A DNA stretch of 64,000 bases, from assembly GCA_037783415.1 (NCBI GenBank), contig JAZGTN010000178.1, positions 372,001 through 436,000 on the forward strand, read 5' to 3'. Position numbers and translations under genes: made by a program. The DNA comes from Leptasterias polaris. Its lineage: Eukaryota; Echinodermata; Asteroidea; Forcipulatida; Asteriidae. The notes below the pieces were generated by a model. That model saw only the letters and a list, made by a program, of their open reading frames with translations. It did not search any database and was not told where the DNA came from. Shown here in pieces: positions 1 through 64,000 of the stretch; the stretch's first letter is position 1, and every line of letters starts with the position of its first letter.

Positions 1-1100
1 CGAGAGAGGATATACGTACGTTCTAATAGGGTTTTCGTTAAAAGGCATTGGATTGGGATAAGTTACATACCATCGTGTAGCTTATCAAATTTATTAGTAT
101 GAAAAACACATTTTTGTTACTGTGACGTCATCAGGTGTCAAATTACGGTAATTCAAAGCTTTAATTAGTTAATCTTTGCAGCACCATATCTCAAGAAGTA
201 CACAGCCGATCTTCAAACTTTTTTCAGTTATGGCATCGTCTTGTATTGTAGATGTCGATTCCGGTCTAACATTTTTCGTCACGTCATGATGACGTCATTT
301 GTAGGTGTTTTTTCTTTTCGTATTAAAAAAAACGTTTTAGTAACGTTTTGGTGGTTCAAACACAAACCATGGCTACGAAGCTGTGCTATTTGATTAGGTT
401 CAGTCACCAACAATTGTTCAGTTAGCCTGGAATATGGTTCGCTACTTGTGAATGCCTATTAAGAATAGGACTTATCACAGTTCGCCGAGAAGTAATCCTT
501 AGATATTATTGACAAACAATTTTAATTAATTATTCACGTGACAGCGCATGAATATTTAATTAGCCAAACTTGTTTCTGTCACATCTCAAGAAGTATACAC
601 CCGTTCCTCAAACTTTTTTCAGTTATGGACATGTCTTGTATTGCAGATGTAAATTTAACCCCACGTCATCATGACGTCACTTTTTTGCGCGTTTATTACA
701 GTGTACAAACCGCATTGCGCTATAAGTGTAACAAAAACACTATTTTAAAACATTTTATTTCAAAATAAGTTAATTGTTAGTTTCCTGATCTACATCAAGT
801 GTTTTGAAAAGTGAAATACTTTATATAAGTGATGTTCCAAGCCAAAAAAATTAATCAAAGGAGCGCTATAATTAGCCATAATTAGTCATTAATTGTTAAT
901 TTGTCCTGGCACTGTGGCTACAACGTTGTGCTTTTTGGATCAGGTCCAATCACCCTCAGATAAATAACAATTTGGAATGTGTTTATTATGCACTCTGTAA
1001 GTCTGTCAATAATGGAACTTATCTCAGTTCGCCCATTAGTAAGCCTGGGTTGTTATTGACAAACAGTCTTAATTAATTATTCCCGAGACAGCCGTATGAA
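1..1100. other. Gene-free stretch with old dispersed repeat copies
   Basis: No coding exon is recognisable. The stretch holds diverged copies of the unit that becomes tandem after 1100: 'atctcaagaagt...ttttttcagttatggac' appears near 190-240 and 580-630. It is mixed with GACGTCA-rich stretches (near 125, 290 and 670) of the kind also seen at 16.7-18.0 kb. It is probably an intron of the NAP1L-type gene or old transposon debris. Confidence 0.5.
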
Positions 1101-1119
1101 TATTTAATTAGCCAAACTT

Positions 1120-2260
1120 GTTTCAGTCATATCTCAAGAAGTTTACATCCGATTCTCAAACTTTTTTCAGTTATTGACTCCTTGGGCATGGGAGATTAGC
1201 CTTCGGTAACCGTGACCCCATGTTGACCTTTAGTTCCGGGTCAACCGGAAGTGACACCATATCTCAAGAACTACACAACCAATTTTCAAACCTTTTTTCA
1301 GTTATAGACTTCTTGGGCATGGGGTATTAGCCTTGGGTAACCGTGACCCCATGTTGACCTTTACTTCTGGGTCAACCGGAAGTGGGACCCTATCTCAAGA
1401 ACTACACACCCGATTTTCAAACTGTTTTCAGTTATAGACTCCTTGGGCATGGGAGATTAGCCTTGGGTAACCGTGACCCCATGTTGACCTTTAGTTCCGG
1501 GTCAACCGGAAGTGACACCATATCTCAAGAACTACACAACCAATTTTCAAACTTTTTTTCAGTTATAGACTTCTTGGGCATGGGATATTAGCCTTGGGTA
1601 ACCGTGACCCCATGTTGACCTTTACTTCTGGGTCAACCGGAAGTGGGACCTTATCTCAAGAACTACACACCCGATTTTCAAACTTTTTTCAGTTATAGAC
1701 TCCTTGGGCATGGGAGATTAGCCTTGGGTAACCGTGACCCCATGTTGACCTTTAGTTCCGGGTCAACCGGAAGTGACACCATATCTCAAGAACTATACAA
1801 CCAATTTTCAAACTTTTTTTCAGTTATAGACTTCTTGGGCATGGGATATTAGCCTTGGGTAACCGTGACCCCATGTTGACCTTTACTTCCGGGTTAACCG
1901 GAAGTGGGACCCTATCTCAAGAACTACACTACCGATTTTCAAACTGTTTTCAGTTATAGACTCCTTGGGCAATGAAGATTAGCCTTGGGTAACCGTCCGG
2001 GTCAACCGGAAGTAAGACCATATCTCAAGAACTACACAACCAATTTTCAAACTTTTTCCAGTTATAGACTTCTTGGGCATGGGATATTAGGCTTGGGTAA
2101 CCGTGACCCCATGTTGACCTTTACTTCCGGGTCAACCGGAAGTGGGACCATATCTCAAGAACCACACACCCAATTTTCAATTTCTTTTCATTTATAAACC
2201 CCTTAAGCATTCAATGTTAGACAAGGGTTACCATGACCCCATGTTGACCTTTATTTCTGG
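1120..2260. repeat. ~130-bp satellite-like tandem repeat, dimeric higher-order form
   Basis: The phrase 'gtgaccccatgttgacc' recurs at 1212, 1343, 1473, 1604, 1734, 1865 and 2103, so the basic period is 130-131 bp. Adjacent units alternate between 'gtgggaccc' and 'gtgacacca' forms and between 'ctccttgggc' and 'cttcttgggc', giving a roughly 261-bp two-unit period. One unit near 1990 carries an internal deletion. Each unit has an inverted element (tccgggtcaaccgga). Open frames across the array have no known domain and look like by-products of the repeat. It lies upstream of the NAP1L-type exons. Confidence 0.85.
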
Positions 2261-2579
2261 TTTAAAAGCTCATTTCAATTCCGTATCAAAATGAAGACCA
2301 GATTTATTTTTTACCTTAACTTCCGGTCCAAAAAAGAGCTCATAACTTGAGATAATCATATCTCCTGAACCGTTAGAGAAAATTACAGGAACAGCTATGT
2401 GATTGTTCACAATCACTATCTCTAGTTTATTATTGTTTTGATTGCGGTTTCTTGGGCCTTGTGTGCAGGGTCTGTACTGGGCTAACAAAGTATAATACTC
2501 AGAGTGCATGCACAGTGCACACAACTTTCTGGGTGTTATAACTTCATTCACTGTTGCACTCGTACCTAACAAAACTTAC

Positions 2580-2855
2580 TGTGATAGGATGCTGAAGGTG
2601 TTGTATTGACCTGTATTCATGTTTGTTTCTTGTGATAGGATGCTGAGGGTTGTATATTGACCTGTATTCATGTTTGTTTCTTGTGATAGGATGCTGAGGG
2701 CTGTGTATTGACCTGTATTCATGTCTGTTTCTTGTGATAGGATGCTGAGGGTTGTGTATTGACCTGTATTCATGTCTGTTTCTTGTGATAGGATGCTGAA
2801 GGTATTGTATTGACCTGTATTCATGTTTGTTTCTTGTGATAGGATGCTGAAGGTG
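2580..2855 (+). repeat. 51-bp tandem repeat carrying a splice acceptor, six copies
   Basis: The 51-bp unit contains 'tttcttgtgatag' followed by 'gatgctga'. AG dinucleotides in this context end at 2587, 2638, 2689, 2740, 2791 and 2842, exactly 51 bp apart. The last is the acceptor of the NAP1L-type acidic exon. Each unit therefore repeats a polypyrimidine-AG 3' splice site plus the first codons of the exon (Asp-Ala-Glu-Gly). The period is 17 codons, but each upstream unit has an in-frame TGA just before the next acceptor. Confidence 0.85.
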
Positions 2856-2905
2856 AAGAAGGAGATGAAGAAGATGAGAATGATCCAGATTATGACCAAA
2901 CTAAG
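2843..2905 (+). CDS. NAP1L1-like: NAP1L-type nucleosome assembly protein, penultimate exon (acidic tail)
   Basis: NAP1-like proteins are histone H2A/H2B chaperones that act in nucleosome assembly and nucleo-cytoplasmic histone traffic. This 21-codon exon encodes an acidic tail: Asp-Ala-Glu-Gly, then a Glu/Asp run, then DPDYDQTK. It is bounded by 'tgatag' at its 5' side and a strong donor, 'aag|gtaagt', at its 3' side. The DPDYD-plus-lysine pattern matches the end of vertebrate NAP1L1/NAP1L4. The exon joins in phase 0 to the terminal exon at 3647. The histone-binding core must lie to the left of the window; I see none of it here. The acceptor is the last of six tandem copies. Identification rests on a short, compositionally biased stretch together with the next exon. 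Confidence 0.72.
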
Positions 2906-3646
2906 GTAAGTTCACATAACGTACATTTATTGACATTATTAAGATGGAATACATTGTATATACATTAGAGTTTAGTGAAGAAATGCCCGCAGGGTTTCTG
3001 ACTTTTCCCTTCCATTACTGTCTTTGATCAAAGTTGGCTGTTAGACAGCAAATAAACAAGTTGAATGGTAGCTTGGTGTTGTCAACATTCTTGTTTCATA
3101 ATGTTGAGTGCGCAATGGAAGCGCCATCTAAAACATATACTGCATCATGGCAAATGGAGTTCAGCTAAAATAAAAACTCAAACTGCCAAGATGGATGTCA
3201 TGCTGTAGTTTACATTACTATGCCAGGTTTTATGTAATGTGTACAGTAATGCTTCAGAATCAGCGCACCATGATGGTTGTCAATATTGCTTGGACTCTGA
3301 TTTCTGCTCGCCGATCATGCAGATAGGCTATTTCTATTGACTGTCAGACTTAATCCTTTATTGAAAATACATGTATTACCTCAGTATGGCATTATTTTAC
3401 GTAGAAATACCGGTCAAACATTGTGCCACCCGATTAACAGATAATGTTCACATTTTGCTTCGTTTTGTTTTTGTGTTTACATTGCAAGCAAGAAAAAAAT
3501 GACTAGAATTCCATTTTGGTTGGTTGGTTGTTTTGGGGCGAGGGTTATTTTTTATTTTTTTTATTTTTTTGGGGGGGGTGGAGGGGGAAATATATTGTTT
3601 TGAGTATGTTTTAAACCTCAGCTTGTTCTCTTTTGTCAATTTTCAG

Positions 3647-3682
3647 GATGCTCATAAGCCTCAAGAGTGTAAGTCACAATAA
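3647..3682 (+). CDS. NAP1L1-like: NAP1L-type nucleosome assembly protein, terminal exon with CKSQ end
   Basis: After the acceptor 'ttttcag' the exon reads DAHKPQECKSQ and then TAA. Vertebrate NAP1L proteins end in a closely similar ECKQQ, a CaaX-like tail with cysteine four residues from the end. The conserved spacing PxECKxQ is the main evidence for the family. The intron before it is about 740 bp. The 3' untranslated region starts at 3683. Candidate polyadenylation signals AATAAA occur near 5359 and 5442, but none can be chosen from sequence alone. Confidence 0.75.
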   Translation, partial: DAHKPQECKSQ

Positions 3683-6600
3683 ACAAGTCACTAGTCACCT
3701 CAGCGTTCATCATAAGATTATGTAAGATAGACTGACTCAAGTCTATTCAAGTACAGAGAGATAACCAATATGTCCCATACAGTAGTACCATTATACAGGC
3801 GGTAATCTCACAAGGGAATATCAACTTATATTTCAGTCTGGTTAGGAAGGTCTGTATGTATGAAGAATCCATAAATTGTTCGACATGTTTTTGTTTCTTG
3901 ATCATTTGGATGCTCATATTTTTCGAAAAGGTGAGAAAACTCACCCTTTTGTACCTCTATCAAATTGAAGGTTCAACGGCGGTTTGTAAACGTCATGAAG
4001 AAATTTCATCACTTCACAGGAATGTTGTGTTTGGCTTACGATTAATTGGCAGCAACTTTTTTGACTTCGCTTTAAAAGTTTGTATTTTCTATAACCTGGA
4101 AGCTCTGAAATGAAAAAATTTTCACATTGAATGACTCCTAAGTTTACTTGTCTTTTGCTGAGTAACTAGATTTCCATTGTTGAATTATCCCAGTATACCA
4201 ACATGGAATGAGGTTAGTGCTCAATTTTAATGAGGAAGATTGGAATTATCAAATACTAAACATGACATTATTGGTGGCCATTTCCCAATTGGACATTTGT
4301 ACTGATTTAATGACTAGCCCGTATACATGGTGTAATAAGGATGGAATGCGAGTAGCTTGATTAGTTGTAGTTACTGTGATAAACCAGACTTCTCCTCAGC
4401 AATTAGTCTCGTAACACTTTGGTAGGCATGAAATGAAACATATTTTGAGAACTTCACTACTCCTATTGGCTTCATGTGTTTTACTGCTCCAGTAAACTGA
4501 TATCACAGTGCAGTTATCTTGAGTTTGTTCCATTCAAATCATTGAACTGAGTCTTGGGAAAAAACAGTCTGGTACCTTAAAATGGTTGGTTAGAAGTATT
4601 CTTTACTTCCATGACATATAGGGGAATTAGACTCAAAATAACTGCAGCATGAAGTTATGTCTGAACATGGCACAGATCAACCTAGGTCGCAGCAGACTAA
4701 CCAGGTAATGGTATGTTTGCTGCCACCTAGGGTTTCAAAGTGTCCACTGACTAGCTGCTGATAGAAATGTAGTATAATGCAGCTACAGCTAAACAAGTAA
4801 AACTCATTCAACCTGTTAACAGGTATTAGTAGTCCTGTAAGGGAGAAATGCAGAGTTAAACAACCTGTAACCCACGGAAATATCTCCAGGCTAACCTCGA
4901 GTTATTGTCTTTTATAGTTGGGCATTCCTCCCCAAGTATTGAATAAGGTCAAATGTCACATTGCAGATACATGTATTACTAGTGATATCATTCAAGGAAG
5001 TTATCCAATCCAATCTAAACCTGATGGACAAAGTTTGTATTCATTGACTGTCACCAAAGCTGCATCAGCAATGTTTATGTATTGGTAGACGTAGTCATGA
5101 AGCCATTGCCAAAGATGTATTCAATTATTATAGCAGGCCAAGGAAAATCCTAAGCTTACACTAATTTGGGCAGAGGATTGTCTTTTCTTACAACGACAGT
5201 TGTTTTTTTTCCTTATTTTTTGTTTTGTTGTTACTCATAATTGCAGAGCTTTCTATTTGTATAATTGACTACAGAGTGTGCCATGTGTGAATGTTATAAT
5301 AATGTGCCATGTTGTACCATGTCTTTTTTTCCTTATGATGTACAGTCTGTATGTAGAAATAAATGCTCAACACATCTTTAACTGTGGCTGATAATTTCTT
5401 GATTTGCTGGTCTGTTTGAGCTTTGTACATTTGAATGCTATCAATAAAGTCGCCATGGGTACAAAACAAGTATTTTTTATAAATATTAAGCACATAAAGG
5501 TTACTGGCAAAAACAAATCATCTACTTGTTTGACTGATTTTCTGTAATCATTGTCTTGGTCTGCTGAATGTCCCTAATAATAAGCTTGCATTTGTATTAG
5601 TGAAAGCAAAATGCAATCAGTTCATTAAATAGGCTGCTTCTACATTGATAAAAGGTAATAATAGAATTAAAATGTTGGCATGACAAGTTGAAATGTTTGC
5701 ACATTTGCTGTACATGTATATAATACGCATTGATTCTATGCTTCTCCACTGAGAACTTGTGTGCTTTCTGATGAACACAAACTACAAGGCTACTTCAATT
5801 GCATCATGTGCATTTTAATTACATTGCTGTTCAAAATAGCAAACTTAAATGTATTAATCTGATTGGTGTGCAGTGTTGGACATTAACTGTATGTTTTGTA
5901 CCATACATTCTGAATAACATGATAAATATGTACATAACTTACAGAGATAAAAACAACTAAATGACTGTTGTAGATTTTTAATGCAATGTAAGGTGGTCAG
6001 TTCTGCACTCGGAGAGACTTTAATTAAAATAATTCCTACAAAGTGTACTCTTCAAAACCCGGCTAAAGAGCTCCTTGTGTGTGTGAACATTGTTGGGCAT
6101 TGCACCTAGAGAGGTTTCAAGACAATGTACAATGAGTAATGTGCCTGACTGAGGGTGGCCATCTCTTTTCTTCAAGCTATACATGTACATATTTGTAAAA
6201 ACCTACCAGTGAAGATTAAATATCAACCAAGTACTGAATGTCGTGGCCATGTTTCAAATCTTATGTTGATTACAAAATCTTCCTGATTGAACTTGTGAAT
6301 GACTCATCCATTTATTAAAGTGAATTAGCATAAGACAGATTTGGAATATGATAACTGTAGGCCTACACACTTTGATGGTCCAAGTGGCTTCCCTGACGTT
6401 ACTCAGGTTAAGCCCAAATAAGGGATAAACCAACGGCCATACACCTTTCCATGTACGTTATGTGAGAACGGAAGTGTCAAAGGTCAATACTTATCCATTA
6501 TTTAATTTTCATCAAAAATATTAACAAGCATGAAGGTTTTTTCCCAGAACTAGGCAGTTTACTATAACTACCTAGCATTCTGGAAGTACATTTTTCAAAC

Positions 6601-7150
6601 AGCTATTTCACCAAATATTGGAGCGTTGCTGCACATCGCCATCCTTTTACATGAATGGGATGTCACCAAATCAGGGTTAACTCCACTACCCTGCTTCATT
6701 AGAAGGGCAGTGGTTAGCTGACTCTGGATGAGCTGAGTGACCCAGGGTTTTGTCCACTACCCTGCTTCATGAGAAGGGTAGTGGTGGCTGACTCTGGATG
6801 AGCTGATTGACAAAGGGTTGATTCCACTACCCTGCTTCATGAGAAGGTATTTCAAAATCAAACCAAGTTCTTGGCGCTTAGGGCCTACATGTTGAGGTAT
6901 GTGGACATTATTTGAATTTGCAACGTTAAGTAAATTACATTCTTAAAACTGTTCTCATTGACACAAAACATTTCTAATTCTTGAAAACATAGTGTGTAAG
7001 CCCACAAAAGTCTTAAGACCCTACATGGAGTTGGCATCTGTTCTCAGATCCACACTTTGAATCTAATGCTTGCCTACTATGTGTATAATGGTATTTACTA
7101 CTCTGTATGTAAAAAGAGCTTTTTCCAAAGGTATGTAGTTACAGTTGATT
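3683..7150. other. NAP1L 3' UTR and intergenic sequence
   Basis: No coding exon is supported. The first part should be 3' untranslated sequence of the NAP1L-type gene. AT-rich sequence continues, with AATAAA words near 5359 and 5442. A short tandem repeat lies at 6673-6846. Confidence 0.45.
6673..6846. repeat. ~70-bp tandem repeat, about 2.4 copies
   Basis: 'ccactaccctgcttcat' starts at 6683, 6754 and 6824. The units also share 'gctgactctggatgagctga'. Copies differ by several substitutions, so the duplication is not very recent. Confidence 0.75.
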
Positions 7151-7340
7151 TTGGGTGTGGATATTGACAAATAGGGAGACCGCCATCATAGGGCTGGATA
7201 GCTCAGTTGGTAGAGCGCCGGCACGTCAATCCGGAGGTCGTTGGTTCAAGTCCCGCTCTAGTAAATTTTTCCTTGTTCAACCCCAAATCATTTAAAGTTT
7301 CCCTTGTGGTTTGTTATTTGATAGTTATAGACCCGCGCAA
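7150..7340 (+). mobile_element. tRNA-derived SINE (family A), fullest copy
   Basis: A tRNA-like head starts near 7194. It has an A-box-like 'tagctcagttgg' and a B-box-like 'ggttcaagtcc', but the anticodon stem-loop is imperfect and no acceptor stem closes. It is preceded by 'atattgacaaatagggagacc' and followed by a body ending in 'agtttcccttgtggttt'. The same flanks recur at 26.75, 63.1 and 63.85 kb, so it is a SINE and not a working tRNA gene. The head looks most like Lys/Asn/Asp-type tRNAs. Confidence 0.8.
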
Positions 7341-10300
7341 GTATTCAAACATGTTTGGGAGCCTTGGGTTTCCTCTGTACATTGCATCAACTATGACAAG
7401 ACTAACTCAAGGTAATTGAAGCATTTTTTCATTTTAGTGTAATATGTGAGAAGGTTCATTGGTCAATACTGTACTTAAGATAATATACTTCGGTGAATTA
7501 CAATTTTCGCGTAACCACTTCCAGTACCTTCTTGTTACCCAATAGAGAAGAGTAAATATCACGTTTCTTTTTCCATTATGATTAACTTAAATGTAAATAA
7601 TTACCAGTATTCTGACAAACTTGCTTATTGAAAATTTGGACATAATTTGGGCATACCATTTGGCAAGTTGTGTTGAACAACAGGGAGTGTATTATTAATT
7701 GGCAAAATTCACTTCTAATGATATCTGTGTTCATGTCATTACTGACTGTGTGCATCAAATTCCATTTTGACCCAATTCACCTTGTGTCATGACCACCCTG
7801 GCTGGTTGTGCCATTGGGAGTCAATGTCCCTGTGTGATGCGAGTGGTACGCATTTTAGCTGCTGCGGTGATTACCGGTACTAACTATGATTGACTCCCAT
7901 AGTCATGATAGTGGAGAGCATGCATGACAGACAGTCTGTGGGTTGTGTTGGTGCAAGTGGGTCTATTCAAGTAATGACTAGATGTAAGATATTGGCTATT
8001 GTGTTTCAATCTATGCTGGCCTCTTACCATGTGTGCCCATTCTGTTGAGTGACTGATACTATTTGCCAAGGATTTCCAGATAATCTTAAAGCATTTTGTA
8101 TTTTTAACTTGTCCCGTTTCAGTGCTGCTGTTATTTTGTTCCACATTAATTCATACCATGGAGAAAGATTAAATCAGGAATACTTCTTCATTAATGGTGT
8201 ATGGTGTGTACATTCATTTAAATGTGCAACAATTCAGTATTAATAAGTGTAGGATTGAGCCATTGTCAAATTAATACAAAAACTAATCCTCAAAAAGATA
8301 TTTGTATATGAAATACTGTTGATGTCAACAACAAAAGCTTTCTTGAAGAACCCCAAATTATCCGATCACTGCTTGATTGGCACATTCAAATTAAAATCAA
8401 ATGGAGGTGACAATGTATGCAATGTTCTCAGGTTGGATGGTTTGTGAATCAATTCAGTCTTCAATAAAACAATGATGTTCATACACATTTGTCTTATATT
8501 AATTCTAAAATTATGACAAAATATGAACCAGATTGCACTACTTGTAGGTAAAACAATGCGTTTTTATTAATGGGTTTGTGCATCAAACCAATTATGTAAT
8601 AATGCCAGGACTCTGCATGTAACAGACTTAGGCATGTTATGGTTCTTCACATATAAGTTTCTTTTTTTACACTAAGTTTGATGTTATTTTTATGCTTAGT
8701 TGCTACAAAGGAAACATTCTGCATCTTTGAGAAAACTTAAATGTGTCGTCCCTTGTAGATTACTACAGCATTGACTGATCTTGAATGTTTCATTAGACCA
8801 TTATGTACATGGATTCACTTCTGGGGAAATAGCATTAAAACATGCACAAAAACTTACAAGCCTTTATTCTATTAGTTAGTCCACTAAGACTGTGCAAGTC
8901 TGTCACAAATCTAATGCTTTTGGGAACCTTTGATTCCTACTTGGTCTAGAACTGCTTTAAAATGTGAAGGTTGCATATTATACTGTACAGCATCAGGTAC
9001 ACTGTACACATGAGATGGAATTTCAACATTCATCACACATTTAAGTATTTTCCACAAGTAACAATTGTAACAAATCAAACTGACTAAAAGCAACTCAAAG
9101 CATAAACTCACAAACTCGGCTTGGTTCCAGAATCACATGCAGTGGATACTGTCATCAAAGCATATGGAAGAAGTCAGCTGATGTAGCTTCACCCATCATG
9201 TTTTGTTTTTTTTAACTGCACTGTAAATTACTGCATTTGCCTTCATGTCTCGTCATTTTCGAACCAACCCATGCGCACTTTCACAGTACGATTTTACTCA
9301 TGTAATTGAGTTGGTACTTATATGGAAGAAGCACTATTCTAAACCATGTTTTTATACATGGCAGCAACAACTGCAAAGAAAGCAATCTGCAAAAGTTTGT
9401 GCCTTGATTTACTGTACACCTGGTTGAAACTAAACTGAATCCTACTCAGTGGTTAAGCCCCACCAACCCCAGTGTGCAGTATCAGAGCTCATGACTCCAA
9501 TAACATCCATTCTTGGCTGTGCAATAATACATACCCATAAAGCAACAATGTTAATACAAACAAATAGTCTTTGTCACAATTTACAGTCAACTTTTTAATA
9601 AAATATGACAAGTTTCTTTCAAAAAAAATCCATAAGAAAAGTTATTTTGATAAAATACAATTAAACATTATTTTACTACATTTCATCATTAACTATTTGT
9701 TTTCCTGGAGTATAAAAATATATGGCTCAGACTTTCTCACAAAATGTGCAAACTTCTAATACATGTTCTGCCATTGGTCTGCTAATTTGGGAGTCAAATT
9801 GAATGTAAAGAAAGATAGGGTGTGCATTCAAGCCATTCATGCATCGCCAGAAAATGCACAAAACACAGGAAATCTGACTCAACAACGTTTGATCATGTGT
9901 GATGATGTGTCAATAGTGTCGTCTGTTGTTTAATACACTGTTCAATTATGCAGCATAATATTTTTCACTAAAATAACAATACCATAAAACATATACAAAT
10001 CAGCATCATGTTGAATGAACTCTATTTAGCTGGCTGGAAGTAAGTTGTATTTTTGGCATCTTAAGTAACAGAACAATAAATCAACAACTACTTTCATGAA
10101 CTTCATTTATACACACATACTGCTTCAAACAACACTCACTCAGTCAGCTTTGGTCATTTTCCTTGTACAGTGTACATGTATCAATTATGGATGTGTCATT
10201 CTTAAAGTACATGGACATAATTGGTAATTGTCAAAGACCAGTATCCACTCTTAATGTGACCCAACATAGACACAAAATAAACCTGTGAAAGTTTTAAGCT

Positions 10301-10507
10301 CAATCGGGCATCGGAGTCACAAGAAAATAGTGGGGGGGAATAACATTATGTTTCCACCGTTTTCAGACATCAGGTTTTTGACTTGCAAGAAAACAAATAA
10401 TTGTTTTACTCGTTTCTCAAAAGCATTTCAGACAAAAATATTTCAATGAGAAAATAGAATTAGCTGTTGCAAACTGCTTACCAACCAAAAGGACCTGTGG
10501 TATAAAT
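7341..10507. other. Intergenic sequence, no gene recognised
   Basis: Short open frames on both strands show no domain and no paired splice sites. A degraded partial copy of the TTAA-flanked MITE family (see 13064 and 59321) lies at about 10198-10470, recognised by 'ggtaattgtcaaagaccag' and 'aagctcaatcgg'. Confidence 0.5.
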
Positions 10508-10620
10508 GCAAAAAATTAGTTAGTGGCCTGACGTTTCGACCCTAGCAGAGTCTTTCTCGAAGGCTAAAAGAGAAAGACTCTGCTAGGGTTGAAACGTCAG
10601 GCCACTAACTAATTTTTTGC
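10508..10620. repeat. Near-perfect 113-bp palindrome
   Basis: Two arms of 51 bp (10508-10558 and 10570-10620) are inverted copies with a single mismatch (gaccc versus gggtt side) and an 11-base spacer. The arms begin with 'gcaaaaaattagttagtggc'. This is the shape of a foldback transposon or MITE core; it overlaps the edge of a decayed TTAA-type MITE. Confidence 0.85.
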
Positions 10621-11720
10621 AAAAATATTTCAAGATAAGTTTTCACTATGACCATCTTTATACCATGTAAGTTAAATGTAAATAATATGTGAACATCAAT
10701 CATTTGTATCTTACAATGTTGTGCCCACCCTTTAGAGACAAAGAGAAACAGAACCAGTAATTATCCATAAACACAAAATTTGTTACGTTTTTATCTGAAA
10801 GCTCATTTTAACTATAATCCCGCACCAGTACCCAATCTTCCTGAAAAAGATATTTTTATCTGAACAATTGTCAAAGTTGAGAAAACAGTGTTTAAAAGGC
10901 CTGAGGCCTCTTACATGGAGTAATAGTAATCTTTGAAGTTGGTTTTCTACATGGTTTAAGGGACTAAAGTTTCATAAAAAGCAACTGTCTGTCTTAGGAA
11001 ATGTTTGATTAGGCAAAGCAGCAGAATGTACATGTATGTCAGTTTTGAAGCTGAAAGTTGCCAAAAAGCTGTACATGTACATGTGATGCAATAAAAGTCC
11101 CATGCGTATTTGACAGGGTCTTTATTTGTGTTTTTATTCTGTCCTTTTTCTGCCTACATGTAGTTACCTCTCAATGTTCTTATGTCTGTGCCATGTGTTC
11201 AAGATTCCATGAAATCTATGAGATGATCACAAAGGTCAAAGGCTGGTCGTAGTGTTGTATGCAACATAATGTTACATTATGATTTTTAATGCCGATTGCT
11301 GAAATTGACAAATTTATGATGCACTCATTAATTTCCATGCACTCATTAATTTCACATACATTACATGCACATGTATTGAATAGTCAGCACTTTGTCTTAA
11401 AAATAATAAACAAAAACAAACAAAAATCAACAAGATTTATAAACAACACACTTTAATACCATAATTGGTATAGCAAGTATTCTGGTTTAACTTTTCATGG
11501 GTCCAGTATCACCCCAAATATACACTTCATATTAACTATTTAAAAAAGAATGTGCAAAAACATGCATGAACCAGTTAAGGTAACCAATATGGCGTTTTCT
11601 TGATAGAGGAACAAACTTTGGTGCTTCAAGGAGAATCTTTGTTCTCTTGGCTTTCTTTAAGTCAGGGTTTCTTTGTACCAACGATACTCTCAAAGAAAAC
11701 CGATTCCAGCAATTCCAATA
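10621..11720. other. Region downstream of the RhoGEF gene
   Basis: This lies past the RhoGEF stop codon on the minus strand and may include part of its 3' untranslated region. No coding segment is recognised. A small direct repeat of 'atgcactcattaatttc' occurs near 11320-11355. Confidence 0.4.
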
Positions 11721-11721
11721 A

Positions 11722-11897
11722 AGTAATCCCATCAGGGTGGAAGGGAGTAAATCCCATCAGGGTGGAAGGGAGTAAATCCCATCAGGGTGGAAGGGAGTAA
11801 ATCCCATCAGGGTGGAAGGGAGTAAATCCCATCAGGGTGGAAGGGAGTAAATCCCATCAGGGTGGAAGGGAGTAAATCCCATCAGGGTGGAAGGGAG
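11722..11897. repeat. 25-bp minisatellite, about 7 copies, in RhoGEF 3' UTR region
   Basis: The unit 'gtaaatcccatcagggtgg' plus 'aaggga' is repeated with almost no divergence, so the expansion is recent or maintained. It lies just downstream of the RhoGEF stop at 11990 (minus strand), so it may be transcribed in the 3' untranslated region. A plus-strand open frame through it is a by-product. Confidence 0.9.
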
Positions 11898-11989
11898 AAA
11901 ATGAAAGAATACAAAATTGTTCTGCAGGCTAGTAATGTTAGGTTTACATAGTTCATTACAAAAATATATATGTTTACAAATTGTACTTG

Positions 11990-12151
11990 CTAGAGAATAA
12001 CACAAATTGCTTGTTGTGAAATGTCGTCTTGATGCTGAGTAGGCTCAGGTGAGGGTTGGCACTGACTGCAGTACACTGATTCCTCTTGACTTGATGTCAT
12101 ATCACACAATGAAACACTCATATCTTGACTTCCTTCAATCCCATAATGCTC
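11990..12151 (-). CDS. ARHGEF39-like: RhoGEF exon 10 (terminal, stop)
   Basis: The acceptor is 'gattacag' and the phase is 0. It encodes 53 residues beginning EHYGIEGSQDMSVSLCDM, Ser/Gln/Glu-rich and acidic, ending AICVIL before TAG at 11992-11990. It was found by continuity of phase, not by homology, so it is the least certain exon. Confidence 0.65.
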   Translation of the reverse strand, partial: EHYGIEGSQDMSVSLCDMTSSQEESVYCSQCQPSPEPTQHQDDISQQAICVIL

Positions 12152-15100
12152 CTGTAATCACAAAATATCAGACACTCTTATAAAGCTGCACAACGTACAT
12201 GGAATCCTGACCACCATTTTATGAGTCAAAATGAACACAAGGAATTGACTCTCAAATTGGCGAAAATTGTAGACAGGCATTGTGCAGAGATGTGGTCCTC
12301 ATTAGCCTTTTTGAGATATGGTGGACACTATATGAGTGCACCGTATGGTTTGGGTGTGTACAGACAGATTTACATGTACCCAAACCAAGCAGTACAATTA
12401 TAATGTGCCCACCATATGTCAAAATGGCTTATGGAGCAAGGGGTACAGACTGCAATGCTAATTGTAGACAGGCATTGTGCAGAGATGCGGTCCTCGTGGA
12501 GCAAGGGGTACAGACTGCAATGCTAATTGTAGACAGGCATTGTGCAGAGATGCGGTCCTCGTGGAACAAGGGGTACAGACTGCAATGCTAATTGTAGACA
12601 GGCATTGTGCAGAGATGCGGTCCTCGTGGAACAAGGGGTACAGACTGCAATGCTAATTGTAGACAGGCATTGTGCAGAGATGCGGTCCTCGTGGAACAAG
12701 GGGTACAGACTGCAATGCTAATTGTAGACAGGCATTGTGCAGAGATGCGGTCCTCGTGGAGCAAGGGGTACAGACTGCAATGCTAATTGTAGACAGGCAT
12801 TGTGCAAGTCTCATACACATTATAACGTTGTGGGAACCCAAGGTTCTTAATATTAGAGCACATACAAGACTTACGTAGTCTATTACATGAGCATTTAACA
12901 TGATAAAAAGCCCCGAGTATGCAGCATGCTCTAGGGTGCTGAACACAATTAAGTGAGGAAAATGCACTGTTTAAGAAACACGTACAACTGTATGGACATT
13001 TTTTTTTAAATCATTTTTTAACAGAAACGGAATTCATTGCTTTTCTGCTATTTTGATTATCCCTTAAAGGCACTGTACACGTTTGGTAATTACTCAAAAT
13101 ATATATTAGCATAAAAACTTACTTGGTAACGAGCAACGGAGAGCTGTTGATGGTATAAAACATTGTGAGAAACGACTCCCTCTGAAGTAACGTAGTTTTT
13201 GAGAAAGAGGTAATTTCTCACTAAAATAATAAAAGACTTATTCCTACATGTATCTGAACGCACACTAATTTGTACAACAAGGGTGTTTTTTCTTTCATCA
13301 TTTTCTTGCAACTTCAATAACCAATTGAGCCCAAATTTTCACAGGCTTGTTATTTTATGCATATGTTGGGATACACCAAGTGAGAATACTGGTCTTTGAC
13401 AATTACAAAACGTGTTCAGTGCCTTTAATAGGAAATTCCCTATAAACAAAGTAACCTTTGTTTACCCCAAAAAGTGACCTTGTATATTCCAAAGAATGTC
13501 CTGAAGGCAGAGATACTACAGTGGTACATTTCTTATCATAACTACCACATAAATTCAAGAGTTATAAAAACAACAGCTGTAAAATTAATACCTTTTTGTT
13601 GTTGGCGAGTTTCAATGGTCCTCGTTGTAATCTATGGGATTTTGTCTTGATGTGTTTACTAGAGCCTGTACCACGTAGTTTCATAGTACTCCGTAACTGC
13701 ATTCTCAAGGGATGTAATGTGTCTTTGTCGTCACTACCATCCTGGAAGAAATAAAACCATATCACCAGAAACATACGTTATGATACTCAAGACAAGCAAA
13801 AACACATTCACTAAAGCAGGATCTGAATCAGCAACCTAGTCATTACAGCAAGAAATTGCATCAACAAAAAATGATAAAACTGCTGGTGAATCGACACTGT
13901 GGTGCCGGTGAATCGACACTGTGGTGCCGGTGAATCGACACTGTGGTGCCGGTGAATCGACACTGTGGTGCCGGTGAATCGACACTGTGGTGCCGGTGAA
14001 TCGACACTGTGGTGCCGGTGAATCGACACTGTGGTGCCGGTGAATCGACACTGTGGTGCCGGTGAATCGACACTGTGGTGCCGGTGAATCGACACTGTGG
14101 TGCCGGTGAATCGACACTGTGGTGCCGGTGAATCGACACTGTGGTGACGGTGAATCGACACTGTGGTGACGGTGAATCGACACTGTGGTGACGGTGAATC
14201 GACACTGTGGTGACGGTGAATCGACACTGTGGTGACGGTGAATCGACACTGTGGTGACGGTGAATCGACACTGTGGTGATAGTGAATCGACACTGTGGTG
14301 ATAGTGAATCTACACTGTGGTGATAGTGAATCTACACTGTGGTGATAGTTAATCTACACTGTAGTGATAGTGAATCTACACTGGTGATAGTTAATCTACA
14401 CTTTGGTGATAGTGAATCTACACTTTGGTGATAGTGTATCTACACTGGCGATAGTGTATCTACACTGGCGATAGTGAATCTACACTGTGGTGGTAGTGAA
14501 TCTACACTGTGGTGGTAGTGAATCTACACTGTGGTGGTAGTGAATCTACACTGGTGATAGTAAATCTACACTCTCATCTACACTCTCCTCAATTCATTAT
14601 TTCATCAGAGTTTAGGATATCTAAATCCTCATGTCTTGACAAACCTCATTTTCTGCATAGTTTCTCATATTTTTTTGTCTACGACTAGATCGAAGTCCGA
14701 TGTTCCTGACCATCTTGCCAAGTGGCACATGTTGGGACCGTAGAGACTTGGTACAAGACATATCAGCTGTGTTGTTAGATTGCTTCTTGTGCTTGATTTG
14801 CTGTATAGCACCCTGTAGTGCATCCATCCATGACAGAGCTATGTTGTGATTTGTTGAATACAACAGCAGTTTCTCCTCACCATATACTACCTGTAGATAA
14901 CAATAAATAATCATCTTAGTGTCAAGAGATTTGTGACATACATAATTGTTCCATCATAAACCATGGCCACTTCACAAACACTGGCTCTAATGGTTATCGT
15001 GTGTCCGTAGGAAATATAGGGATTGCACTAGTGGCACACAAGTCATAAAGAATATTTGTGTTCAATTTTAGACAGATTACGTTAATTTTTCTTTCTTTAA

Positions 15101-18100
15101 AGTTTGGGAAGTGTCTCCCCTTCGGAGCGCTACGGCAGCACAGGGTTGTATACTCCCCAGGGAGCTGAGAAAGATTAAAGGAATGTTATTGGCCCAATGA
15201 CCAGGGCACTAATGTAAAGCGCATTGAGACATTACATTGTATTGTGAAATGCGCTATATAAGAACTAGTTATTATTATTATAATACCCTTGACAATTTTG
15301 ATTGTTTTGAAATGCACAATAGATTTGTTCCAGGCAAATAACTATCAAAGTTTCTATGATTTCAATGGATAATGCAGGTTTAATGACAAATATACATGTT
15401 TAGTACTCATCAGAATATTAATTGAAAAGTTGAATCTGAAAGCTCACTTTACAACCAATTGAATCCTCCAGGTTGGAAGGGATGGTGCATTCATTGAAAA
15501 TTCTCAGATTTTATGAAGTGTGAGAGACCTTGTTACATACTGTACATGAATGTGATTGAATTGTTTTGTAGTTCCCATTTAGTTACCATCAGTATGGTTT
15601 GAGGCTAATTAATAATGTACTTTTACTTAAAAGTTTTAACAGAGCAGAAAACAATTACATGTCCCTGGAAGACGTGAAAAACAAGTGTCTTAGGCTTGCC
15701 ATAAATATTCAAGTCACATCATAATATAATATCAAGAACAATTATTGAATGCAGATTTCACTGATTGGCTTTGTATATACTATGCAAACAGGTTGTGGCT
15801 GCTATCATCATTGCCAGTATACCAAAGAGTAAATGAATAGACCAATCCATTAAGCCCTGCCTCCTTACGAGTTGACCAATCACAGGCGCGAAACCCGATC
15901 ACCATTAGAGCAAAGATCACCAAGCTGCTCAAATGGTGATCAGATTTCGTGGCTGTGATTGGTCAATGAGAAATGGGCGGGGCTTAATGGATTGGTGTAT
16001 TACCTTGAACAGAGCACCAGTGCCTGATATCTTATGTTCTCCCAATACACACTGGACCTCACAGTGTTCTAATGGGTAAACTCCTCTACATGAGTAGCTA
16101 TGTGATGATAATGATGGTTCTAGTAGATTAGGCTTAGCATATATCAATAGATCATTGAACAGGAAGAACATTCGCTCGTGAGCACCGGAACCCTTCTTGT
16201 TTACCTGTCATGACAAGGAATCACTTATTACAAACAATGATGATCATAAGAATAACATTTGGCTTTACCATAAACTGGAGTGTGTTAAGCACTGTATAAT
16301 CTATGCTTTCCGTGAGTCCTGCAGAAAATCTCCCCGGGCATACTTCCTCATGTGGGATTTGAACCCACGACCCTCGTATTCTAGAATAAATATCTTAACC
16401 ACTAGACCAGCAAGCACGAGAGGCCAGTTCAAATCCTGTAAGGAAACAATATCAGGCCCGGTCTAATGGTTAAGATATCTGGGTTCAAATCCCACGGGAG
16501 TAGTTTGCCTGGGGGGGGGGGGGGGGGGGGGGGGGGGGACACTATGTACACAATGCTAATCTCACATTTGTGTTGCATCTATTCAACTGTTAATACGTCA
16601 AACACCTTTTCATGTGTTCGGGCAATCCGCCCAGGACACCTCTTGTTTTTGTACGTTTAAAAAAAATACTTCTTCTTTTTTTTCCCCGCGATTGTTCTGC
16701 AAAAACGCGCACACTTTTCAAGCTCACACAACCTTCAAACTTCATATATAGTTAGATCTTCACTTGTAGAAGACACCCCTGGAGTGACGTGATGATGACG
16801 TCATCAGGTGTCGAATTGTAAGGTTTTTAAACATTTTTTTTTAATCTTTGAAAATCTGTAACAAATCACAAATAAGAGGCCGGCGGTTGCTTACTGCGGG
16901 ATCATACTAAGCTTGGTCATATAGGTGTTCTTTTTTTCGAGGTGTGACTTCCTTACCTCACATGACCTCTACTTCTGGTCAAAACCGGAAGTGCCTTGTA
17001 ATTTGAAAGTGCCAATTTTTGTTGAGTTGTTTTTAACAATGTTGTAATCTGGCCAAGTGTCTGGTTTAAAAAAATAGGACCGGTGACGTCTCACAATTCA
17101 AAAGCGCCCTCTAGCGGCAGCTTCAAAACAGTTCAAAACACACTTTTACTAGATGTCTGTGGCAAAGTTTATGATAATCTTTTCAAAACTGGTAAACATA
17201 ATGACCTTTATGCAGACAACATGATTTTGGAGTCGTAGATGATGACATCAGCATGTGGCATGTGGTAAGGCCCTAAAGGTGCACCTATTGAAGCTGTGTA
17301 TCTACTAAACCAAACAGGCGACTGAGTTGAAACTTGGTGTATTGTTAGACAATGGCCATGGCTAATGAAATATGAAGTGACGTCATGATGACGTCATCCA
17401 GATAGTTTACAATTTTTTGTAATATCAAAGCTTAGACTTTACAAAAATCAAATGTCTGGTTTGGGAGTTATGATTTTTTTTAATCTATTAATCAACAGAA
17501 AGGTATTCAAAATCTGAATGGATGATACACAGAATGTGACCCCATTTGACCTTAAATCATTAAATAAGTTCATCTGGATTGTTGATAATCATGGATTCAG
17601 TCTGACGAAGCTCCTAGCTTAGGAGTGAAACGTAACTAAAATAATATGTAAGTAACATCTACATTATTTTGGATTTAAAAAAATTAACCTCTTATTCCTC
17701 CCATTTAACCTTGTCTTGCTGTTGAAACTGGAAGTTGAAATTTAGTAACGGAAAATTGTTTAACTCATGAACCACATGTTTGATTTTTACAATCTACACA
17801 TCAACAGACAGGTCGTGAAAAGTTCAACAAACACTACACAGAACCTGACCCCATTTGAACTTGACTTCCGGTTCAATCCGGAAGTTTTATGTTTGAAAAA
17901 TCATAACTCCTGAACCACACATTGGCTTCTTCCAATCTATACATCATGGAAAAGTATTTAACAGCTTCACAAATGCTACACAGAGTGTGACTCCACGTGG
18001 GATTTACTTCTGGTCGAAACCAGAAGTGGAAGGGAAAAATAAATATTCCCAGGCCTCGTTTTGTGATCCAAAAACATTATGATCCACAATTAGGACTAGG

Positions 18101-21100
18101 TCTCTTTATACAAAATAAAGTTTGACCCCTGGGTCTTTCAATTAAAAGAGAAATGACATAATAATTTTAACAGCATCCTCTCGTGACAAGTTTTTTTAAA
18201 GGAACTTTTAATTGCTGAAAACCTGTTGCAAAAATCTAAAAAGATTTGAACTTATGATCCGATATGAAATGGGCTTTGGGAACGTCATAATGACACAAGA
18301 AAACCTGAACACCTAGTGTTTGTAATTTTACAAACACTACATTTCTAGTTAACTTCGTAATATAGTGAAGATTGAAAAGGTGTCAGGTCTCTTATTGCTG
18401 TTATATCAAGAATGTGCAAGTTTCAGGCGTATTACAACATTTAGACCCATTAAAAGTGCACAATACACAATGTTAATTCCTTCACACAATAAAACAATGT
18501 ACATTGTTGGAACCTGAAACCTAAATACATGCAAGACTTCCACAGACTCTTGCAATACCAACCTTCATTAGTGTTCCTTCCCGGATGAACCGTCTACCAG
18601 GAGCTATGATCCTCTTAGTTCCTGACCCTGTTAAACTGTTCTGAATTAACAGCATCTTCTGGAAGTTCTCATGTTCACGGATGTACTCATTAATACCATA
18701 AGTCACTTTAGTCATTCTTGCTGTAGCTTCTGCAATACAACATAATGTCAATTATTAAGTTGACCTTTTTTCTAGCTCCAATTTTGGCCGATCAACCACA
18801 TAGTACAAATAGGAGAAGAGGTTTGCCATACAGTGAGGTACCTATAACTACTTTTCTTCAACTGTATCAAATTAAACAAACTATACACTATACTACCAGC
18901 AAAACTAAACAAAGATGAAACTGTGAAATAGTTTCATGATTTGTTATTTTCCCGTTTTCTTTTTGTCTTCTTTTTAAAAGTAATTTTAAGTAACATAAGT
19001 TTGATTAATTAAAACATTTACCTTTTAGTTTGTTATATTCTTCATGATTTTCTGGAGTGTTGTTCAGAAGTTCTTCTAACAAAAGCTTGTATCTGAATTT
19101 GAAGCAATTAAATAAACAAAAAAAGTTGGTAATTAGAACCAAACAAAATCTGATCATCTTAATAGTTGATGGTTATTTAACCCTTTCAGCCCCAAGGGCG
19201 ACTATAGTCGACTGTGCACTATACCCTGCTTCAGCCCCAAAGGCGACTATAGTCGCCCAAGACAACACACAACAAAGCACTCAAGCCTGGGCACAAAGGC
19301 CATTTGTTAAAAAGCTGTAGTTTTGTCCATGTTCACCCTCCATACCCAAGCTTACCATCATTGGAAAGAGAAAGATCGGATCTTTCCAATGACGGTAAAA
19401 TAAGATAGGGTTGTTATTTTGCAACCGCTTCAAATTAGAGTAGAAAGATCCGAAATGCCAAACACCTATGGAGCGCCATAAGGTTGTGTGCAAAAAAGTG
19501 TTTGGGTTTTCAGAACACACTGAGGAAGCAAAGACCAAGAACTTGGACATTTTGTGGCTGATTTCAATGATTTTTGAATTATATGAAAGGAAATTCAATA
19601 AGTAAGACAATTTTTATTACCCCTTATGCTCTTAAATAAAATCTTCAAGGTAATAACAGAGTTTGTAAAGTCAAACTTTGAACACCAGCTTCCTGTTGTG
19701 TCAGGAAGTGTGCTTCACGCTTGAGTGGTCAAAGAACGTGGGCTCCAGCAGTTGTTTATGTCAAAAGAACTTGGGGCTGAAAGGGTTAATAAGCCCTTTC
19801 CCTGTACTAGGGCTTGAACACTGGCTGGTGGTATACCTTGGTATTATTTGTATAGGTGCTATAAGTAAGGCATGTAGGGTAAGGCTTGAACACTGGCTGG
19901 TGGTATACCTTGGTATTCTTTGTATGGGTGCTATAAGTAAGGCATGTAGGGTAAGGCTTGAACACTCTGGCTGGTGGTATACCTTGGTATTCTTTGTATA
20001 GGTGTTATAAGTAAGGCATGTAGGGTAAGGCTTGGACACTGGCTGGTGGTATACCTTGGTATTCTTTGTATAGGTGTTATAAGTAAGGCATGTAGGGTAA
20101 GGCTTGAACACTGGCTGGTGGTATACCTTGGTATTCTTTGTATGGGTGCTATAAGTAAGGCATGTAGGGTAAGGCTTGAACACTGGCTGGTGGTATACCT
20201 TGGTATTCTTTGTATAGGTGCTATAAGTAAGGCATGTAGGGTAAGGCTTGAACACTCTGGCTGGTGGTATACCTTGGTATTCTTTGTATAGGTGCTATAA
20301 GTAAGGCATGTAGGGTAAGGCTTGAACACTCTGGCTGGTGGTATACCTTGGTATTCTTTGTATAGGTGTTATAAGTAAGGCATGTAGGGTAAGGCTTGAA
20401 CACTGGCTGGTGGTATACCTTGGTATTCTTTGTATAGGTGTTATAAGTAAGGCATGTAGGGTAAGGCTTGAACACTGGCTGGTGGTATACCTTGGTATTC
20501 TTTGTATAGGTGCTATAAGTAAGGCATGTAGGGTAAGGCTTGAACACTCTGGCTGGTGGTATACCTTGGTATTCTTTGTATGGGTGCTATAAGTAAGGCA
20601 TGTAGGGTAAGGCTTGAACACTCTGGCTGGTGGTATACCTTGGTATTCTTTGTATAGGTGCTATAAGTAAGGCATGTAGGGTAAGGCTTGAACACTCTGG
20701 CTGGTGGTATACCTTGGTAATCTTTGTATGGGTGCTATAAGTAAGGCATGTAGGGTAAGGCTTGAACACTCTGGCTGGTGGTATACCTTGGTATTCTTTG
20801 TATGGGTGCTATAAGTAAGGCATGTAGGGTAAGGCTTGAACACTGGCTGGTGGTATACCTTGGTATTCTTTGTATAGGTGCTATAAGTAAGGCATGTAGG
20901 GTAAGGCTTGAACACTCTGGCTGGTGGTATACCTTGGTATTCTTTGTATAGGTGCTATAAGTAAGGCATGTAGGGTAAGGCTTGAACACTCTGGCTGGTG
21001 GTATACCTTGGTATTCTTTGTATAGGTGTTATAAGTAAGGCATGTAGGGTAAGGCTTGAACACTGGCTGGTGGTATACCTTGGTATTCTTTGTATAGGTG

Positions 21101-24100
21101 TTATAAGTAAGGCATGTAGGGTAAGGCTTGAACACTGGCTGGTGGTATACCTTGGTATTCTTTGTATAGGTGCTATAAGTAAGGCATGTAGGGTAAGGCT
21201 TGAACACTCTGGCTGGTGGTATACCTTGGTATTCTTTGTATGGGTGCTATAAGTAAGGCATGTAGGGTAAGGCTTGAACACTCTGGCTGGTGGTATACCT
21301 TGGTATTCTTTGTATAGGTGCTATAAGTAAGGCATGTAGGGTAAGGCTTGAACACTCTGGCTGGTGGTATACCTTGGTATTCTTTGTATGGGTGCTATAA
21401 GTAAGGCATGTAGGGTAAGGCTTGAACACTCTGGCTGGTGGTATACCTTGGTATTCTTTGTATGGGTGCTATAAGTAAGGCATGTAGGGTAAGGCTTGAA
21501 CACTCTGGCTGGTGGTATACCTTGGTATTCTTTGTATAGGTGTTATAAGTAAGGCATGAAGGGTAAGGCTTGAACACTCTGGCTGGTGGTATACCTTGGT
21601 ATTCTTTGTATGGGTGCTATAAGTAAGGCATGTAGGGTAAGGCTTGAACACTCTGGCTGGTGGTATACCTTGGTATTCTTTGTATAGGTGTTATAAGTAA
21701 GGCATGAAGGGTAAGGCTTGAACACTCTGGCTGGTGGTATACCTTGGTATTCTTTGTATGGGTGCTATAAGTAAGGCATGTAGGGTAAGGCTTGAACACT
21801 CTGGCTGGTGGTATACCTTGGTATTCTTTGTATAGGTGTTATAAGGCATGAAGGGTAAGGCTTGAACACTCTGGCTGGTGGTATACCTTGGTATTCTTTG
21901 TATAGGTGTTATAAGTGAGGCATGTAGGGTAAGGCTTGAACACTCTGGCTGGTGGTATACCTTGGTATTCTTTGTATGGGTGCTATAAGTAAGGCATGTA
22001 GGGTAAGGCTTGAACACTCTGGCTGGTGGTATACCTTGGTATTCTTTGTATAGGTGTTATAAGTAAGGCATGTAGGGTAAGGCTTGAACACTCTGGCTGG
22101 TGGTATACCTTGGTATTCTTTGTATGGGTGCTATAAGTAAGGCATGTAGGGTAAGGCTTGAACACTCTGGCTGGTGGTATACCTTGGTATTCTTTGTATA
22201 GGTGTTATAAGTGAGGCATGTAGGGTAAGGCTTGAACACTCTGGCTGGTGGTATACCTTGGTATTCTTTGTATAGGTGTTATAAGTGAGGCATGTAGGGT
22301 AAGGCTTGAACACTCTGGCTGGTGGTATACCTTGGTATTCTTTGTATGGGTGCTATAAGTAAGGCATGTAGGGTAAGGCTTGAACACTCTGGCTGGTGGT
22401 ATACCTTGGTATTCTTTGTATAGGTGTTATAAGTAAGGCATGTAGGGTAAGGCTTGAACACTCTGGCTGGTGGTATACCTTGGTATTCTTTGTATGGGTG
22501 CTATAAGTAAGGCATGTAGGGTAAGGCTTGAACACTCTGGCTGGTGGTATACCTTGGTATTCTTTGTATAGGTGTTATAGTAAGGCATGTAGGGTAAGGC
22601 TTGAACACTCTGGCTGGTGGTATACCTTGGTATTCTTTGTATAGGTGTTATAAGTAAGGCATGTAGGGTAAGGCTTGAACACTCTGGCTGGTGGTATACC
22701 TTGGTATTCTTTGTATAGGTGTTATAGTAAGGCATGTAGGGTAAGGCTTGAACACTGGCTGGTGGTATACCTTGGTATTATTTGTATAGGTGCTATAAGT
22801 AAGGCATGTAGGGTAAGGCTTGGACACTGGCTGGTGGTATACCTTGGTATTCTTTGTATAGGTGTTATAAGTAAGGCATGTAGGGTAAGGCTTGAACACT
22901 GGCTGGTGGTATACCTTGGTATTCTTTGTATAGGTGTTATAAGTAAGGCATGTAGGGTAAGGCTTGAACACTGGCTGGTGGTATACCTTGGTATTCTTTG
23001 TATAGGTGTTATAAGTAAGGCATGTAGGGTAAGGCTTGAACACTGGCTGGTGGTATACCTTGGTATTCTTTGTATAGGTGTTATAAGTAAGGCATGTAGG
23101 GTAAGGCTTGAACACTGGCTGGTGGTATACCTTGGTATTCTTTGTATAGGTGTTATAAGTAAGGCATGTAGGGTAAGGCTTGAACACTCTGGCTGGTGGT
23201 ATACCTTGGTATTCTTTGTATAGGTGTTATAAGTAAGGCATAGGGGGTAAGGCTTGAACACTGGCTGGTGGTATACCTTGGTATTCTTTGTATAGGTGTT
23301 ATAAGTAAGGCATGAAGGGTAAGGCTTGAACACTCTGGCTTTGACTCCTGTTCCCTCAGAAACTGCACAAATGCTGCACGCTTACGCTCCCACTCCTGTC
23401 AACAAATCATATTGTCAGTTCATGAAACCAAACTGTTACTAATAAAAATGTATTTTTTTCCAATAAATTGCTGGAACCAAAGTTTTAAATGTAGAAAAAA
23501 TCTTCTGTTAATATCCTTTCTGGTATTGATATAAGAATTACAATGTGTGGTGCAGTCAGGCCAGCAATTATCAACATTCAAATAGATAAAATAGGCAAAA
23601 TATTTTAGGATAGAGGTCCCTAAGAGATCATAATAACACAATCAACGAGTAAATATTTGTTACCTGCAATTTTTGTGAAGCCTTCTCAAAATTGTTTGCA
23701 TAAGTGCAGTAGACTTTCATGAATGGAGCCAACTGAATGAAAGCCTCTGGAATCCCCTTCTCCTCCATGTGGCAAAGAAGCTCTCTATTGACTGCTTGCA
23801 CTGCTGTTACATTCTCAAATATAGTACGATGATCTTCACTTGGGATGAGACCTTGTGCTCCCAAAGGAACCAAGAAATGCTACAAGAAGTAAACACAACA
23901 ATTTAATTATTGCACAATGGAAATCAATACTGTGTCTAAAAATAATAATAATTTTTAAATGGCACAAATTTAGCAAATCTGGTCACTAGTCTGACACAAA
24001 TGGATGGAAATTGCAGAAAATGTTCCATACAAGTGTCAGGGGGGGGGGGGGGACATTTACAACTATGGCCACCCCGTTCTATTGGGGTTCTATTGGGTGT

Positions 24101-26552
24101 AGTTCCACTATAGGCCACGCCTACTTTACAGAAAATGGCTCCGCTGATAGAATGTGCAAGTCTCGCGCGTAAGCAAAATTCCGGGACCATTGTAATCCCA
24201 AACATATGGAGTTTTACGTTGGGAAGATTTTGTTTCGTCTATTATTTTAGTTTAACGTACTTTATGAGCATGAAAATTGCATGTTGTTGGGAATGTAATA
24301 CTAAGTGATAAAAAATATGAAATTAACATCAATTCAACAATACAACGAAGAAAACACAAGAATTAAACTTGACCTCTGTTTCCGGTTACTTGCAAAAAAA
24401 TTAAAATTTGGGCCCACCTCCGATCACCAAGTTTATTTTGGTCGCGCGATGATAATAACCAGATGCTGTAATTGTCAGACGCTAAGCCTTTTCGTTGCAG
24501 TCTACAGTTGTTGAGGTGTCAGTGTTCTCTTTAAAATGCGTCACGCGTTAATTCTACGCCCGTGCGATCATCGCGCGTCTGCGTTTAAACTAGCTTTTAG
24601 TGGCTGCACGTACGTACTCAGGCGTGGATTTACAAAAGGGGTTCCTAAAAAATTAAGATCAAATAAGCATCCTTGTCCAAGAGATTTTAGTTTGTTTCAA
24701 CAAAAAACTAACAAATGATTTGTGTGTTTATTATGAAAGATAAAACTCATTTTATACAAACTGTAATGATTATTTTTGTTGGTCAGATTTTTTCATGGAT
24801 CTAATTTAAAAACAGTGATTTGATTTCAAAAACAAATAATGTTCCTCGCTTGACGTGTTTTCTCGCTCCGGTACGCGCGAGACTTGCACAGTCTATTACC
24901 AGAAGCCCATAGGAGTGAGCTAGTTTACTCAGAATGAAAAGTTTTTATCCATAAGAAATGCTTTTGAATGATAAAATGGGTCATTTGGGGTAAATTACAC
25001 ACAAACGTATGCCAGCTTTGGAGCCAGAAGTAACCAAAAATTGTGGGCTTGCAGCAGAATGACCAGATACTCCGGCCATGTGACACAATGACTTACCAAC
25101 AGGATTAACTTTACATAGACAGGAAGGATTCGGACTCGGACAAAGGGGTACTCGGACTCAGACTCAGACTCAAACAGGTACTCGACTAAAACAATGGTAC
25201 AATGTCATCCACTGCATGCACGGATTGTTCAGAAGTGGTTCAACATTAAGAACCATACAAATGACAATGTTGTAAGAAACCTCAAGTTCGAAAAATATTT
25301 TCTTTTGAGTTTTTTATAATTTTATCAAGCATAAACTAAGCAATATTGTACAAAAACTTTAAAAATTTAGCTTTAGATTCCATCAATGTTATCTTCTTGT
25401 TTCAGGGCTTACATAGAGCTACATGTACTATATCATTATCAAAAAACCTGGCCAATACTGGCCATGACCACCCTACATGTACATGTAGTCTCTGTGAAAT
25501 TTCTGGGTAACAAACAAAATGAAGACATAGAAAAATATGAAAACATGAAAACAGAAGTCAAAAAATCTTTGAAAAGTTTAATTTAAAAACTTACCTCCAC
25601 AATGATTGCCAGGTGATTCTGATACTTTCTCTCTGTGGTAAAAATTTCACAAACAATTCGTTCACGTTTACGAGCCATTTTGACTCCATGGTTACCCTGG
25701 AACTTGTCACATAGTAAATGCTCCAAATCTCCTCGGAAAGCTTCCCTGCCTTTTGATAGCCTCTCTCGCCAGCTCAGTGATCGATTTACTGTAAGATCAT
25801 AAACAACATGGTTCTCAATTTATAGATTGTTACTTTTGTCTTGGAGATAACCTGTCAACATGGTCAATGTCAAAATGTACTTTAGAATGGGTTTGTTTAA
25901 AGACTCCATTGGATTGGTACATGTAGCCATCTGATATACATACAAAGTAAATGTAAGACATGAACCTCACAACAAGCATCGTTGTCAATAACACATGGGC
26001 CCAATTTCATAAAGCCTGTAAGCACAAAAACTTGCTAAGCACAGAAAAACATTGCTTAGCCAAAACAGGTTACCTGCCAACATTCGATAAAGTTAACATT
26101 GTAACGACTGGTTTCCCACTCATTTTTGGCTAAGCAAATAATTTTCCCAAGCAGTATTTTCTGCTAAATAGCTTTATGAAATTGGGCACTGACCTCAGTT
26201 ACATTGACATGTACTGTATTTTATAACAACTCCAACTGTTAATTCCCAAACAAACAGGAGTCTGACTTGTCTCATAATGCCAGCTTAAAAAAACAGTCAT
26301 ATACAGTGTATATAAGCAAAAGAAATCTACGAAAATTATGATAAATGTGAAGAGTTCAGAGCTTGAATTTAAAAAGAAATTGATGCATCAGAAAGTAAAT
26401 GACATCTGAAAAGTTGCAGGTTTACATCCCAGGTCTGTACAGTAAAAACGTCAATTGAATATCAAGACAACAACTTTTAGAAACTCACACTTTTTTTTTC
26501 GACTGTTGAGTGGACGATAGGTGGCTCTTTCTGGTGACAGATTTTCGTCCAT
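11990..26552 (-). CDS. ARHGEF39-like: Dbl-family RhoGEF (DH-PH), ARHGEF39-like; ten-exon gene
   Basis: This protein should activate Rho-family GTPases by GDP/GTP exchange at membranes. Coding exons on the minus strand are 26489-26552, 25595-25788, 23664-23879, 23277-23395, 19022-19092, 18563-18729, 16004-16204, 14645-14890, 13592-13741 and 11990-12151. All have AG/GT borders and matching phases and total 1590 bases (529 residues plus stop). The DH domain runs from about residue 58 to 255, with CR1 around RERIVCEIFTTERKYQNHL and CR3 PIQRIPRYKLLLEELL at 192-207. The PH domain spans about 263-378, with Trp365 in its last helix. The motif MFFLFNDLLIYAKP and the short N-terminus without FYVE or SH3 domains fit ARHGEF39. 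A tail of about 150 residues beyond PH is longer than in the human protein and has no domain I know. FGD or another small GEF is the alternative. Introns hold several tandem arrays and MITEs. Confidence 0.85.
12430..12810. repeat. 65-bp tandem repeat, about 6 copies, in RhoGEF last intron
   Basis: 'attgtagacaggcattgtgc' starts at 12461, 12526, 12591 and so on, period 65 bp, with a single-copy outlier at about 12263. Copies are almost identical (gcaaggg versus acaaggg). Long open frames on both strands follow the unit and are not evidence of a gene. Confidence 0.88.
13064..13428 (-). mobile_element. TTAA-flanked MITE, copy 1 (family B)
   Basis: A 365-bp element with inverted ends AAAGGCACTGTACACGTTTG and a degenerate match at the right end (GTGTTCAGTGCCTTT reversed). 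It is flanked by TTAA on both sides, the target duplication of piggyBac-type transposases. It is collinear in reverse with the copy at 59321-59702. Decayed parts of the family lie near 10.2 kb and 39.6-39.85 kb. It sits in the last intron of the RhoGEF gene. The short minus-strand open frame inside it is not a gene. Confidence 0.85.
13592..13741 (-). CDS. ARHGEF39-like: RhoGEF exon 9 (basic tail)
   Basis: Exactly 50 codons in phase 0, acceptor 'ttcttccag' and donor 'aag|gtatta'. It encodes residues 427-476, rich in Lys, Arg and Ser (LRSTMKLRGTGSSKHIKTKS). It lies beyond the PH domain; function unknown, possibly a membrane- or partner-binding tail. Confidence 0.75.
13880..14575. repeat. 22-bp minisatellite, about 31 copies, with ordered variants
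   Basis: The unit is 'ggtgaatcgacactgtggtgcc'-like with a 22-bp period. Variants are ordered along the array: gccggtgaatcgac at low coordinates, then gacggtgaatcgac, then gatagtgaatctac, and ragged shorter units after 14370. It fills about three quarters of the 0.9-kb RhoGEF intron between exons 8 and 9. Because 22 is not a multiple of 3, all minus frames stay open in a staggered way; these frames are not genes. Confidence 0.93.
14645..14890 (-). CDS. ARHGEF39-like: RhoGEF exon 8 (PH C-terminus)
   Basis: The exon has 82 codons in phase 0. VVYGEEKLLLYSTNHNIALS leads to Trp365 and the closing amphipathic helix MDALQGAIQQIKHKK. After residue 380 the sequence becomes basic and Ser/Arg-rich with no known fold. 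Confidence 0.87.
15118..15286 (+). mobile_element. tRNA-Leu-type SINE (family C), 3' part
   Basis: Shares 'gtatactccccagggagctga' and a 3' end of 'aaagcgc...gcgctatataag' plus (att)n with the reverse-oriented copy at 62.3 kb. The tRNA head is missing. Confidence 0.7.
15841..15998. mobile_element. Palindromic MITE abutting the RhoGEF exon 7 donor
   Basis: The ends 'accaatccattaagccctgc' and its inverted match 'gggcggggcttaatggattgg' bound about 158 bp. Internal inverted segments are 'gaccaatcaca' / 'tgtgattggtc'. The element begins about 5 bases inside the intron, so it follows directly on the GTAATA donor of exon 7. Confidence 0.8.
16004..16204 (-). CDS. ARHGEF39-like: RhoGEF exon 7 (PH core)
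   Basis: Encodes residues 278-344, including HERMFFLFNDLLIYAKPN and CRGVYPLEHCEVQ, the PH beta strands, close to the ARHGEF39 pattern. The acceptor is 'catgacag'. The donor 'aag|gtaata' runs directly into the terminal inverted repeat of a MITE. Confidence 0.88.
16335..16540. mobile_element. Two opposed tRNA-like SINE fragments and a G(28) tract
   Basis: On the minus strand, 16430-16335 reads like a tRNA head (ggtctagtggttaagatatt, B box ggttcaaatccca). A shortened plus-strand copy follows at 16457-16500 (ggtctaatggttaagatatc, ggttcaaatccca). An uninterrupted run of 28 G then occupies 16511-16538. This looks like inverted SINE insertion with loss of the middle. Confidence 0.65.
16700..18060. 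repeat. Old GACGTCA/CCGGAAGT-rich dispersed repeat
   Basis: Units containing 'tgaccccatttgaacttgac', 'cttccggttcaatccggaag' and 'gatgacgtcatc' recur imperfectly near 16790, 16970, 17390, 17540, 17860 and 18000. They resemble the 130-bp array at 1.1-2.3 kb and a fragment at 31.66-31.88 kb. This is probably an ancient repeat family within a RhoGEF intron. No coding content. Confidence 0.55.
18563..18729 (-). CDS. ARHGEF39-like: RhoGEF exon 6 (DH end, PH start)
   Basis: Encodes residues 222-277. ATARMTKVTYGINEYIREHE is the last DH helix, with the DH-PH linker after it. The first PH strand is RRFIREGTLMK, the usual GxLxK pattern. The acceptor is 'attgcag' and the donor 'aag|gttggt', a weaker donor than most in the gene. 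Confidence 0.87.
19022..19092 (-). CDS. ARHGEF39-like: RhoGEF exon 5
   Basis: A 71-base exon, acceptor 'aattcag' and donor 'aag|gtaaat', encoding YKLLLEELLNNTPENHEEYN and KLK with split codons at both ends. It continues the CR3 helix interrupted by the 4.2-kb array-bearing intron. It is too short for ordinary ORF listing and was found by phase and DH homology. Confidence 0.85.
19177..19789. mobile_element. piggyBac-type MITE (TTAA, CCCTTT ends)
   Basis: TTAA (19177-19180) is followed by CCCTTTCAGCCCCAAG; the exact inverse CTTGGGGCTGAAAGGG is followed by TTAA (19786-19789). The 605-bp body has no transposase frame. Near the left end the segment 'cagccccaaggcgactatagtcg' occurs twice, with the palindrome GCGACTATAGTCGC. 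TTAA target sites and CCC-starting ends are the piggyBac signature. It sits in the RhoGEF intron immediately downstream (in gene direction) of the 74-bp array. Confidence 0.85.
19811..23338 (-). repeat. 72/74-bp tandem array made of a RhoGEF exon segment plus its splice donor (~48 copies)
   Basis: On the minus strand each 74-bp unit has 62 bases identical or nearly identical to the end of RhoGEF exon 4, encoding PECSSLTLHALLI(A/T)PIQRIP and two bases, and then GTATACCACCAG. The gene-proximal copy (23277-23338) is the real exon end, since exon 5 continues the DH helix in the right phase. Units lacking 'ag' are 72 bp, which keeps the frame across neighbours. Other units are 74 bp; one near 21840 is shorter. 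Copies differ by a few recurring substitutions (gta/gaa, ggtgct/ggtgtt, ataggt/atgggt), and blocks of several units recur, which suggests homogenisation. Long open frames in several frames on both strands are by-products. Confidence 0.95.
23277..23395 (-). CDS. ARHGEF39-like: RhoGEF exon 4 (source of the 74-bp array)
   Basis: The acceptor is 'tgacag'. The exon encodes residues 159-197 plus two bases of Arg198: EWERKRAAFVQFLREQESK, then PECSSLTLHALLITPIQRIP. Its last 62 bases are the first copy of the downstream tandem array. The donor at 23276 is AG|GTATAC. Splicing to exon 5 completes AG|A (Arg198) and yields RYKLLLEELL, the hallmark DH CR3 sequence. This junction proves that the array unit derives from the exon. 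Using the next copy's donor, 72 bases on, would add 24 codons in frame. Confidence 0.85.
23664..23879 (-). CDS. ARHGEF39-like: RhoGEF exon 3 (DH middle)
   Basis: The exon has 72 codons in phase 0, with acceptor 'cttgtag' and donor 'cag|gtaaca'. It encodes residues 87-158. HFLVPLGAQGLIPSEDHRTI leads into the IFENV helix, followed by FIQLAPFMKVYCTYANNFEK, the CR2 region of DH domains. Confidence 0.88.
24039..24052. repeat. G(14) homopolymer
   Basis: An uninterrupted run of 14 G in an intron between RhoGEF exons 2 and 3. A length-unstable site. Confidence 0.9.
24148..24894. mobile_element. Non-autonomous TIR DNA transposon, ~747 bp
   Basis: The left end 'tagaatgtgcaagtctcgcg' and the right end, whose reverse complement is 'tagactgtgcaagtctcgcg', form inverted repeats of about 24 bp with one mismatch. 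The inside is CG-richer than its surroundings near both ends, with no transposase frame. It lies in the RhoGEF intron between exons 2 and 3. Confidence 0.78.
25595..25788 (-). CDS. ARHGEF39-like: RhoGEF exon 2 (DH start)
   Basis: The acceptor is 'cttacag' and the donor 'gag|gtaagt'. It encodes residues 22-86. From residue 58, KMARKRERIVCEIFTTERKY is the first conserved DH helix, which contacts the GTPase switch I region in this family. The catalytic glutamate expected in this helix is plausible at IVCE or TTE, but I cannot settle which without an alignment. Confidence 0.82.
25996..26189. mobile_element. MITE with GCCCAATTTCATAAAGC ends, ~194 bp
   Basis: The ends are 'gggcccaatttcataaagcc' and inverted 'agctttatgaaattgggcac', with internal short inverted words (gctaagca / tggctaagc). 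A related longer element is at 41286-41669. In the first RhoGEF intron. Confidence 0.8.
26489..26552 (-). CDS. ARHGEF39-like: RhoGEF exon 1 (start codon)
   Basis: ATG is at 26552-26550. The exon encodes residues 1-21, beginning MDENLSPERATYRP and ending in three lysines, plus one base. The donor is T|GTGAGT and the phase matches exon 2. This is the only start that joins exon 2 in frame here. It is too short for ordinary ORF detection. Confidence 0.7.
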
Positions 26553-26742
26553 GTTGCTGTTATGAATGTTGTGAAGTGAACTCTATATCAGACCTGAGGA
26601 ATCATGGGAAGTTTGTGTACACAATGCGTTTACTTTTTGCCTGTGGATTCAATACATACACTGTACATGCACCTCAATCTGTGAGTGACTAGTGACATAA
26701 CTTTCCAAAACACAAGACTGGTCTTATATGCGTAAACCCGAA

Positions 26743-26835
26743 CAAAGATATTGACAAAATCGAACCGAAACATTAAGCCAGAGGTCGCAGGTTCAAATCC
26801 TGCTTCAGTCAATTTGTCTTTAATTAACCCAATAT
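26743..26835 (+). mobile_element. SINE family A, shortened copy
   Basis: 'aagatattgacaaaat' is followed by a B-box-like 'ggtcgcaggttcaaatcctg' and the family's 'tcaattt' body start. The A-box half is lost. It lies about 190 bp upstream of the RhoGEF start codon. Confidence 0.7.
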
Positions 26836-27287
26836 TTAGCTACATGTACTAGGCCTACTACATGTAGCCATGTAGCCATCATTTTTAAGAAGTGCACATA
26901 CCATCACAGTATCACACTCCTCTGAAAAGTACAATTTATAATTAACATTCCTACATGTACATCCATCAAAACAGTTGGACAGCATCAGTCTCTTTTTGAG
27001 TGACCGTTTTAGGTTTAAGTGGATTTTTAACAAATTGGAGTAAAGTTACACAGAAGGAGATGAACTATTTGCTTGGATCATGTAACATTAACAAAAATAA
27101 CAATCCGCCAATCCAATCCTGCAAGAATTCTTGTACATGTAGTGTGTACCTGAATCATCAGACAGTACTTACTATGCCTAAAGTTGTTAGCATCATGAAC
27201 AGTAAGGTCTTTTTAAAATCATCTATGATTTCAATTTTTAAGCGTCAACTTCTGTTGAATATTTGTAATGAATACAACATGTAGCAG

Positions 27288-28330
27288 CAGGTTTCCGAAC
27301 CCACAAGAACTAGTGATCGAGCCAGCAACATCCTGGACCTGAAGCACCAAGATAGTGTAAGGAATCAGTGATCATGATGCTGTTCTAAGTGAGGTTGATC
27401 TTCATCCCAAAATCAGTAAGAAAAACCAAGAAGAATCTTCATCTACAGCAAGGAGGATATATGGTGTAAAATCAGACAATGGGGAAGAACATTCCTAGTA
27501 AAGTCCAAAAATATTGTGCCAACCAAGCTTGGATTACTCACTCCATCAAACGTATGATTAGGAAGAAGGCCAGAATGTACAAGAAGGGGAAGACGTCCAA
27601 TTCTAGAACTGACTGGGACCACTTCAAATCATTCCGGAAGAGTGTACAGATCCTACTGGTCATACATTGTACACCAACCGTATGCTATATGATCCTGATG
27701 ATAAACACAAGAAAAGTTTCTGGCGTTTCATCAAAGCCAAGCGGCAAGACAGCACTGGTATTTCACCCCTAGTAGTCAACAATAACACATAGTCTCCGAC
27801 ACTAAGGGGAAGCCCAAAATTCTAAACACACAGTTCATGTCAGTGTTCACTTCAGAAAGTCTCTCTAACCTACATTTGTACATTGTACCATCATTGGGTG
27901 AATCTCCTTTTCCTGATGTCCAGCACATACAGGTCTCAGTGAAGGGGTGAGCAAGTTGCTGAAAGAAATTAACACAACCAAAGCAACAGGTCCTGACTCA
28001 ATCCCAGCTCGGGTCTTGAAAGAGATGGCAGACGAAATATCACCTATCCTCACATCCATCTTTCAGCAGTCCTTGGATAGTGGCGAGGTTCCTCATGACT
28101 GGCGGATTGCCAAAGTAGCCCCAATATTCAAGAAGGGCGACCGCAGTACAGCCTCCAACTACAGACCAGTGTCACTCACCTCAATATCGTGTAAGATACT
28201 TGAACATATCATCTTCAGCCAAGTAATGGGCCATTATGACACTCACAACATCCTGACTGACTGTCAACATGGCTTTCGTCGTGGTCGTTCCTGCGAGTCA
28301 CAACTGATCATAACAACCAATGACTTTTCA
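27288..28330 (+). pseudogene. APE-type non-LTR retrotransposon (LINE), 5' part: endonuclease end and RT start
   Basis: Frames in order: TRTSDRASNILDL and GISDHDAVLSEVDLHPKIS, the last part of an apurinic-type endonuclease with its Ser-Asp-His motif; a basic linker (WITHSIKRMIRKKARMYKKG); then the RT start with ATGPDSIPARVLKE, IFKKGDRSTASNYRPVSLTS and HGFRRGRSCESQL (RT blocks 1-3). Reading frame breaks occur near 27650, 27770 and 27930. The RT is cut before its catalytic aspartates by another insert at about 28325. It is dead. A CR1/L2/Jockey-like clade is likely, not fixed. Confidence 0.85.
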
Positions 28331-29100
28331 TTTCATTTCATTTATTAATTTCACAGGTAAAAATGCAAAGTACAAAAAAATGAGAACGATAAAGAAAACA
28401 TAAAAATATACATGTACACAAAGGAGAGAAAAAAGAAAGGAGAGAAAAAAGAAAGAAGAAAAAAAAGTAAAACAAAAAAGTAGCACCCCTGATGGATTTT
28501 TAAAAAGTAAACTAAATTACTATCAAGTTAATCTCCTGATGCCACAATTAAGAAACAGACAATATTAAAGGGCATTATGGACATTAATAAAACATGGCTT
28601 ACAGTATAAAAATATGAGAACTATGTAATTAAAACTATAAAAGCACATTGGGCATTTTAAAATACAAACTTGGTAAAAGAGAGATTCTGGAAATTTACAA
28701 TGTAAAAAGCACTATGAATATTGAGAATAAAAACATTCAGCAAGGTATTTGTAATGGCTTGGCAATGTTAAACAGTTTTGGTCAAGGGGACTTCCTGGCC
28801 AGGGACTAATAAATGATTTCTGAGTGAATTTGTAAAGGAGGATAAACTATGGATAATTGTGTCTTTAATAAAAAATCTTGGGAATCTGTGAAAAAGAGAA
28901 TGATGGGCAGCATTGGATCGAGCCCGTTGATGGCAAAATTTAACAGATTCGATATGTCTACAATTAATGGGAAATAGAGTGTCAGTGTCAATGTCAAATT
29001 TGTTATAAACATTAAATAACAAACGTTATTGAAAGGAAATGAACCCTGTTGATTAAAAGCTTGACACACCTGTCTGAATACTCGATTTCATTGACAGAAT
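28325..29100 (-). mobile_element. Retroposon-like insert with (TGAAA)n tail, inside the LINE
   Basis: On the minus strand the sequence ends in 'aataaatgaaatgaaatgaa', a short pentamer tail typical of CR1/L2-like elements. A-rich stretches follow. A minus-strand frame at 29022-28768 (Arg/His/Phe/Leu-rich) could be a decayed RT C-terminus, but I cannot assign it. It separates LINE RT block 3 from the LINE C-terminal part, and about 130 RT codons are missing. Confidence 0.5.
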
Positions 29101-29162
29101 TAATTAAAGCCCTTCTCGGTAGACCCAAACAAAAATGGGTGAATCACCTCTGTACCTTCTCT

Positions 29163-29786
29163 AGACATATTGACATCAGTTACAGAACATCCATCTGGGT
29201 TTAACCTTCACATCCAAGGTCTCCTGGAAGACTCACATACATACATGTATCAAACATCACCCTAAAAGCCAATCGAATGCTAGGACTCATCAAGAGGAAC
29301 CTAAGACAGTGCCACCCAAAATTGAAAGAGCAGGCCTACATCTCCCTTGTAAGACCCAACTTAGAATATTGCTCAACTGTCTGGAACCCCCATCACCAAA
29401 CCACCATCAACCAGATTGAAGTTATTCAGAAGAGGGCACCAGATTTGTGCTTAACATCCATAACCGCACTGAGAGTATTCACCACAGCTCTTCAGAATCT
29501 GCAGTGGGCTTCACTCCAATCCAGAAGGGAAGCAGCAATTAAGACCATGCTGTACACAATTTCACACAGCCTTATCGCAATTGACAGAGACCAGTACTTC
29601 TCCACTACATGTATGTCCGACACTATATAGACTCAGAAACTACCACCAGGCAAAATACCAGCTCCTTACAACTCATTCCTCTAAGGAACTCCTTCATGCC
29701 CACAGCAGTCTGACTTTGGAACGCACTCCATGGTTGTGAAGGTTAAACCCAGATATGGATGTTCTGTAACTGATGTCAATATGTCT
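29163..29786. mobile_element. LINE C-terminal fragment enclosed by 50-bp inverted repeats
   Basis: The arms 29163-29212 and 29735-29786 are inverted copies, identical except for a 2-base insertion (catccat[at]ctggg). Between them is the C-terminal part of a LINE protein: SKVSWKTH, then LGLIKRNLRQCHPKLKEQAY, YCSTVWNPHH and RNSFMPTAV-LWNAL in shifted frames. Endings of this type close RT proteins of the CR1/Jockey group. The left arm itself reads LGLTFTSKVSW in the LINE frame, so the inverted arms include LINE sequence. Confidence 0.75.
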
Positions 29787-30198
29787 CGCCTAGGTGGTAT
29801 TCAAACTAATGTTGGTACGGTGGGAGACTTGCATTACATGGCATTTGTCTGAATTGAACTTCCTCAAGTGCCACTTTGCTGACCATGAGTGCAGAGATGT
29901 CATCACAGCTCCATCAGTGGGCGTCTTTAGGTCACACGTCTACACCCATTTAGCTCTAACTATTTTTTTACTTGCACATTTTTTTACCAAGCACAACTTT
30001 CCACCTGTTTCACGCACACCTAGTCTTCTCCTCAGCTTTTACATCCAGAAGTGGGCTTTGCTGAGTACCAGCGTAGAACAAACTGATGCTGAAAATTACT
30101 CAAAAGAACCTTTTGTATTTTGTTGTGTAATAACTAACCATTACAATTTGCCTGTGCTGTTGTTTTGTTTTCTAAATCTAAGGTGACCAATGTACACT

Positions 30199-30366
30199 CA
30201 GGCCTGGAATTTCATCTCTGAAAGGGCAAGGCCATTTTGATTTTGCAAAGGGCACTTGTATTGGAAAATCATAAAGTCTATGGGAAACTTTTGAAGGGGC
30301 ACCAAGGCCAAGACCAGGGCAACGAAGGCCATGGCCTCCGTGGCCTCCGTGTTAATTCCAGGCCTG
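30199..30366. mobile_element. MITE, 168 bp, CAGGCCTGGAATT ends
   Basis: It begins CAGGCCTGGAATT and ends with the exact inverse AATTCCAGGCCTG. The 6-base word TACACT flanks it on both sides as a direct repeat, a likely target duplication. No coding content. Confidence 0.82.
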
Positions 30367-30564
30367 TACACTGTACAATGACCACTGTACATGCTTTACA
30401 CTTATTAGATTTTTATAGGGGGATGGACATGATGTAGAAATTAGCTCTCATACCACCATCATGATCATCGCGCAAGCTCCCACCGACATGACAGCACCAC
30501 AAATTCTACTCCTGGAGTAGGAGTGTTGTAGGAGTATACAAATTCAATTCAGGATGTATACAGT

Positions 30565-31408
30565 CATTTGACCAGTTCGGGATCATTGACCAGTTCGGGA
30601 TCACTTCAACTTTGCAATAACCAAATAATTAAACTACTTCTCACATTACCAATTTCTGTTGATACATGTACATGTGAAGAATTACATCCATTAAACCAAC
30701 AAACCCAAAATAAGGTGCCAAACAACATCAACAAATAAATTATGGCAATTTTCCTTTCAAAGTTTGTCTGCGATATTGATCATTATTTTCTTTTATAATG
30801 TTGGTTGAAAAACGCTGTTAAAACTTCTCACCTTCAAAATTTGAACGCCAGGGCGAATAACATTGTAAAATGCTATGATTGAATGTGTACAAAATATTTC
30901 ACGTAAATACTGAACAGTCGTCTTGAGGAGACGAGACTATCGTAATCGTTATTTGGGGGCATCGTACCCTTGACCAGTTCAGGATCACCCAACATCTCAT
31001 TGCGTCAAATGGTGCCGCACTCATGTTTTATTGCTTTTAACTTAAGATACATTACTTCAACAAATTCTTGTAGTAATGTCGGTTTTTTTGTGAGAAAATG
31101 AAACTTGGAGGATGGAGTTGGGACTGTCCTGTAAGAATAGATTATAGGTATTTGGGTCAATGTTGCTTTTAGGCACACTTCACTTTTTCATTTGCCTTTG
31201 CTGTTGTTGCTGGGTTTTTGCGCTGCTGTTGAAGACACTTGCATGACATTCACTAAAGAAAGGAAGTCCAAGTCCATGCCAACACACTTCTGAAGTTTCG
31301 TGTCCTTGAGAGACAGTTTTATGAATGGGTGTATGGGTTTGCAATAAAGGGCACGCTACTGTAGTACTGATTCAGAATAGAATCAACCAATCCTGAACTG
31401 GTCAAACA
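30565..31408. mobile_element. Possible TIR element, GACCAGTTC(G/A)GGAT ends
   Basis: The left side carries 'gaccagttcgggatca' twice (30569 and 30587); the right side carries the inverse 'cctgaactggtcaaac' (31393-31408). A further copy sits inside at about 30972. No transposase frame. The ends are short, so this is tentative. Confidence 0.45.
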
Positions 31409-31426
31409 GGTGATGATACTTTCTCA

Positions 31427-31465
31427 TAGCCCATTAATAGTGCCAATACTCTGGACTTCCTCCTT
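31427..31465. repeat. Solo end of the long-TIR MITE family
   Basis: 'tagcccattaatagtgccaa' plus 'tactctggacttcctcc' matches the outer end of the 31884-32530 element with one small change. A single end without its partner suggests an earlier, degraded insertion of the same family. Confidence 0.75.
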
Positions 31466-31883
31466 GGTTTTTCTTATAACGTAATCAATAAATATTGATA
31501 AATAAGTTGTAATTAGTTTTGTCGAAAACAGTTAATAACATTTCAATAAATAATAATTTATCACGGTTCTAACATGGTGCAATTTTGAAGTTGATCAGAT
31601 GTATGTAAAGAAGATAAAAATTTTGCCAGGAAATGATTTTTTGTTAAGAATTGCACAAAGGCAAACTTTGACCTTCCGGTACGATCGGAAGTAAAGGTCA
31701 TGTGAATTTGGCGTTAACTTTTCAAATGTTGCTTGTGTCTTTTTACTCTTGATCTATCAATCATATGCCTTGCCCTATGAATACTGTAGCTTTACTATTC
31801 AGAGACATACAGGCATTAGCATGAGGGCACTTTTTGAGCTTAAATGGCTTGTAATTTGACACCTGATAACGTCATCATGACAT

Positions 31884-32530
31884 TAGCCCCATTTATAGTG
31901 CCAATACTCTGGACTTCCTCCGATCCTTGGCCCTACGCCCATGTGATGTTCCTCCAGGAGGTGAAATAATTTTTCGAATATAAACTCACGTTTTTATGCC
32001 GAGATTTTTTCCCCAGTTGTCACTCATTGTATCCGATTTGTGAAAAGCACATTAAAACGCCATTGTGCAACCTCGTTTTGGTGTAATTTTGAAGAAATTC
32101 TGAGGCGTTACTGCCATCCATTTTGTTGATCGGTTGATTTCAACAGGTGGCGCCCTTCGCTAGGGCATTATGGAATAGGCAAGGGACCCTTTCGCGCGCT
32201 AGGGCATGGGAGATGTTCCCCTTCCTATCCCAGCATGCCCTAGCGCAGGGCGCCCCCTGTTGAAATCAACCGATCAACAAAATGGATGCCGGGCAGTCAA
32301 ATCGGTGGTAACGCCTCAGAATTTCTTCAAAATTACACCAAAACGAGGTTGCACAATGGCGTTTTAATGTGCTTTTCACAAATCGGATACAATGAGTGAC
32401 AACTGGGGAAAAAATCTCGGCATAAAAACGTGAGTTTATATTCGAAAAATTATTTCACCTCCTGGAGGTACATGGGCGTAGGGCCAAGGATCGGAGGAAG
32501 TCCAGAGTATTGGCACTATAAATGGGGCTA
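31884..32530. mobile_element. Long-armed foldback MITE, 647 bp, Mutator-like with 9-bp target duplication
   Basis: The arms are about 280-290 bp (31884 to about 32165; about 32240 to 32530), starting TAGCCCCATTTATAGTGCCA and ending with its inverse. They are near-identical, differing by small indels such as 'gggcagtcaaatcggtgg'. The word TCATGACAT lies immediately outside both ends as a direct repeat. Very long arms with a 9-bp target duplication are typical of Mutator-like (MULE) non-autonomous elements. The plus-strand frame starting at 32430 crosses the right end and is not a gene. Confidence 0.88.
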
Positions 32531-32749
32531 TCATGACATCACAACTTTTGGATCATCTGCTAGTTATAACTACATCATACATCATAATAGGCTAATAATA
32601 CATATGCAAAGTTTCAATTCAAGTGCGTTCGAGGTTTTTTACTATGCTTTTGGTTTGCTTGCGGCGGACAAACGACGTTCAGAAGAAAAAGAAGAACTAA
32701 AAAAAACTAAAAACCGAACAATAACAAAGAGTTGCTCGGGCTTCTAAGC

Positions 32750-34400
32750 CCGAACACCTAAAAAATACGAAATTAGTGGCCTTACCATAGTACAACAAGT
32801 ACATGTAAAACCTTGACACATCCCTGATGATAATATGATGAAATTCAAATTGCCGCGGGTGCCACGGTCACACTGCACATGCTGCATGCACTGACTGACT
32901 GGCTTCCCGATCCCCCGGCCGCGGCCGATCCGATCTGTACAACTTGAATGTTTTGGTTGCTGCATTCAGGCTGCCGCGTACGTACGTATTGAGAGTCATG
33001 ATTGGATACAAATTTTGCTTAAAATTGTATCGTCAAAAAATTTCTATTGACTGTTAAAATTAAGTTGATTGAAAGTTTACAAAACATCTAACTGAAATTA
33101 ATTGCTAGTTTGTCAATAAAATAATCGATATCAAAATACATACTTTAAATGATGGTTTTTAGTGATTTGTTTGTACAATGTTTCTAACGCCAAAAAGAAA
33201 AGCTCTCCAATGAAACTTCTCCTTTCATAATCAACCAAAATGAGTCAAATTCAATCAACAGATGGCGGTATTCAATTTTATCAATTTCAGCTAGCTTGAT
33301 CGGCGTACGTCCCGTACTGGCGCAATGTGGCATCCCTATGGAGGATGCAGGCTAAAGCTTCATACGGTCCCACCAGCCGTCCGTCCCAACACTCTTTATT
33401 TCACAGTGTACCCCATCCCCAACAGCCAGACCAGCCTTAGACTTGCTCAAGGCGGTCGCAGTTTCACTCCGAAAAGACGCCGTAAAATCCACCACTAGCC
33501 TATACACAAGCACTGTGCTTGGCACACACATCCAGAGACTGCACATATAGCTCGGGTGCATGGGTATCGCAATGGCGCAATAGCGCAAAGGGAAACCAAC
33601 TAATCTAAAAAGACAATTAATAAACGAAAGTAAAACTCCAACGCCTTGGTCAAGGCTAGACCAGCCTCTGAATCACAACTAATGCCGAAACTAACTGGTA
33701 TTCTAGCTTTTGGTTAACTAAAATTTGCAGCCCTCCCCCCCTCTATATTGGCCTACATCATCATGTATAATAAAATATGGAAACATTTTGCCGATGACAT
33801 TTAGAGTTAGACCATCTAATCACATCTCATTATAAAATTAGCTCCAATTAATATCAAAACTATATCCTTTTAAATTGGGCATATCAGTAATTTTCTTGAG
33901 GTCTTGTTTTGGCGCAGTGAACTTTCTAGACACAAGCGCTATTCAAAGTATTGTTATTATACTTTAAAGCATGGAGGTAGGAATATCAGGCCCATATTTA
34001 TTATATTGTAAAATTGTTACATTTATTTTCAATGGTTCAAAATAGGGTTGAAATTGTTCTGCATGCTCGTTCTTACTGTTTTGCTTTATACACATATTTT
34101 TGCTTTGTTTGCAAAGATGATCCATTGGATCGCGAGGCCTCTCTGGGGCTCGATGTGGATCATGATAATGATATAGTGCCTCATCAGGGGAGACTGTAGT
34201 TGGTTAGGCCACTTTCCCCGTCGCGGTCATGTCAACGTGCGCAATAATCTGTACATAGTAAATTAATAATAGTGATAACCAAAGATCGTATAGCGCCTAC
34301 GGCGGCGCGCTATGGTGATAACAACCACCGGGGCCGGCGGCCGGCCGCGGCCAGCGGCCGTTGTCGTGTTGTTTATTTATTGACAGTTCAATAAAGCGCG
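32750..34400. other. Intergenic sequence upstream of the PNPLA gene
   Basis: No exon is recognised. A minus-strand open frame at 33588-33352 (78 codons, GC-richer than its surroundings) has no family I know and no convincing splice partners. Base composition rises in G+C from 34280 on, with many CG steps, as expected near a promoter. Confidence 0.45.
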
Positions 34401-34415
34401 CTCAGTCCCCATACT

Positions 34416-34590
34416 AGTTAGCCTTTTGTCAAGGCCTTCGTGGCGTAAACAGCGGTGCGACTGGAAGGGGAGACTACGCGCGCGATTCGCCACTCGCGTG
34501 CGTGGTCTCCCGTTCCAGTCGCTTGGGACCGCGGCTCTACGAAGCTGTCCAAGCCACGAAGGCCTTGACAAAAGGCTACATACTAGTACG
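34416..34590. mobile_element. CG-rich foldback element just upstream of the PNPLA start
   Basis: 'tagccttttgtcaaggcctt' (34428) and its inverse (to 34578) form exact 26-bp arms, each flanked by tactag-type bases. Inner inverted pieces 'gcgactggaa' / 'ttccagtcgc' extend the pairing. The total is about 170 bp with many CG dinucleotides, about 145 bp before the start codon. It may lie in the promoter or 5' UTR. Confidence 0.8.
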
Positions 34591-34631
34591 CACAGACTAG
34601 ACTGCAAACGAGTGCAACGAGTACAGTGAGT

Positions 34632-34657
34632 TCACACACACACACACACACACACAC
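34632..34657. repeat. (CA)n microsatellite
   Basis: An uninterrupted CA dinucleotide run between the foldback and the PNPLA start codon. Confidence 0.9.
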
Positions 34658-34733
34658 TATACACGTACCGTAATAAAATGTTCTGCCAAATGTTCACCTG
34701 TTTCTTGTCTATTTCTACCTCCTGATTTTAAGC

Positions 34734-34890
34734 ATGGATTTATCACTATCTGGATGTGGATTTTTGGGAATCTACCATATTGGTGTAGCAAGTTGTTTTA
34801 AAGAACACGCACCGAATGTGATTCGAAACGTTAGTGGAGCTTCGGCGGGTGCCTTGGTTGGTTGTTGTTTGGTAGCAGATGTTGATTTTG
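34734..34890 (+). CDS. PNPLA2-like: PNPLA exon 1 (oxyanion loop and nucleophile)
   Basis: Starts at ATG and reads MDLSLSGCGFLGIYHIGVAS, then NVSGASAGALVG with the serine nucleophile. The donor is 'tttg|gtaagt', phase 1. No earlier in-frame ATG joins it without a stop nearby. Confidence 0.9.
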
Positions 34891-37800
34891 GTAAGTCTCT
34901 TAATAATGATACATTATTAGTAGTTATAACCACGTATTATTACTATTTAGTATAGTACTATTACAAGAGCGAACCAAGACCTTGACTCTTCCTGGAGAAA
35001 ACGCCAGCATGATTTGTATGTTTACACAAAAAGTAGGGGGGGGGGGGGCCCTAAAGTATTCTGCAATGAATTATATCTGTCCTTGCTCTATGATTATTCT
35101 TATTCTTATTCTTATTCTTTATTCAGCCAATAAAACAAGCGAACAATACATTAGGGAACAGAATACATGTACAATAATACGGTAACGACTAAGAGGGAAT
35201 GGGATAGAGGATACAGTGAAGACAAACAAAACATAAAAACCAATCTGTGATGGCCAGGATCAACAAAAGTGTACTCAAACACTGTAGCCCGAAAGCTTGT
35301 TGACGTATTGAAGTATTGACGTATCCACTCCATCATGTTATCTACACTCTTCAGTTTTCTGATTCATTGTAAAATTGTACACTTGCAACAAAATAAAGTT
35401 CATGTTTATTTTGTTTTTAAAAGAAGGCCGGGTGGTTTGTTTTGAAACATGTAAGCAATTTTGGCACTTGGCCAGCTCTGAGTGATGTCGCGTGATCATC
35501 AACCCACCACACACGTTGGTGACAACAAAGCCTATTCGTTCTAGAAGAAGGGTATCCATTGGTCTGTGTAACCAGGTTTGGGGGCGCGTCTCTGTTATTG
35601 ACCAATCATATTAGGGACCGCACACGGACTACCCCATATTCATGCACTATAAAGACGGATCCGACTGCACAAAAAATCTCGAAAATCGACCGAATTTTTG
35701 CCAGGTTTGCTGTGAGTTGAAGGGTAAGTATTATTTATTTGAAAAATTTGAGTATAGGGGGGCATTTGATCTTAAAAAGAAGGGCGGAAGTGGAAAGATC
35801 GAGGTCTAAATAAGGTAAATACGATGTTTTTTAAATTTAACCGGGCGGGGGTTCGTCTTCGTTTCCATGCGCTAATTTGCGCCGGCAATTTTTTTCAAAC
35901 TTGTCCTGCCCGATTTGGTGTCAAAAAATAAAAATGTGTAGGTCAATTTAAGCCCTATATTCCCCGATTAATTTTTAGTTTAGGACTTTAAAACCCATGT
36001 TTGTCAGTCACTGTCGGTGTAGTTTTGACATTCAATACTCGTGCTTGCGCTCTTGACAATCCATGAAAATCCTCTTAGGTTAATCTTTATTTCCAGAGGG
36101 AGTAAGTTTAATTATTGTAACAAGTGAAAAGCTATCTTTCTCCTTACCTTTTGGCTGTTCTCGTTGAAAACATACTTCCTGCGTAAATTGATGTAACTTT
36201 TTTCGTGTTTTTTATTAATTATGTTTACATTTTATTGTTGCACATGTACAATTTCACAATAAAACAAATTATACATCTATATATACATACTAAGACTAAG
36301 AGATGGATTTGGATAAAATAGTTATTCTTTTCTGGAGTGGGGGGTAAAAAAAATAATATATAAACAAATCTTCCTCTGCTCCTCGTCTGCCATCAGCATG
36401 CTTTTGCTCACCATTTTAAATCTACAAACACAATAATAATATTTGGCTAAATATTTATTTGTTCATCTTTTTTTTTCCAGGAATCTTCACCAAATACCAC
36501 GGGTGTTTTCCTTGGAAGTATGGAGGCAACGCATTGTCCATCATCACTCCAGACCACCTCGACAATCAAAACACGAGACCACCTTTAGCGCAGAATCTCT
36601 CTTGGTGCAGGCATTGGTATTCGTACATACTTGGCTGTTGTGATGATTTCAATACTTTCGTTTTTGATGTTATCCAGTCAGCTCTGTGACATCGCTTTAT
36701 GTGTTGATATTGAGTTAAACAAGAGTATTTGGTTACCTAGATTTTTTAATACATAAACGCCCAATTTCTACAGCAATTGTAAATGAGGCACAAGTAATAT
36801 AGCCTATGTTTTTAATAAAACTGCTGCTTTTGTACAATCAAAAATTGATACAGAGTTGGAAGATTTGGTAAAAACTGTTAGGTCTGAGGCAAGAAAAACA
36901 CAGCTGACTAACGAAATTGCAGAAACTGGACTATGGCAGTCAAACGAGCAGATGGCAGAATACCTAAATACACAAAAAACAAACAAAAAGAAATTTGAAG
37001 CAGTAAAGAAACAAATACTCTTTCGTAGAGAAGTACTCAACCAGTTTATGGAGGAGGACAAAGGGTTCACATTTACTGTTGTTGTCCCCAATACTACAAA
37101 GCGAATTGACAAACCACTCTCTGACATTCAGTCACACCTGACTAAAATGATCAATGCAGCAAAATCAGTTGCTCATTCTCAGTCTGTTAAAAAAACTCCC
37201 GATAATAAATATTTAAAAATTCCTTTGTTAGTTGGGAAAACAGTTTCTCATCTTTGGAATACAGATGATGGTTCAGAGTGGTACACAGGTAATGTTATCA
37301 GTCAAGTCCCAGGATTTCCCTCTTGTTATATTAAACATCACATATGATATGAAAATGACCCCAAAGTATATTCTCTCTGTCTTGTCGATGATTTCAAGGA
37401 CAACTCTTTGAAAATTATTGTAAATTTTTTTTCTCTGGCTTGCTTACTTGTTTATGCCGGTGAAGTTCATCAAATAATGGCTCTCCATTGTCTTCTGGGT
37501 AGTCATGGTTTTCATAAAAAGGACAATGCATTAACAATCTGTCAAGTGTCAACCCTGCCTGATCATGAAAAATAAGTATCATGTAAAGTTAACTTTTAAA
37601 GTCACCTGGAAATAGAATTAATTTTTTTTTAAATATAAGAGTATATGTATATTAACAATAAAACAATTTTTTGAGTAATTGTTTGTCAGTATTTATATGT
37701 TAAAAAAATATATAAAGTTGTTTGGGGGCGACTCCGCCCATCCCTTTTTGTGACGTCAATCGAGGAAGACTTCGCCTCGATTGAACATCGACCCCCACTC

Positions 37801-40800
37801 GAACTGCCTGCATTTACGTTGTATATACACGTGCAAGTAGTGAGATTGTACGTTTCGTTTGGTTATCCAAAAGGGGGTTTTTTCTTGCATTTTTCCAGCG
37901 AAAATTGCTGCTGGATGCAGCAAAACGACTAATGATGGGGTCAGCCAGCATTTTTTTCCTGCAGATCTCAAATAGGCAGTTACGGGCATCGAAAGTTAGG
38001 CTAACGAGGGCAAAGTGGTCCGGTCCGACATCGTTTTCAGAGCTATGCAGCGAACACTTGGATAGCCCGGGGATTTCTTCGTTGGTAGTAGTGTGCAAGG
38101 GAAGTTGCAGTGAAGCTTGGGTTACCAGCGAAATGTTTCTGGTGGAAAAACAATACCTCGTATTATCCGTGTTCTCGTTATGACCATGCTCGTATCTTCC
38201 GTTTTTAAGACATGGGACAGTTCGGGACCGGTGAAAAACCTCGTATAAACTGGCGTCTCGTATTAGTCGACTGTACACTGTCCTAGGATTGCATTGGGTG
38301 GTGACGTCCGAATACGAAAACGCATCATACTGATCAGGTACCCAGACGTAATGTACGGGGCCAGACTACACATTTTCTCCTGCCTCGATTGACGTCACGA
38401 ACGGCGCCATGTAAAGGGGGGCCTATTTTTTAATTTGTAATTAAAAGAAAAATACAACTTTTTAACCTTAGTAAATTGTTTATTCACATTCCACTCATAA
38501 AAATGTATTAATGACAAAAGCTTTATTTTGACAAAATACCACTGCCAGGTGCCTTTAATAAACCATTCATGGAAGATGTTATCTTTACAGGGTTACTTTA
38601 TTAAGCAGTGACCATGCTACAAACATGTATTTGCAGAGTTGACAGACTGAAATGTTTATCATGTGTTAGTACCCTATTTTTATGCTTCAAATCAAGTAAC
38701 TTATCAACGTGAACATTACTTTTTAAGTTTAGTTTGTCTATGGCATATTCAGTCTTTCTGTTACACTTTGCGTATTTTGTTTACCGCTTTGTTTATACTC
38801 GTGTACATATTTAGCTTAAAATCGAGTTAAATAGTATAATAAGGGTGTGTCAATGTGTTTTTGTAAATGCCAGTTCTTAAGTCATTTTGCTGTAATTAAA
38901 AGAAAAATTGTGTCTGTAGCTTTTTTAATTTTTGTGTTACGGTCAATTGATTTTGTTTACTACTTTGTTTACAAACAGGAAAATAAGTAAACAAATAAAA
39001 CACTGCTTTTAACAACAAATAATTGGACAAAGATGTGTTTTGTTGTATAGAGTGATTAACAACAAACAGTAAACCCCAAATTACATTAATTCCCATTCAA
39101 AAAAAGTTTGCAAAGTCCACTTTATTGTTTACTATAGTTTCCATAGCAACGGTTGTTTACATTGTAAACAATTTTGTAAATGTTTTATTAGAAAAATTTC
39201 CATACAGCATAGAGGGACATAGTCTCAAAGTTTGGGGTCCATAGCATATGTACCTTTTAAAGTAAAGCCGTTTCATTTTGTTTACTAGGTTGTTTACTGT
39301 TGTAAACAACCAAACAATGACACTCTAAGAACCATGACAGCAATAGCGTAAAACGCTTGAAATCACAAAAATTCCAAATTCCGTAACTTCAAAGCGTTTT
39401 ATCCGATTTGAACGATTCAAAGATATTTGTTATTGGAATCATAATATCTTTAATATTGGATAAAAAAATGCTACACAATACTAAATTAAAAAAATGGGTT
39501 GCAGTCCCTAATCATATGTAAGAGTTTACATTTACTTTCACTGTGGAGCTGGACATTAATGGTAAGATCAAAAAACACAAATGTTCACAGATTCACACAT
39601 AACTTACATGATTTAAAGTATGTATTTTAAGGTAGAAAGGGTTCCTTAAAATATTTCTGCCTAAAATGCTATCGTTTTGAGAAATGAGTAAAACAATAGT
39701 TTTTATCGCGCGCGATAATAAACTCGATGTTTGAAAAACAGAAAACACATAAGGTCTCTTTTCACTATTTTCTCGTGACCTCGATGACCAATTGAGCTCA
39801 AATTGTCACAGGTTTGTTATTTCATGTATGTGGTTGATTACACAAAACATGAACACTGTCTGTGATTATTTTGTCAGCTCTGCCAATCCTGTATAATACC
39901 TTCAAGAAACACATTTTTTAAAAGATCTTTAAAAAAACAAAACTATTACTACGAATGAATGATCACTTTTTTGTGACTCGCGAGGCAGTGAGTAAGGAGT
40001 AAAAACCCGCTCATTTTTCTGAAGCTGAAAATTGAAAATAGAAAGAAAACTTCACTTCAACATGTTGAAGCCATGAGCAGCCATATATTATGGTACAACC
40101 TATAGTACAAAGGTGTGGTTTTAAAATGTTAACACTCCAGGGACAATTGATTGAATGATTGATAAGGACCAACAGTGAACTAACTCATCGTAGATTGGGG
40201 TGTCCTGTGTGGTGGGGTAAGGGGGCTGGATTTCTAATGAAAAATCAAACCTCTTCTATCCAAGTTCTGCACATTAAACTGCTTTGTTTATCCAACAATG
40301 CTAAATGGATTTTCTGTGTGTTTTCTTTATTTTAGGCAAGATTACTGATAATGTTTTGATACTTGTGCAGAAGGCCAGAGCTCGTCTTCTTGGGCCCTTC
40401 CATCCATTCTTTGACCTGCACAGTTATATCAATGAGGGTTTGCATAAGGTCCTCCCTGAGAACATTCATGAGTTGGCATCAGGAAGGCTCTTCGTCTCCC
40501 TAACAAGAGTATGGGACAAGACTAATACCATTGTGTCCGAGTTTAAATCCAAAGAAGATGTTATCCAGGTACATATGAGTGATGCTCTGTATTTTCTTTC
40601 CTTTTTCACAAACTACATGTAATATGTTGGGGACAGCTTAAAGTTTTGCATGGAGAAAGAAATAGGCCCAGCAGTACAATGATCCACTTGGTTTGTAATC
40701 GTTTTTGGCGGAAGAAACATGATTTCCTTGATTTGCCATTGAAAATACAAGGTCATTCAATGTTGTTTTTAGTAGAACACTAGGCATATAGCATATATAG

Positions 40801-43800
40801 TGACTTAGTATTTGTTTCATGTTATACACTATTCATACAGAAGTTAGATATTGAGAGGAGTTCCTGGCTTTGCTTCAATTAGAAATGTTTGCAGTCATGG
40901 CTACATGTTTGTAACCATGAGACTCGCAGCCTAAAATGTAGGATGGACTCTAAAAAGAACACAACTCAGCTGCAAAACAAGTGACTGTTCAGGCCCAATA
41001 TTAAAAACATCATTAAACTATTGGGACTGATCCCACCTTGAGTGTTACTGTTAAACTTAAAGCTGAGATCCCGAGACCTTTCATTGCACAGGCTTGACAG
41101 GGGAACAACACCCGATTGTTGCATGGTTGCAACAATAGCCTGCTGCATGCTATGGCTGGAAAGGGAAACTTGTGTATGTTATGTGGAGTAGTGCTCACTA
41201 AAAAAATTATCAAACATGGTTTATCAAAGCACTTGTAAAAAAGCTTGAGATAATTTTTTTTTAGTGCTAAGGGCTTTTATATCCTGGGCCCAATTTCATA
41301 GAGCTGCTTAACGGCCGATTCTGCGCTTACATGTACGTACGAGTTTCTATTTCATAGCGCTGCTACTGTAAGCACACGAAAAGGCATGCTAACCTTTTGG
41401 TGCTTACTGCATGAAAATGAATGACGTTACAATGCAAAACCATTGTGAACGTGCAAGATGGCTGCCGTATTTTGTTGCTAACCTGTGAAATACGCCTTTA
41501 ACAGCAGACAATGACAATAGTGCTAAACATTTTTCTACTGAGCAAAACTAAGCTGGTTGATGTCAGTCCTGAATACTACAGACGACATTGTATTTTCTGG
41601 CAAGTATAATATTGTTTTGTTTAGCTACTTTTTCTGCTGAAGCAGCTCTCGCAGCTCTATGTAATATTGTCTACTTGTGTTAGGATCCCTAGAGCCTGGG
41701 AAGGTTTATGCCCATGACAGGACCAACTACTGTTACTACTGTATACATGTACATGTACATGATAATAAAGCAGGTTTGCTCTGGTTTATATTATAGTTGA
41801 AATATGAACACTGTACCAGGTTGGTTTAGTTCTCAGTTGTAATCACATGATTATTGTAGGGCCTATAGCTGCTACCTATGACCCTTACAATATATGTAAC
41901 ATGTGATTTAACCAGTGACAATACACTCCAGGATGCAACGTTACTCAGAGGGCAAATTGTATTTTGAACTATTGTTGAACTGCTGTCAACTATCTCCATC
42001 AGTGTCAACAATGTATTATCAATTCAACAATGTATTATCAACGCTTTATTGATTCTGTTAGGTTAATAAAAGGATACAAATTAACTCTGAAAAAGAAACA
42101 AACTTTTGTAGTATGCCCTATTAACTGCCAAATTAAGTTTGCAGGTGAAATACATTCTGGATAATGCACTTTGTTTTTACATACTGTACTGTACACATGT
42201 TGTAGCATGTATCATGTGTTCTATGGTCTGGTTGGTCGGGTTGGCATATACCGTAATTTCCTGCGGATAAGACGCGTCTTATCTGACTTTCGAAGGTAAA
42301 AAAAAGTCACTGCGTCTTAACTTCTGATGCGCCTTATCTGATTTTGATTGAGTTCATTGTGATGATTACTACATGTATGTGAAATCTTACATTTATCTGC
42401 AAAATAATGTACATGTGTGTAGGTCCTTTATTTCAACCAGGGTAATTCTACATGTCACATTTTAAAAATAAAACCTACACCGTTCACATTTTTGACGAAA
42501 CTTACCGAAGAACGAAGTTATTGGTCATGCTGCTGCCAACAATAATAACAATGACGTCGCGAATGAGCGACGATCAAAGCATGCTGCACACACAGTACAT
42601 TGCTACATGTACATGTATACCACATAACAGGTAGTCTTTATTTAAAACAAGTCGTTTTTGTATGTTTTGTTATCGTGAATTTTGCCAACAGAGGGCGTGC
42701 GTTCCTAATCTGAAAACATTATCACGAAAGCGCGCTCGTTAGTTCTTGCATACATGTACATATTGCAGTGTTAAAAAAGTGAGTAACGAAGACTAGCAAC
42801 CAATGATTGGGAAACGTTGGGAAAACGTTTATCTGTGCGCACTCGTTGTGTAAAACGAAAAACTGTAAAGCTATGGTTTTAGAACAAGTCTTTAAAACGA
42901 ACATGGACAAAATAATAATGAAAAAATAACAGTGATGTTTAACCCGTCTTCGTGATTATAAAATTATGATCACAACGACCCCTGTATGTGTTGATTAACA
43001 AGCGGTAAAGGACTTTGCGAGCTTGTATTCTGAAAACGATGTTGCTTCTTATGCGACGGGGCGTCTTATCTGTTAACCCTTGAATATTATTTTGGTAATT
43101 TGAGGCACAGCGCCTTATGCGCCGGGCGCCTTGTCCGCAGGAAATTACGGTCTTTCTCACCTTCCACCTCTAGGACCCCAGTTTTAATAATTCTGGGTGC
43201 CCTACCTGACTGCTTGGGTTTTCCCTGGAATAATTCTGTGGGGTTTTCCTCCTAATTTTTAAACTGAAACTTCCTTCCTTATTTTTTCTCCATTGGTTCT
43301 TAAGTTCGCCTAAGTTCTGAGAATCCTTGGCTTCACAACCAGAATAAAAAAAATGAAATGAAATGATGTTGTATGGATTGGAAGATGGGGTACCTTGCCC
43401 ATTTAATGACCTACAATTAATAATTATGTACATGATAAAACTGCATCTAAAGTGCCTACATGTACACATGTACATGTACAGTGTGTGTAATTGTAAGGAT
43501 ACATTCCAGCTATCGTTTGTTTTTGTAGACTTTTGCTACATGTACAACTACCGGTACTGTACACGTACAATGTAGGCCTACATTGAGTTGAGTGAGCTGC
43601 TTAGTTATTAATATTCATAGTGATTTATGAATATGACATCACACTTTGCTTAGCAATTAAGATTGACTCCTTACGCCAATCTTACATACATTGTACGTAC
43701 GTGTAATGTAGATCTTTGTAAAATCAACCCCAGGCCCTCTGGTTCAGTGACATTTCTTTTCTACATGTATGATGTACTATTGTACTAGAGATGTATACAT

Positions 43801-46800
43801 TGTAGTCCAATAGAGATTTCTATAAAGGGTCAACATTGAAAGGAAAATGACAAATCTATCTCAAAGGCTATGTAATAAAATTGTAGTTGGACATGCTATG
43901 GGCACTTTTGAACATGTTAGTTGTTACATGTAATGCTGATCATTGAACAGTGTTTAACCCTTTAGCACTTACGATCAAATTCAACGTAGTCATTTACTCA
44001 CTGAGCTGGGCAGGGAATTAAGTCACCAAATATTAATGCACTATCTGGAAGTCATATCATCATGTAACTTTCATTGTAATTATTTGTTTGTATTGCAAGT
44101 TTTGTTTATTTTGTATCTTTTGAATGATTCACACATATTTTTATTTGCTTATTACTGAATTGAAGCTTTTTGATTGTAAATAATTATTATGATGACACAT
44201 CAACGAAAATAGAAAACTGTTACATGTACAATGTAGTTTGCATTGCATTAGCGTCAGTATTTCACATTTAAATGTGGTGTGACACACAACTTTTTCAACT
44301 ATGCTGTCGTTTCAAATAAGAACAAAATGTTGACAAAGTGATTGAAATATTCAAAATATAGGTCCTTCCCTTTGGTAATGAACAATCTTGTCTATATCAT
44401 CTTATGGATAACAATAAATTTCCTCTACAATGTAAATTCCTTTCAATAATGTGTGAAAAACATGGCGAAACATCGTCGCTTTCGTAGTGTACATACACTG
44501 TAGTGCGTAATGCATTGTATACGATACGGTACGCACAGAGAAGCGTTTACACGTTGTGTTAGATTTCTGACCTTTGAACCTTTGGAAGTAGATAACTTGG
44601 TTTTTTTCAAAGGTGGCCACGTGATATTTTTAGACTGGTGCAGTCTTTAGATCACGCTGTTTCGATCGACTGCTGTTTGCTGCGACCCGCTAGCATGTAA
44701 AACCCAAGATACGAAGTGTTGTTTAATCTCGGTCGGTTTTGGGCAGTCCAGTGAGTAAATGGCTGGGCGGTTTCGGGCAAAACATTGACTAAAGGGTTAA
44801 CCTCAAGGGATTAATTTTTATCAACTTTCTGCTAATTTTTCTCTTGGGTTCCTTCTGTAAAACTCTTTTTTGTCCCTCAAACTAATTAGGCACACTAAAA
44901 ACTCATAAATTGTGACTCACTAAATCAAAACATGAACATTCACTTCAAAAGCCAATCATGTGTCTTATCCCCCCTTCAAGATTTTCTCATTTGTGTGTAT
45001 TTTTTTAACAGGCTGTGTTATGCAGTGCCTTTGTACCGTTCTACTCAGGGGTTGTACCTCCAACATTCAGAGGCACAGTAAGTATTTTGGATTGGAAACA
45101 ATTTGGCATTGTAACTATGTGTCATCTTTAACATTTACTATAGGGCCTATAAGGCTGCAAATAATAAATGGATTAACTGTTTGTATGGATATTTGCCAAA
45201 AGCCTTTATTGCATGGAGAACTGTTCTATTACATCACTAAGTTATTGTTTTAAAGATGGATTGTATTGCCTTGGGTTGTTACTGTATGTACATAACTTTC
45301 CAAAGGTGTGGGTAGAAGATAGCTAGTGATGGGTTGTTACATAAGGGCTATACCCAAGGTCTGGCTGTTAAATAAGGGTCTTTCCATAAATGAGGGGCCA
45401 AAGCGTGACATGGTGTTATATCTCAAAAGATAATGTACTTTCTATATTCTTTGCATGTTTAAGTGGTGGGGATTAGCTCATACAAAAATAAAAAATTAAA
45501 TAAATTGTGGTGCTTATATATAGCGCTTTCTATCGTATCAACAATCTCAAAGCGCTTTACAATATTATTCCCCCGTTCATCAGGCCATGGGACCACGCGG
45601 CAGCCGATTATCAGCGCTCAATCGATCCTCGACCCTCACAGGTACCCATTCATACTACTGGGTGGAGAGAGGCAATTGTAGTTAAGCGCCTTGCCCAAGG
45701 GTACAAACACCATGTTCCCGGCAGGGTTCGAACCCACGTACCATCGTACATGAGTCGAACACCGAAACCACTGGACCATGGCATTCATACGTTTAATGTA
45801 CATGTACATGTACATGTATAACTTCAATTTCTCGAATCAGATTTTTTGTTTTCATACGATCCAAAACTATCCACCACACTGTAACGTAGACACCGGAATC
45901 TCAGTTTCCTGTTACAGTGGGAAACTTGTGACTTGTTTTGCCATAAATTAGTAGGTTTTCATTGAAAATTTTAATTTCAAAGGGTAATACGTAAACATCA
46001 TTGGTACTGTAATTCAGCTATTTTCAATGAAAACCTTCAAACATAAGGCCAAGAAAGTAAAAGTCGCAGTTTCACGCGTAACCGAGACACTGGTGTCTTT
46101 GTTACACCGTGACTCAAAAAGTCTTCTTTCCCTTATTATCCATCATAAATGTCTGAATCGAGCAAAATGCATGTAATACCTGCGCACTTTGCTAGATTCA
46201 GACATTTATGATGCTTAAGGGAGAGAAGACTTTTTCAAACACAATATCAACCTCTACCCTCGCAGGTACCCATTTATACCCCTGGGTGAAGAGAAGCAAT
46301 TATAGCAAAGTGTCTTGCTCAAGGACACTAGCGTCATGACCAGGACTTGAACCCACACCCAATGACTAAACCACCAGAACTTGAATCCGATGCTCTTAAC
46401 CACTCGGCCATGACACACTATGATATTAGTCAATAATTGTACCAGGGAAAAAATTTCTGACTTTTACCATTATAACATGTTTTAAACAAAAGTGAGAAAA
46501 AGAGAAAAAAACTAATCAAGAAAAATGTACCATTCAATGTCTCCGTGATTTGACCTATCGAAGATCTACAATGTAATGCACAACGCTGCATGTTGAGCGC
46601 ATTCTATGGATTTGCACTATTTGCTGATTGCGCACAATTTTGCACCATTTTTGCTTTTTACTCGACAGGAAAGGTGTTATTTTATGGAGCTGGTTTTGTA
46701 TTTAATTTAGGCATTTGCTGAATACAGTATACATACATCTTTATGTGCACTATACATTCTTCAGTGTGTTGGCATGATGTAGTTATTATTTTTTTAATTG

Positions 46801-49800
46801 TTTCAAATTATTTGCAAATTTTAGGAGTCACATGACAGATGTGGTTTATTGTGGTGCACATTTGTTGTTCTTTTTTGCCCAGGTGTTCCTGGTTTTTAAA
46901 AACCTATTCAGAGGTTGCGTTAATATTGCACTTATTAAGATCTCCGGAAGGGTTCAGCACTAGTTTCTGATACCATTCAGTAAATAATGGTTTACTATAA
47001 GTTACTAAGTGTATTTCTTGATGCTTTGCTTGATACAGAAATATTGGGATGGAGGAATAACTAATAATTGCCCAGTGTTGAGTGAGGATACAGTGACAGT
47101 GTGTCCCTTCTCAGGAGAGTTTGATATCTGCCCTGCATCTCAGGAGTTTGGTGACTACCTCAGATTTACCTCTGCCAATGTTAATGTTCATGTTACATCT
47201 ACAAATTTCTGGAGATTATCAAGAGCTCTATACCCACCTGAGCCAGAAAAGCTCCGAAAACTATGTCAGCAAGGATATGATGACACATTGCGCTATTTGC
47301 AGTCACACAGTAAGTTATGAACCAACAATTTAATCATTTACCTTGTACTCATTATACTTTACAGTTTTTGCACAGACTTTAGACTGGTGAAACTTACGTA
47401 CATGTAGTTTCAGGGGATTAGGCCTTAAGTTTTCGTTTTGGTGATTGTTTAAACCCAATTTGATTAGTCAAGTGACTCAATCAGTGTCATCTTTTTGGCA
47501 GTTAAGTCAAACTGTGCTCTGTTTTTTAAAGTACTGTATTTTCACATTTTCTTTTTAATTCTGGCTTTCACAAATTAAAGTTTGTTTGAAATACATTGTG
47601 TATTGACAGTCGTATGATATAAATCCATTTTCCAGCTGTGATACCATGCAACAGACATCTAAATCTGAGTAGATCACCGTCATTTAGTTCAACAAAGAAT
47701 GAAAGCCGTAAGTTATCTACTGGAAGACTATCGCTGAGAAATGCTCTACTATCACGTACATCTCTACAGTCACTGAACACCGACTTAGAATTACTACAAG
47801 CATTGCTAGAGGGAGCTGATAGTAATGAGACATGGGAGGATTGGAATGATGACGATTTCTTTGAGGATGAAGATGAATGTCAAGATTGTAAGATGAGAGC
47901 TGAGCAGACCATGCTGAAAGGAAGTCTACCTCCTCAGATTACCAATGGTAAGAATCAAGTGCCACTAGTTGGAAAGTATCAATTAGGTCATCACACTTTA
48001 CTCTGCAATATGAAAATCAATACATTGGTCTTATTGATCCATTCAAATTTGTATTTAGCTTACTTGCTTGCGTGATGTTTTGATTGGTAAATAGTGTTCC
48101 TTGGAATTATTAAAAAACAATCCCTGTAGGGTCCATCAGCGCACATTACATGTAGATGAAGTAAACATGGTAAAGAGAAAACTTATAAGAAAGGTCTTGA
48201 TCCTGATGTTAGTATTCTGAGCATACCATTAGACATTGGAAAACCAACTTGAAAGGTCTTTCTGTAAAACATAAACAAAAAATAATAATAATAATTGAAT
48301 TGTAATAATTGGCAATTATTTGGCACTTTCTAAGTTAAACACCAAATGTGTAGTACCATACACACTGACCATGATTGTTTGTCAGGCCAATGGCAATCTA
48401 AAAACCATCCTTAGTAAAGTAAACAGCCGCCAAATTGGAGCACACCCCCCCATTCCCAGGATCAGCAGGTACCCTTGATTTACTCATTCGTGCAAAAGGT
48501 CCAATAAACTTGTAAGTATACAGTGAATGTGTGTAGTAAACACTGGTTTTGCTAGATTAGTACTAATAACTGAATGACTTGTCATCACATGCTTGTTCTG
48601 TTTGATGTGTATACTTCACAGCTATCAAGGAAGCTATCATGCTGGACAATACACTTCTCAACTATTTATTTAAGTACAAGATGTTAAAAGCTGTGTCCTT
48701 CATGGCCCTTCCTTACGTCATCACCTTGGAAACAGTTTTACTCTTTACTGTCAGGTAAGAACTTACTAAAGGCAATTCAATTGCATCTGTTAATTATCAG
48801 CTGGAACCATTTAAACAAATTTGTATCAAGTAATCAAAAGAGAGTTGGTGGTCATTTCAAAATAATTTGATAATATTCCAAATATCCATCTCACAGGTTT
48901 GCGAGAAGAATACCTCGTGTTCATCGTGGTGTGCATTATGTTTGGCAGCGTCTTATACATTCAATCAAAGTGATGGTGAAGCAGTATCGTACTGGGATGT
49001 CAGGCAGTGATCCTACAAGGTAAACCCTTGCAGCACTTTGGATTGTTGTCTTATACTAATATTAAAAAAAAACTTCAAGAAATATTGACTGAGACATATA
49101 TAGAGTTTTACTGGTCATTCACCTGAAGGTTTACAATTGCATTTAGAGTGACCATTGTGCAATTGTTTGCATTCATGTGGGTGTACTCATTGATGCAATA
49201 ACCTACTGGTACTGCAGATAAACCCTAAGCTGACCATTTCATGTTACCATGGAAACCTGGTATTTTTTTGCTGTAGGCAATTTGTTTTGGTCATATAACC
49301 TGTGTGCTAATAGTCTAACAAAACCAGTGTGTGGAAACACCATTTTTGAAGATGCTTTCTAAGGGCCTTAATATAGCTACATGTAGCCATGGACCTCAAT
49401 CACACTCTAAATCACTTGCATACAAAGTATGTACAGCAGACATGTCATTGTGTACACCGTACAGGAAGCTCTATTTTTGCAAATACATGTACATGTAGGT
49501 TGAGCGATGAATGTGTCTAAATAACTGTGTGTCCAGGGTTTGAAGTATTCCCTACAATACCAACAACCTTGGAGTCTATCTAACTCAGTGTTGAATTCTC
49601 ATCTTCTCAGTTCAGTTTATAGCATACATATATCACACCCATGTTCAAACAAACATTCATGTACGTATCTTCCTTCTTTTTATTCAAGTGTGTTTTGAAA
49701 AAGATATGCAATAGTTGCATGTTTAGTTCTTGCTCTTTAGAGATAGGGTACAATAATTGTGATTCCTAAATAAAATGTAATCTACATGTGTGAGTAAACT

Positions 49801-51175
49801 TTACTCTGCTCTACTGTTCACAAAATTTTGAGTATCAAGTTTGAAATTATGTTAACATTTTATACGCAATGTTGTACCCTGTCTTACAATAGCTCATTTT
49901 GCATGCTATGTTGTATTCAATTTCTCATTGTCAGTTGATCACTTCAAAACCGTTTCGTTAGAAAACATATTTGGCAAATCTGTTTTTGTTCAAATTAATC
50001 ATCACTACTTTTAACCTTTTTCAGCGAAATTCAGAACCTAACAAAATGATTTGTAATTACACTAATTGGCATGACTGACGTACGTATCACAATTGGCCAC
50101 TATTTGCATTCAAAAACATAGGACGGGCACGGTGCCAAATATGCGCTGTACGACTTCTAGTCTACGCTGTTTGTCATCTGTTTGTCCTCTGTCATCTGTT
50201 TGTCCTCTGTCATCTGTTTGTCCTCTGTCCTCTGTCCTCTGTTTGTCCAGTTTTTCCTCTGTACTCTTATTTTCTGTTTAAGTCCTCTGTTTTTCCTTTG
50301 TTTGTCCTCTGTTTGCCTTCTGTTTGCCTTCTGCTTGTCCTCTGTTTGTTATGGAGACAAGGAGACAAATACTGTGTATCACTTATTGCATTGTTAAGCA
50401 TTTTTTTCTAGTTTATATTTTTTTTAAGTTGCTATGCTTCCTTGCTCTACATCATTTATACGGAAATTGCACTGAAATAAAGTCAATCATTTATTGGTCG
50501 GCTATAAAACAATATGTAGGTGATTTGTACAGGAAGCACTTTTATTTTGCAGTATGATTTAATGATTTTCCTGTTTTGATTTTTTTTATCATTTTGATTT
50601 GTTCGTGCTGTTTACTAACTTTATTTAACAAAAAGTTGAATTAGAACCAATGATGAAACCAAGAAAAAAGATAGTACATGCTTCTTGTTAATGACATCAT
50701 CAAGTCTAGAAGTTACCAGGGAGAGCATACAATCTTGTTGCTTAGTTTCTTGTGTAAAATGTTACTTTTCAACTGTTGATGTTTGTTTGGATTAATACAC
50801 AGGTTATCGAATGGCGAGAGCAGCGAATTATTAACAGCTATCACAGATGATGACATGACAATGAATTACAGTAATCAACTAGAAGATAATATCAATCGGA
50901 TTGCCTTGATGCACACTCAATGTAGTCATCATAGACATGCAGTCAGACAACTACCAGACTGTGTCATGGATACATTTCATACATTTGATCTATGTGATGA
51001 CGTATTTGTAGATCAGTATCCAAGGAGTACATCTGGTCTTCATGATAAGTATTGTAATAACAAATATGAAAGTTATGATCAAACAGTTCGGATTGTATCA
51101 GAGATGAATGATGTCAAAGCTTATCACTACCTAAGAGAATCTCTACTCATTGATACAATGTATGAGTACATGTAA
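34734..51175 (+). CDS. PNPLA2-like: Patatin-like phospholipase / triacylglycerol lipase, PNPLA2 (ATGL) type; eight-exon gene
   Basis: ATGL-type enzymes hydrolyse the first ester bond of stored triacylglycerol at lipid droplets. Exons are 34734-34890, 40336-40568, 45012-45077, 47039-47309, 47636-47947, 48622-48754, 48897-49019 and 50803-51175. All have AG/GT borders and matching phases and total 1668 bases (555 residues plus stop). The patatin domain covers about residues 1-170: oxyanion loop GCGFLG at 7-12, nucleophile Ser37 in GASAG, and catalytic Asp156 in DGG. The human ATGL residues are Ser47 and Asp166, so this start is ten residues shorter but otherwise collinear. Asp/Glu-rich residues and a Leu-rich stretch with a likely hydrophobic segment (MLKAVSFMALPYVITLETVL) follow. 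PNPLA1, 3 or 5 are paralogues in vertebrates; the invertebrate gene probably precedes that split. Confidence 0.9.
35099..35125. repeat. (TTATTC)n short tandem repeat
   Basis: Hexamer 'ttattc' repeated about four times in the first PNPLA intron; a G(11) run lies just before, near 35038. Confidence 0.8.
35595..35730 (+). promoter_or_regulatory. Candidate promoter with CCAAT and TATA words followed by a splice donor
   Basis: 'gaccaatcat' at about 35600, 'ctataaag' at about 35648 and, 75 bases on, a strong donor 'gaaggg|taagtatt' lie in the expected order and spacing for a first exon (no ATG). A pyrimidine-rich acceptor 'tttttttccag' follows at 36480. It could drive the uncharacterised open frame at 36.8 kb, or an alternative PNPLA transcript. 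Sequence words only. Confidence 0.35.
36826..37450 (+). pseudogene. Fragment of a multi-copy uncharacterised animal protein family with Tudor-like C-terminus
   Basis: An open frame runs from about 36826 through a coiled, Lys/Glu/Gln-rich segment (LTNEIAETGLWQSNEQMAEY, KKKFEAVKKQILFRREVL) to a Trp/Tyr/Asp-rich domain (HLWNTDDGSEWYTGNVIS). A TGA at 37347 interrupts it; beyond the stop the same frame continues YENDPKVYSLCLVDDFKDNS. A stop inside a single domain argues for a pseudogene. I recall this coiled-plus-Tudor-like arrangement as an unnamed, often repeated family in fishes, amphioxus and cnidarians, possibly transposon-linked. It lies in PNPLA intron 1, with no link to the lipase. Confidence 0.55.
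37750..38399 (+). mobile_element. TIR element with a broken THAP-like zinc-finger segment
   Basis: GTGACGTCAATCGAGG (37750) and its exact inverse CCTCGATTGACGTCAC (38384-38399) bound about 650 bp. Inside, plus-strand frames read AAGCSKTTNDGVSQHFFPAD, then after a stop or shift RASKVRLTRAKWSGPTSFSE and LCSEHL. The spacing C...C, HxFP, W, and C-S-x-H resembles a THAP domain, the DNA-binding module of P-type transposases and THAP9. A minus-strand frame of 154 codons over it looks like a shadow. In PNPLA intron 1. Confidence 0.5.
39600..39860. mobile_element. Decayed copy of the TTAA-flanked MITE family (B)
   Basis: 'gatgaccaattgagctcaaa' and 'tcacaggtttgttatttcat' match the inside of the elements at 13064 and 59321. 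Ends are not well preserved. Confidence 0.6.
40336..40568 (+). CDS. PNPLA2-like: PNPLA exon 2
   Basis: Encodes residues 53-130 with LLGPFHPFFDLHSYI, HELASGRLFVSLTRVWD and FKSKEDVIQ, matching the ATGL pattern in order. Acceptor 'tattttag', donor 'cag|gtacat', phase 0 at the end. Confidence 0.92.
41286..41669. mobile_element. MITE with CCCAATTTCATAGAGCTGC ends, ~384 bp
   Basis: The left end 'gggcccaatttcatagagct' pairs with the right end 'agctctatgtaatattg' read in reverse. It is related to the element at 25996 by its outer sequence. In PNPLA intron 2; no coding content. Confidence 0.65.
42247..43153. mobile_element. Non-autonomous TIR DNA transposon, ~907 bp (ACCGTAATTTCCTGCGGA ends)
   Basis: The left end ACCGTAATTTCCTGCGGAT and the right end, whose reverse complement is ACCGTAATTTCCTGCGGAC, are inverted. 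Both continue into 'aag(a/g)cgc' and 'cgccttat' repeats, a layout seen in hAT-like MITEs. Inside are CG-rich words and no transposase frame. In PNPLA intron 2. Confidence 0.82.
43160..43372 (+). mobile_element. LINE 3' end with (TGAAA)n tail
   Basis: 'ggttttccctggaataattc' and 'gtggggttttcctcc' are followed by 'aataaaaaaaatgaaatgaa', a pentamer-tailed 3' terminus as in CR1/L2-like LINEs. The coding part is absent. Confidence 0.45.
43954..44800. mobile_element. Possible piggyBac-type MITE (TTAA, CCCTTTAG ends)
   Basis: TTAA CCCTTTAG at 43954 is mirrored by CTAAAGGG TTAA ending at 44800. The terminal repeat is only 8-9 bp, so support is weaker than for the element at 19177. Confidence 0.55.
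45012..45077 (+). CDS. PNPLA2-like: PNPLA exon 3
   Basis: A 22-codon exon, AVLCSAFVPFYSGVVPPTFR plus Gly-Thr, just before the catalytic Asp exon. Acceptor 'ttaacag', donor 'aca|gtaagt'. The same stretch in ATGL connects VIQ to the DGG motif. Too short for standard ORF listing. Confidence 0.9.
45490..45785 (-). mobile_element. tRNA-derived SINE, family C relative
   Basis: On the minus strand there is a tRNA-like head with 'ggttcgaaccc'-type B box (45735-45725), then 'gcaaggcgcttaac', 'gggtacctgtgag' and a 3' end of 'aaagcgctttgaga...gcgctatatataag'. The shared body with the 53.3, 62.3 and 46.3 kb copies makes it a SINE. In PNPLA intron 3. Confidence 0.72.
45878..46110. repeat. Imperfect inverted repeat
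   Basis: 'aggttttcattgaaaat' (45953) and 'attttcaatgaaaacctt' (46020) are inverted copies; farther out 'gtagacaccgga' and 'ctggtgtctt' also pair. Likely an old foldback element. Confidence 0.5.
46118..46240. repeat. Palindrome, arms about 47-50 bp
   Basis: 'agtcttctttcccttattat' and 'catcataaatgtctgaat' are inverted near 46182-46238 as 'attcagacatttatgatg' and 'aagggagagaagactt', with a 20-base loop. Confidence 0.75.
46240..46415 (-). mobile_element. tRNA-Leu-type SINE (family C), 5' part
   Basis: On the minus strand it reads 'gtgtcatggccgagtggtta', 'gtgggttcaagtcctggtca', then 'aagacactttgctataattg' and 'gggtacctgcgagg', matching the head and body of the 62.3 and 53.3 kb copies. It directly joins the palindrome at 46118. 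Confidence 0.75.
47039..47309 (+). CDS. PNPLA2-like: PNPLA exon 4 (catalytic Asp)
   Basis: Starts KYWDGGITNNCPVL with catalytic Asp156, then TVTVCPFSGEFDICP, the ATGL-like motif, and FWRLSRALYPPEPEKLRKLC. Ends phase 1 with donor 'caca|gtaagt'. Confidence 0.93.
47636..47947 (+). CDS. PNPLA2-like: PNPLA exon 5 (Ser-rich and acidic linker)
   Basis: Encodes a Ser/Arg-rich segment (NLSRSPSFSSTKNESRKLST) and then an acidic run WEDWNDDDFFEDEDECQDCK. No vertebrate equivalent of this linker is known to me; it probably forms a regulatory, disordered region. Confidence 0.85.
48622..48754 (+). CDS. PNPLA2-like: PNPLA exon 6 (hydrophobic segment)
   Basis: Encodes AIKEAIMLDNTLLNYLFKYK, then MLKAVSFMALPYVITLETVL. 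The hydrophobic stretch corresponds in place to the lipid-droplet-binding region of ATGL. It was absent from simple ORF listing and placed by phase. Confidence 0.85.
48897..49019 (+). CDS. PNPLA2-like: PNPLA exon 7
   Basis: Encodes FARRIPRVHRGVHYVWQRLI and HSIKVMVKQYRTGMSGSDPT, basic and amphipathic. Acceptor 'ctcacag', donor 'aag|gtaaac'. Both codons at its edges are split Arg (AG|G). Confidence 0.85.
50165..50350. repeat. Pyrimidine-rich imperfect tandem repeat (TGTTTGTCCTC)n
   Basis: 'tgtttgtcctctgtcatc' and shorter 'tgtcctc' units recur irregularly. In PNPLA intron 7, about 450 bp before the last acceptor. Open frames of Ser/Val/Leu type through it are by-products. Confidence 0.85.
50803..51175 (+). 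CDS. PNPLA2-like: PNPLA exon 8 (C-terminus, stop)
   Basis: Reads LSNGESSELLTAITDDDMTM on to MNDVKAYHYLRESLLIDTMY and EYM before TAA at 51173-51175. Rich in Asp, His and Tyr; no known domain. The acceptor is 'aatacacag'. A polyadenylation signal candidate AATAAA lies near 51891. Confidence 0.85.
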
Positions 51176-52280
51176 GAATACTGTAGAATTCAGGATCTGA
51201 GCTGTAGTTAGTGGTAAACATCAACATGAAGGAGGGATGAATGTGATTGGAGGTACTTTGATATCATCAGATTCAGTTTGATTTGAGATACTCCACAAGG
51301 ATGTATAATAAGACAGATTGTGCAATGTAGTCATGGAAACTTCCTGAATGTAAACCATTAAAGTTTAATCATCAGCTGTCCTGTAAGGGGCCATTTAGAA
51401 TAGTAAATGTTTTTTGTTTGGTTTTTTTCCCCGAAATTGTGGGTGGGTGGGTCAAAAGAAAAAACTGAAAATCGGAAATTCAATTTGTATATAAATAAAC
51501 AATTATCAATTAACAAACAAAAGGAAAAAGAAAAAGTAGCCAGTTGGACAAGATCGTCAATTTTATTCCTGATTAAACTACAAAGTTGTTTGTTTATGCC
51601 AGAAAAAGCCAGTGAAAACTACTGATGTTGGAGACCTTTGATCTAAAATATCTGGTTCATTTTAGGCATTACCTTGTTCTTCAGTTAATAGATTGTATTA
51701 TGAAGCCAAGCAATATTTTTTTTTAAATGTTTAACATTGACTTTTCTGAATGGCTCCTTACTAATAAATTATTTTGAACTTGGAATTAGTCAAAGCATTT
51801 GATGATAATCATTGAATACAATGCCAACCGGCTGACACTGACAGCATTTATAGCAGCAACAAGAGCACCATGATCATGTTTTTAGGGTCAATAAAGCTAC
51901 ATTTGTGTAGCACTAGGTTCAGAGATCCTTCAGATTTTTAAAGTCTAAAAAGCTCATCCTGGAAAACATTATCTGGATAACAGGGCTCGAATTTTACACT
52001 GGACCACAGGCCCGAGGCCAGTCATTTTAGTGTTGGGCCAGTAAACTTATGACCTAACAAGTCCAATGGTCTTGTGTTTTTCAATTGAATAACAGAAACA
52101 AATTATGTTCAAGTGTTGACTTTGGGTCTAATAAATTATCTTTCAATTCTATGAGTAATCAAGTATACTCTTCTCTTACTTGTCTCAGTTCGGGTTCATA
52201 TAAAAGCAGTCAAATGCATGTTAAACTGTGGCAGCAATTTTTTATTTTCACATTTTGAATCTGGTCTTGTAAAAAAATGT
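51176..52280. other. PNPLA 3' UTR and downstream sequence
   Basis: Presumed 3' untranslated sequence; AATAAA words are near 51492, 51767 and 51891. A decayed copy of a 'gggctcgaattttacactgg' element starts at 51983 and leads into the inverted repeat at 52281. Confidence 0.45.
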
Positions 52281-52506
52281 CTGGTCCAGTAAATATTTTG
52301 AGCTACAAGCCCTGTAGTCTTGTGGATTTTCTCCCCAAATTCAAGCCCTGGATAAGTTAAGTACTAGTACATACTTTTGGGGTAACAAAATTAAATTTTC
52401 AGAACTTCTAAAAAGACAACAAAGAGTCATCCATTCCAGGGCTGGAATTTGTTGGGAAATCCACAAGACTGCAGGGCTTGCAACTCAAATGTTGACTGGA
52501 CCAGCA
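52281..52506. repeat. Inverted repeat, 70-bp arms
   Basis: 52281-52350 ('ctggtccagtaaatattttg' to 'aattcaagccctgg') is inverted at 52437-52506 ('ccagggctggaatttgttgg' to 'gttgactggaccag') with about 85% match. This may be two opposed copies of the same element end. Confidence 0.75.
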
Positions 52507-52588
52507 TTTATTTACAAGACTAGTATCCATGAGGGAACAAATAATATTTGCACAGTTTTTAACAAGCATTATGTGAAGAATTATATCA

Positions 52589-52704
52589 TTTGTATTATGG
52601 GCGAGTGCACGTTGCTGCTCAACAGAATTGTATTATGGGCGAGTGCACGTTGCTGCTCAACAGAATTGTATTATGGGCGAGTGCACGTTGCTGCTCAACA
52701 GAAT
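52589..52704. repeat. 38-bp tandem repeat, three copies
   Basis: 'ttgtattatgggcgagtgca' starts at 52590, 52628 and 52666; the copies are identical. Confidence 0.93.
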
Positions 52705-53345
52705 TGAAAGATATTTATCAGACTAAAAGTTAACATTTGAACATCATTTTGTTTTTATTAATGATTTTACAGTGATCGTATTATTATTCAAATTGACAAG
52801 ACTGCCAGACTTTGCTTGTTCTAACATGTGCGCTGGTGGAATACGGAAAAATTTAGCCCGTTTGTGTCCCATATCCTTGGGCCTCCTCTGATATGGGGCG
52901 CAGAAGCGCTATATTTTTCTGTATTCAACTCAAGCTATGGATTGATCAATCGTAATCAAAAAGTCAAGTTTGCCTCAAGATAACTTTCCAATAAGGAAAG
53001 TCACAAGTGGGTGTGGGATACTGAGTTTATCTTTCAGCAGACAAAGATAGAATTTCACAAAACTCAAAGGCTCATTCTGTGTATTCATTATGAAGGTTCA
53101 CTTAAACATCTTACAATAGTGTAAATTTCAGAACATCTTGTCTTGAAAAGTTTGGACTTTAAATAGTCTTGGGGACTGCTGTGTCAAAGTTCTTGATATT
53201 ACAACAAGTTAAGATCTTGATGTTACAATGAGTTAAGATCTTGGTATACGTCAATTAAGTTAAGTTCTTGACTTTTAACATGTTACAGCACAGAGGTAGA
53301 AAATATTCCTTTTGCACTTGGACTGAGTAATAACATGACTGTTCC

Positions 53346-53780
53346 TTTAATAATAATAATAATAGTGGCTTCTTATATAGCGCTCATATCCGTCACTCAG
53401 TGACGCTCAAGGCACTTCAACAGTCGGTATTTTCCTGCAAGGTGTGGAGCTACTTTTTGAATTTTGAGACCTATTTCTTTACATAGCACCATGGAATGGT
53501 TTACAAGGTGCTGTTGCGCAATATGCAGCCAATCAAACCAGGAACACCGGGGCAAACCCCTTCTCTTTACGATAAGTGCACTGGGTTCTTTTACGTGCAT
53601 TACACAACACACGGGACCAACGGCTTTACGTCCCATCCGAAGGACGAAGCAATAATGGTTAAGTGTCTTGCTTAATAAGGACACAAGTGTCACGACCGGG
53701 ACTCGAACCCACACTCTGCTGAACACTGGAAACCCCAGAGCTTGAGTCCGGTGCTCTTATCCGCTCGGCCACGACACACC
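53346..53780 (-). mobile_element. tRNA-Leu-type SINE (family C), long copy
   Basis: On the minus strand the head reads 'gtgtcgtggccgagcggata', then 'actcaagctctggggtttcc' with Leu-type anticodon loop CAA, then 'gtgggttcgagtcccggtcg' as B box. The body continues 'gacacttaaccattattgct' and 'gtaaaagaacccagtgcact', ending 'gcgctatataagaagccact' and (att)n. It differs from the 62.3 kb copy in its middle. Confidence 0.82.
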
Positions 53781-54420
53781 TTTAATGCTACTGTAACCAA
53801 TTACAAGCGAGGATTCAAGATTGCTAGATGTAATGTTAAGTTTTGAGTTATATTTATGGACTTGTATTACCTTGCAATGATTTCAAGAGAGCGTGCTGAT
53901 CTAAAATTCTTATTATTTGTAAATATGCTACTAACTACTCAAAGATGAAACATGTATGTACATATATTTTTATAAATGTAATTTAAAAATGCAATATATA
54001 ATAAATATTGAAGGACATGTACATGTACATGTATATAAGTTGAGTGGAATTGTGTGCTATCACTCCCACCATTCCTTGCATGATTGTATGAATAAAGTCG
54101 TGCAATGTAAAATGGCATTTGTGACGTTGTGACTGCAAGTCTCGCACTTGTAAACAAAATGTGGGTCAGTTAGGAATGACTTTTTTTCACATGTAAAAGC
54201 ATTGTACATGATCCAAAGATTCCCAGTAATATTAAAATATGTGCAGAACTTGCATAGATTATTTCAACACAATTAGAGGATATGAAATTATATACTGTAA
54301 ATATTGCAGGCCTGAAATATTGATTTGATATTGATGTTTCTTTGTTATTCCAGGTTATCAGTTCACTTCCAACTTAGAACATGTGTGCAGTGTACACAAA
54401 CGTAAACTGTTTGGGTGTAA

Positions 54421-54690
54421 AATCCTAAAATTAAACGAGTTTAATAACGAAGTTTGATTGGGATTCTATGAATCCATTATGACGTGGCGAAGGAGATCAC
54501 ATGAGATAGCGCTCACCGCCCAGCAAGATAATTCTTTAGCGCAAAGTCGAGTTTACCTGTGGAAAGAGAAAAAGGGAAGGGAGCGTTGCCCAACAACAAA
54601 GGGAGGGCATGTGATCTCCTTCGCCACGTCATAATGGATTCATAGAATCCCAATCAAACTTCGTTATTAAACTCGTTTAATTTTAGGATT
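54421..54690. repeat. DIRS-linked hairpin with 83-bp perfect arms
   Basis: 54421-54503 and 54608-54690 are exact inverted copies; the 104-base loop begins with 'agatagcgctcaccgcccag', which is also found inverted in the other DIRS end (59192-59224). The arms contain a diverged version of the terminal repeat (tccattatgacgtgg versus accattatgacgtaa). It may correspond to the complementary region that DIRS elements use in circle formation, or to a second element's end. Confidence 0.75.
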
Positions 54691-54875
54691 CTACGTCACC
54701 ATTATGACGTAACTCAGTATATCATATGAGATTTTAGAGCCAGGTAAGCGAGACTTTATTAAGTTCGTTCCTCAAGGTAGATTGCAAATACATTTGTACA
54801 ATTCACACACTTCAAGTTTTATTAGATATAACAAGTAACCCTGTTGCAGGCGTTCATCTAGATCTTAAACTTGAG

Positions 54876-56005
54876 TTAATTCCTACTTTCCAAAATCTTT
54901 GTGGAAAAAATCTCTTGACTAACAAGTGGTTTGCTGTAGTGACGAGCAAATGTACTGGCTCCAGACCATCCGGCCGGTGTAAGTATCGTCTGGATAGGGA
55001 CTCCACAATCCCTGGCTGACGATGTTGAAGCTGCCCGAACACTGTGGGCTTTAAAATAGGAAGTATCAATTCCTGCTTTGTGTAAAGTCTCTTTAATCCA
55101 TCTGCTAATAGTATCCTTGGATACTGCCTTATGAGGCTTCTTGTGACTGATAAAGATTTTCTTTTCAGACCTTCTAACTTCTGATGTTGGGGCCAAATAT
55201 TCTTTCATTATAGACACCACGCATACCTTTTGGTTTGCGGCAAAAGCAAGTAAAATAATATCAGACAAGTGGACACTTGGTCGTGTCTGTTTAAGTACAT
55301 TCTTAATTGAAAATTTACACTCTGTGTCCAGTAAAGTTCAATTGTCTAACGACAATAACTGCAAAGTTTGCACTCTTTGTGCAGTTAGCAAAGCAAATAA
55401 AGTTGCTAATTTTTTGCCCAAATCTTTTAAGGAAAGTTTTGAATTTGATTCCATTTCCTTGAAATAGTGTAAAACAACACTGACATCCCATATTGTTTTA
55501 TATCGTGGGAATGATGGCCTCTTACAAAACACACCTCTCATAAATCTGGAAGTCAAAGGGTGACTAACAAAGGATATACCATTGGGTAACTGAAGCACTG
55601 CAGATAAAGCTGATCTGGCAGTGTTAATGGCACTATACTTTCGGCCATTTTCAAACAATTCAGACAAAAAATCCAGACAAAAAAATCCAAAGCTTCGCTT
55701 ATAAGTGGCGAAATGGGATTAATATCCCTCTTACTGCAGTATAGCTGCCATTTAAGTAAGTATGTTCTATACTGTTTTTGTGTTCCTTCCCGCCAGGAGG
55801 ACACAATGATTGCTGCAGTGCGGTTCGAAACGCCTGAGACTTTGAGGCCTTTCCGCACAAGTGGCATGCAAGTAGGGACATCTTCCGATGTAATTAATGG
55901 ATGCACCACCGACAAATCTTGGGGTAGTTGAAGGGGAGCCATGGCTGCTGGTAGTACTGGCTGTGCATGTTCATTATCCCTGGATACCAATGCTGTGTTG
56001 GCCAA
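54876..56005 (-). pseudogene. DIRS tyrosine recombinase, broken
   Basis: Three frames follow one another: an N-terminal core-binding segment (SSWREGTQKQYRTYLLKWQL), a middle part with ALLTAQRVQTLQLL holding the first catalytic Arg, and a C-terminal part with HSVR (His-x-x-Arg) and FARHYSKP holding the nucleophilic Tyr. R, H-x-x-R and Y are all visible in order. In this class the enzyme inserts the circular cDNA by site-specific recombination. Frame breaks lie near 55660 and 55300. Confidence 0.85.
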
Positions 56006-56571
56006 TTTGGGATAATGAGTATGCCTTCTGCATTGTCTTGTTGCACTTTCTGCAGTACTCGACCAATCAGGCTAAAAGGAGGAAAAGCATAGAATTTGAT
56101 ATTATTCCATGGTATCATAAATGCATCAACTGCATATGCGCCAGGGTCTGGTCGCCACGATACGTATGTATTCAATTGGTAATTCAGCCTGGAGGCGAAT
56201 AAGTCAATATCTGGTGTAAAATGTGCATGTAGCTCCAAAATTTGCCGGAACAAAAGTGGCATCCATTCCGTATCAATATTGTTACGTCTGGATTCTAAAT
56301 CCGGTAAAACATTAAGTTTGCCTGGTATGTACGATGAAGACAGCCAAATATGTCTTTGGATACACCATCACTACATAACTTGAGCTAAATCATTACAAGC
56401 TCTTGATTGTATTCCACCCATATTGTTAACATACGATACTGCTGTTGTATTGTCCATTTGTATACGTACATGTGTATACTTTAGATCTTTACACAATGAC
56501 CTTAAAGCCATGACCTTAAAGCCATAAGTTTTAGTACATTGATATGACTTTCCAGTTCTAGTGGGGTCCAA
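55894..56571 (-). pseudogene. DIRS RNase H end and following conserved region
   Basis: A frame with HVRIQMDNTTAVSYVNNMGG (RNase H Asp and final helix) stops at 56371; a second frame continues with DIDLFASRLNYQL, YVSWRPDPGAYAVDAF and FYAFPPFSLIGRVLQKVQQD and NWPTQHWYP. These blocks between RNase H and YR are characteristic of DIRS elements. A stop separates the two frames. Confidence 0.82.
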
Positions 56572-57169
56572 TGCCCCCTGTTGTTATACCTTTGAATTCT
56601 GCACCCCATCCTGTAAGGGATGCATCAGATGACATACAACGTTGTACTGCCCTCTGTAGATCAAGGATTGAAATGCTTTTCATGTATAAAACGTATTGAC
56701 ATACGTTAGGGGAACCAATGGAGTTGTTTTCGATGGTTTTACTCATCGGGATAACATCTGGCTGGGTATGAGTCAAACTGTTACGAGTTTGTTTGGATTC
56801 AATATTTTCAATCCACCAAGTCGGGTCTTTCTTTGCTTCTTGTGACAACCCCATTAGAGTATCATAGTCATTGTTATTGCTCCTAAGCGCATCAATTTTG
56901 TCCCATTCAAGGTGACGGTAATGTAACTGGCCATATAATATTCCTGGAAAACTCGACACGAGTTTGCCAATAACATGGGACACCTCTCGTATGGATGGTG
57001 TTTTCTTGAGTAGCAACGTTTTGCATGATATCTCAAGAGTGACCGACTTTCTTTCTGTTAGCGAAATACACATGTTCTCAGAATCTAGTACAAACCCCAA
57101 GAATGTACAAGTTTTCGCTGGGTCAACTACTGATTTGACCTCATGAATAATAAACCCCGTTTGGGTCAT
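56558..57169 (-). pseudogene. DIRS RT thumb and RNase H start
   Basis: A 203-codon open frame: FLGFVLDSENMCISL after the catalytic aspartates, a connection region with the WWIENIES motif, and RNase H SSDASLTGWGAEFKGI with the first catalytic Asp. It is continuous with the upstream RT only through the frameshift at 57230-57250. Confidence 0.85.
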
Positions 57170-57243
57170 TAGTGTTGATATTGCATCAATGTCCTACAAC
57201 ATTCTTCGTACATGTATGTATATCACCAAACAATAGTGAGTCA

Positions 57244-57970
57244 TCAATAGGCTACAGATCGGAAGCCTAGAGCTCTAAGACCAGAATAAATAGGTTTTAA
57301 GAGTTTGGTAAATATACGAGGAGCACAAGCAAGACCATTTGGTAGGCAAGTGTATTGGAACACGGTGTCGTTCCATAAGAACCTCAAATATTTTCGATGT
57401 TCCTGTGCGATTGGCACAGTGTAATAAGCATCTCGTAAATCTATAGATGCCATTTAGCAGTCTCTAGAAATTAGACTAATAGCAGACTGCAAAGTTTCCA
57501 TCTTAAAATGGTGATATTTGACAAACTTGTTCAATCCTTTTAAATTAAGGATCATCCTGTATGAGCCGTCCTTCTTTGGACGCACAAAAATATTTGAAAT
57601 AAATTCTCCACATTCTCGTGTGGTTTTTTCAAGAGTTTTTCTACTTCAAGACAATAATCTGCTGCTCGTTTGCATCTCGTTTATATTGTTTTGGTTCTTT
57701 CCATTGATAAGGTTCTCTTACAAACTCAATGTGTAATCCTTGAACTATGTCAAGTATTGTGGGGTCTGAAGTTAATTGTCTCCACATTGGGAGGAAATAC
57801 TTCAATCTTCCTGCTACAAAAGCTTTTGCTTGTACTCCATTGTCATTTACAATGCTCACCTTAATTACATCATGTGGCGTCCTAGGCCTTTCCTTCCTCC
57901 TCGACGGGTTGCGTAACTGCCCCTCTGATAATGGGTGTGGTATCGCCAGTTTTTTGACGACGAACCCCAA
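57244..57970 (-). pseudogene. DIRS reverse transcriptase fingers/palm, broken at YIDD
   Basis: Frames 57970-57641 (GRLKYFLPMWRQLT and IEFVREPYQW) and 57453-57244 (ASIDLRDAYYTVPIAQEHRK, LPNGLACAPRIFTKLLKP) give RT motifs in order. The catalytic tyrosine-x-aspartate-aspartate box falls at about 57240, where a two-base loss turns it into consecutive stops. Frame changes also occur between 57650 and 57460. Confidence 0.85.
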
Positions 57971-58154
57971 GTTGCATTGTACTGGTTCTGGGGGTAATTT
58001 TGCCCTTTATGCATTCCATGTACGGGCACCCCTATTGAAGCCATAATGGTTAGGCTTTCCAATTTTTATGCCAACTTTATTGGTTGTATTAATATCTTGT
58101 ACCTGTTTAGGTACATCATCACCAAATAGGTTTTTTGTGTGTGCCACCGTTTGA

Positions 58155-59171
58155 TTACAAATTTGCTGATATTGTGCATTTAGGTCTGGCTTGATCAGCT
58201 CTCGTCGGCGGTTGTTTAACTCTAGATTTGCATTTGCCATGAGTCATGGCGTCCATGGCCAGTTTTACGACCTCCTCTTTTGAGTTTTCTTTTGCAAGGA
58301 GCTTATCCGTCAATTGGAGGAGAGGCACAAATGCCGTTACCAAAAGTCCTTGCACCTTCTGACATTTAATGTCACGAGACCTTGTGCCGGGTTTGAGTTG
58401 TGACCAGATTTCTGGATTTACAGTGGTTTTTGTGAGATTTTCACAGTTTTGAGGTCGACAATACTTGTCTTGTTTAGCGGCCAATTTCTCCTCAGACAGT
58501 TTTGATTTCAAAATATTATCTGTTAAAATCGCCAATTTGTCCTTTATTTTTGGACCTATTTTGTCTTCAGCTTCATATTCTTGCTGAATATCATTTAGGC
58601 AATCATCATCATCAATGTTGCTGATGCTGGGGGCCATTAGGTCCTCAATTTGTGCACCGGAATTGTCACTTGCACTAGTTTGGTCTGACAGTTTCTGTTT
58701 TGGGGGCAAGAGATAACCGATTTCGGTTGTGTCTTTATGTTTGCCTTCACTTAGCCCTGCTATCTTGGCAGTGAGAGCTCCTGCAATTTTGTTAAAGCCC
58801 TCCTGCATATTAGTTATTAAAGCATCACTGAAATTTTCAAACATGTCAGTATCAATAACTTGTGGGTGCGAATTATCGCCCCTTTCAGTTTGCACCGGAG
58901 CATTGGCTCTACTAGTGTGCCGTTTTCTCTTCGTTGTGGCTATTTTGCCTTTAGATTTACCTTTCAAGTTAAGTTTGCCTTTACCAACTTCGTTGAAAGC
59001 GTCAGCGAGTGGTGTCGGCGGCAATTCGTCAGGGGATTCCTCCATTAATTGTCTGTTCTCTGACCTCAAAGGAGAAGCATGCGGGGAAAAGTCAGACAAC
59101 GCAGAAAAGTTGTCCAGGTCTAACAGTAGAGACTCCGTCATGATGAACGTGCACACATCAATTAAGTACAC
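58155..59171 (-). CDS. DIRS gag-like ORF
   Basis: An intact 338-codon frame beginning 97 bases inside the terminal repeat. No recognisable zinc knuckle. It is Ser/Asp/Lys-rich with a basic block GKLNLKGKSKGKIATTKRKR at about 67-86, then an acidic and helical middle with KIAGLSEGK and DKLAILTDNILKSK, and a C-terminal NLxNRRREL-like boundary to the RT. Placement first in the element and its length fit DIRS ORF1 (gag-like, forms the particle). It is the only DIRS frame here without a break. Function by position only. Confidence 0.7.
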   Translation of the reverse strand: MYLIDVCTFIMTESLLLDLDNFSALSDFSPHASPLRSENRQLMEESPDELPPTPLADAFNEVGKGKLNLKGKSKGKIATTKRKRHTSRANAPVQTERGDNSHPQVIDTDMFENFSDALITNMQEGFNKIAGALTAKIAGLSEGKHKDTTEIGYLLPPKQKLSDQTSASDNSGAQIEDLMAPSISNIDDDDCLNDIQQEYEAEDKIGPKIKDKLAILTDNILKSKLSEEKLAAKQDKYCRPQNCENLTKTTVNPEIWSQLKPGTRSRDIKCQKVQGLLVTAFVPLLQLTDKLLAKENSKEEVVKLAMDAMTHGKCKSRVKQPPTRADQARPKCTISANL

Positions 59172-59320
59172 GCAGTAAATAGACTTGAAGAGCGCAATGA
59201 TCTTGCTGGGCGGTGAGCGCTATCTCTCATGTGATATACTGAGTTACGTCATAATGGTGACGTAGAATATGCTTTATGGGAACGAAAGGAAAAAGCTAAA
59301 CAAAAACATCATTTTATTAT

Positions 59321-59702
59321 TTAAAGACACTGAACACATTTGGTAATTGTCAAAGACCAGTATTCTCACTTGGTGTATCCCAACATATGCATAAAATAAC
59401 AAGCCTGTGAATATTTGGGCTCAATTGGTCATTGAAGTTGCAAGAAAATGATGAAAGAAAAAACACCCTTGTTGTACAAATTAGTGTGCTTTCAGATAGG
59501 AATAAAAGGCTTCTGGCCAGAAGTCTTTTATTATTTTAGTGATAAATTACATGTACCTCTTTCTCAAAAACTACGTTACTTCAGAGGGAGTCGTTTCTCA
59601 AAATGTTTTATACTATCAACAGCTCTCCGTTGCTCGTTACCAAGTAAGTTTTTATGCTAATATATATTTTGAGTAATTACCAAACGTGTACAGTGCCTTT
59701 AA
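59321..59702 (+). mobile_element. TTAA-flanked MITE, copy 2 (family B)
   Basis: TTAA then AAGACACTGAACACATTTGG at the left; CAAACGTGTACAGTGCCTT then TTAA at the right. Body shared with 13064-13428 in reverse, including 'aaactacgttacttcagagg' and 'ccgttgctcgttaccaagta'. It begins 53 bp beyond the DIRS terminal repeat. The plus-strand frame inside is not a gene. Confidence 0.88.
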
Positions 59703-62322
59703 TAGAATTCAAAACTGTTCATGATGGGAATATATAATCTAGTAAGATTTGTGTTCACAGAGAGTTGAGTTGAGTCGTGTAACAACTCAATGTTTGTTCA
59801 GTATGCTCCGATTGTTTGCAGGAGAGAAGAAGGGAATGTGCGACAATCTTATGATGAACACAAATACAGCCAACTTACCATGTAAACAACAGTATCTACA
59901 TGTACATGTACTTGAACTAAATCAACTTCATTGAGTGGTCATTGAGATTGACAGGGATGCCAAAATATGATGGTCAAGTGAGGTGACTAATAATAAACAA
60001 AGCCTTGAACAGGGATGAACGTTTGATTTCCGATAACTTTGTTTTGTTTTGATCATGGGAGTTCATGACATGAACAAGGACTTCCCGTGTGCTAGGATTA
60101 AAACTGGGGATGAAATGACACATCTGAGTTATTTCAAGTTCAGTGGCACTTCTTTACTTTAAAGAATCTTTTTGACTAGAAGAAAAAGTACAACTTGCCA
60201 GAAAAAAAGAAGTGCAATCCCTTGGGCGTGTTTTTAACAATAAATATATTTCAGATGGCACTTCCATATTGGTTTTGAGAACTACCTCCAAAGACAAAAC
60301 TATTGTGTACAAAAATCTTTGTATTTTTTTGTAAAAAAAGTCAAGAGTAGAGGTTTATATTATAAACTAAACCTTCACAGTGTAATGATACAATAGGCCA
60401 AAGTGTTCATATTAAGATGAGCAATCATTCACACAGACACATTCTGTTAATGGTGGAGTGTTACTGTCCAGCAACTTTTTACTCGATCTAAATACATACT
60501 TGAAGTATTTCAACTCTTGGCTGCAATTTTCTAACAGATTTGAGCACATGATGTGTTATAGACAATTGATAGTCTGTAATGTATAAAGAATCAGAGATAT
60601 TTTACGGACATTTCCCCTAAACCCTGAATATTTGACCGTCATTCAAGGTTTTGAAAGTTTGAAACCACCAAAAGTAAAGTAAATTTTTGTTGTTTGTTTT
60701 CTCTTAAAAGCCAGCTTATTTATTTTTTCTCTCAAGATTTTCAGTTACATGTAAAGCTATTCACTTTTTAAAATGTGAAAGACCGGAAAGTATTTTTATG
60801 ATATAAGGTTTTTAATACAATAAAAATTAATAAATGTTCATAAGTTTCGCAGACAAAGCTATCAATATGATAAAATCTAAAGATTTTGTTTGACTGAACA
60901 CCAAAGTGAGATATTCTTAACTAATCCAAAGTGATGTATTGGGGAAGACTTTCTCATAGGAAAGTAAAAATGAACCCTTCTTCACACAGTGTGATTTGTC
61001 CGCATAAACGTTTCACGTTATATCAAATGGGAGAAGTGGGTCAATTTTTTTTCTTTCTTCTTTCTTTCTTCTTTTTACAAATGGATGTTAGCTTGTGTGA
61101 ATGCCTGCCCTTCATGATTTCGTAAAAACACCCATAGATGTATTTAATTTTATAAAAGCACATCTTCATTTTTTTGTATTTCTTGAAACGGGTGTATTTG
61201 ATTAACGTATGTGTTAATTTACCTCAATTTTGACATTAATGTAGCTGTGGTAAGCTTTTACTTTAAAAGAGTATGAGGCTTTTAAATTGTACACAAAATG
61301 TAATCACACTTTTAAGGATTCTCTATTTGAAAATGAGTGCATCACAAAACTGAATTGAAACTTGGAGCACCTCTTGAAATGGACTTAAATGATGTAAGCA
61401 AGTTTCCAACATAGCTCATGTCTAAGGAATCACTAAACCTTTATTGGGCTGTCACTGATATGGATGCAGTGGTCATTGTTACAATAGTGCACGCAAGTCT
61501 CATCTCTCTGACACCTGGTTAAGACAGCATTCTAGATATGAGATGAACCAAATAGATTAGGAGCGACTCTAGGTGGACCCAAATAAATTTTGGTTTCACA
61601 AAGGCGATTTACATTAGGTTTGGCTCATGACAAGATCAACGTCCGACACTAAAACGCTCCTCAGTCGTTCCGAAACGACTCCAACAGTCGATATTTTTAC
61701 TTTCAGCACATTTAGTTGCTCCTGACTGTTTACAGACATAAAACTTTTCATGCACTTGGTTCGGCCTGACTCTAGAACCCCTGTCTGAACCGGGTTTTAT
61801 AGACTTCTCATGTTGGTGCCCACGATTGAACAGTTGAAATGTTGTAGTTTGCTTTTTCTATGGTATAATTATACACTGTGATGTTTAATCGTAAAAAAAG
61901 GTCTCAAAGAATATTGAAAGTATATTTTTTATAATTTGTGTACATAACTTTATGAGTCTAATTAAAACAACGAGAATGTGATACCTATGTGTCGGGCTTG
62001 CATTATTAATGGACTCTGAGTAACACACAAACATAACTATCCCAAATAGCATAAAAACTGCAAACTTTATTAAATAGAGAAATCTTGTACAGCAAAATAA
62101 AGTTATTATATTTAATCATCATTATTCAAGGTGATGGAAACTGGACGGCAGAACTGTATATACAAAACATGTCAGTAAATGCTAATGCTATGTACAATCT
62201 TTTCCAAAGTGAATTCAAACAATACAAGAAATTAATGAAAAATCTCTGTGGTAAAATATGTTAAAAGAATGTACAATATACTATTGAGAAAGAGTAATCA
62301 ACTTGTAACAAACTGCATTCTC
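59703..62322. other. Intergenic sequence, no gene recognised
   Basis: AT-rich; only short frames without domains. Nothing repeated or structured stands out. Confidence 0.5.
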
Positions 62323-62668
62323 AATAATAATAATATGGATTTATATCGCGCTTTATCACACCCAAGGGCGTCTCAAATCGCTTCGAACATTATTACCCCT
62401 GGTCACTGGGCCATTCCTTAAACCATCTCAGCTCCCTGGGGAGTATACAGCCTGTGCTGCAATATATGCGCTACTAGGCTAAATCAATCACAAGAACCAT
62501 CTCTGCCCTCACAGGTACCCATTTTACCCCTGGCTGGAGAGAAGCAATTATAGTTAAGTGTCTTGCTCAGGGACACAAGTGTCACGACCGGGACTCGAAC
62601 CCACACTCTGCTGAACAGAAACACCAGAGCTTGAGTTCGGTGCGCTTAACCGCTCGGCCACGACACGC
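62323..62668 (-). mobile_element. tRNA-Leu-type SINE (family C), full copy
   Basis: On the minus strand: head 'gtgtcgtggccgagcggtta', 'cgaactcaagctctggtgtt' (anticodon-loop CAA, Leu-type), B box 'gggttcgagtcccggtcgtg'; body 'aagacacttaactataattg' and 'gggtacctgtgagggcagag'; 3' end 'gcgatataaatccatattat' and (att)n. The tRNA fold is closed by the repeated gtgtcg / cgacac ends. Best reference copy in the window. Confidence 0.88.
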
Positions 62669-62669
62669 C

Positions 62670-63050
62670 ACATTTGGTGTAGTAAAGTACATGTATGCTA
62701 AAGTGGGTAGGGGTATCATTACCAATGCATCTTATTAGTGCAATTCAGGAGTGTATTCATGTCAGTTCATGAAACTAAACTATAACTCATTTTGTGATGC
62801 TATCAACCAAATAAAGCTTCACATGCGTACCGGTTGGTTTCATACAATACTAAGCTGTAAGATTTAAGAGAAGTTTTAATAGAGAATTGTGACATCAGTT
62901 TTTAGCTCAGTGAGATTGATTAACTCAACTGACATATATTAATTAGGTGGGCCTCGTTAATAACTAAAAGTATGCCAAACATTTTTTTAATCAACTTGAA
63001 ACAAATTACAAAAGGTTTTTATCAACTTGGGTGTGATCCCCGGCAATTAC
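62670..63050. other. Intergenic sequence
   Basis: No gene or repeat recognised. Confidence 0.5.
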
Positions 63051-63059
63051 AGGTTAATG

Positions 63060-63260
63060 GCTTCTGACTGGAACCCCACTCAAAGATATTGACAAAATAG
63101 GGAGACCACCAATATAAAGCTCAGGACTGTTAATCCGGGGGTCGTAGTTCAAATTCCTGCTCTTGTCAATTTTTCTTTGTTCAACCTCAATTCATTTTTA
63201 AAATTCCCAGTCAGTTTCCCTTGTGGTTTATTATTTGCTTATAGGTATAAAGACATGATT
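63060..63260 (+). mobile_element. SINE family A, copy with damaged A box
   Basis: 'gatattgacaaaatagggag' is followed by a shortened tRNA head (gttaatccgggggtcg, then 'gtagttcaaattcctgc') and the family body with 'cagtttcccttgtggtttat'. 'tctgactggaacccc' precedes it, as at 63.83 kb. Confidence 0.75.
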
Positions 63261-63824
63261 TTCAAAAGAATATTGGAAATAATACACTGTACATGTATGT
63301 CCACACAACACATTAATTGGTCAAAACATTCGTCTAAACTACAAGATAATTTACTAAAATAATTTACTTATTTTCATTTGAATAACAAACAAAAACAGAC
63401 TTTGGACTGGTTACAATTGTTCACTGTAATGGATCCAGACAAAGAATGACAAAGACTTTATTTCCTTCCATCCTGTGTAAGGTCATGGGACTTTCATGTA
63501 CATCACACTCTCGTGTCTTTACATGTGATGTATTAAAAAGACAAACATTGCTTAACTAATCCAGCTCTATATAAATCCATTCTTCATAAAACAGAGACAA
63601 AGCTCCAATCCGATAAATCCAATCCGATGTGATGGCACAGATCTCTTTCATAATTCTCATCTTTCTACTATCTCAATCCCTCTGATAACAGTTACATGGA
63701 GTCATCTTTTCTATAAACAACATCAAAGGAAATAATAGATATTTAGTTTTTGCAAATGCATGTACTTTTGCATAGCCTGTATTGCCGACAAACTCCCTTA
63801 TATTGTGTTGCAAAATAATCAAAC

Positions 63825-64000
63825 TGTTACTGACTGGCACCCCAAAAAAGATATTGACAAAATAGGGAGACCAGCAATCTATGGCTATTAGATAGCTCAG
63901 TTGGTAGAGCGCTGGCATATTAATCCGTGAGGTCGTAGGTTCAAGTTCCACTCGGTTCAATTTTTCATTGTTCAAACCAAAATTAATTAAAATTCACCCA
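63825..64000 (+). mobile_element. SINE family A, copy at window edge
   Basis: 'ctgactggcacccc', then 'gatattgacaaaatagggag' and a well kept tRNA head: A box 'tagctcagttggtagagcgc', B box 'ggttcaagttcc'. The 3' body is cut by the window end. Confidence 0.8.

Follow-up and report, generated by a model that had tools for sequence, protein, structure and literature searches.

A minisatellite across an exon-intron boundary, most likely grown from exon 4 of an ARHGEF39-like gene

The host gene and the array in its fourth intron

The window, a stretch of 64,000 nucleotides, carries an ARHGEF39-like gene on its minus strand, on which all features described below also lie. A tblastn search with the protein of the sea star Asterias rubens located ten coding exons at 11990..26552, running from MDENLSPERATYRPLNS to ...QAICVIL (the borders of exons 1, 8, 9 and 10 are approximate). 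The reading frame is open across exons 2-8, and identity to A. rubens is 96% over the 358 residues searched. The predicted protein contains RhoGEF and PH domains, and its best matches are named RhoGEF 39-like. Exon 4 (23277..23395, 119 bp) encodes a DH-domain segment ending in ALLITPIQRIPR; it joins exons 3 and 5 in frame, giving a protein that aligns without a break to 15 of 16 homologues. Exon 5 (YKLLLEELLNNTPENHEEYNKLK) occupies 19022..19092. The positions proposed from sequence alone for two donors (23276, 23204) and for the exon 5 acceptor (19093) are right.

Intron 4 contains two additions, and subtracting them leaves an intron of 119 bp with a normal acceptor. The smaller is a non-autonomous element of 613 bp (19177..19789) with TTAA at both ends and 16-bp perfect terminal inverted repeats (CCCTTTCAGCCCCAAG), which we take from these features to be piggyBac-like; no transposase was seen for it. 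The larger is a tandem array at 19811-23340, reported by TRF as a single array of period 74 with 48.2 copies, 96% matches and a score of 6416, far beyond chance. Dissection resolved it into a founder unit that overlaps exon 4 (23267..23340; the last 64 bases of the exon followed by GTATACCACC), 47 full copies of 70-74 bp (19827..23266) and a terminal 16-base partial copy, AGCCAGTGTTCAAGCC (19811..19826), after which the remaining intron sequence (CTAGTACAGGG...) follows. Thus, as the sequence-only reading had held, the end of exon 4 and its donor are tandemly repeated, with the true exon as the terminal copy and the other 47 in the adjoining intron; no copy occurs elsewhere within the 64-kb window. 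The unit straddles the exon-intron boundary. The earlier division into 62 exon and 12 intron bases is as valid as 64 plus 10, because the repeat border shares an AG.

The donor context CCAAG/GTATACCACC is present at 48 of 48 donors, that is, at the founder and in every full copy. The coding part is less uniform than the earlier claim of a full motif in all units allows. Only 25 of the 47 copies retain PECSSLTLHALLI(A/T)PIQRIP whole, and 36 keep the shorter CSSLTLHALLI(A/T)PIQRIP. Among the full copies, 29 are 74 bp long, 15 are 72 bp, and one each is 73, 71 and 70 bp; a two-base loss removes the residues PE from the 72-bp class, deletions of other kinds affect three copies, and amino-acid substitutions occur in a few. 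In all, the 49 pieces comprise 16 distinct sequences. Identity of the 47 copies to the exon copy is 91.9-100% (mean 96.3%, gaps counted as mismatches), and mean pairwise identity among them is 97.9% with gaps ignored. Two copies, u22 (21659..21732) and u24 (21584-21511), match the founder over all 74 bases. At this segment Asterias rubens has the residues CTSLS and two other sea stars have CASLT and CANLT, none of which is carried by any of the 47 copies. Judged from the two exon-identical copies, the high pairwise identity and the absence of the other sea stars' residues, the copies are young.

Nothing in the copies points to selection at the protein level. Seven point changes were tested, leaving aside length changes and a three-base change in copy u01; two were synonymous and five non-synonymous, near the neutral expectation of 25% synonymous, and the idea that the copies are kept coding was rejected. 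The last 17 columns of the unit, on the donor side, show no variation. This could be taken as selection, but by a hand estimate, (57/74)^11 or ~0.06, it is not significant. A 219-residue frame running from exon 4 into the first copies had eight database matches at E ≤10 among 7991 candidates scored (best E 0.31), seven of them with a RhoGEF domain and one with leucine-rich repeats. The exact 24-base junction between copies had no match in viral contigs or prokaryote genomes (records near the window were possibly excluded), as expected of animal sequence.

Donor choice among 48 copies

How one donor is chosen among equals is an old question in splicing, for which test constructs have usually carried two sites or a few. 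Here the cell would face 48 identical splice sites of which one is right; the sequence-only reading proposed that the copies could compete as donors, and the consequences of a wrong choice can be read from the frame. With the second donor (GT at 23203..23204), the only other one that keeps the frame open, the protein would gain 24 residues. Donors 3-48, 46 of the 48, all run into one shared stop codon, a TAA in copy u02 (23153..23155) that is also met when the intron is retained; the resulting transcripts would stop prematurely and would likely be destroyed by nonsense-mediated decay.

At -5.7 kcal/mol, U1 pairs less strongly with the authentic exon-4 donor than with any of the other five donors of exons 2-7. 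The same donor bases are present in all copies, and therefore the choice of the first donor cannot come from site strength. Its predicted accessibility is low (0.0022 and 0.0015 under two settings) and not outside that of the others, which average 0.0011 and span 0.0002-0.0186. Neither U1 pairing nor accessibility thus singles out the first donor. We also dropped RNA structure as a means of hiding the decoys: exon 4 with the first two copies folds less stably than shuffled sequences (z +2.07; 197 of 200 shuffles at least as stable), and accessibility is not distinctive for the first donor. The unit does contain a palindrome, GGTATACC.

What sets the first donor apart is its adjacency to the exon. 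Under exon definition it would likely be chosen because it alone directly follows the acceptor and the private 55 bases of exon 4, and being transcribed first would favour it as well. Against this, classic tests with duplicated donors often show a preference for the one closer to the acceptor, in this array the wrong one. The 48 donors do not differ in their own bases and hardly differ in the 58-64 exon bases upstream, which takes site strength out of the comparison; they are distinguished by position and by the private part of exon 4.

Copies used as separate small exons were another candidate, and one that we rejected. Each full copy is followed by CACCAG, preceded by a tract with 47% pyrimidine; the seven acceptors of the host gene have 47-73% (that of exon 2 measured two bases off), exon 4 itself having 47%. 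The gap of 12 bases between copies is below the minimum length of an intron. Splicing from the donor of one copy to the CACCAG of the next is conceivable but unsupported.

The reading that we consider likely is that the array is a boundary minisatellite, or 'mirage', grown most probably from the 3' end of exon 4 and its donor into the gene's own intron, and that it is probably tolerated, since splicing would still proceed from the first donor. A young, tolerated and mostly harmless mirage is the most likely account of the locus.

The array could instead be a working splice switch, in which changing use of the 48 equal donors diverts part of the transcripts to the stop codon or, with donor 2, to a form with 24 additional DH-domain residues, so that copy number tunes the RhoGEF level. 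The open frame after donor 2 and the single TAA shared by donors 3-48 suit such a device, as do the weak authentic donor and donor bases that are invariant in 48 of 48 cases. However, that invariance is expected from the youth of the array alone, the copies carry no selection signal, and lancelet mirages reportedly do not produce aberrant mRNA; we regard the switch as improbable. We think it similarly doubtful that the array is a valve in which the count and arrangement of 72- and 74-bp units set the share of RhoGEF transcripts that escape the shared stop, with donor 2 giving a second protein in which a piece of the DH core is doubled.

It is also unlikely that the array harms the gene, with splicing failing often and the allele being a hypomorph or a dying copy. 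Premature stops would indeed follow from 46 of 48 donors and from intron retention, but the rest of the gene looks intact, with its ten exons, its open frame in exons 2-8 and its 96% identity to A. rubens.

Origin and growth of the array

To place the exon relative to the array, 16 homologues were picked from 120 listed and aligned; they include echinoderms, corals, molluscs, a brachiopod and a hemichordate. The exon-4 segment is conserved across them, LITP.QR.PR being present in 16 of 16 and followed directly by YK in 15. In the exception, a hemichordate prediction (P0038), the sequence diverges immediately beyond IPR, as though it met an intron at that point. Orthologues lacking the segment, which would have spoken against the proposed derivation from the gene's own exon, did not turn up among the 16, and 15 of them run on into exon 5. 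From these alignments the exon is evidently ancestral and the array derived from it. The homologous protein is unchanged and a plausible old intron of 119 bp remains, and the existing intron appears only to have been enlarged, predating the array.

The order of the units indicates how the copies multiplied. A 609-base stretch (20771..21379) recurs exactly 660 bases on (20111-20719), which points to multi-unit blocks as the way in which copies spread. In terms of unit types, a run of eight recurs at an offset of nine; none of 2000 shuffles of unit order reached eight (the longest run was five). This run is the firm result, offset identity being by itself a weak signal of periodicity (permutation 0.046). 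Mirages are expected to vary in length among haplotypes or somatic cells, of which past block duplication, read from one sequence, would be an indirect sign.

Homogeneous arrays are hard to assemble, and either the copy number or the whole array could be a product of misassembly. Yet the 16 distinct unit types lie in ordered blocks and both junctions are clean; we consider an artefact very unlikely, and the exact copy number may be wrong. That a satellite came first and was captured as coding sequence, as the identity of the exon with some copies might suggest, is scarcely credible given an exon segment conserved across the animals aligned and near-identical copies found in the window only in intron 4.

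Growth of the mirage from exon 4 may have begun when 16-18 bp of exon sequence, AGCCAG(AG)TGTTCAAGCC, was inserted as a templated copy 10 bp into the ~119-bp intron. Such a seed would create direct repeats ~74 bp apart, between which unequal exchange or slippage could multiply the unit; this step would account for the partial last copy and for the 72- and 74-bp classes, the seed arm being without AG and the exon arm with it. Later, blocks of several units would have spread. The terminal 16-base partial copy is possibly the seed itself. The evidence for the seed step is a single junction, which a deletion at the far end of the array would produce equally well. For the orthologous intron the idea predicts something exact and checkable, and it offers one way in which boundary minisatellites may start.

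Comparison with known boundary repeats

Several known systems share features with the array. Human duplicated genes have internal tandem repeats at exon-intron boundaries, averaging four units of 30 bp (PMC2812944). The likeness is minisatellite expansion at such a boundary; some of the human repeats create new introns or coding repeats, whereas the exon-4 array appears only to enlarge an existing intron. Models of intron gain by tandem duplication likewise involve a duplicated segment with AGGT (Rogers model) or one lying across a boundary (potato RdRp, PMC4974935), but no new intron is evident here. The CapA satellite, suggested to derive from a NOS1AP intron (cited in PMC8210747), is also single-copy genic sequence amplified in one lineage; it is intron-derived, whereas the present unit is exon plus donor and is not known to be dispersed. 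The CTNS VNTR (PMC5628181) and earthworm metallothionein repeats (PMC12783039) were set aside as parallels, both being described as plain intronic minisatellites. Among echinoderms, tandem repeats are reported in sea urchin immune genes (PMC5103432), and searches of the open-licence literature found no echinoderm mirage.

The closest likeness is to the lancelet mirages of Adh3, the globins BflGb6 and BflGb9, TnC and PGBD5 (PMC3087553, PMC3902484). The sequence-only reading had called the structure unusual, which is only partly right, since boundary tandem duplications of this kind are known from these genes. In both, minisatellite-like tandem copies lie across an exon-intron boundary and many of the repeats carry splice signals; lancelet mirages in which numerous repeats contain AG/GT are reported to leave splicing undisturbed. 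Further likenesses are the concerted evolution of repeats within an array and the unit lengths of Adh3 (10-72 bp), and in BflGb9, as here, the 3' boundary of the exon is duplicated. The differences are of host and of degree: the exon-4 array lies apparently in an echinoderm, likely a sea star, has 48 donors compared with 6 and 3 repeat units in the two haplotypes of BflGb6 (an acceptor-side case), and its units are 92-100% identical compared with 81-100% there. It is thus apparently a mirage structure in an apparent echinoderm, with more copies than the lancelet examples compared, and would show that such minisatellites also occur outside lancelets.

Host gene and neighbouring features

The array lies in a gene of ten coding exons (minus strand, 26552-11990) that, in a match search with the Asterias rubens protein, cover that protein over its full length. 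This protein (P0001), named 'rho guanine nucleotide exchange factor 39-like', is 96% identical to a query of 358 residues encoded by exons 2-8; after it, the named matches listed are from two other sea stars (82%), followed by sea urchins and a sea cucumber (57-59%). By these identities the source would likely be a sea star related closely to A. rubens yet distinct from it. The host gene contains RhoGEF (E 2.4e-46) and PH (E 4.4e-10) Pfam domains. The predicted protein ends in CVIL (last exon, 11990-12154, minus strand), a CaaX-like box, and 12 of 16 aligned homologues have a cysteine fourth from the end (e.g. CVIL, CTIL, CIIL, CAVM). This ending suggests a lipid-anchored RhoGEF.

Three more minisatellites, with units of 25 bp (11725-11902), 65 bp (12432-12806) and 22 bp (13885-14553), lie within or just 3' of the gene, which is therefore rich in tandem arrays; none of the three overlaps a coding exon. 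Elsewhere in the window are an array of 131-bp units with a two-unit period of 261 bp (1128-2257), part of a patatin-like phospholipase gene (34677-34955, plus strand; Pfam E 2.3e-11) and a sub-threshold reverse transcriptase fragment (27917-28348, plus strand; 26.2 bits versus a Pfam cut-off of 29.6). Rfam reports a tRNA at 7192-7264 (plus strand; 40.3 bits) that is absent from the ARAGORN list, and ARAGORN reports two tRNA-Leu (caa) genes (46333-46418 and 62579-62669), neither of them reported by Rfam.

Anatomy and growth of the array

Exon 4 (23395-23277, minus strand) ends in ALLITPIQRIPR, and its donor reads AAG followed by GTATACCACC. Periodicity begins at 23340 with a founder unit (64 exon and 10 intron bases), continues through 47 full copies and stops at 19811, the end of a 16-base partial copy. 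The full copies measure 74 bp (29 copies), 72 bp (15), and 73, 71 and 70 bp (one each). The sequence-only reading, in which every unit carried the protein motif, was overstated: the full motif is intact in 25/47 copies and a shorter form in 36/47. The donor context is invariant in 48/48.

Unit types, coded by letters, occur in blocks: the string KHKDDKKL repeats nine units further, its two places identical over 609 bases and 660 bases apart. A run of eight occurred in none of 2000 shuffles of unit order, the longest being five. The block repeat is a multi-unit duplication, as by unequal exchange. Intron 4, now 4184 bp, is the largest of the gene's nine introns; removal of the copies and of a 613-bp insert leaves 119 bp, starting with GTATACCACCCTAG and ending in a normal acceptor. 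The insert (19177-19789), 21 bases from the array end, has perfect 16-bp terminal inverted repeats with TTAA on either side, and we take it to be piggyBac-like.

The array may have been seeded by a templated insert of 16-18 bp, creating a direct repeat some 74 bp away from the exon source. The last, partial copy (AGCCAGTGTTCAAGCC) would be a leftover of this seed, and the two unit length classes would reflect the two arms of the direct repeat. A deletion at the far end of the array would explain the partial copy equally well.

Direction of origin and age

The exon translation was aligned with 16 homologues, chosen from 120 listed and drawn from sea stars and other echinoderms, a hemichordate, corals, molluscs and a brachiopod. 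An exon origin of the array had been staked on orthologues possessing the exon 4 segment, and it held up: the segment is found, and LITP.QR.PR kept, in all 16. YK follows directly in 15, the exception being a hemichordate prediction (P0038, Saccoglossus). With the segment in 16/16 and this continuation in 15/16, the alignment shows exon 4 to be ancestral. The Saccoglossus prediction diverges from the other 15 immediately past IPR, where intron 4 lies, a pattern that a wrongly joined exon would give.

Two mid-array copies (u22 and u24) match the founder at all 74 bases. TCA AGC CTT ACC, as in the L. polaris exon, occurs in all full copies but two, which have CCA for TCA; the same residues differ in the proteins of A. 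rubens (CTSLS), A. planci (CASLT) and P. miniata (CANLT). Because the copies share their own exon's codons while these three sea star proteins have different residues, the array probably amplified, or was last homogenised in full, after this lineage separated from that of A. rubens, the other species having been compared as proteins.

Donor choice and comparison with known boundary repeats

We built the exon 4-exon 5 junction computationally for each of the 48 donors. Donor 1, the authentic one, yields the conserved protein, and donor 2 an in-frame extension of 24 residues; the remaining 46 of 48 (donors 3-48) all reach a TAA at 23155-23153, as does the retained intron. Predicted U1 pairing of the authentic donor is weak (-5.7 kcal/mol, versus -6.6 to -10.7 for five other donors of the gene), and its bases are common to every copy. 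Its predicted accessibility (0.0022 and 0.0015 under two settings) falls within the copies' range of 0.0002-0.0186 (mean 0.0011), and folding beyond chance was not found in the region, which folds worse than its shuffles. Position sets donor 1 apart: it alone lies 119 bases from the exon 4 acceptor, and it is transcribed earliest. Duplicated-donor tests have often favoured the donor closer to the acceptor it is joined to, which in this gene would be the wrong one. Because the donors differ in place, exon definition and first-come transcription are, provided that splicing is correct, the likely causes of first-donor choice.

Repeats at exon-intron boundaries are described as small internal repeats in human genes (PMC2812944) and as a tandem duplication over a boundary that created an intron in potato (PMC4974935). 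In lancelets they are termed mirages; the reports give unit lengths of 10-72 bp for Adh3 and of 150-160 bp for a globin, two globin haplotypes with 6 and 3 repeats, AG/GT signals carried by many, though not all, of the repeats, and regular splicing with unstable length (PMC3087553, PMC3902484). Searches of open-licence literature found no echinoderm case of a boundary array. The L. polaris array, known here from its sequence, fits all three mirage features that can be checked at that level. On these features it belongs to this known kind, standing out by its copy number and uniformity, and it offers a natural setting well suited to testing how donors are chosen.
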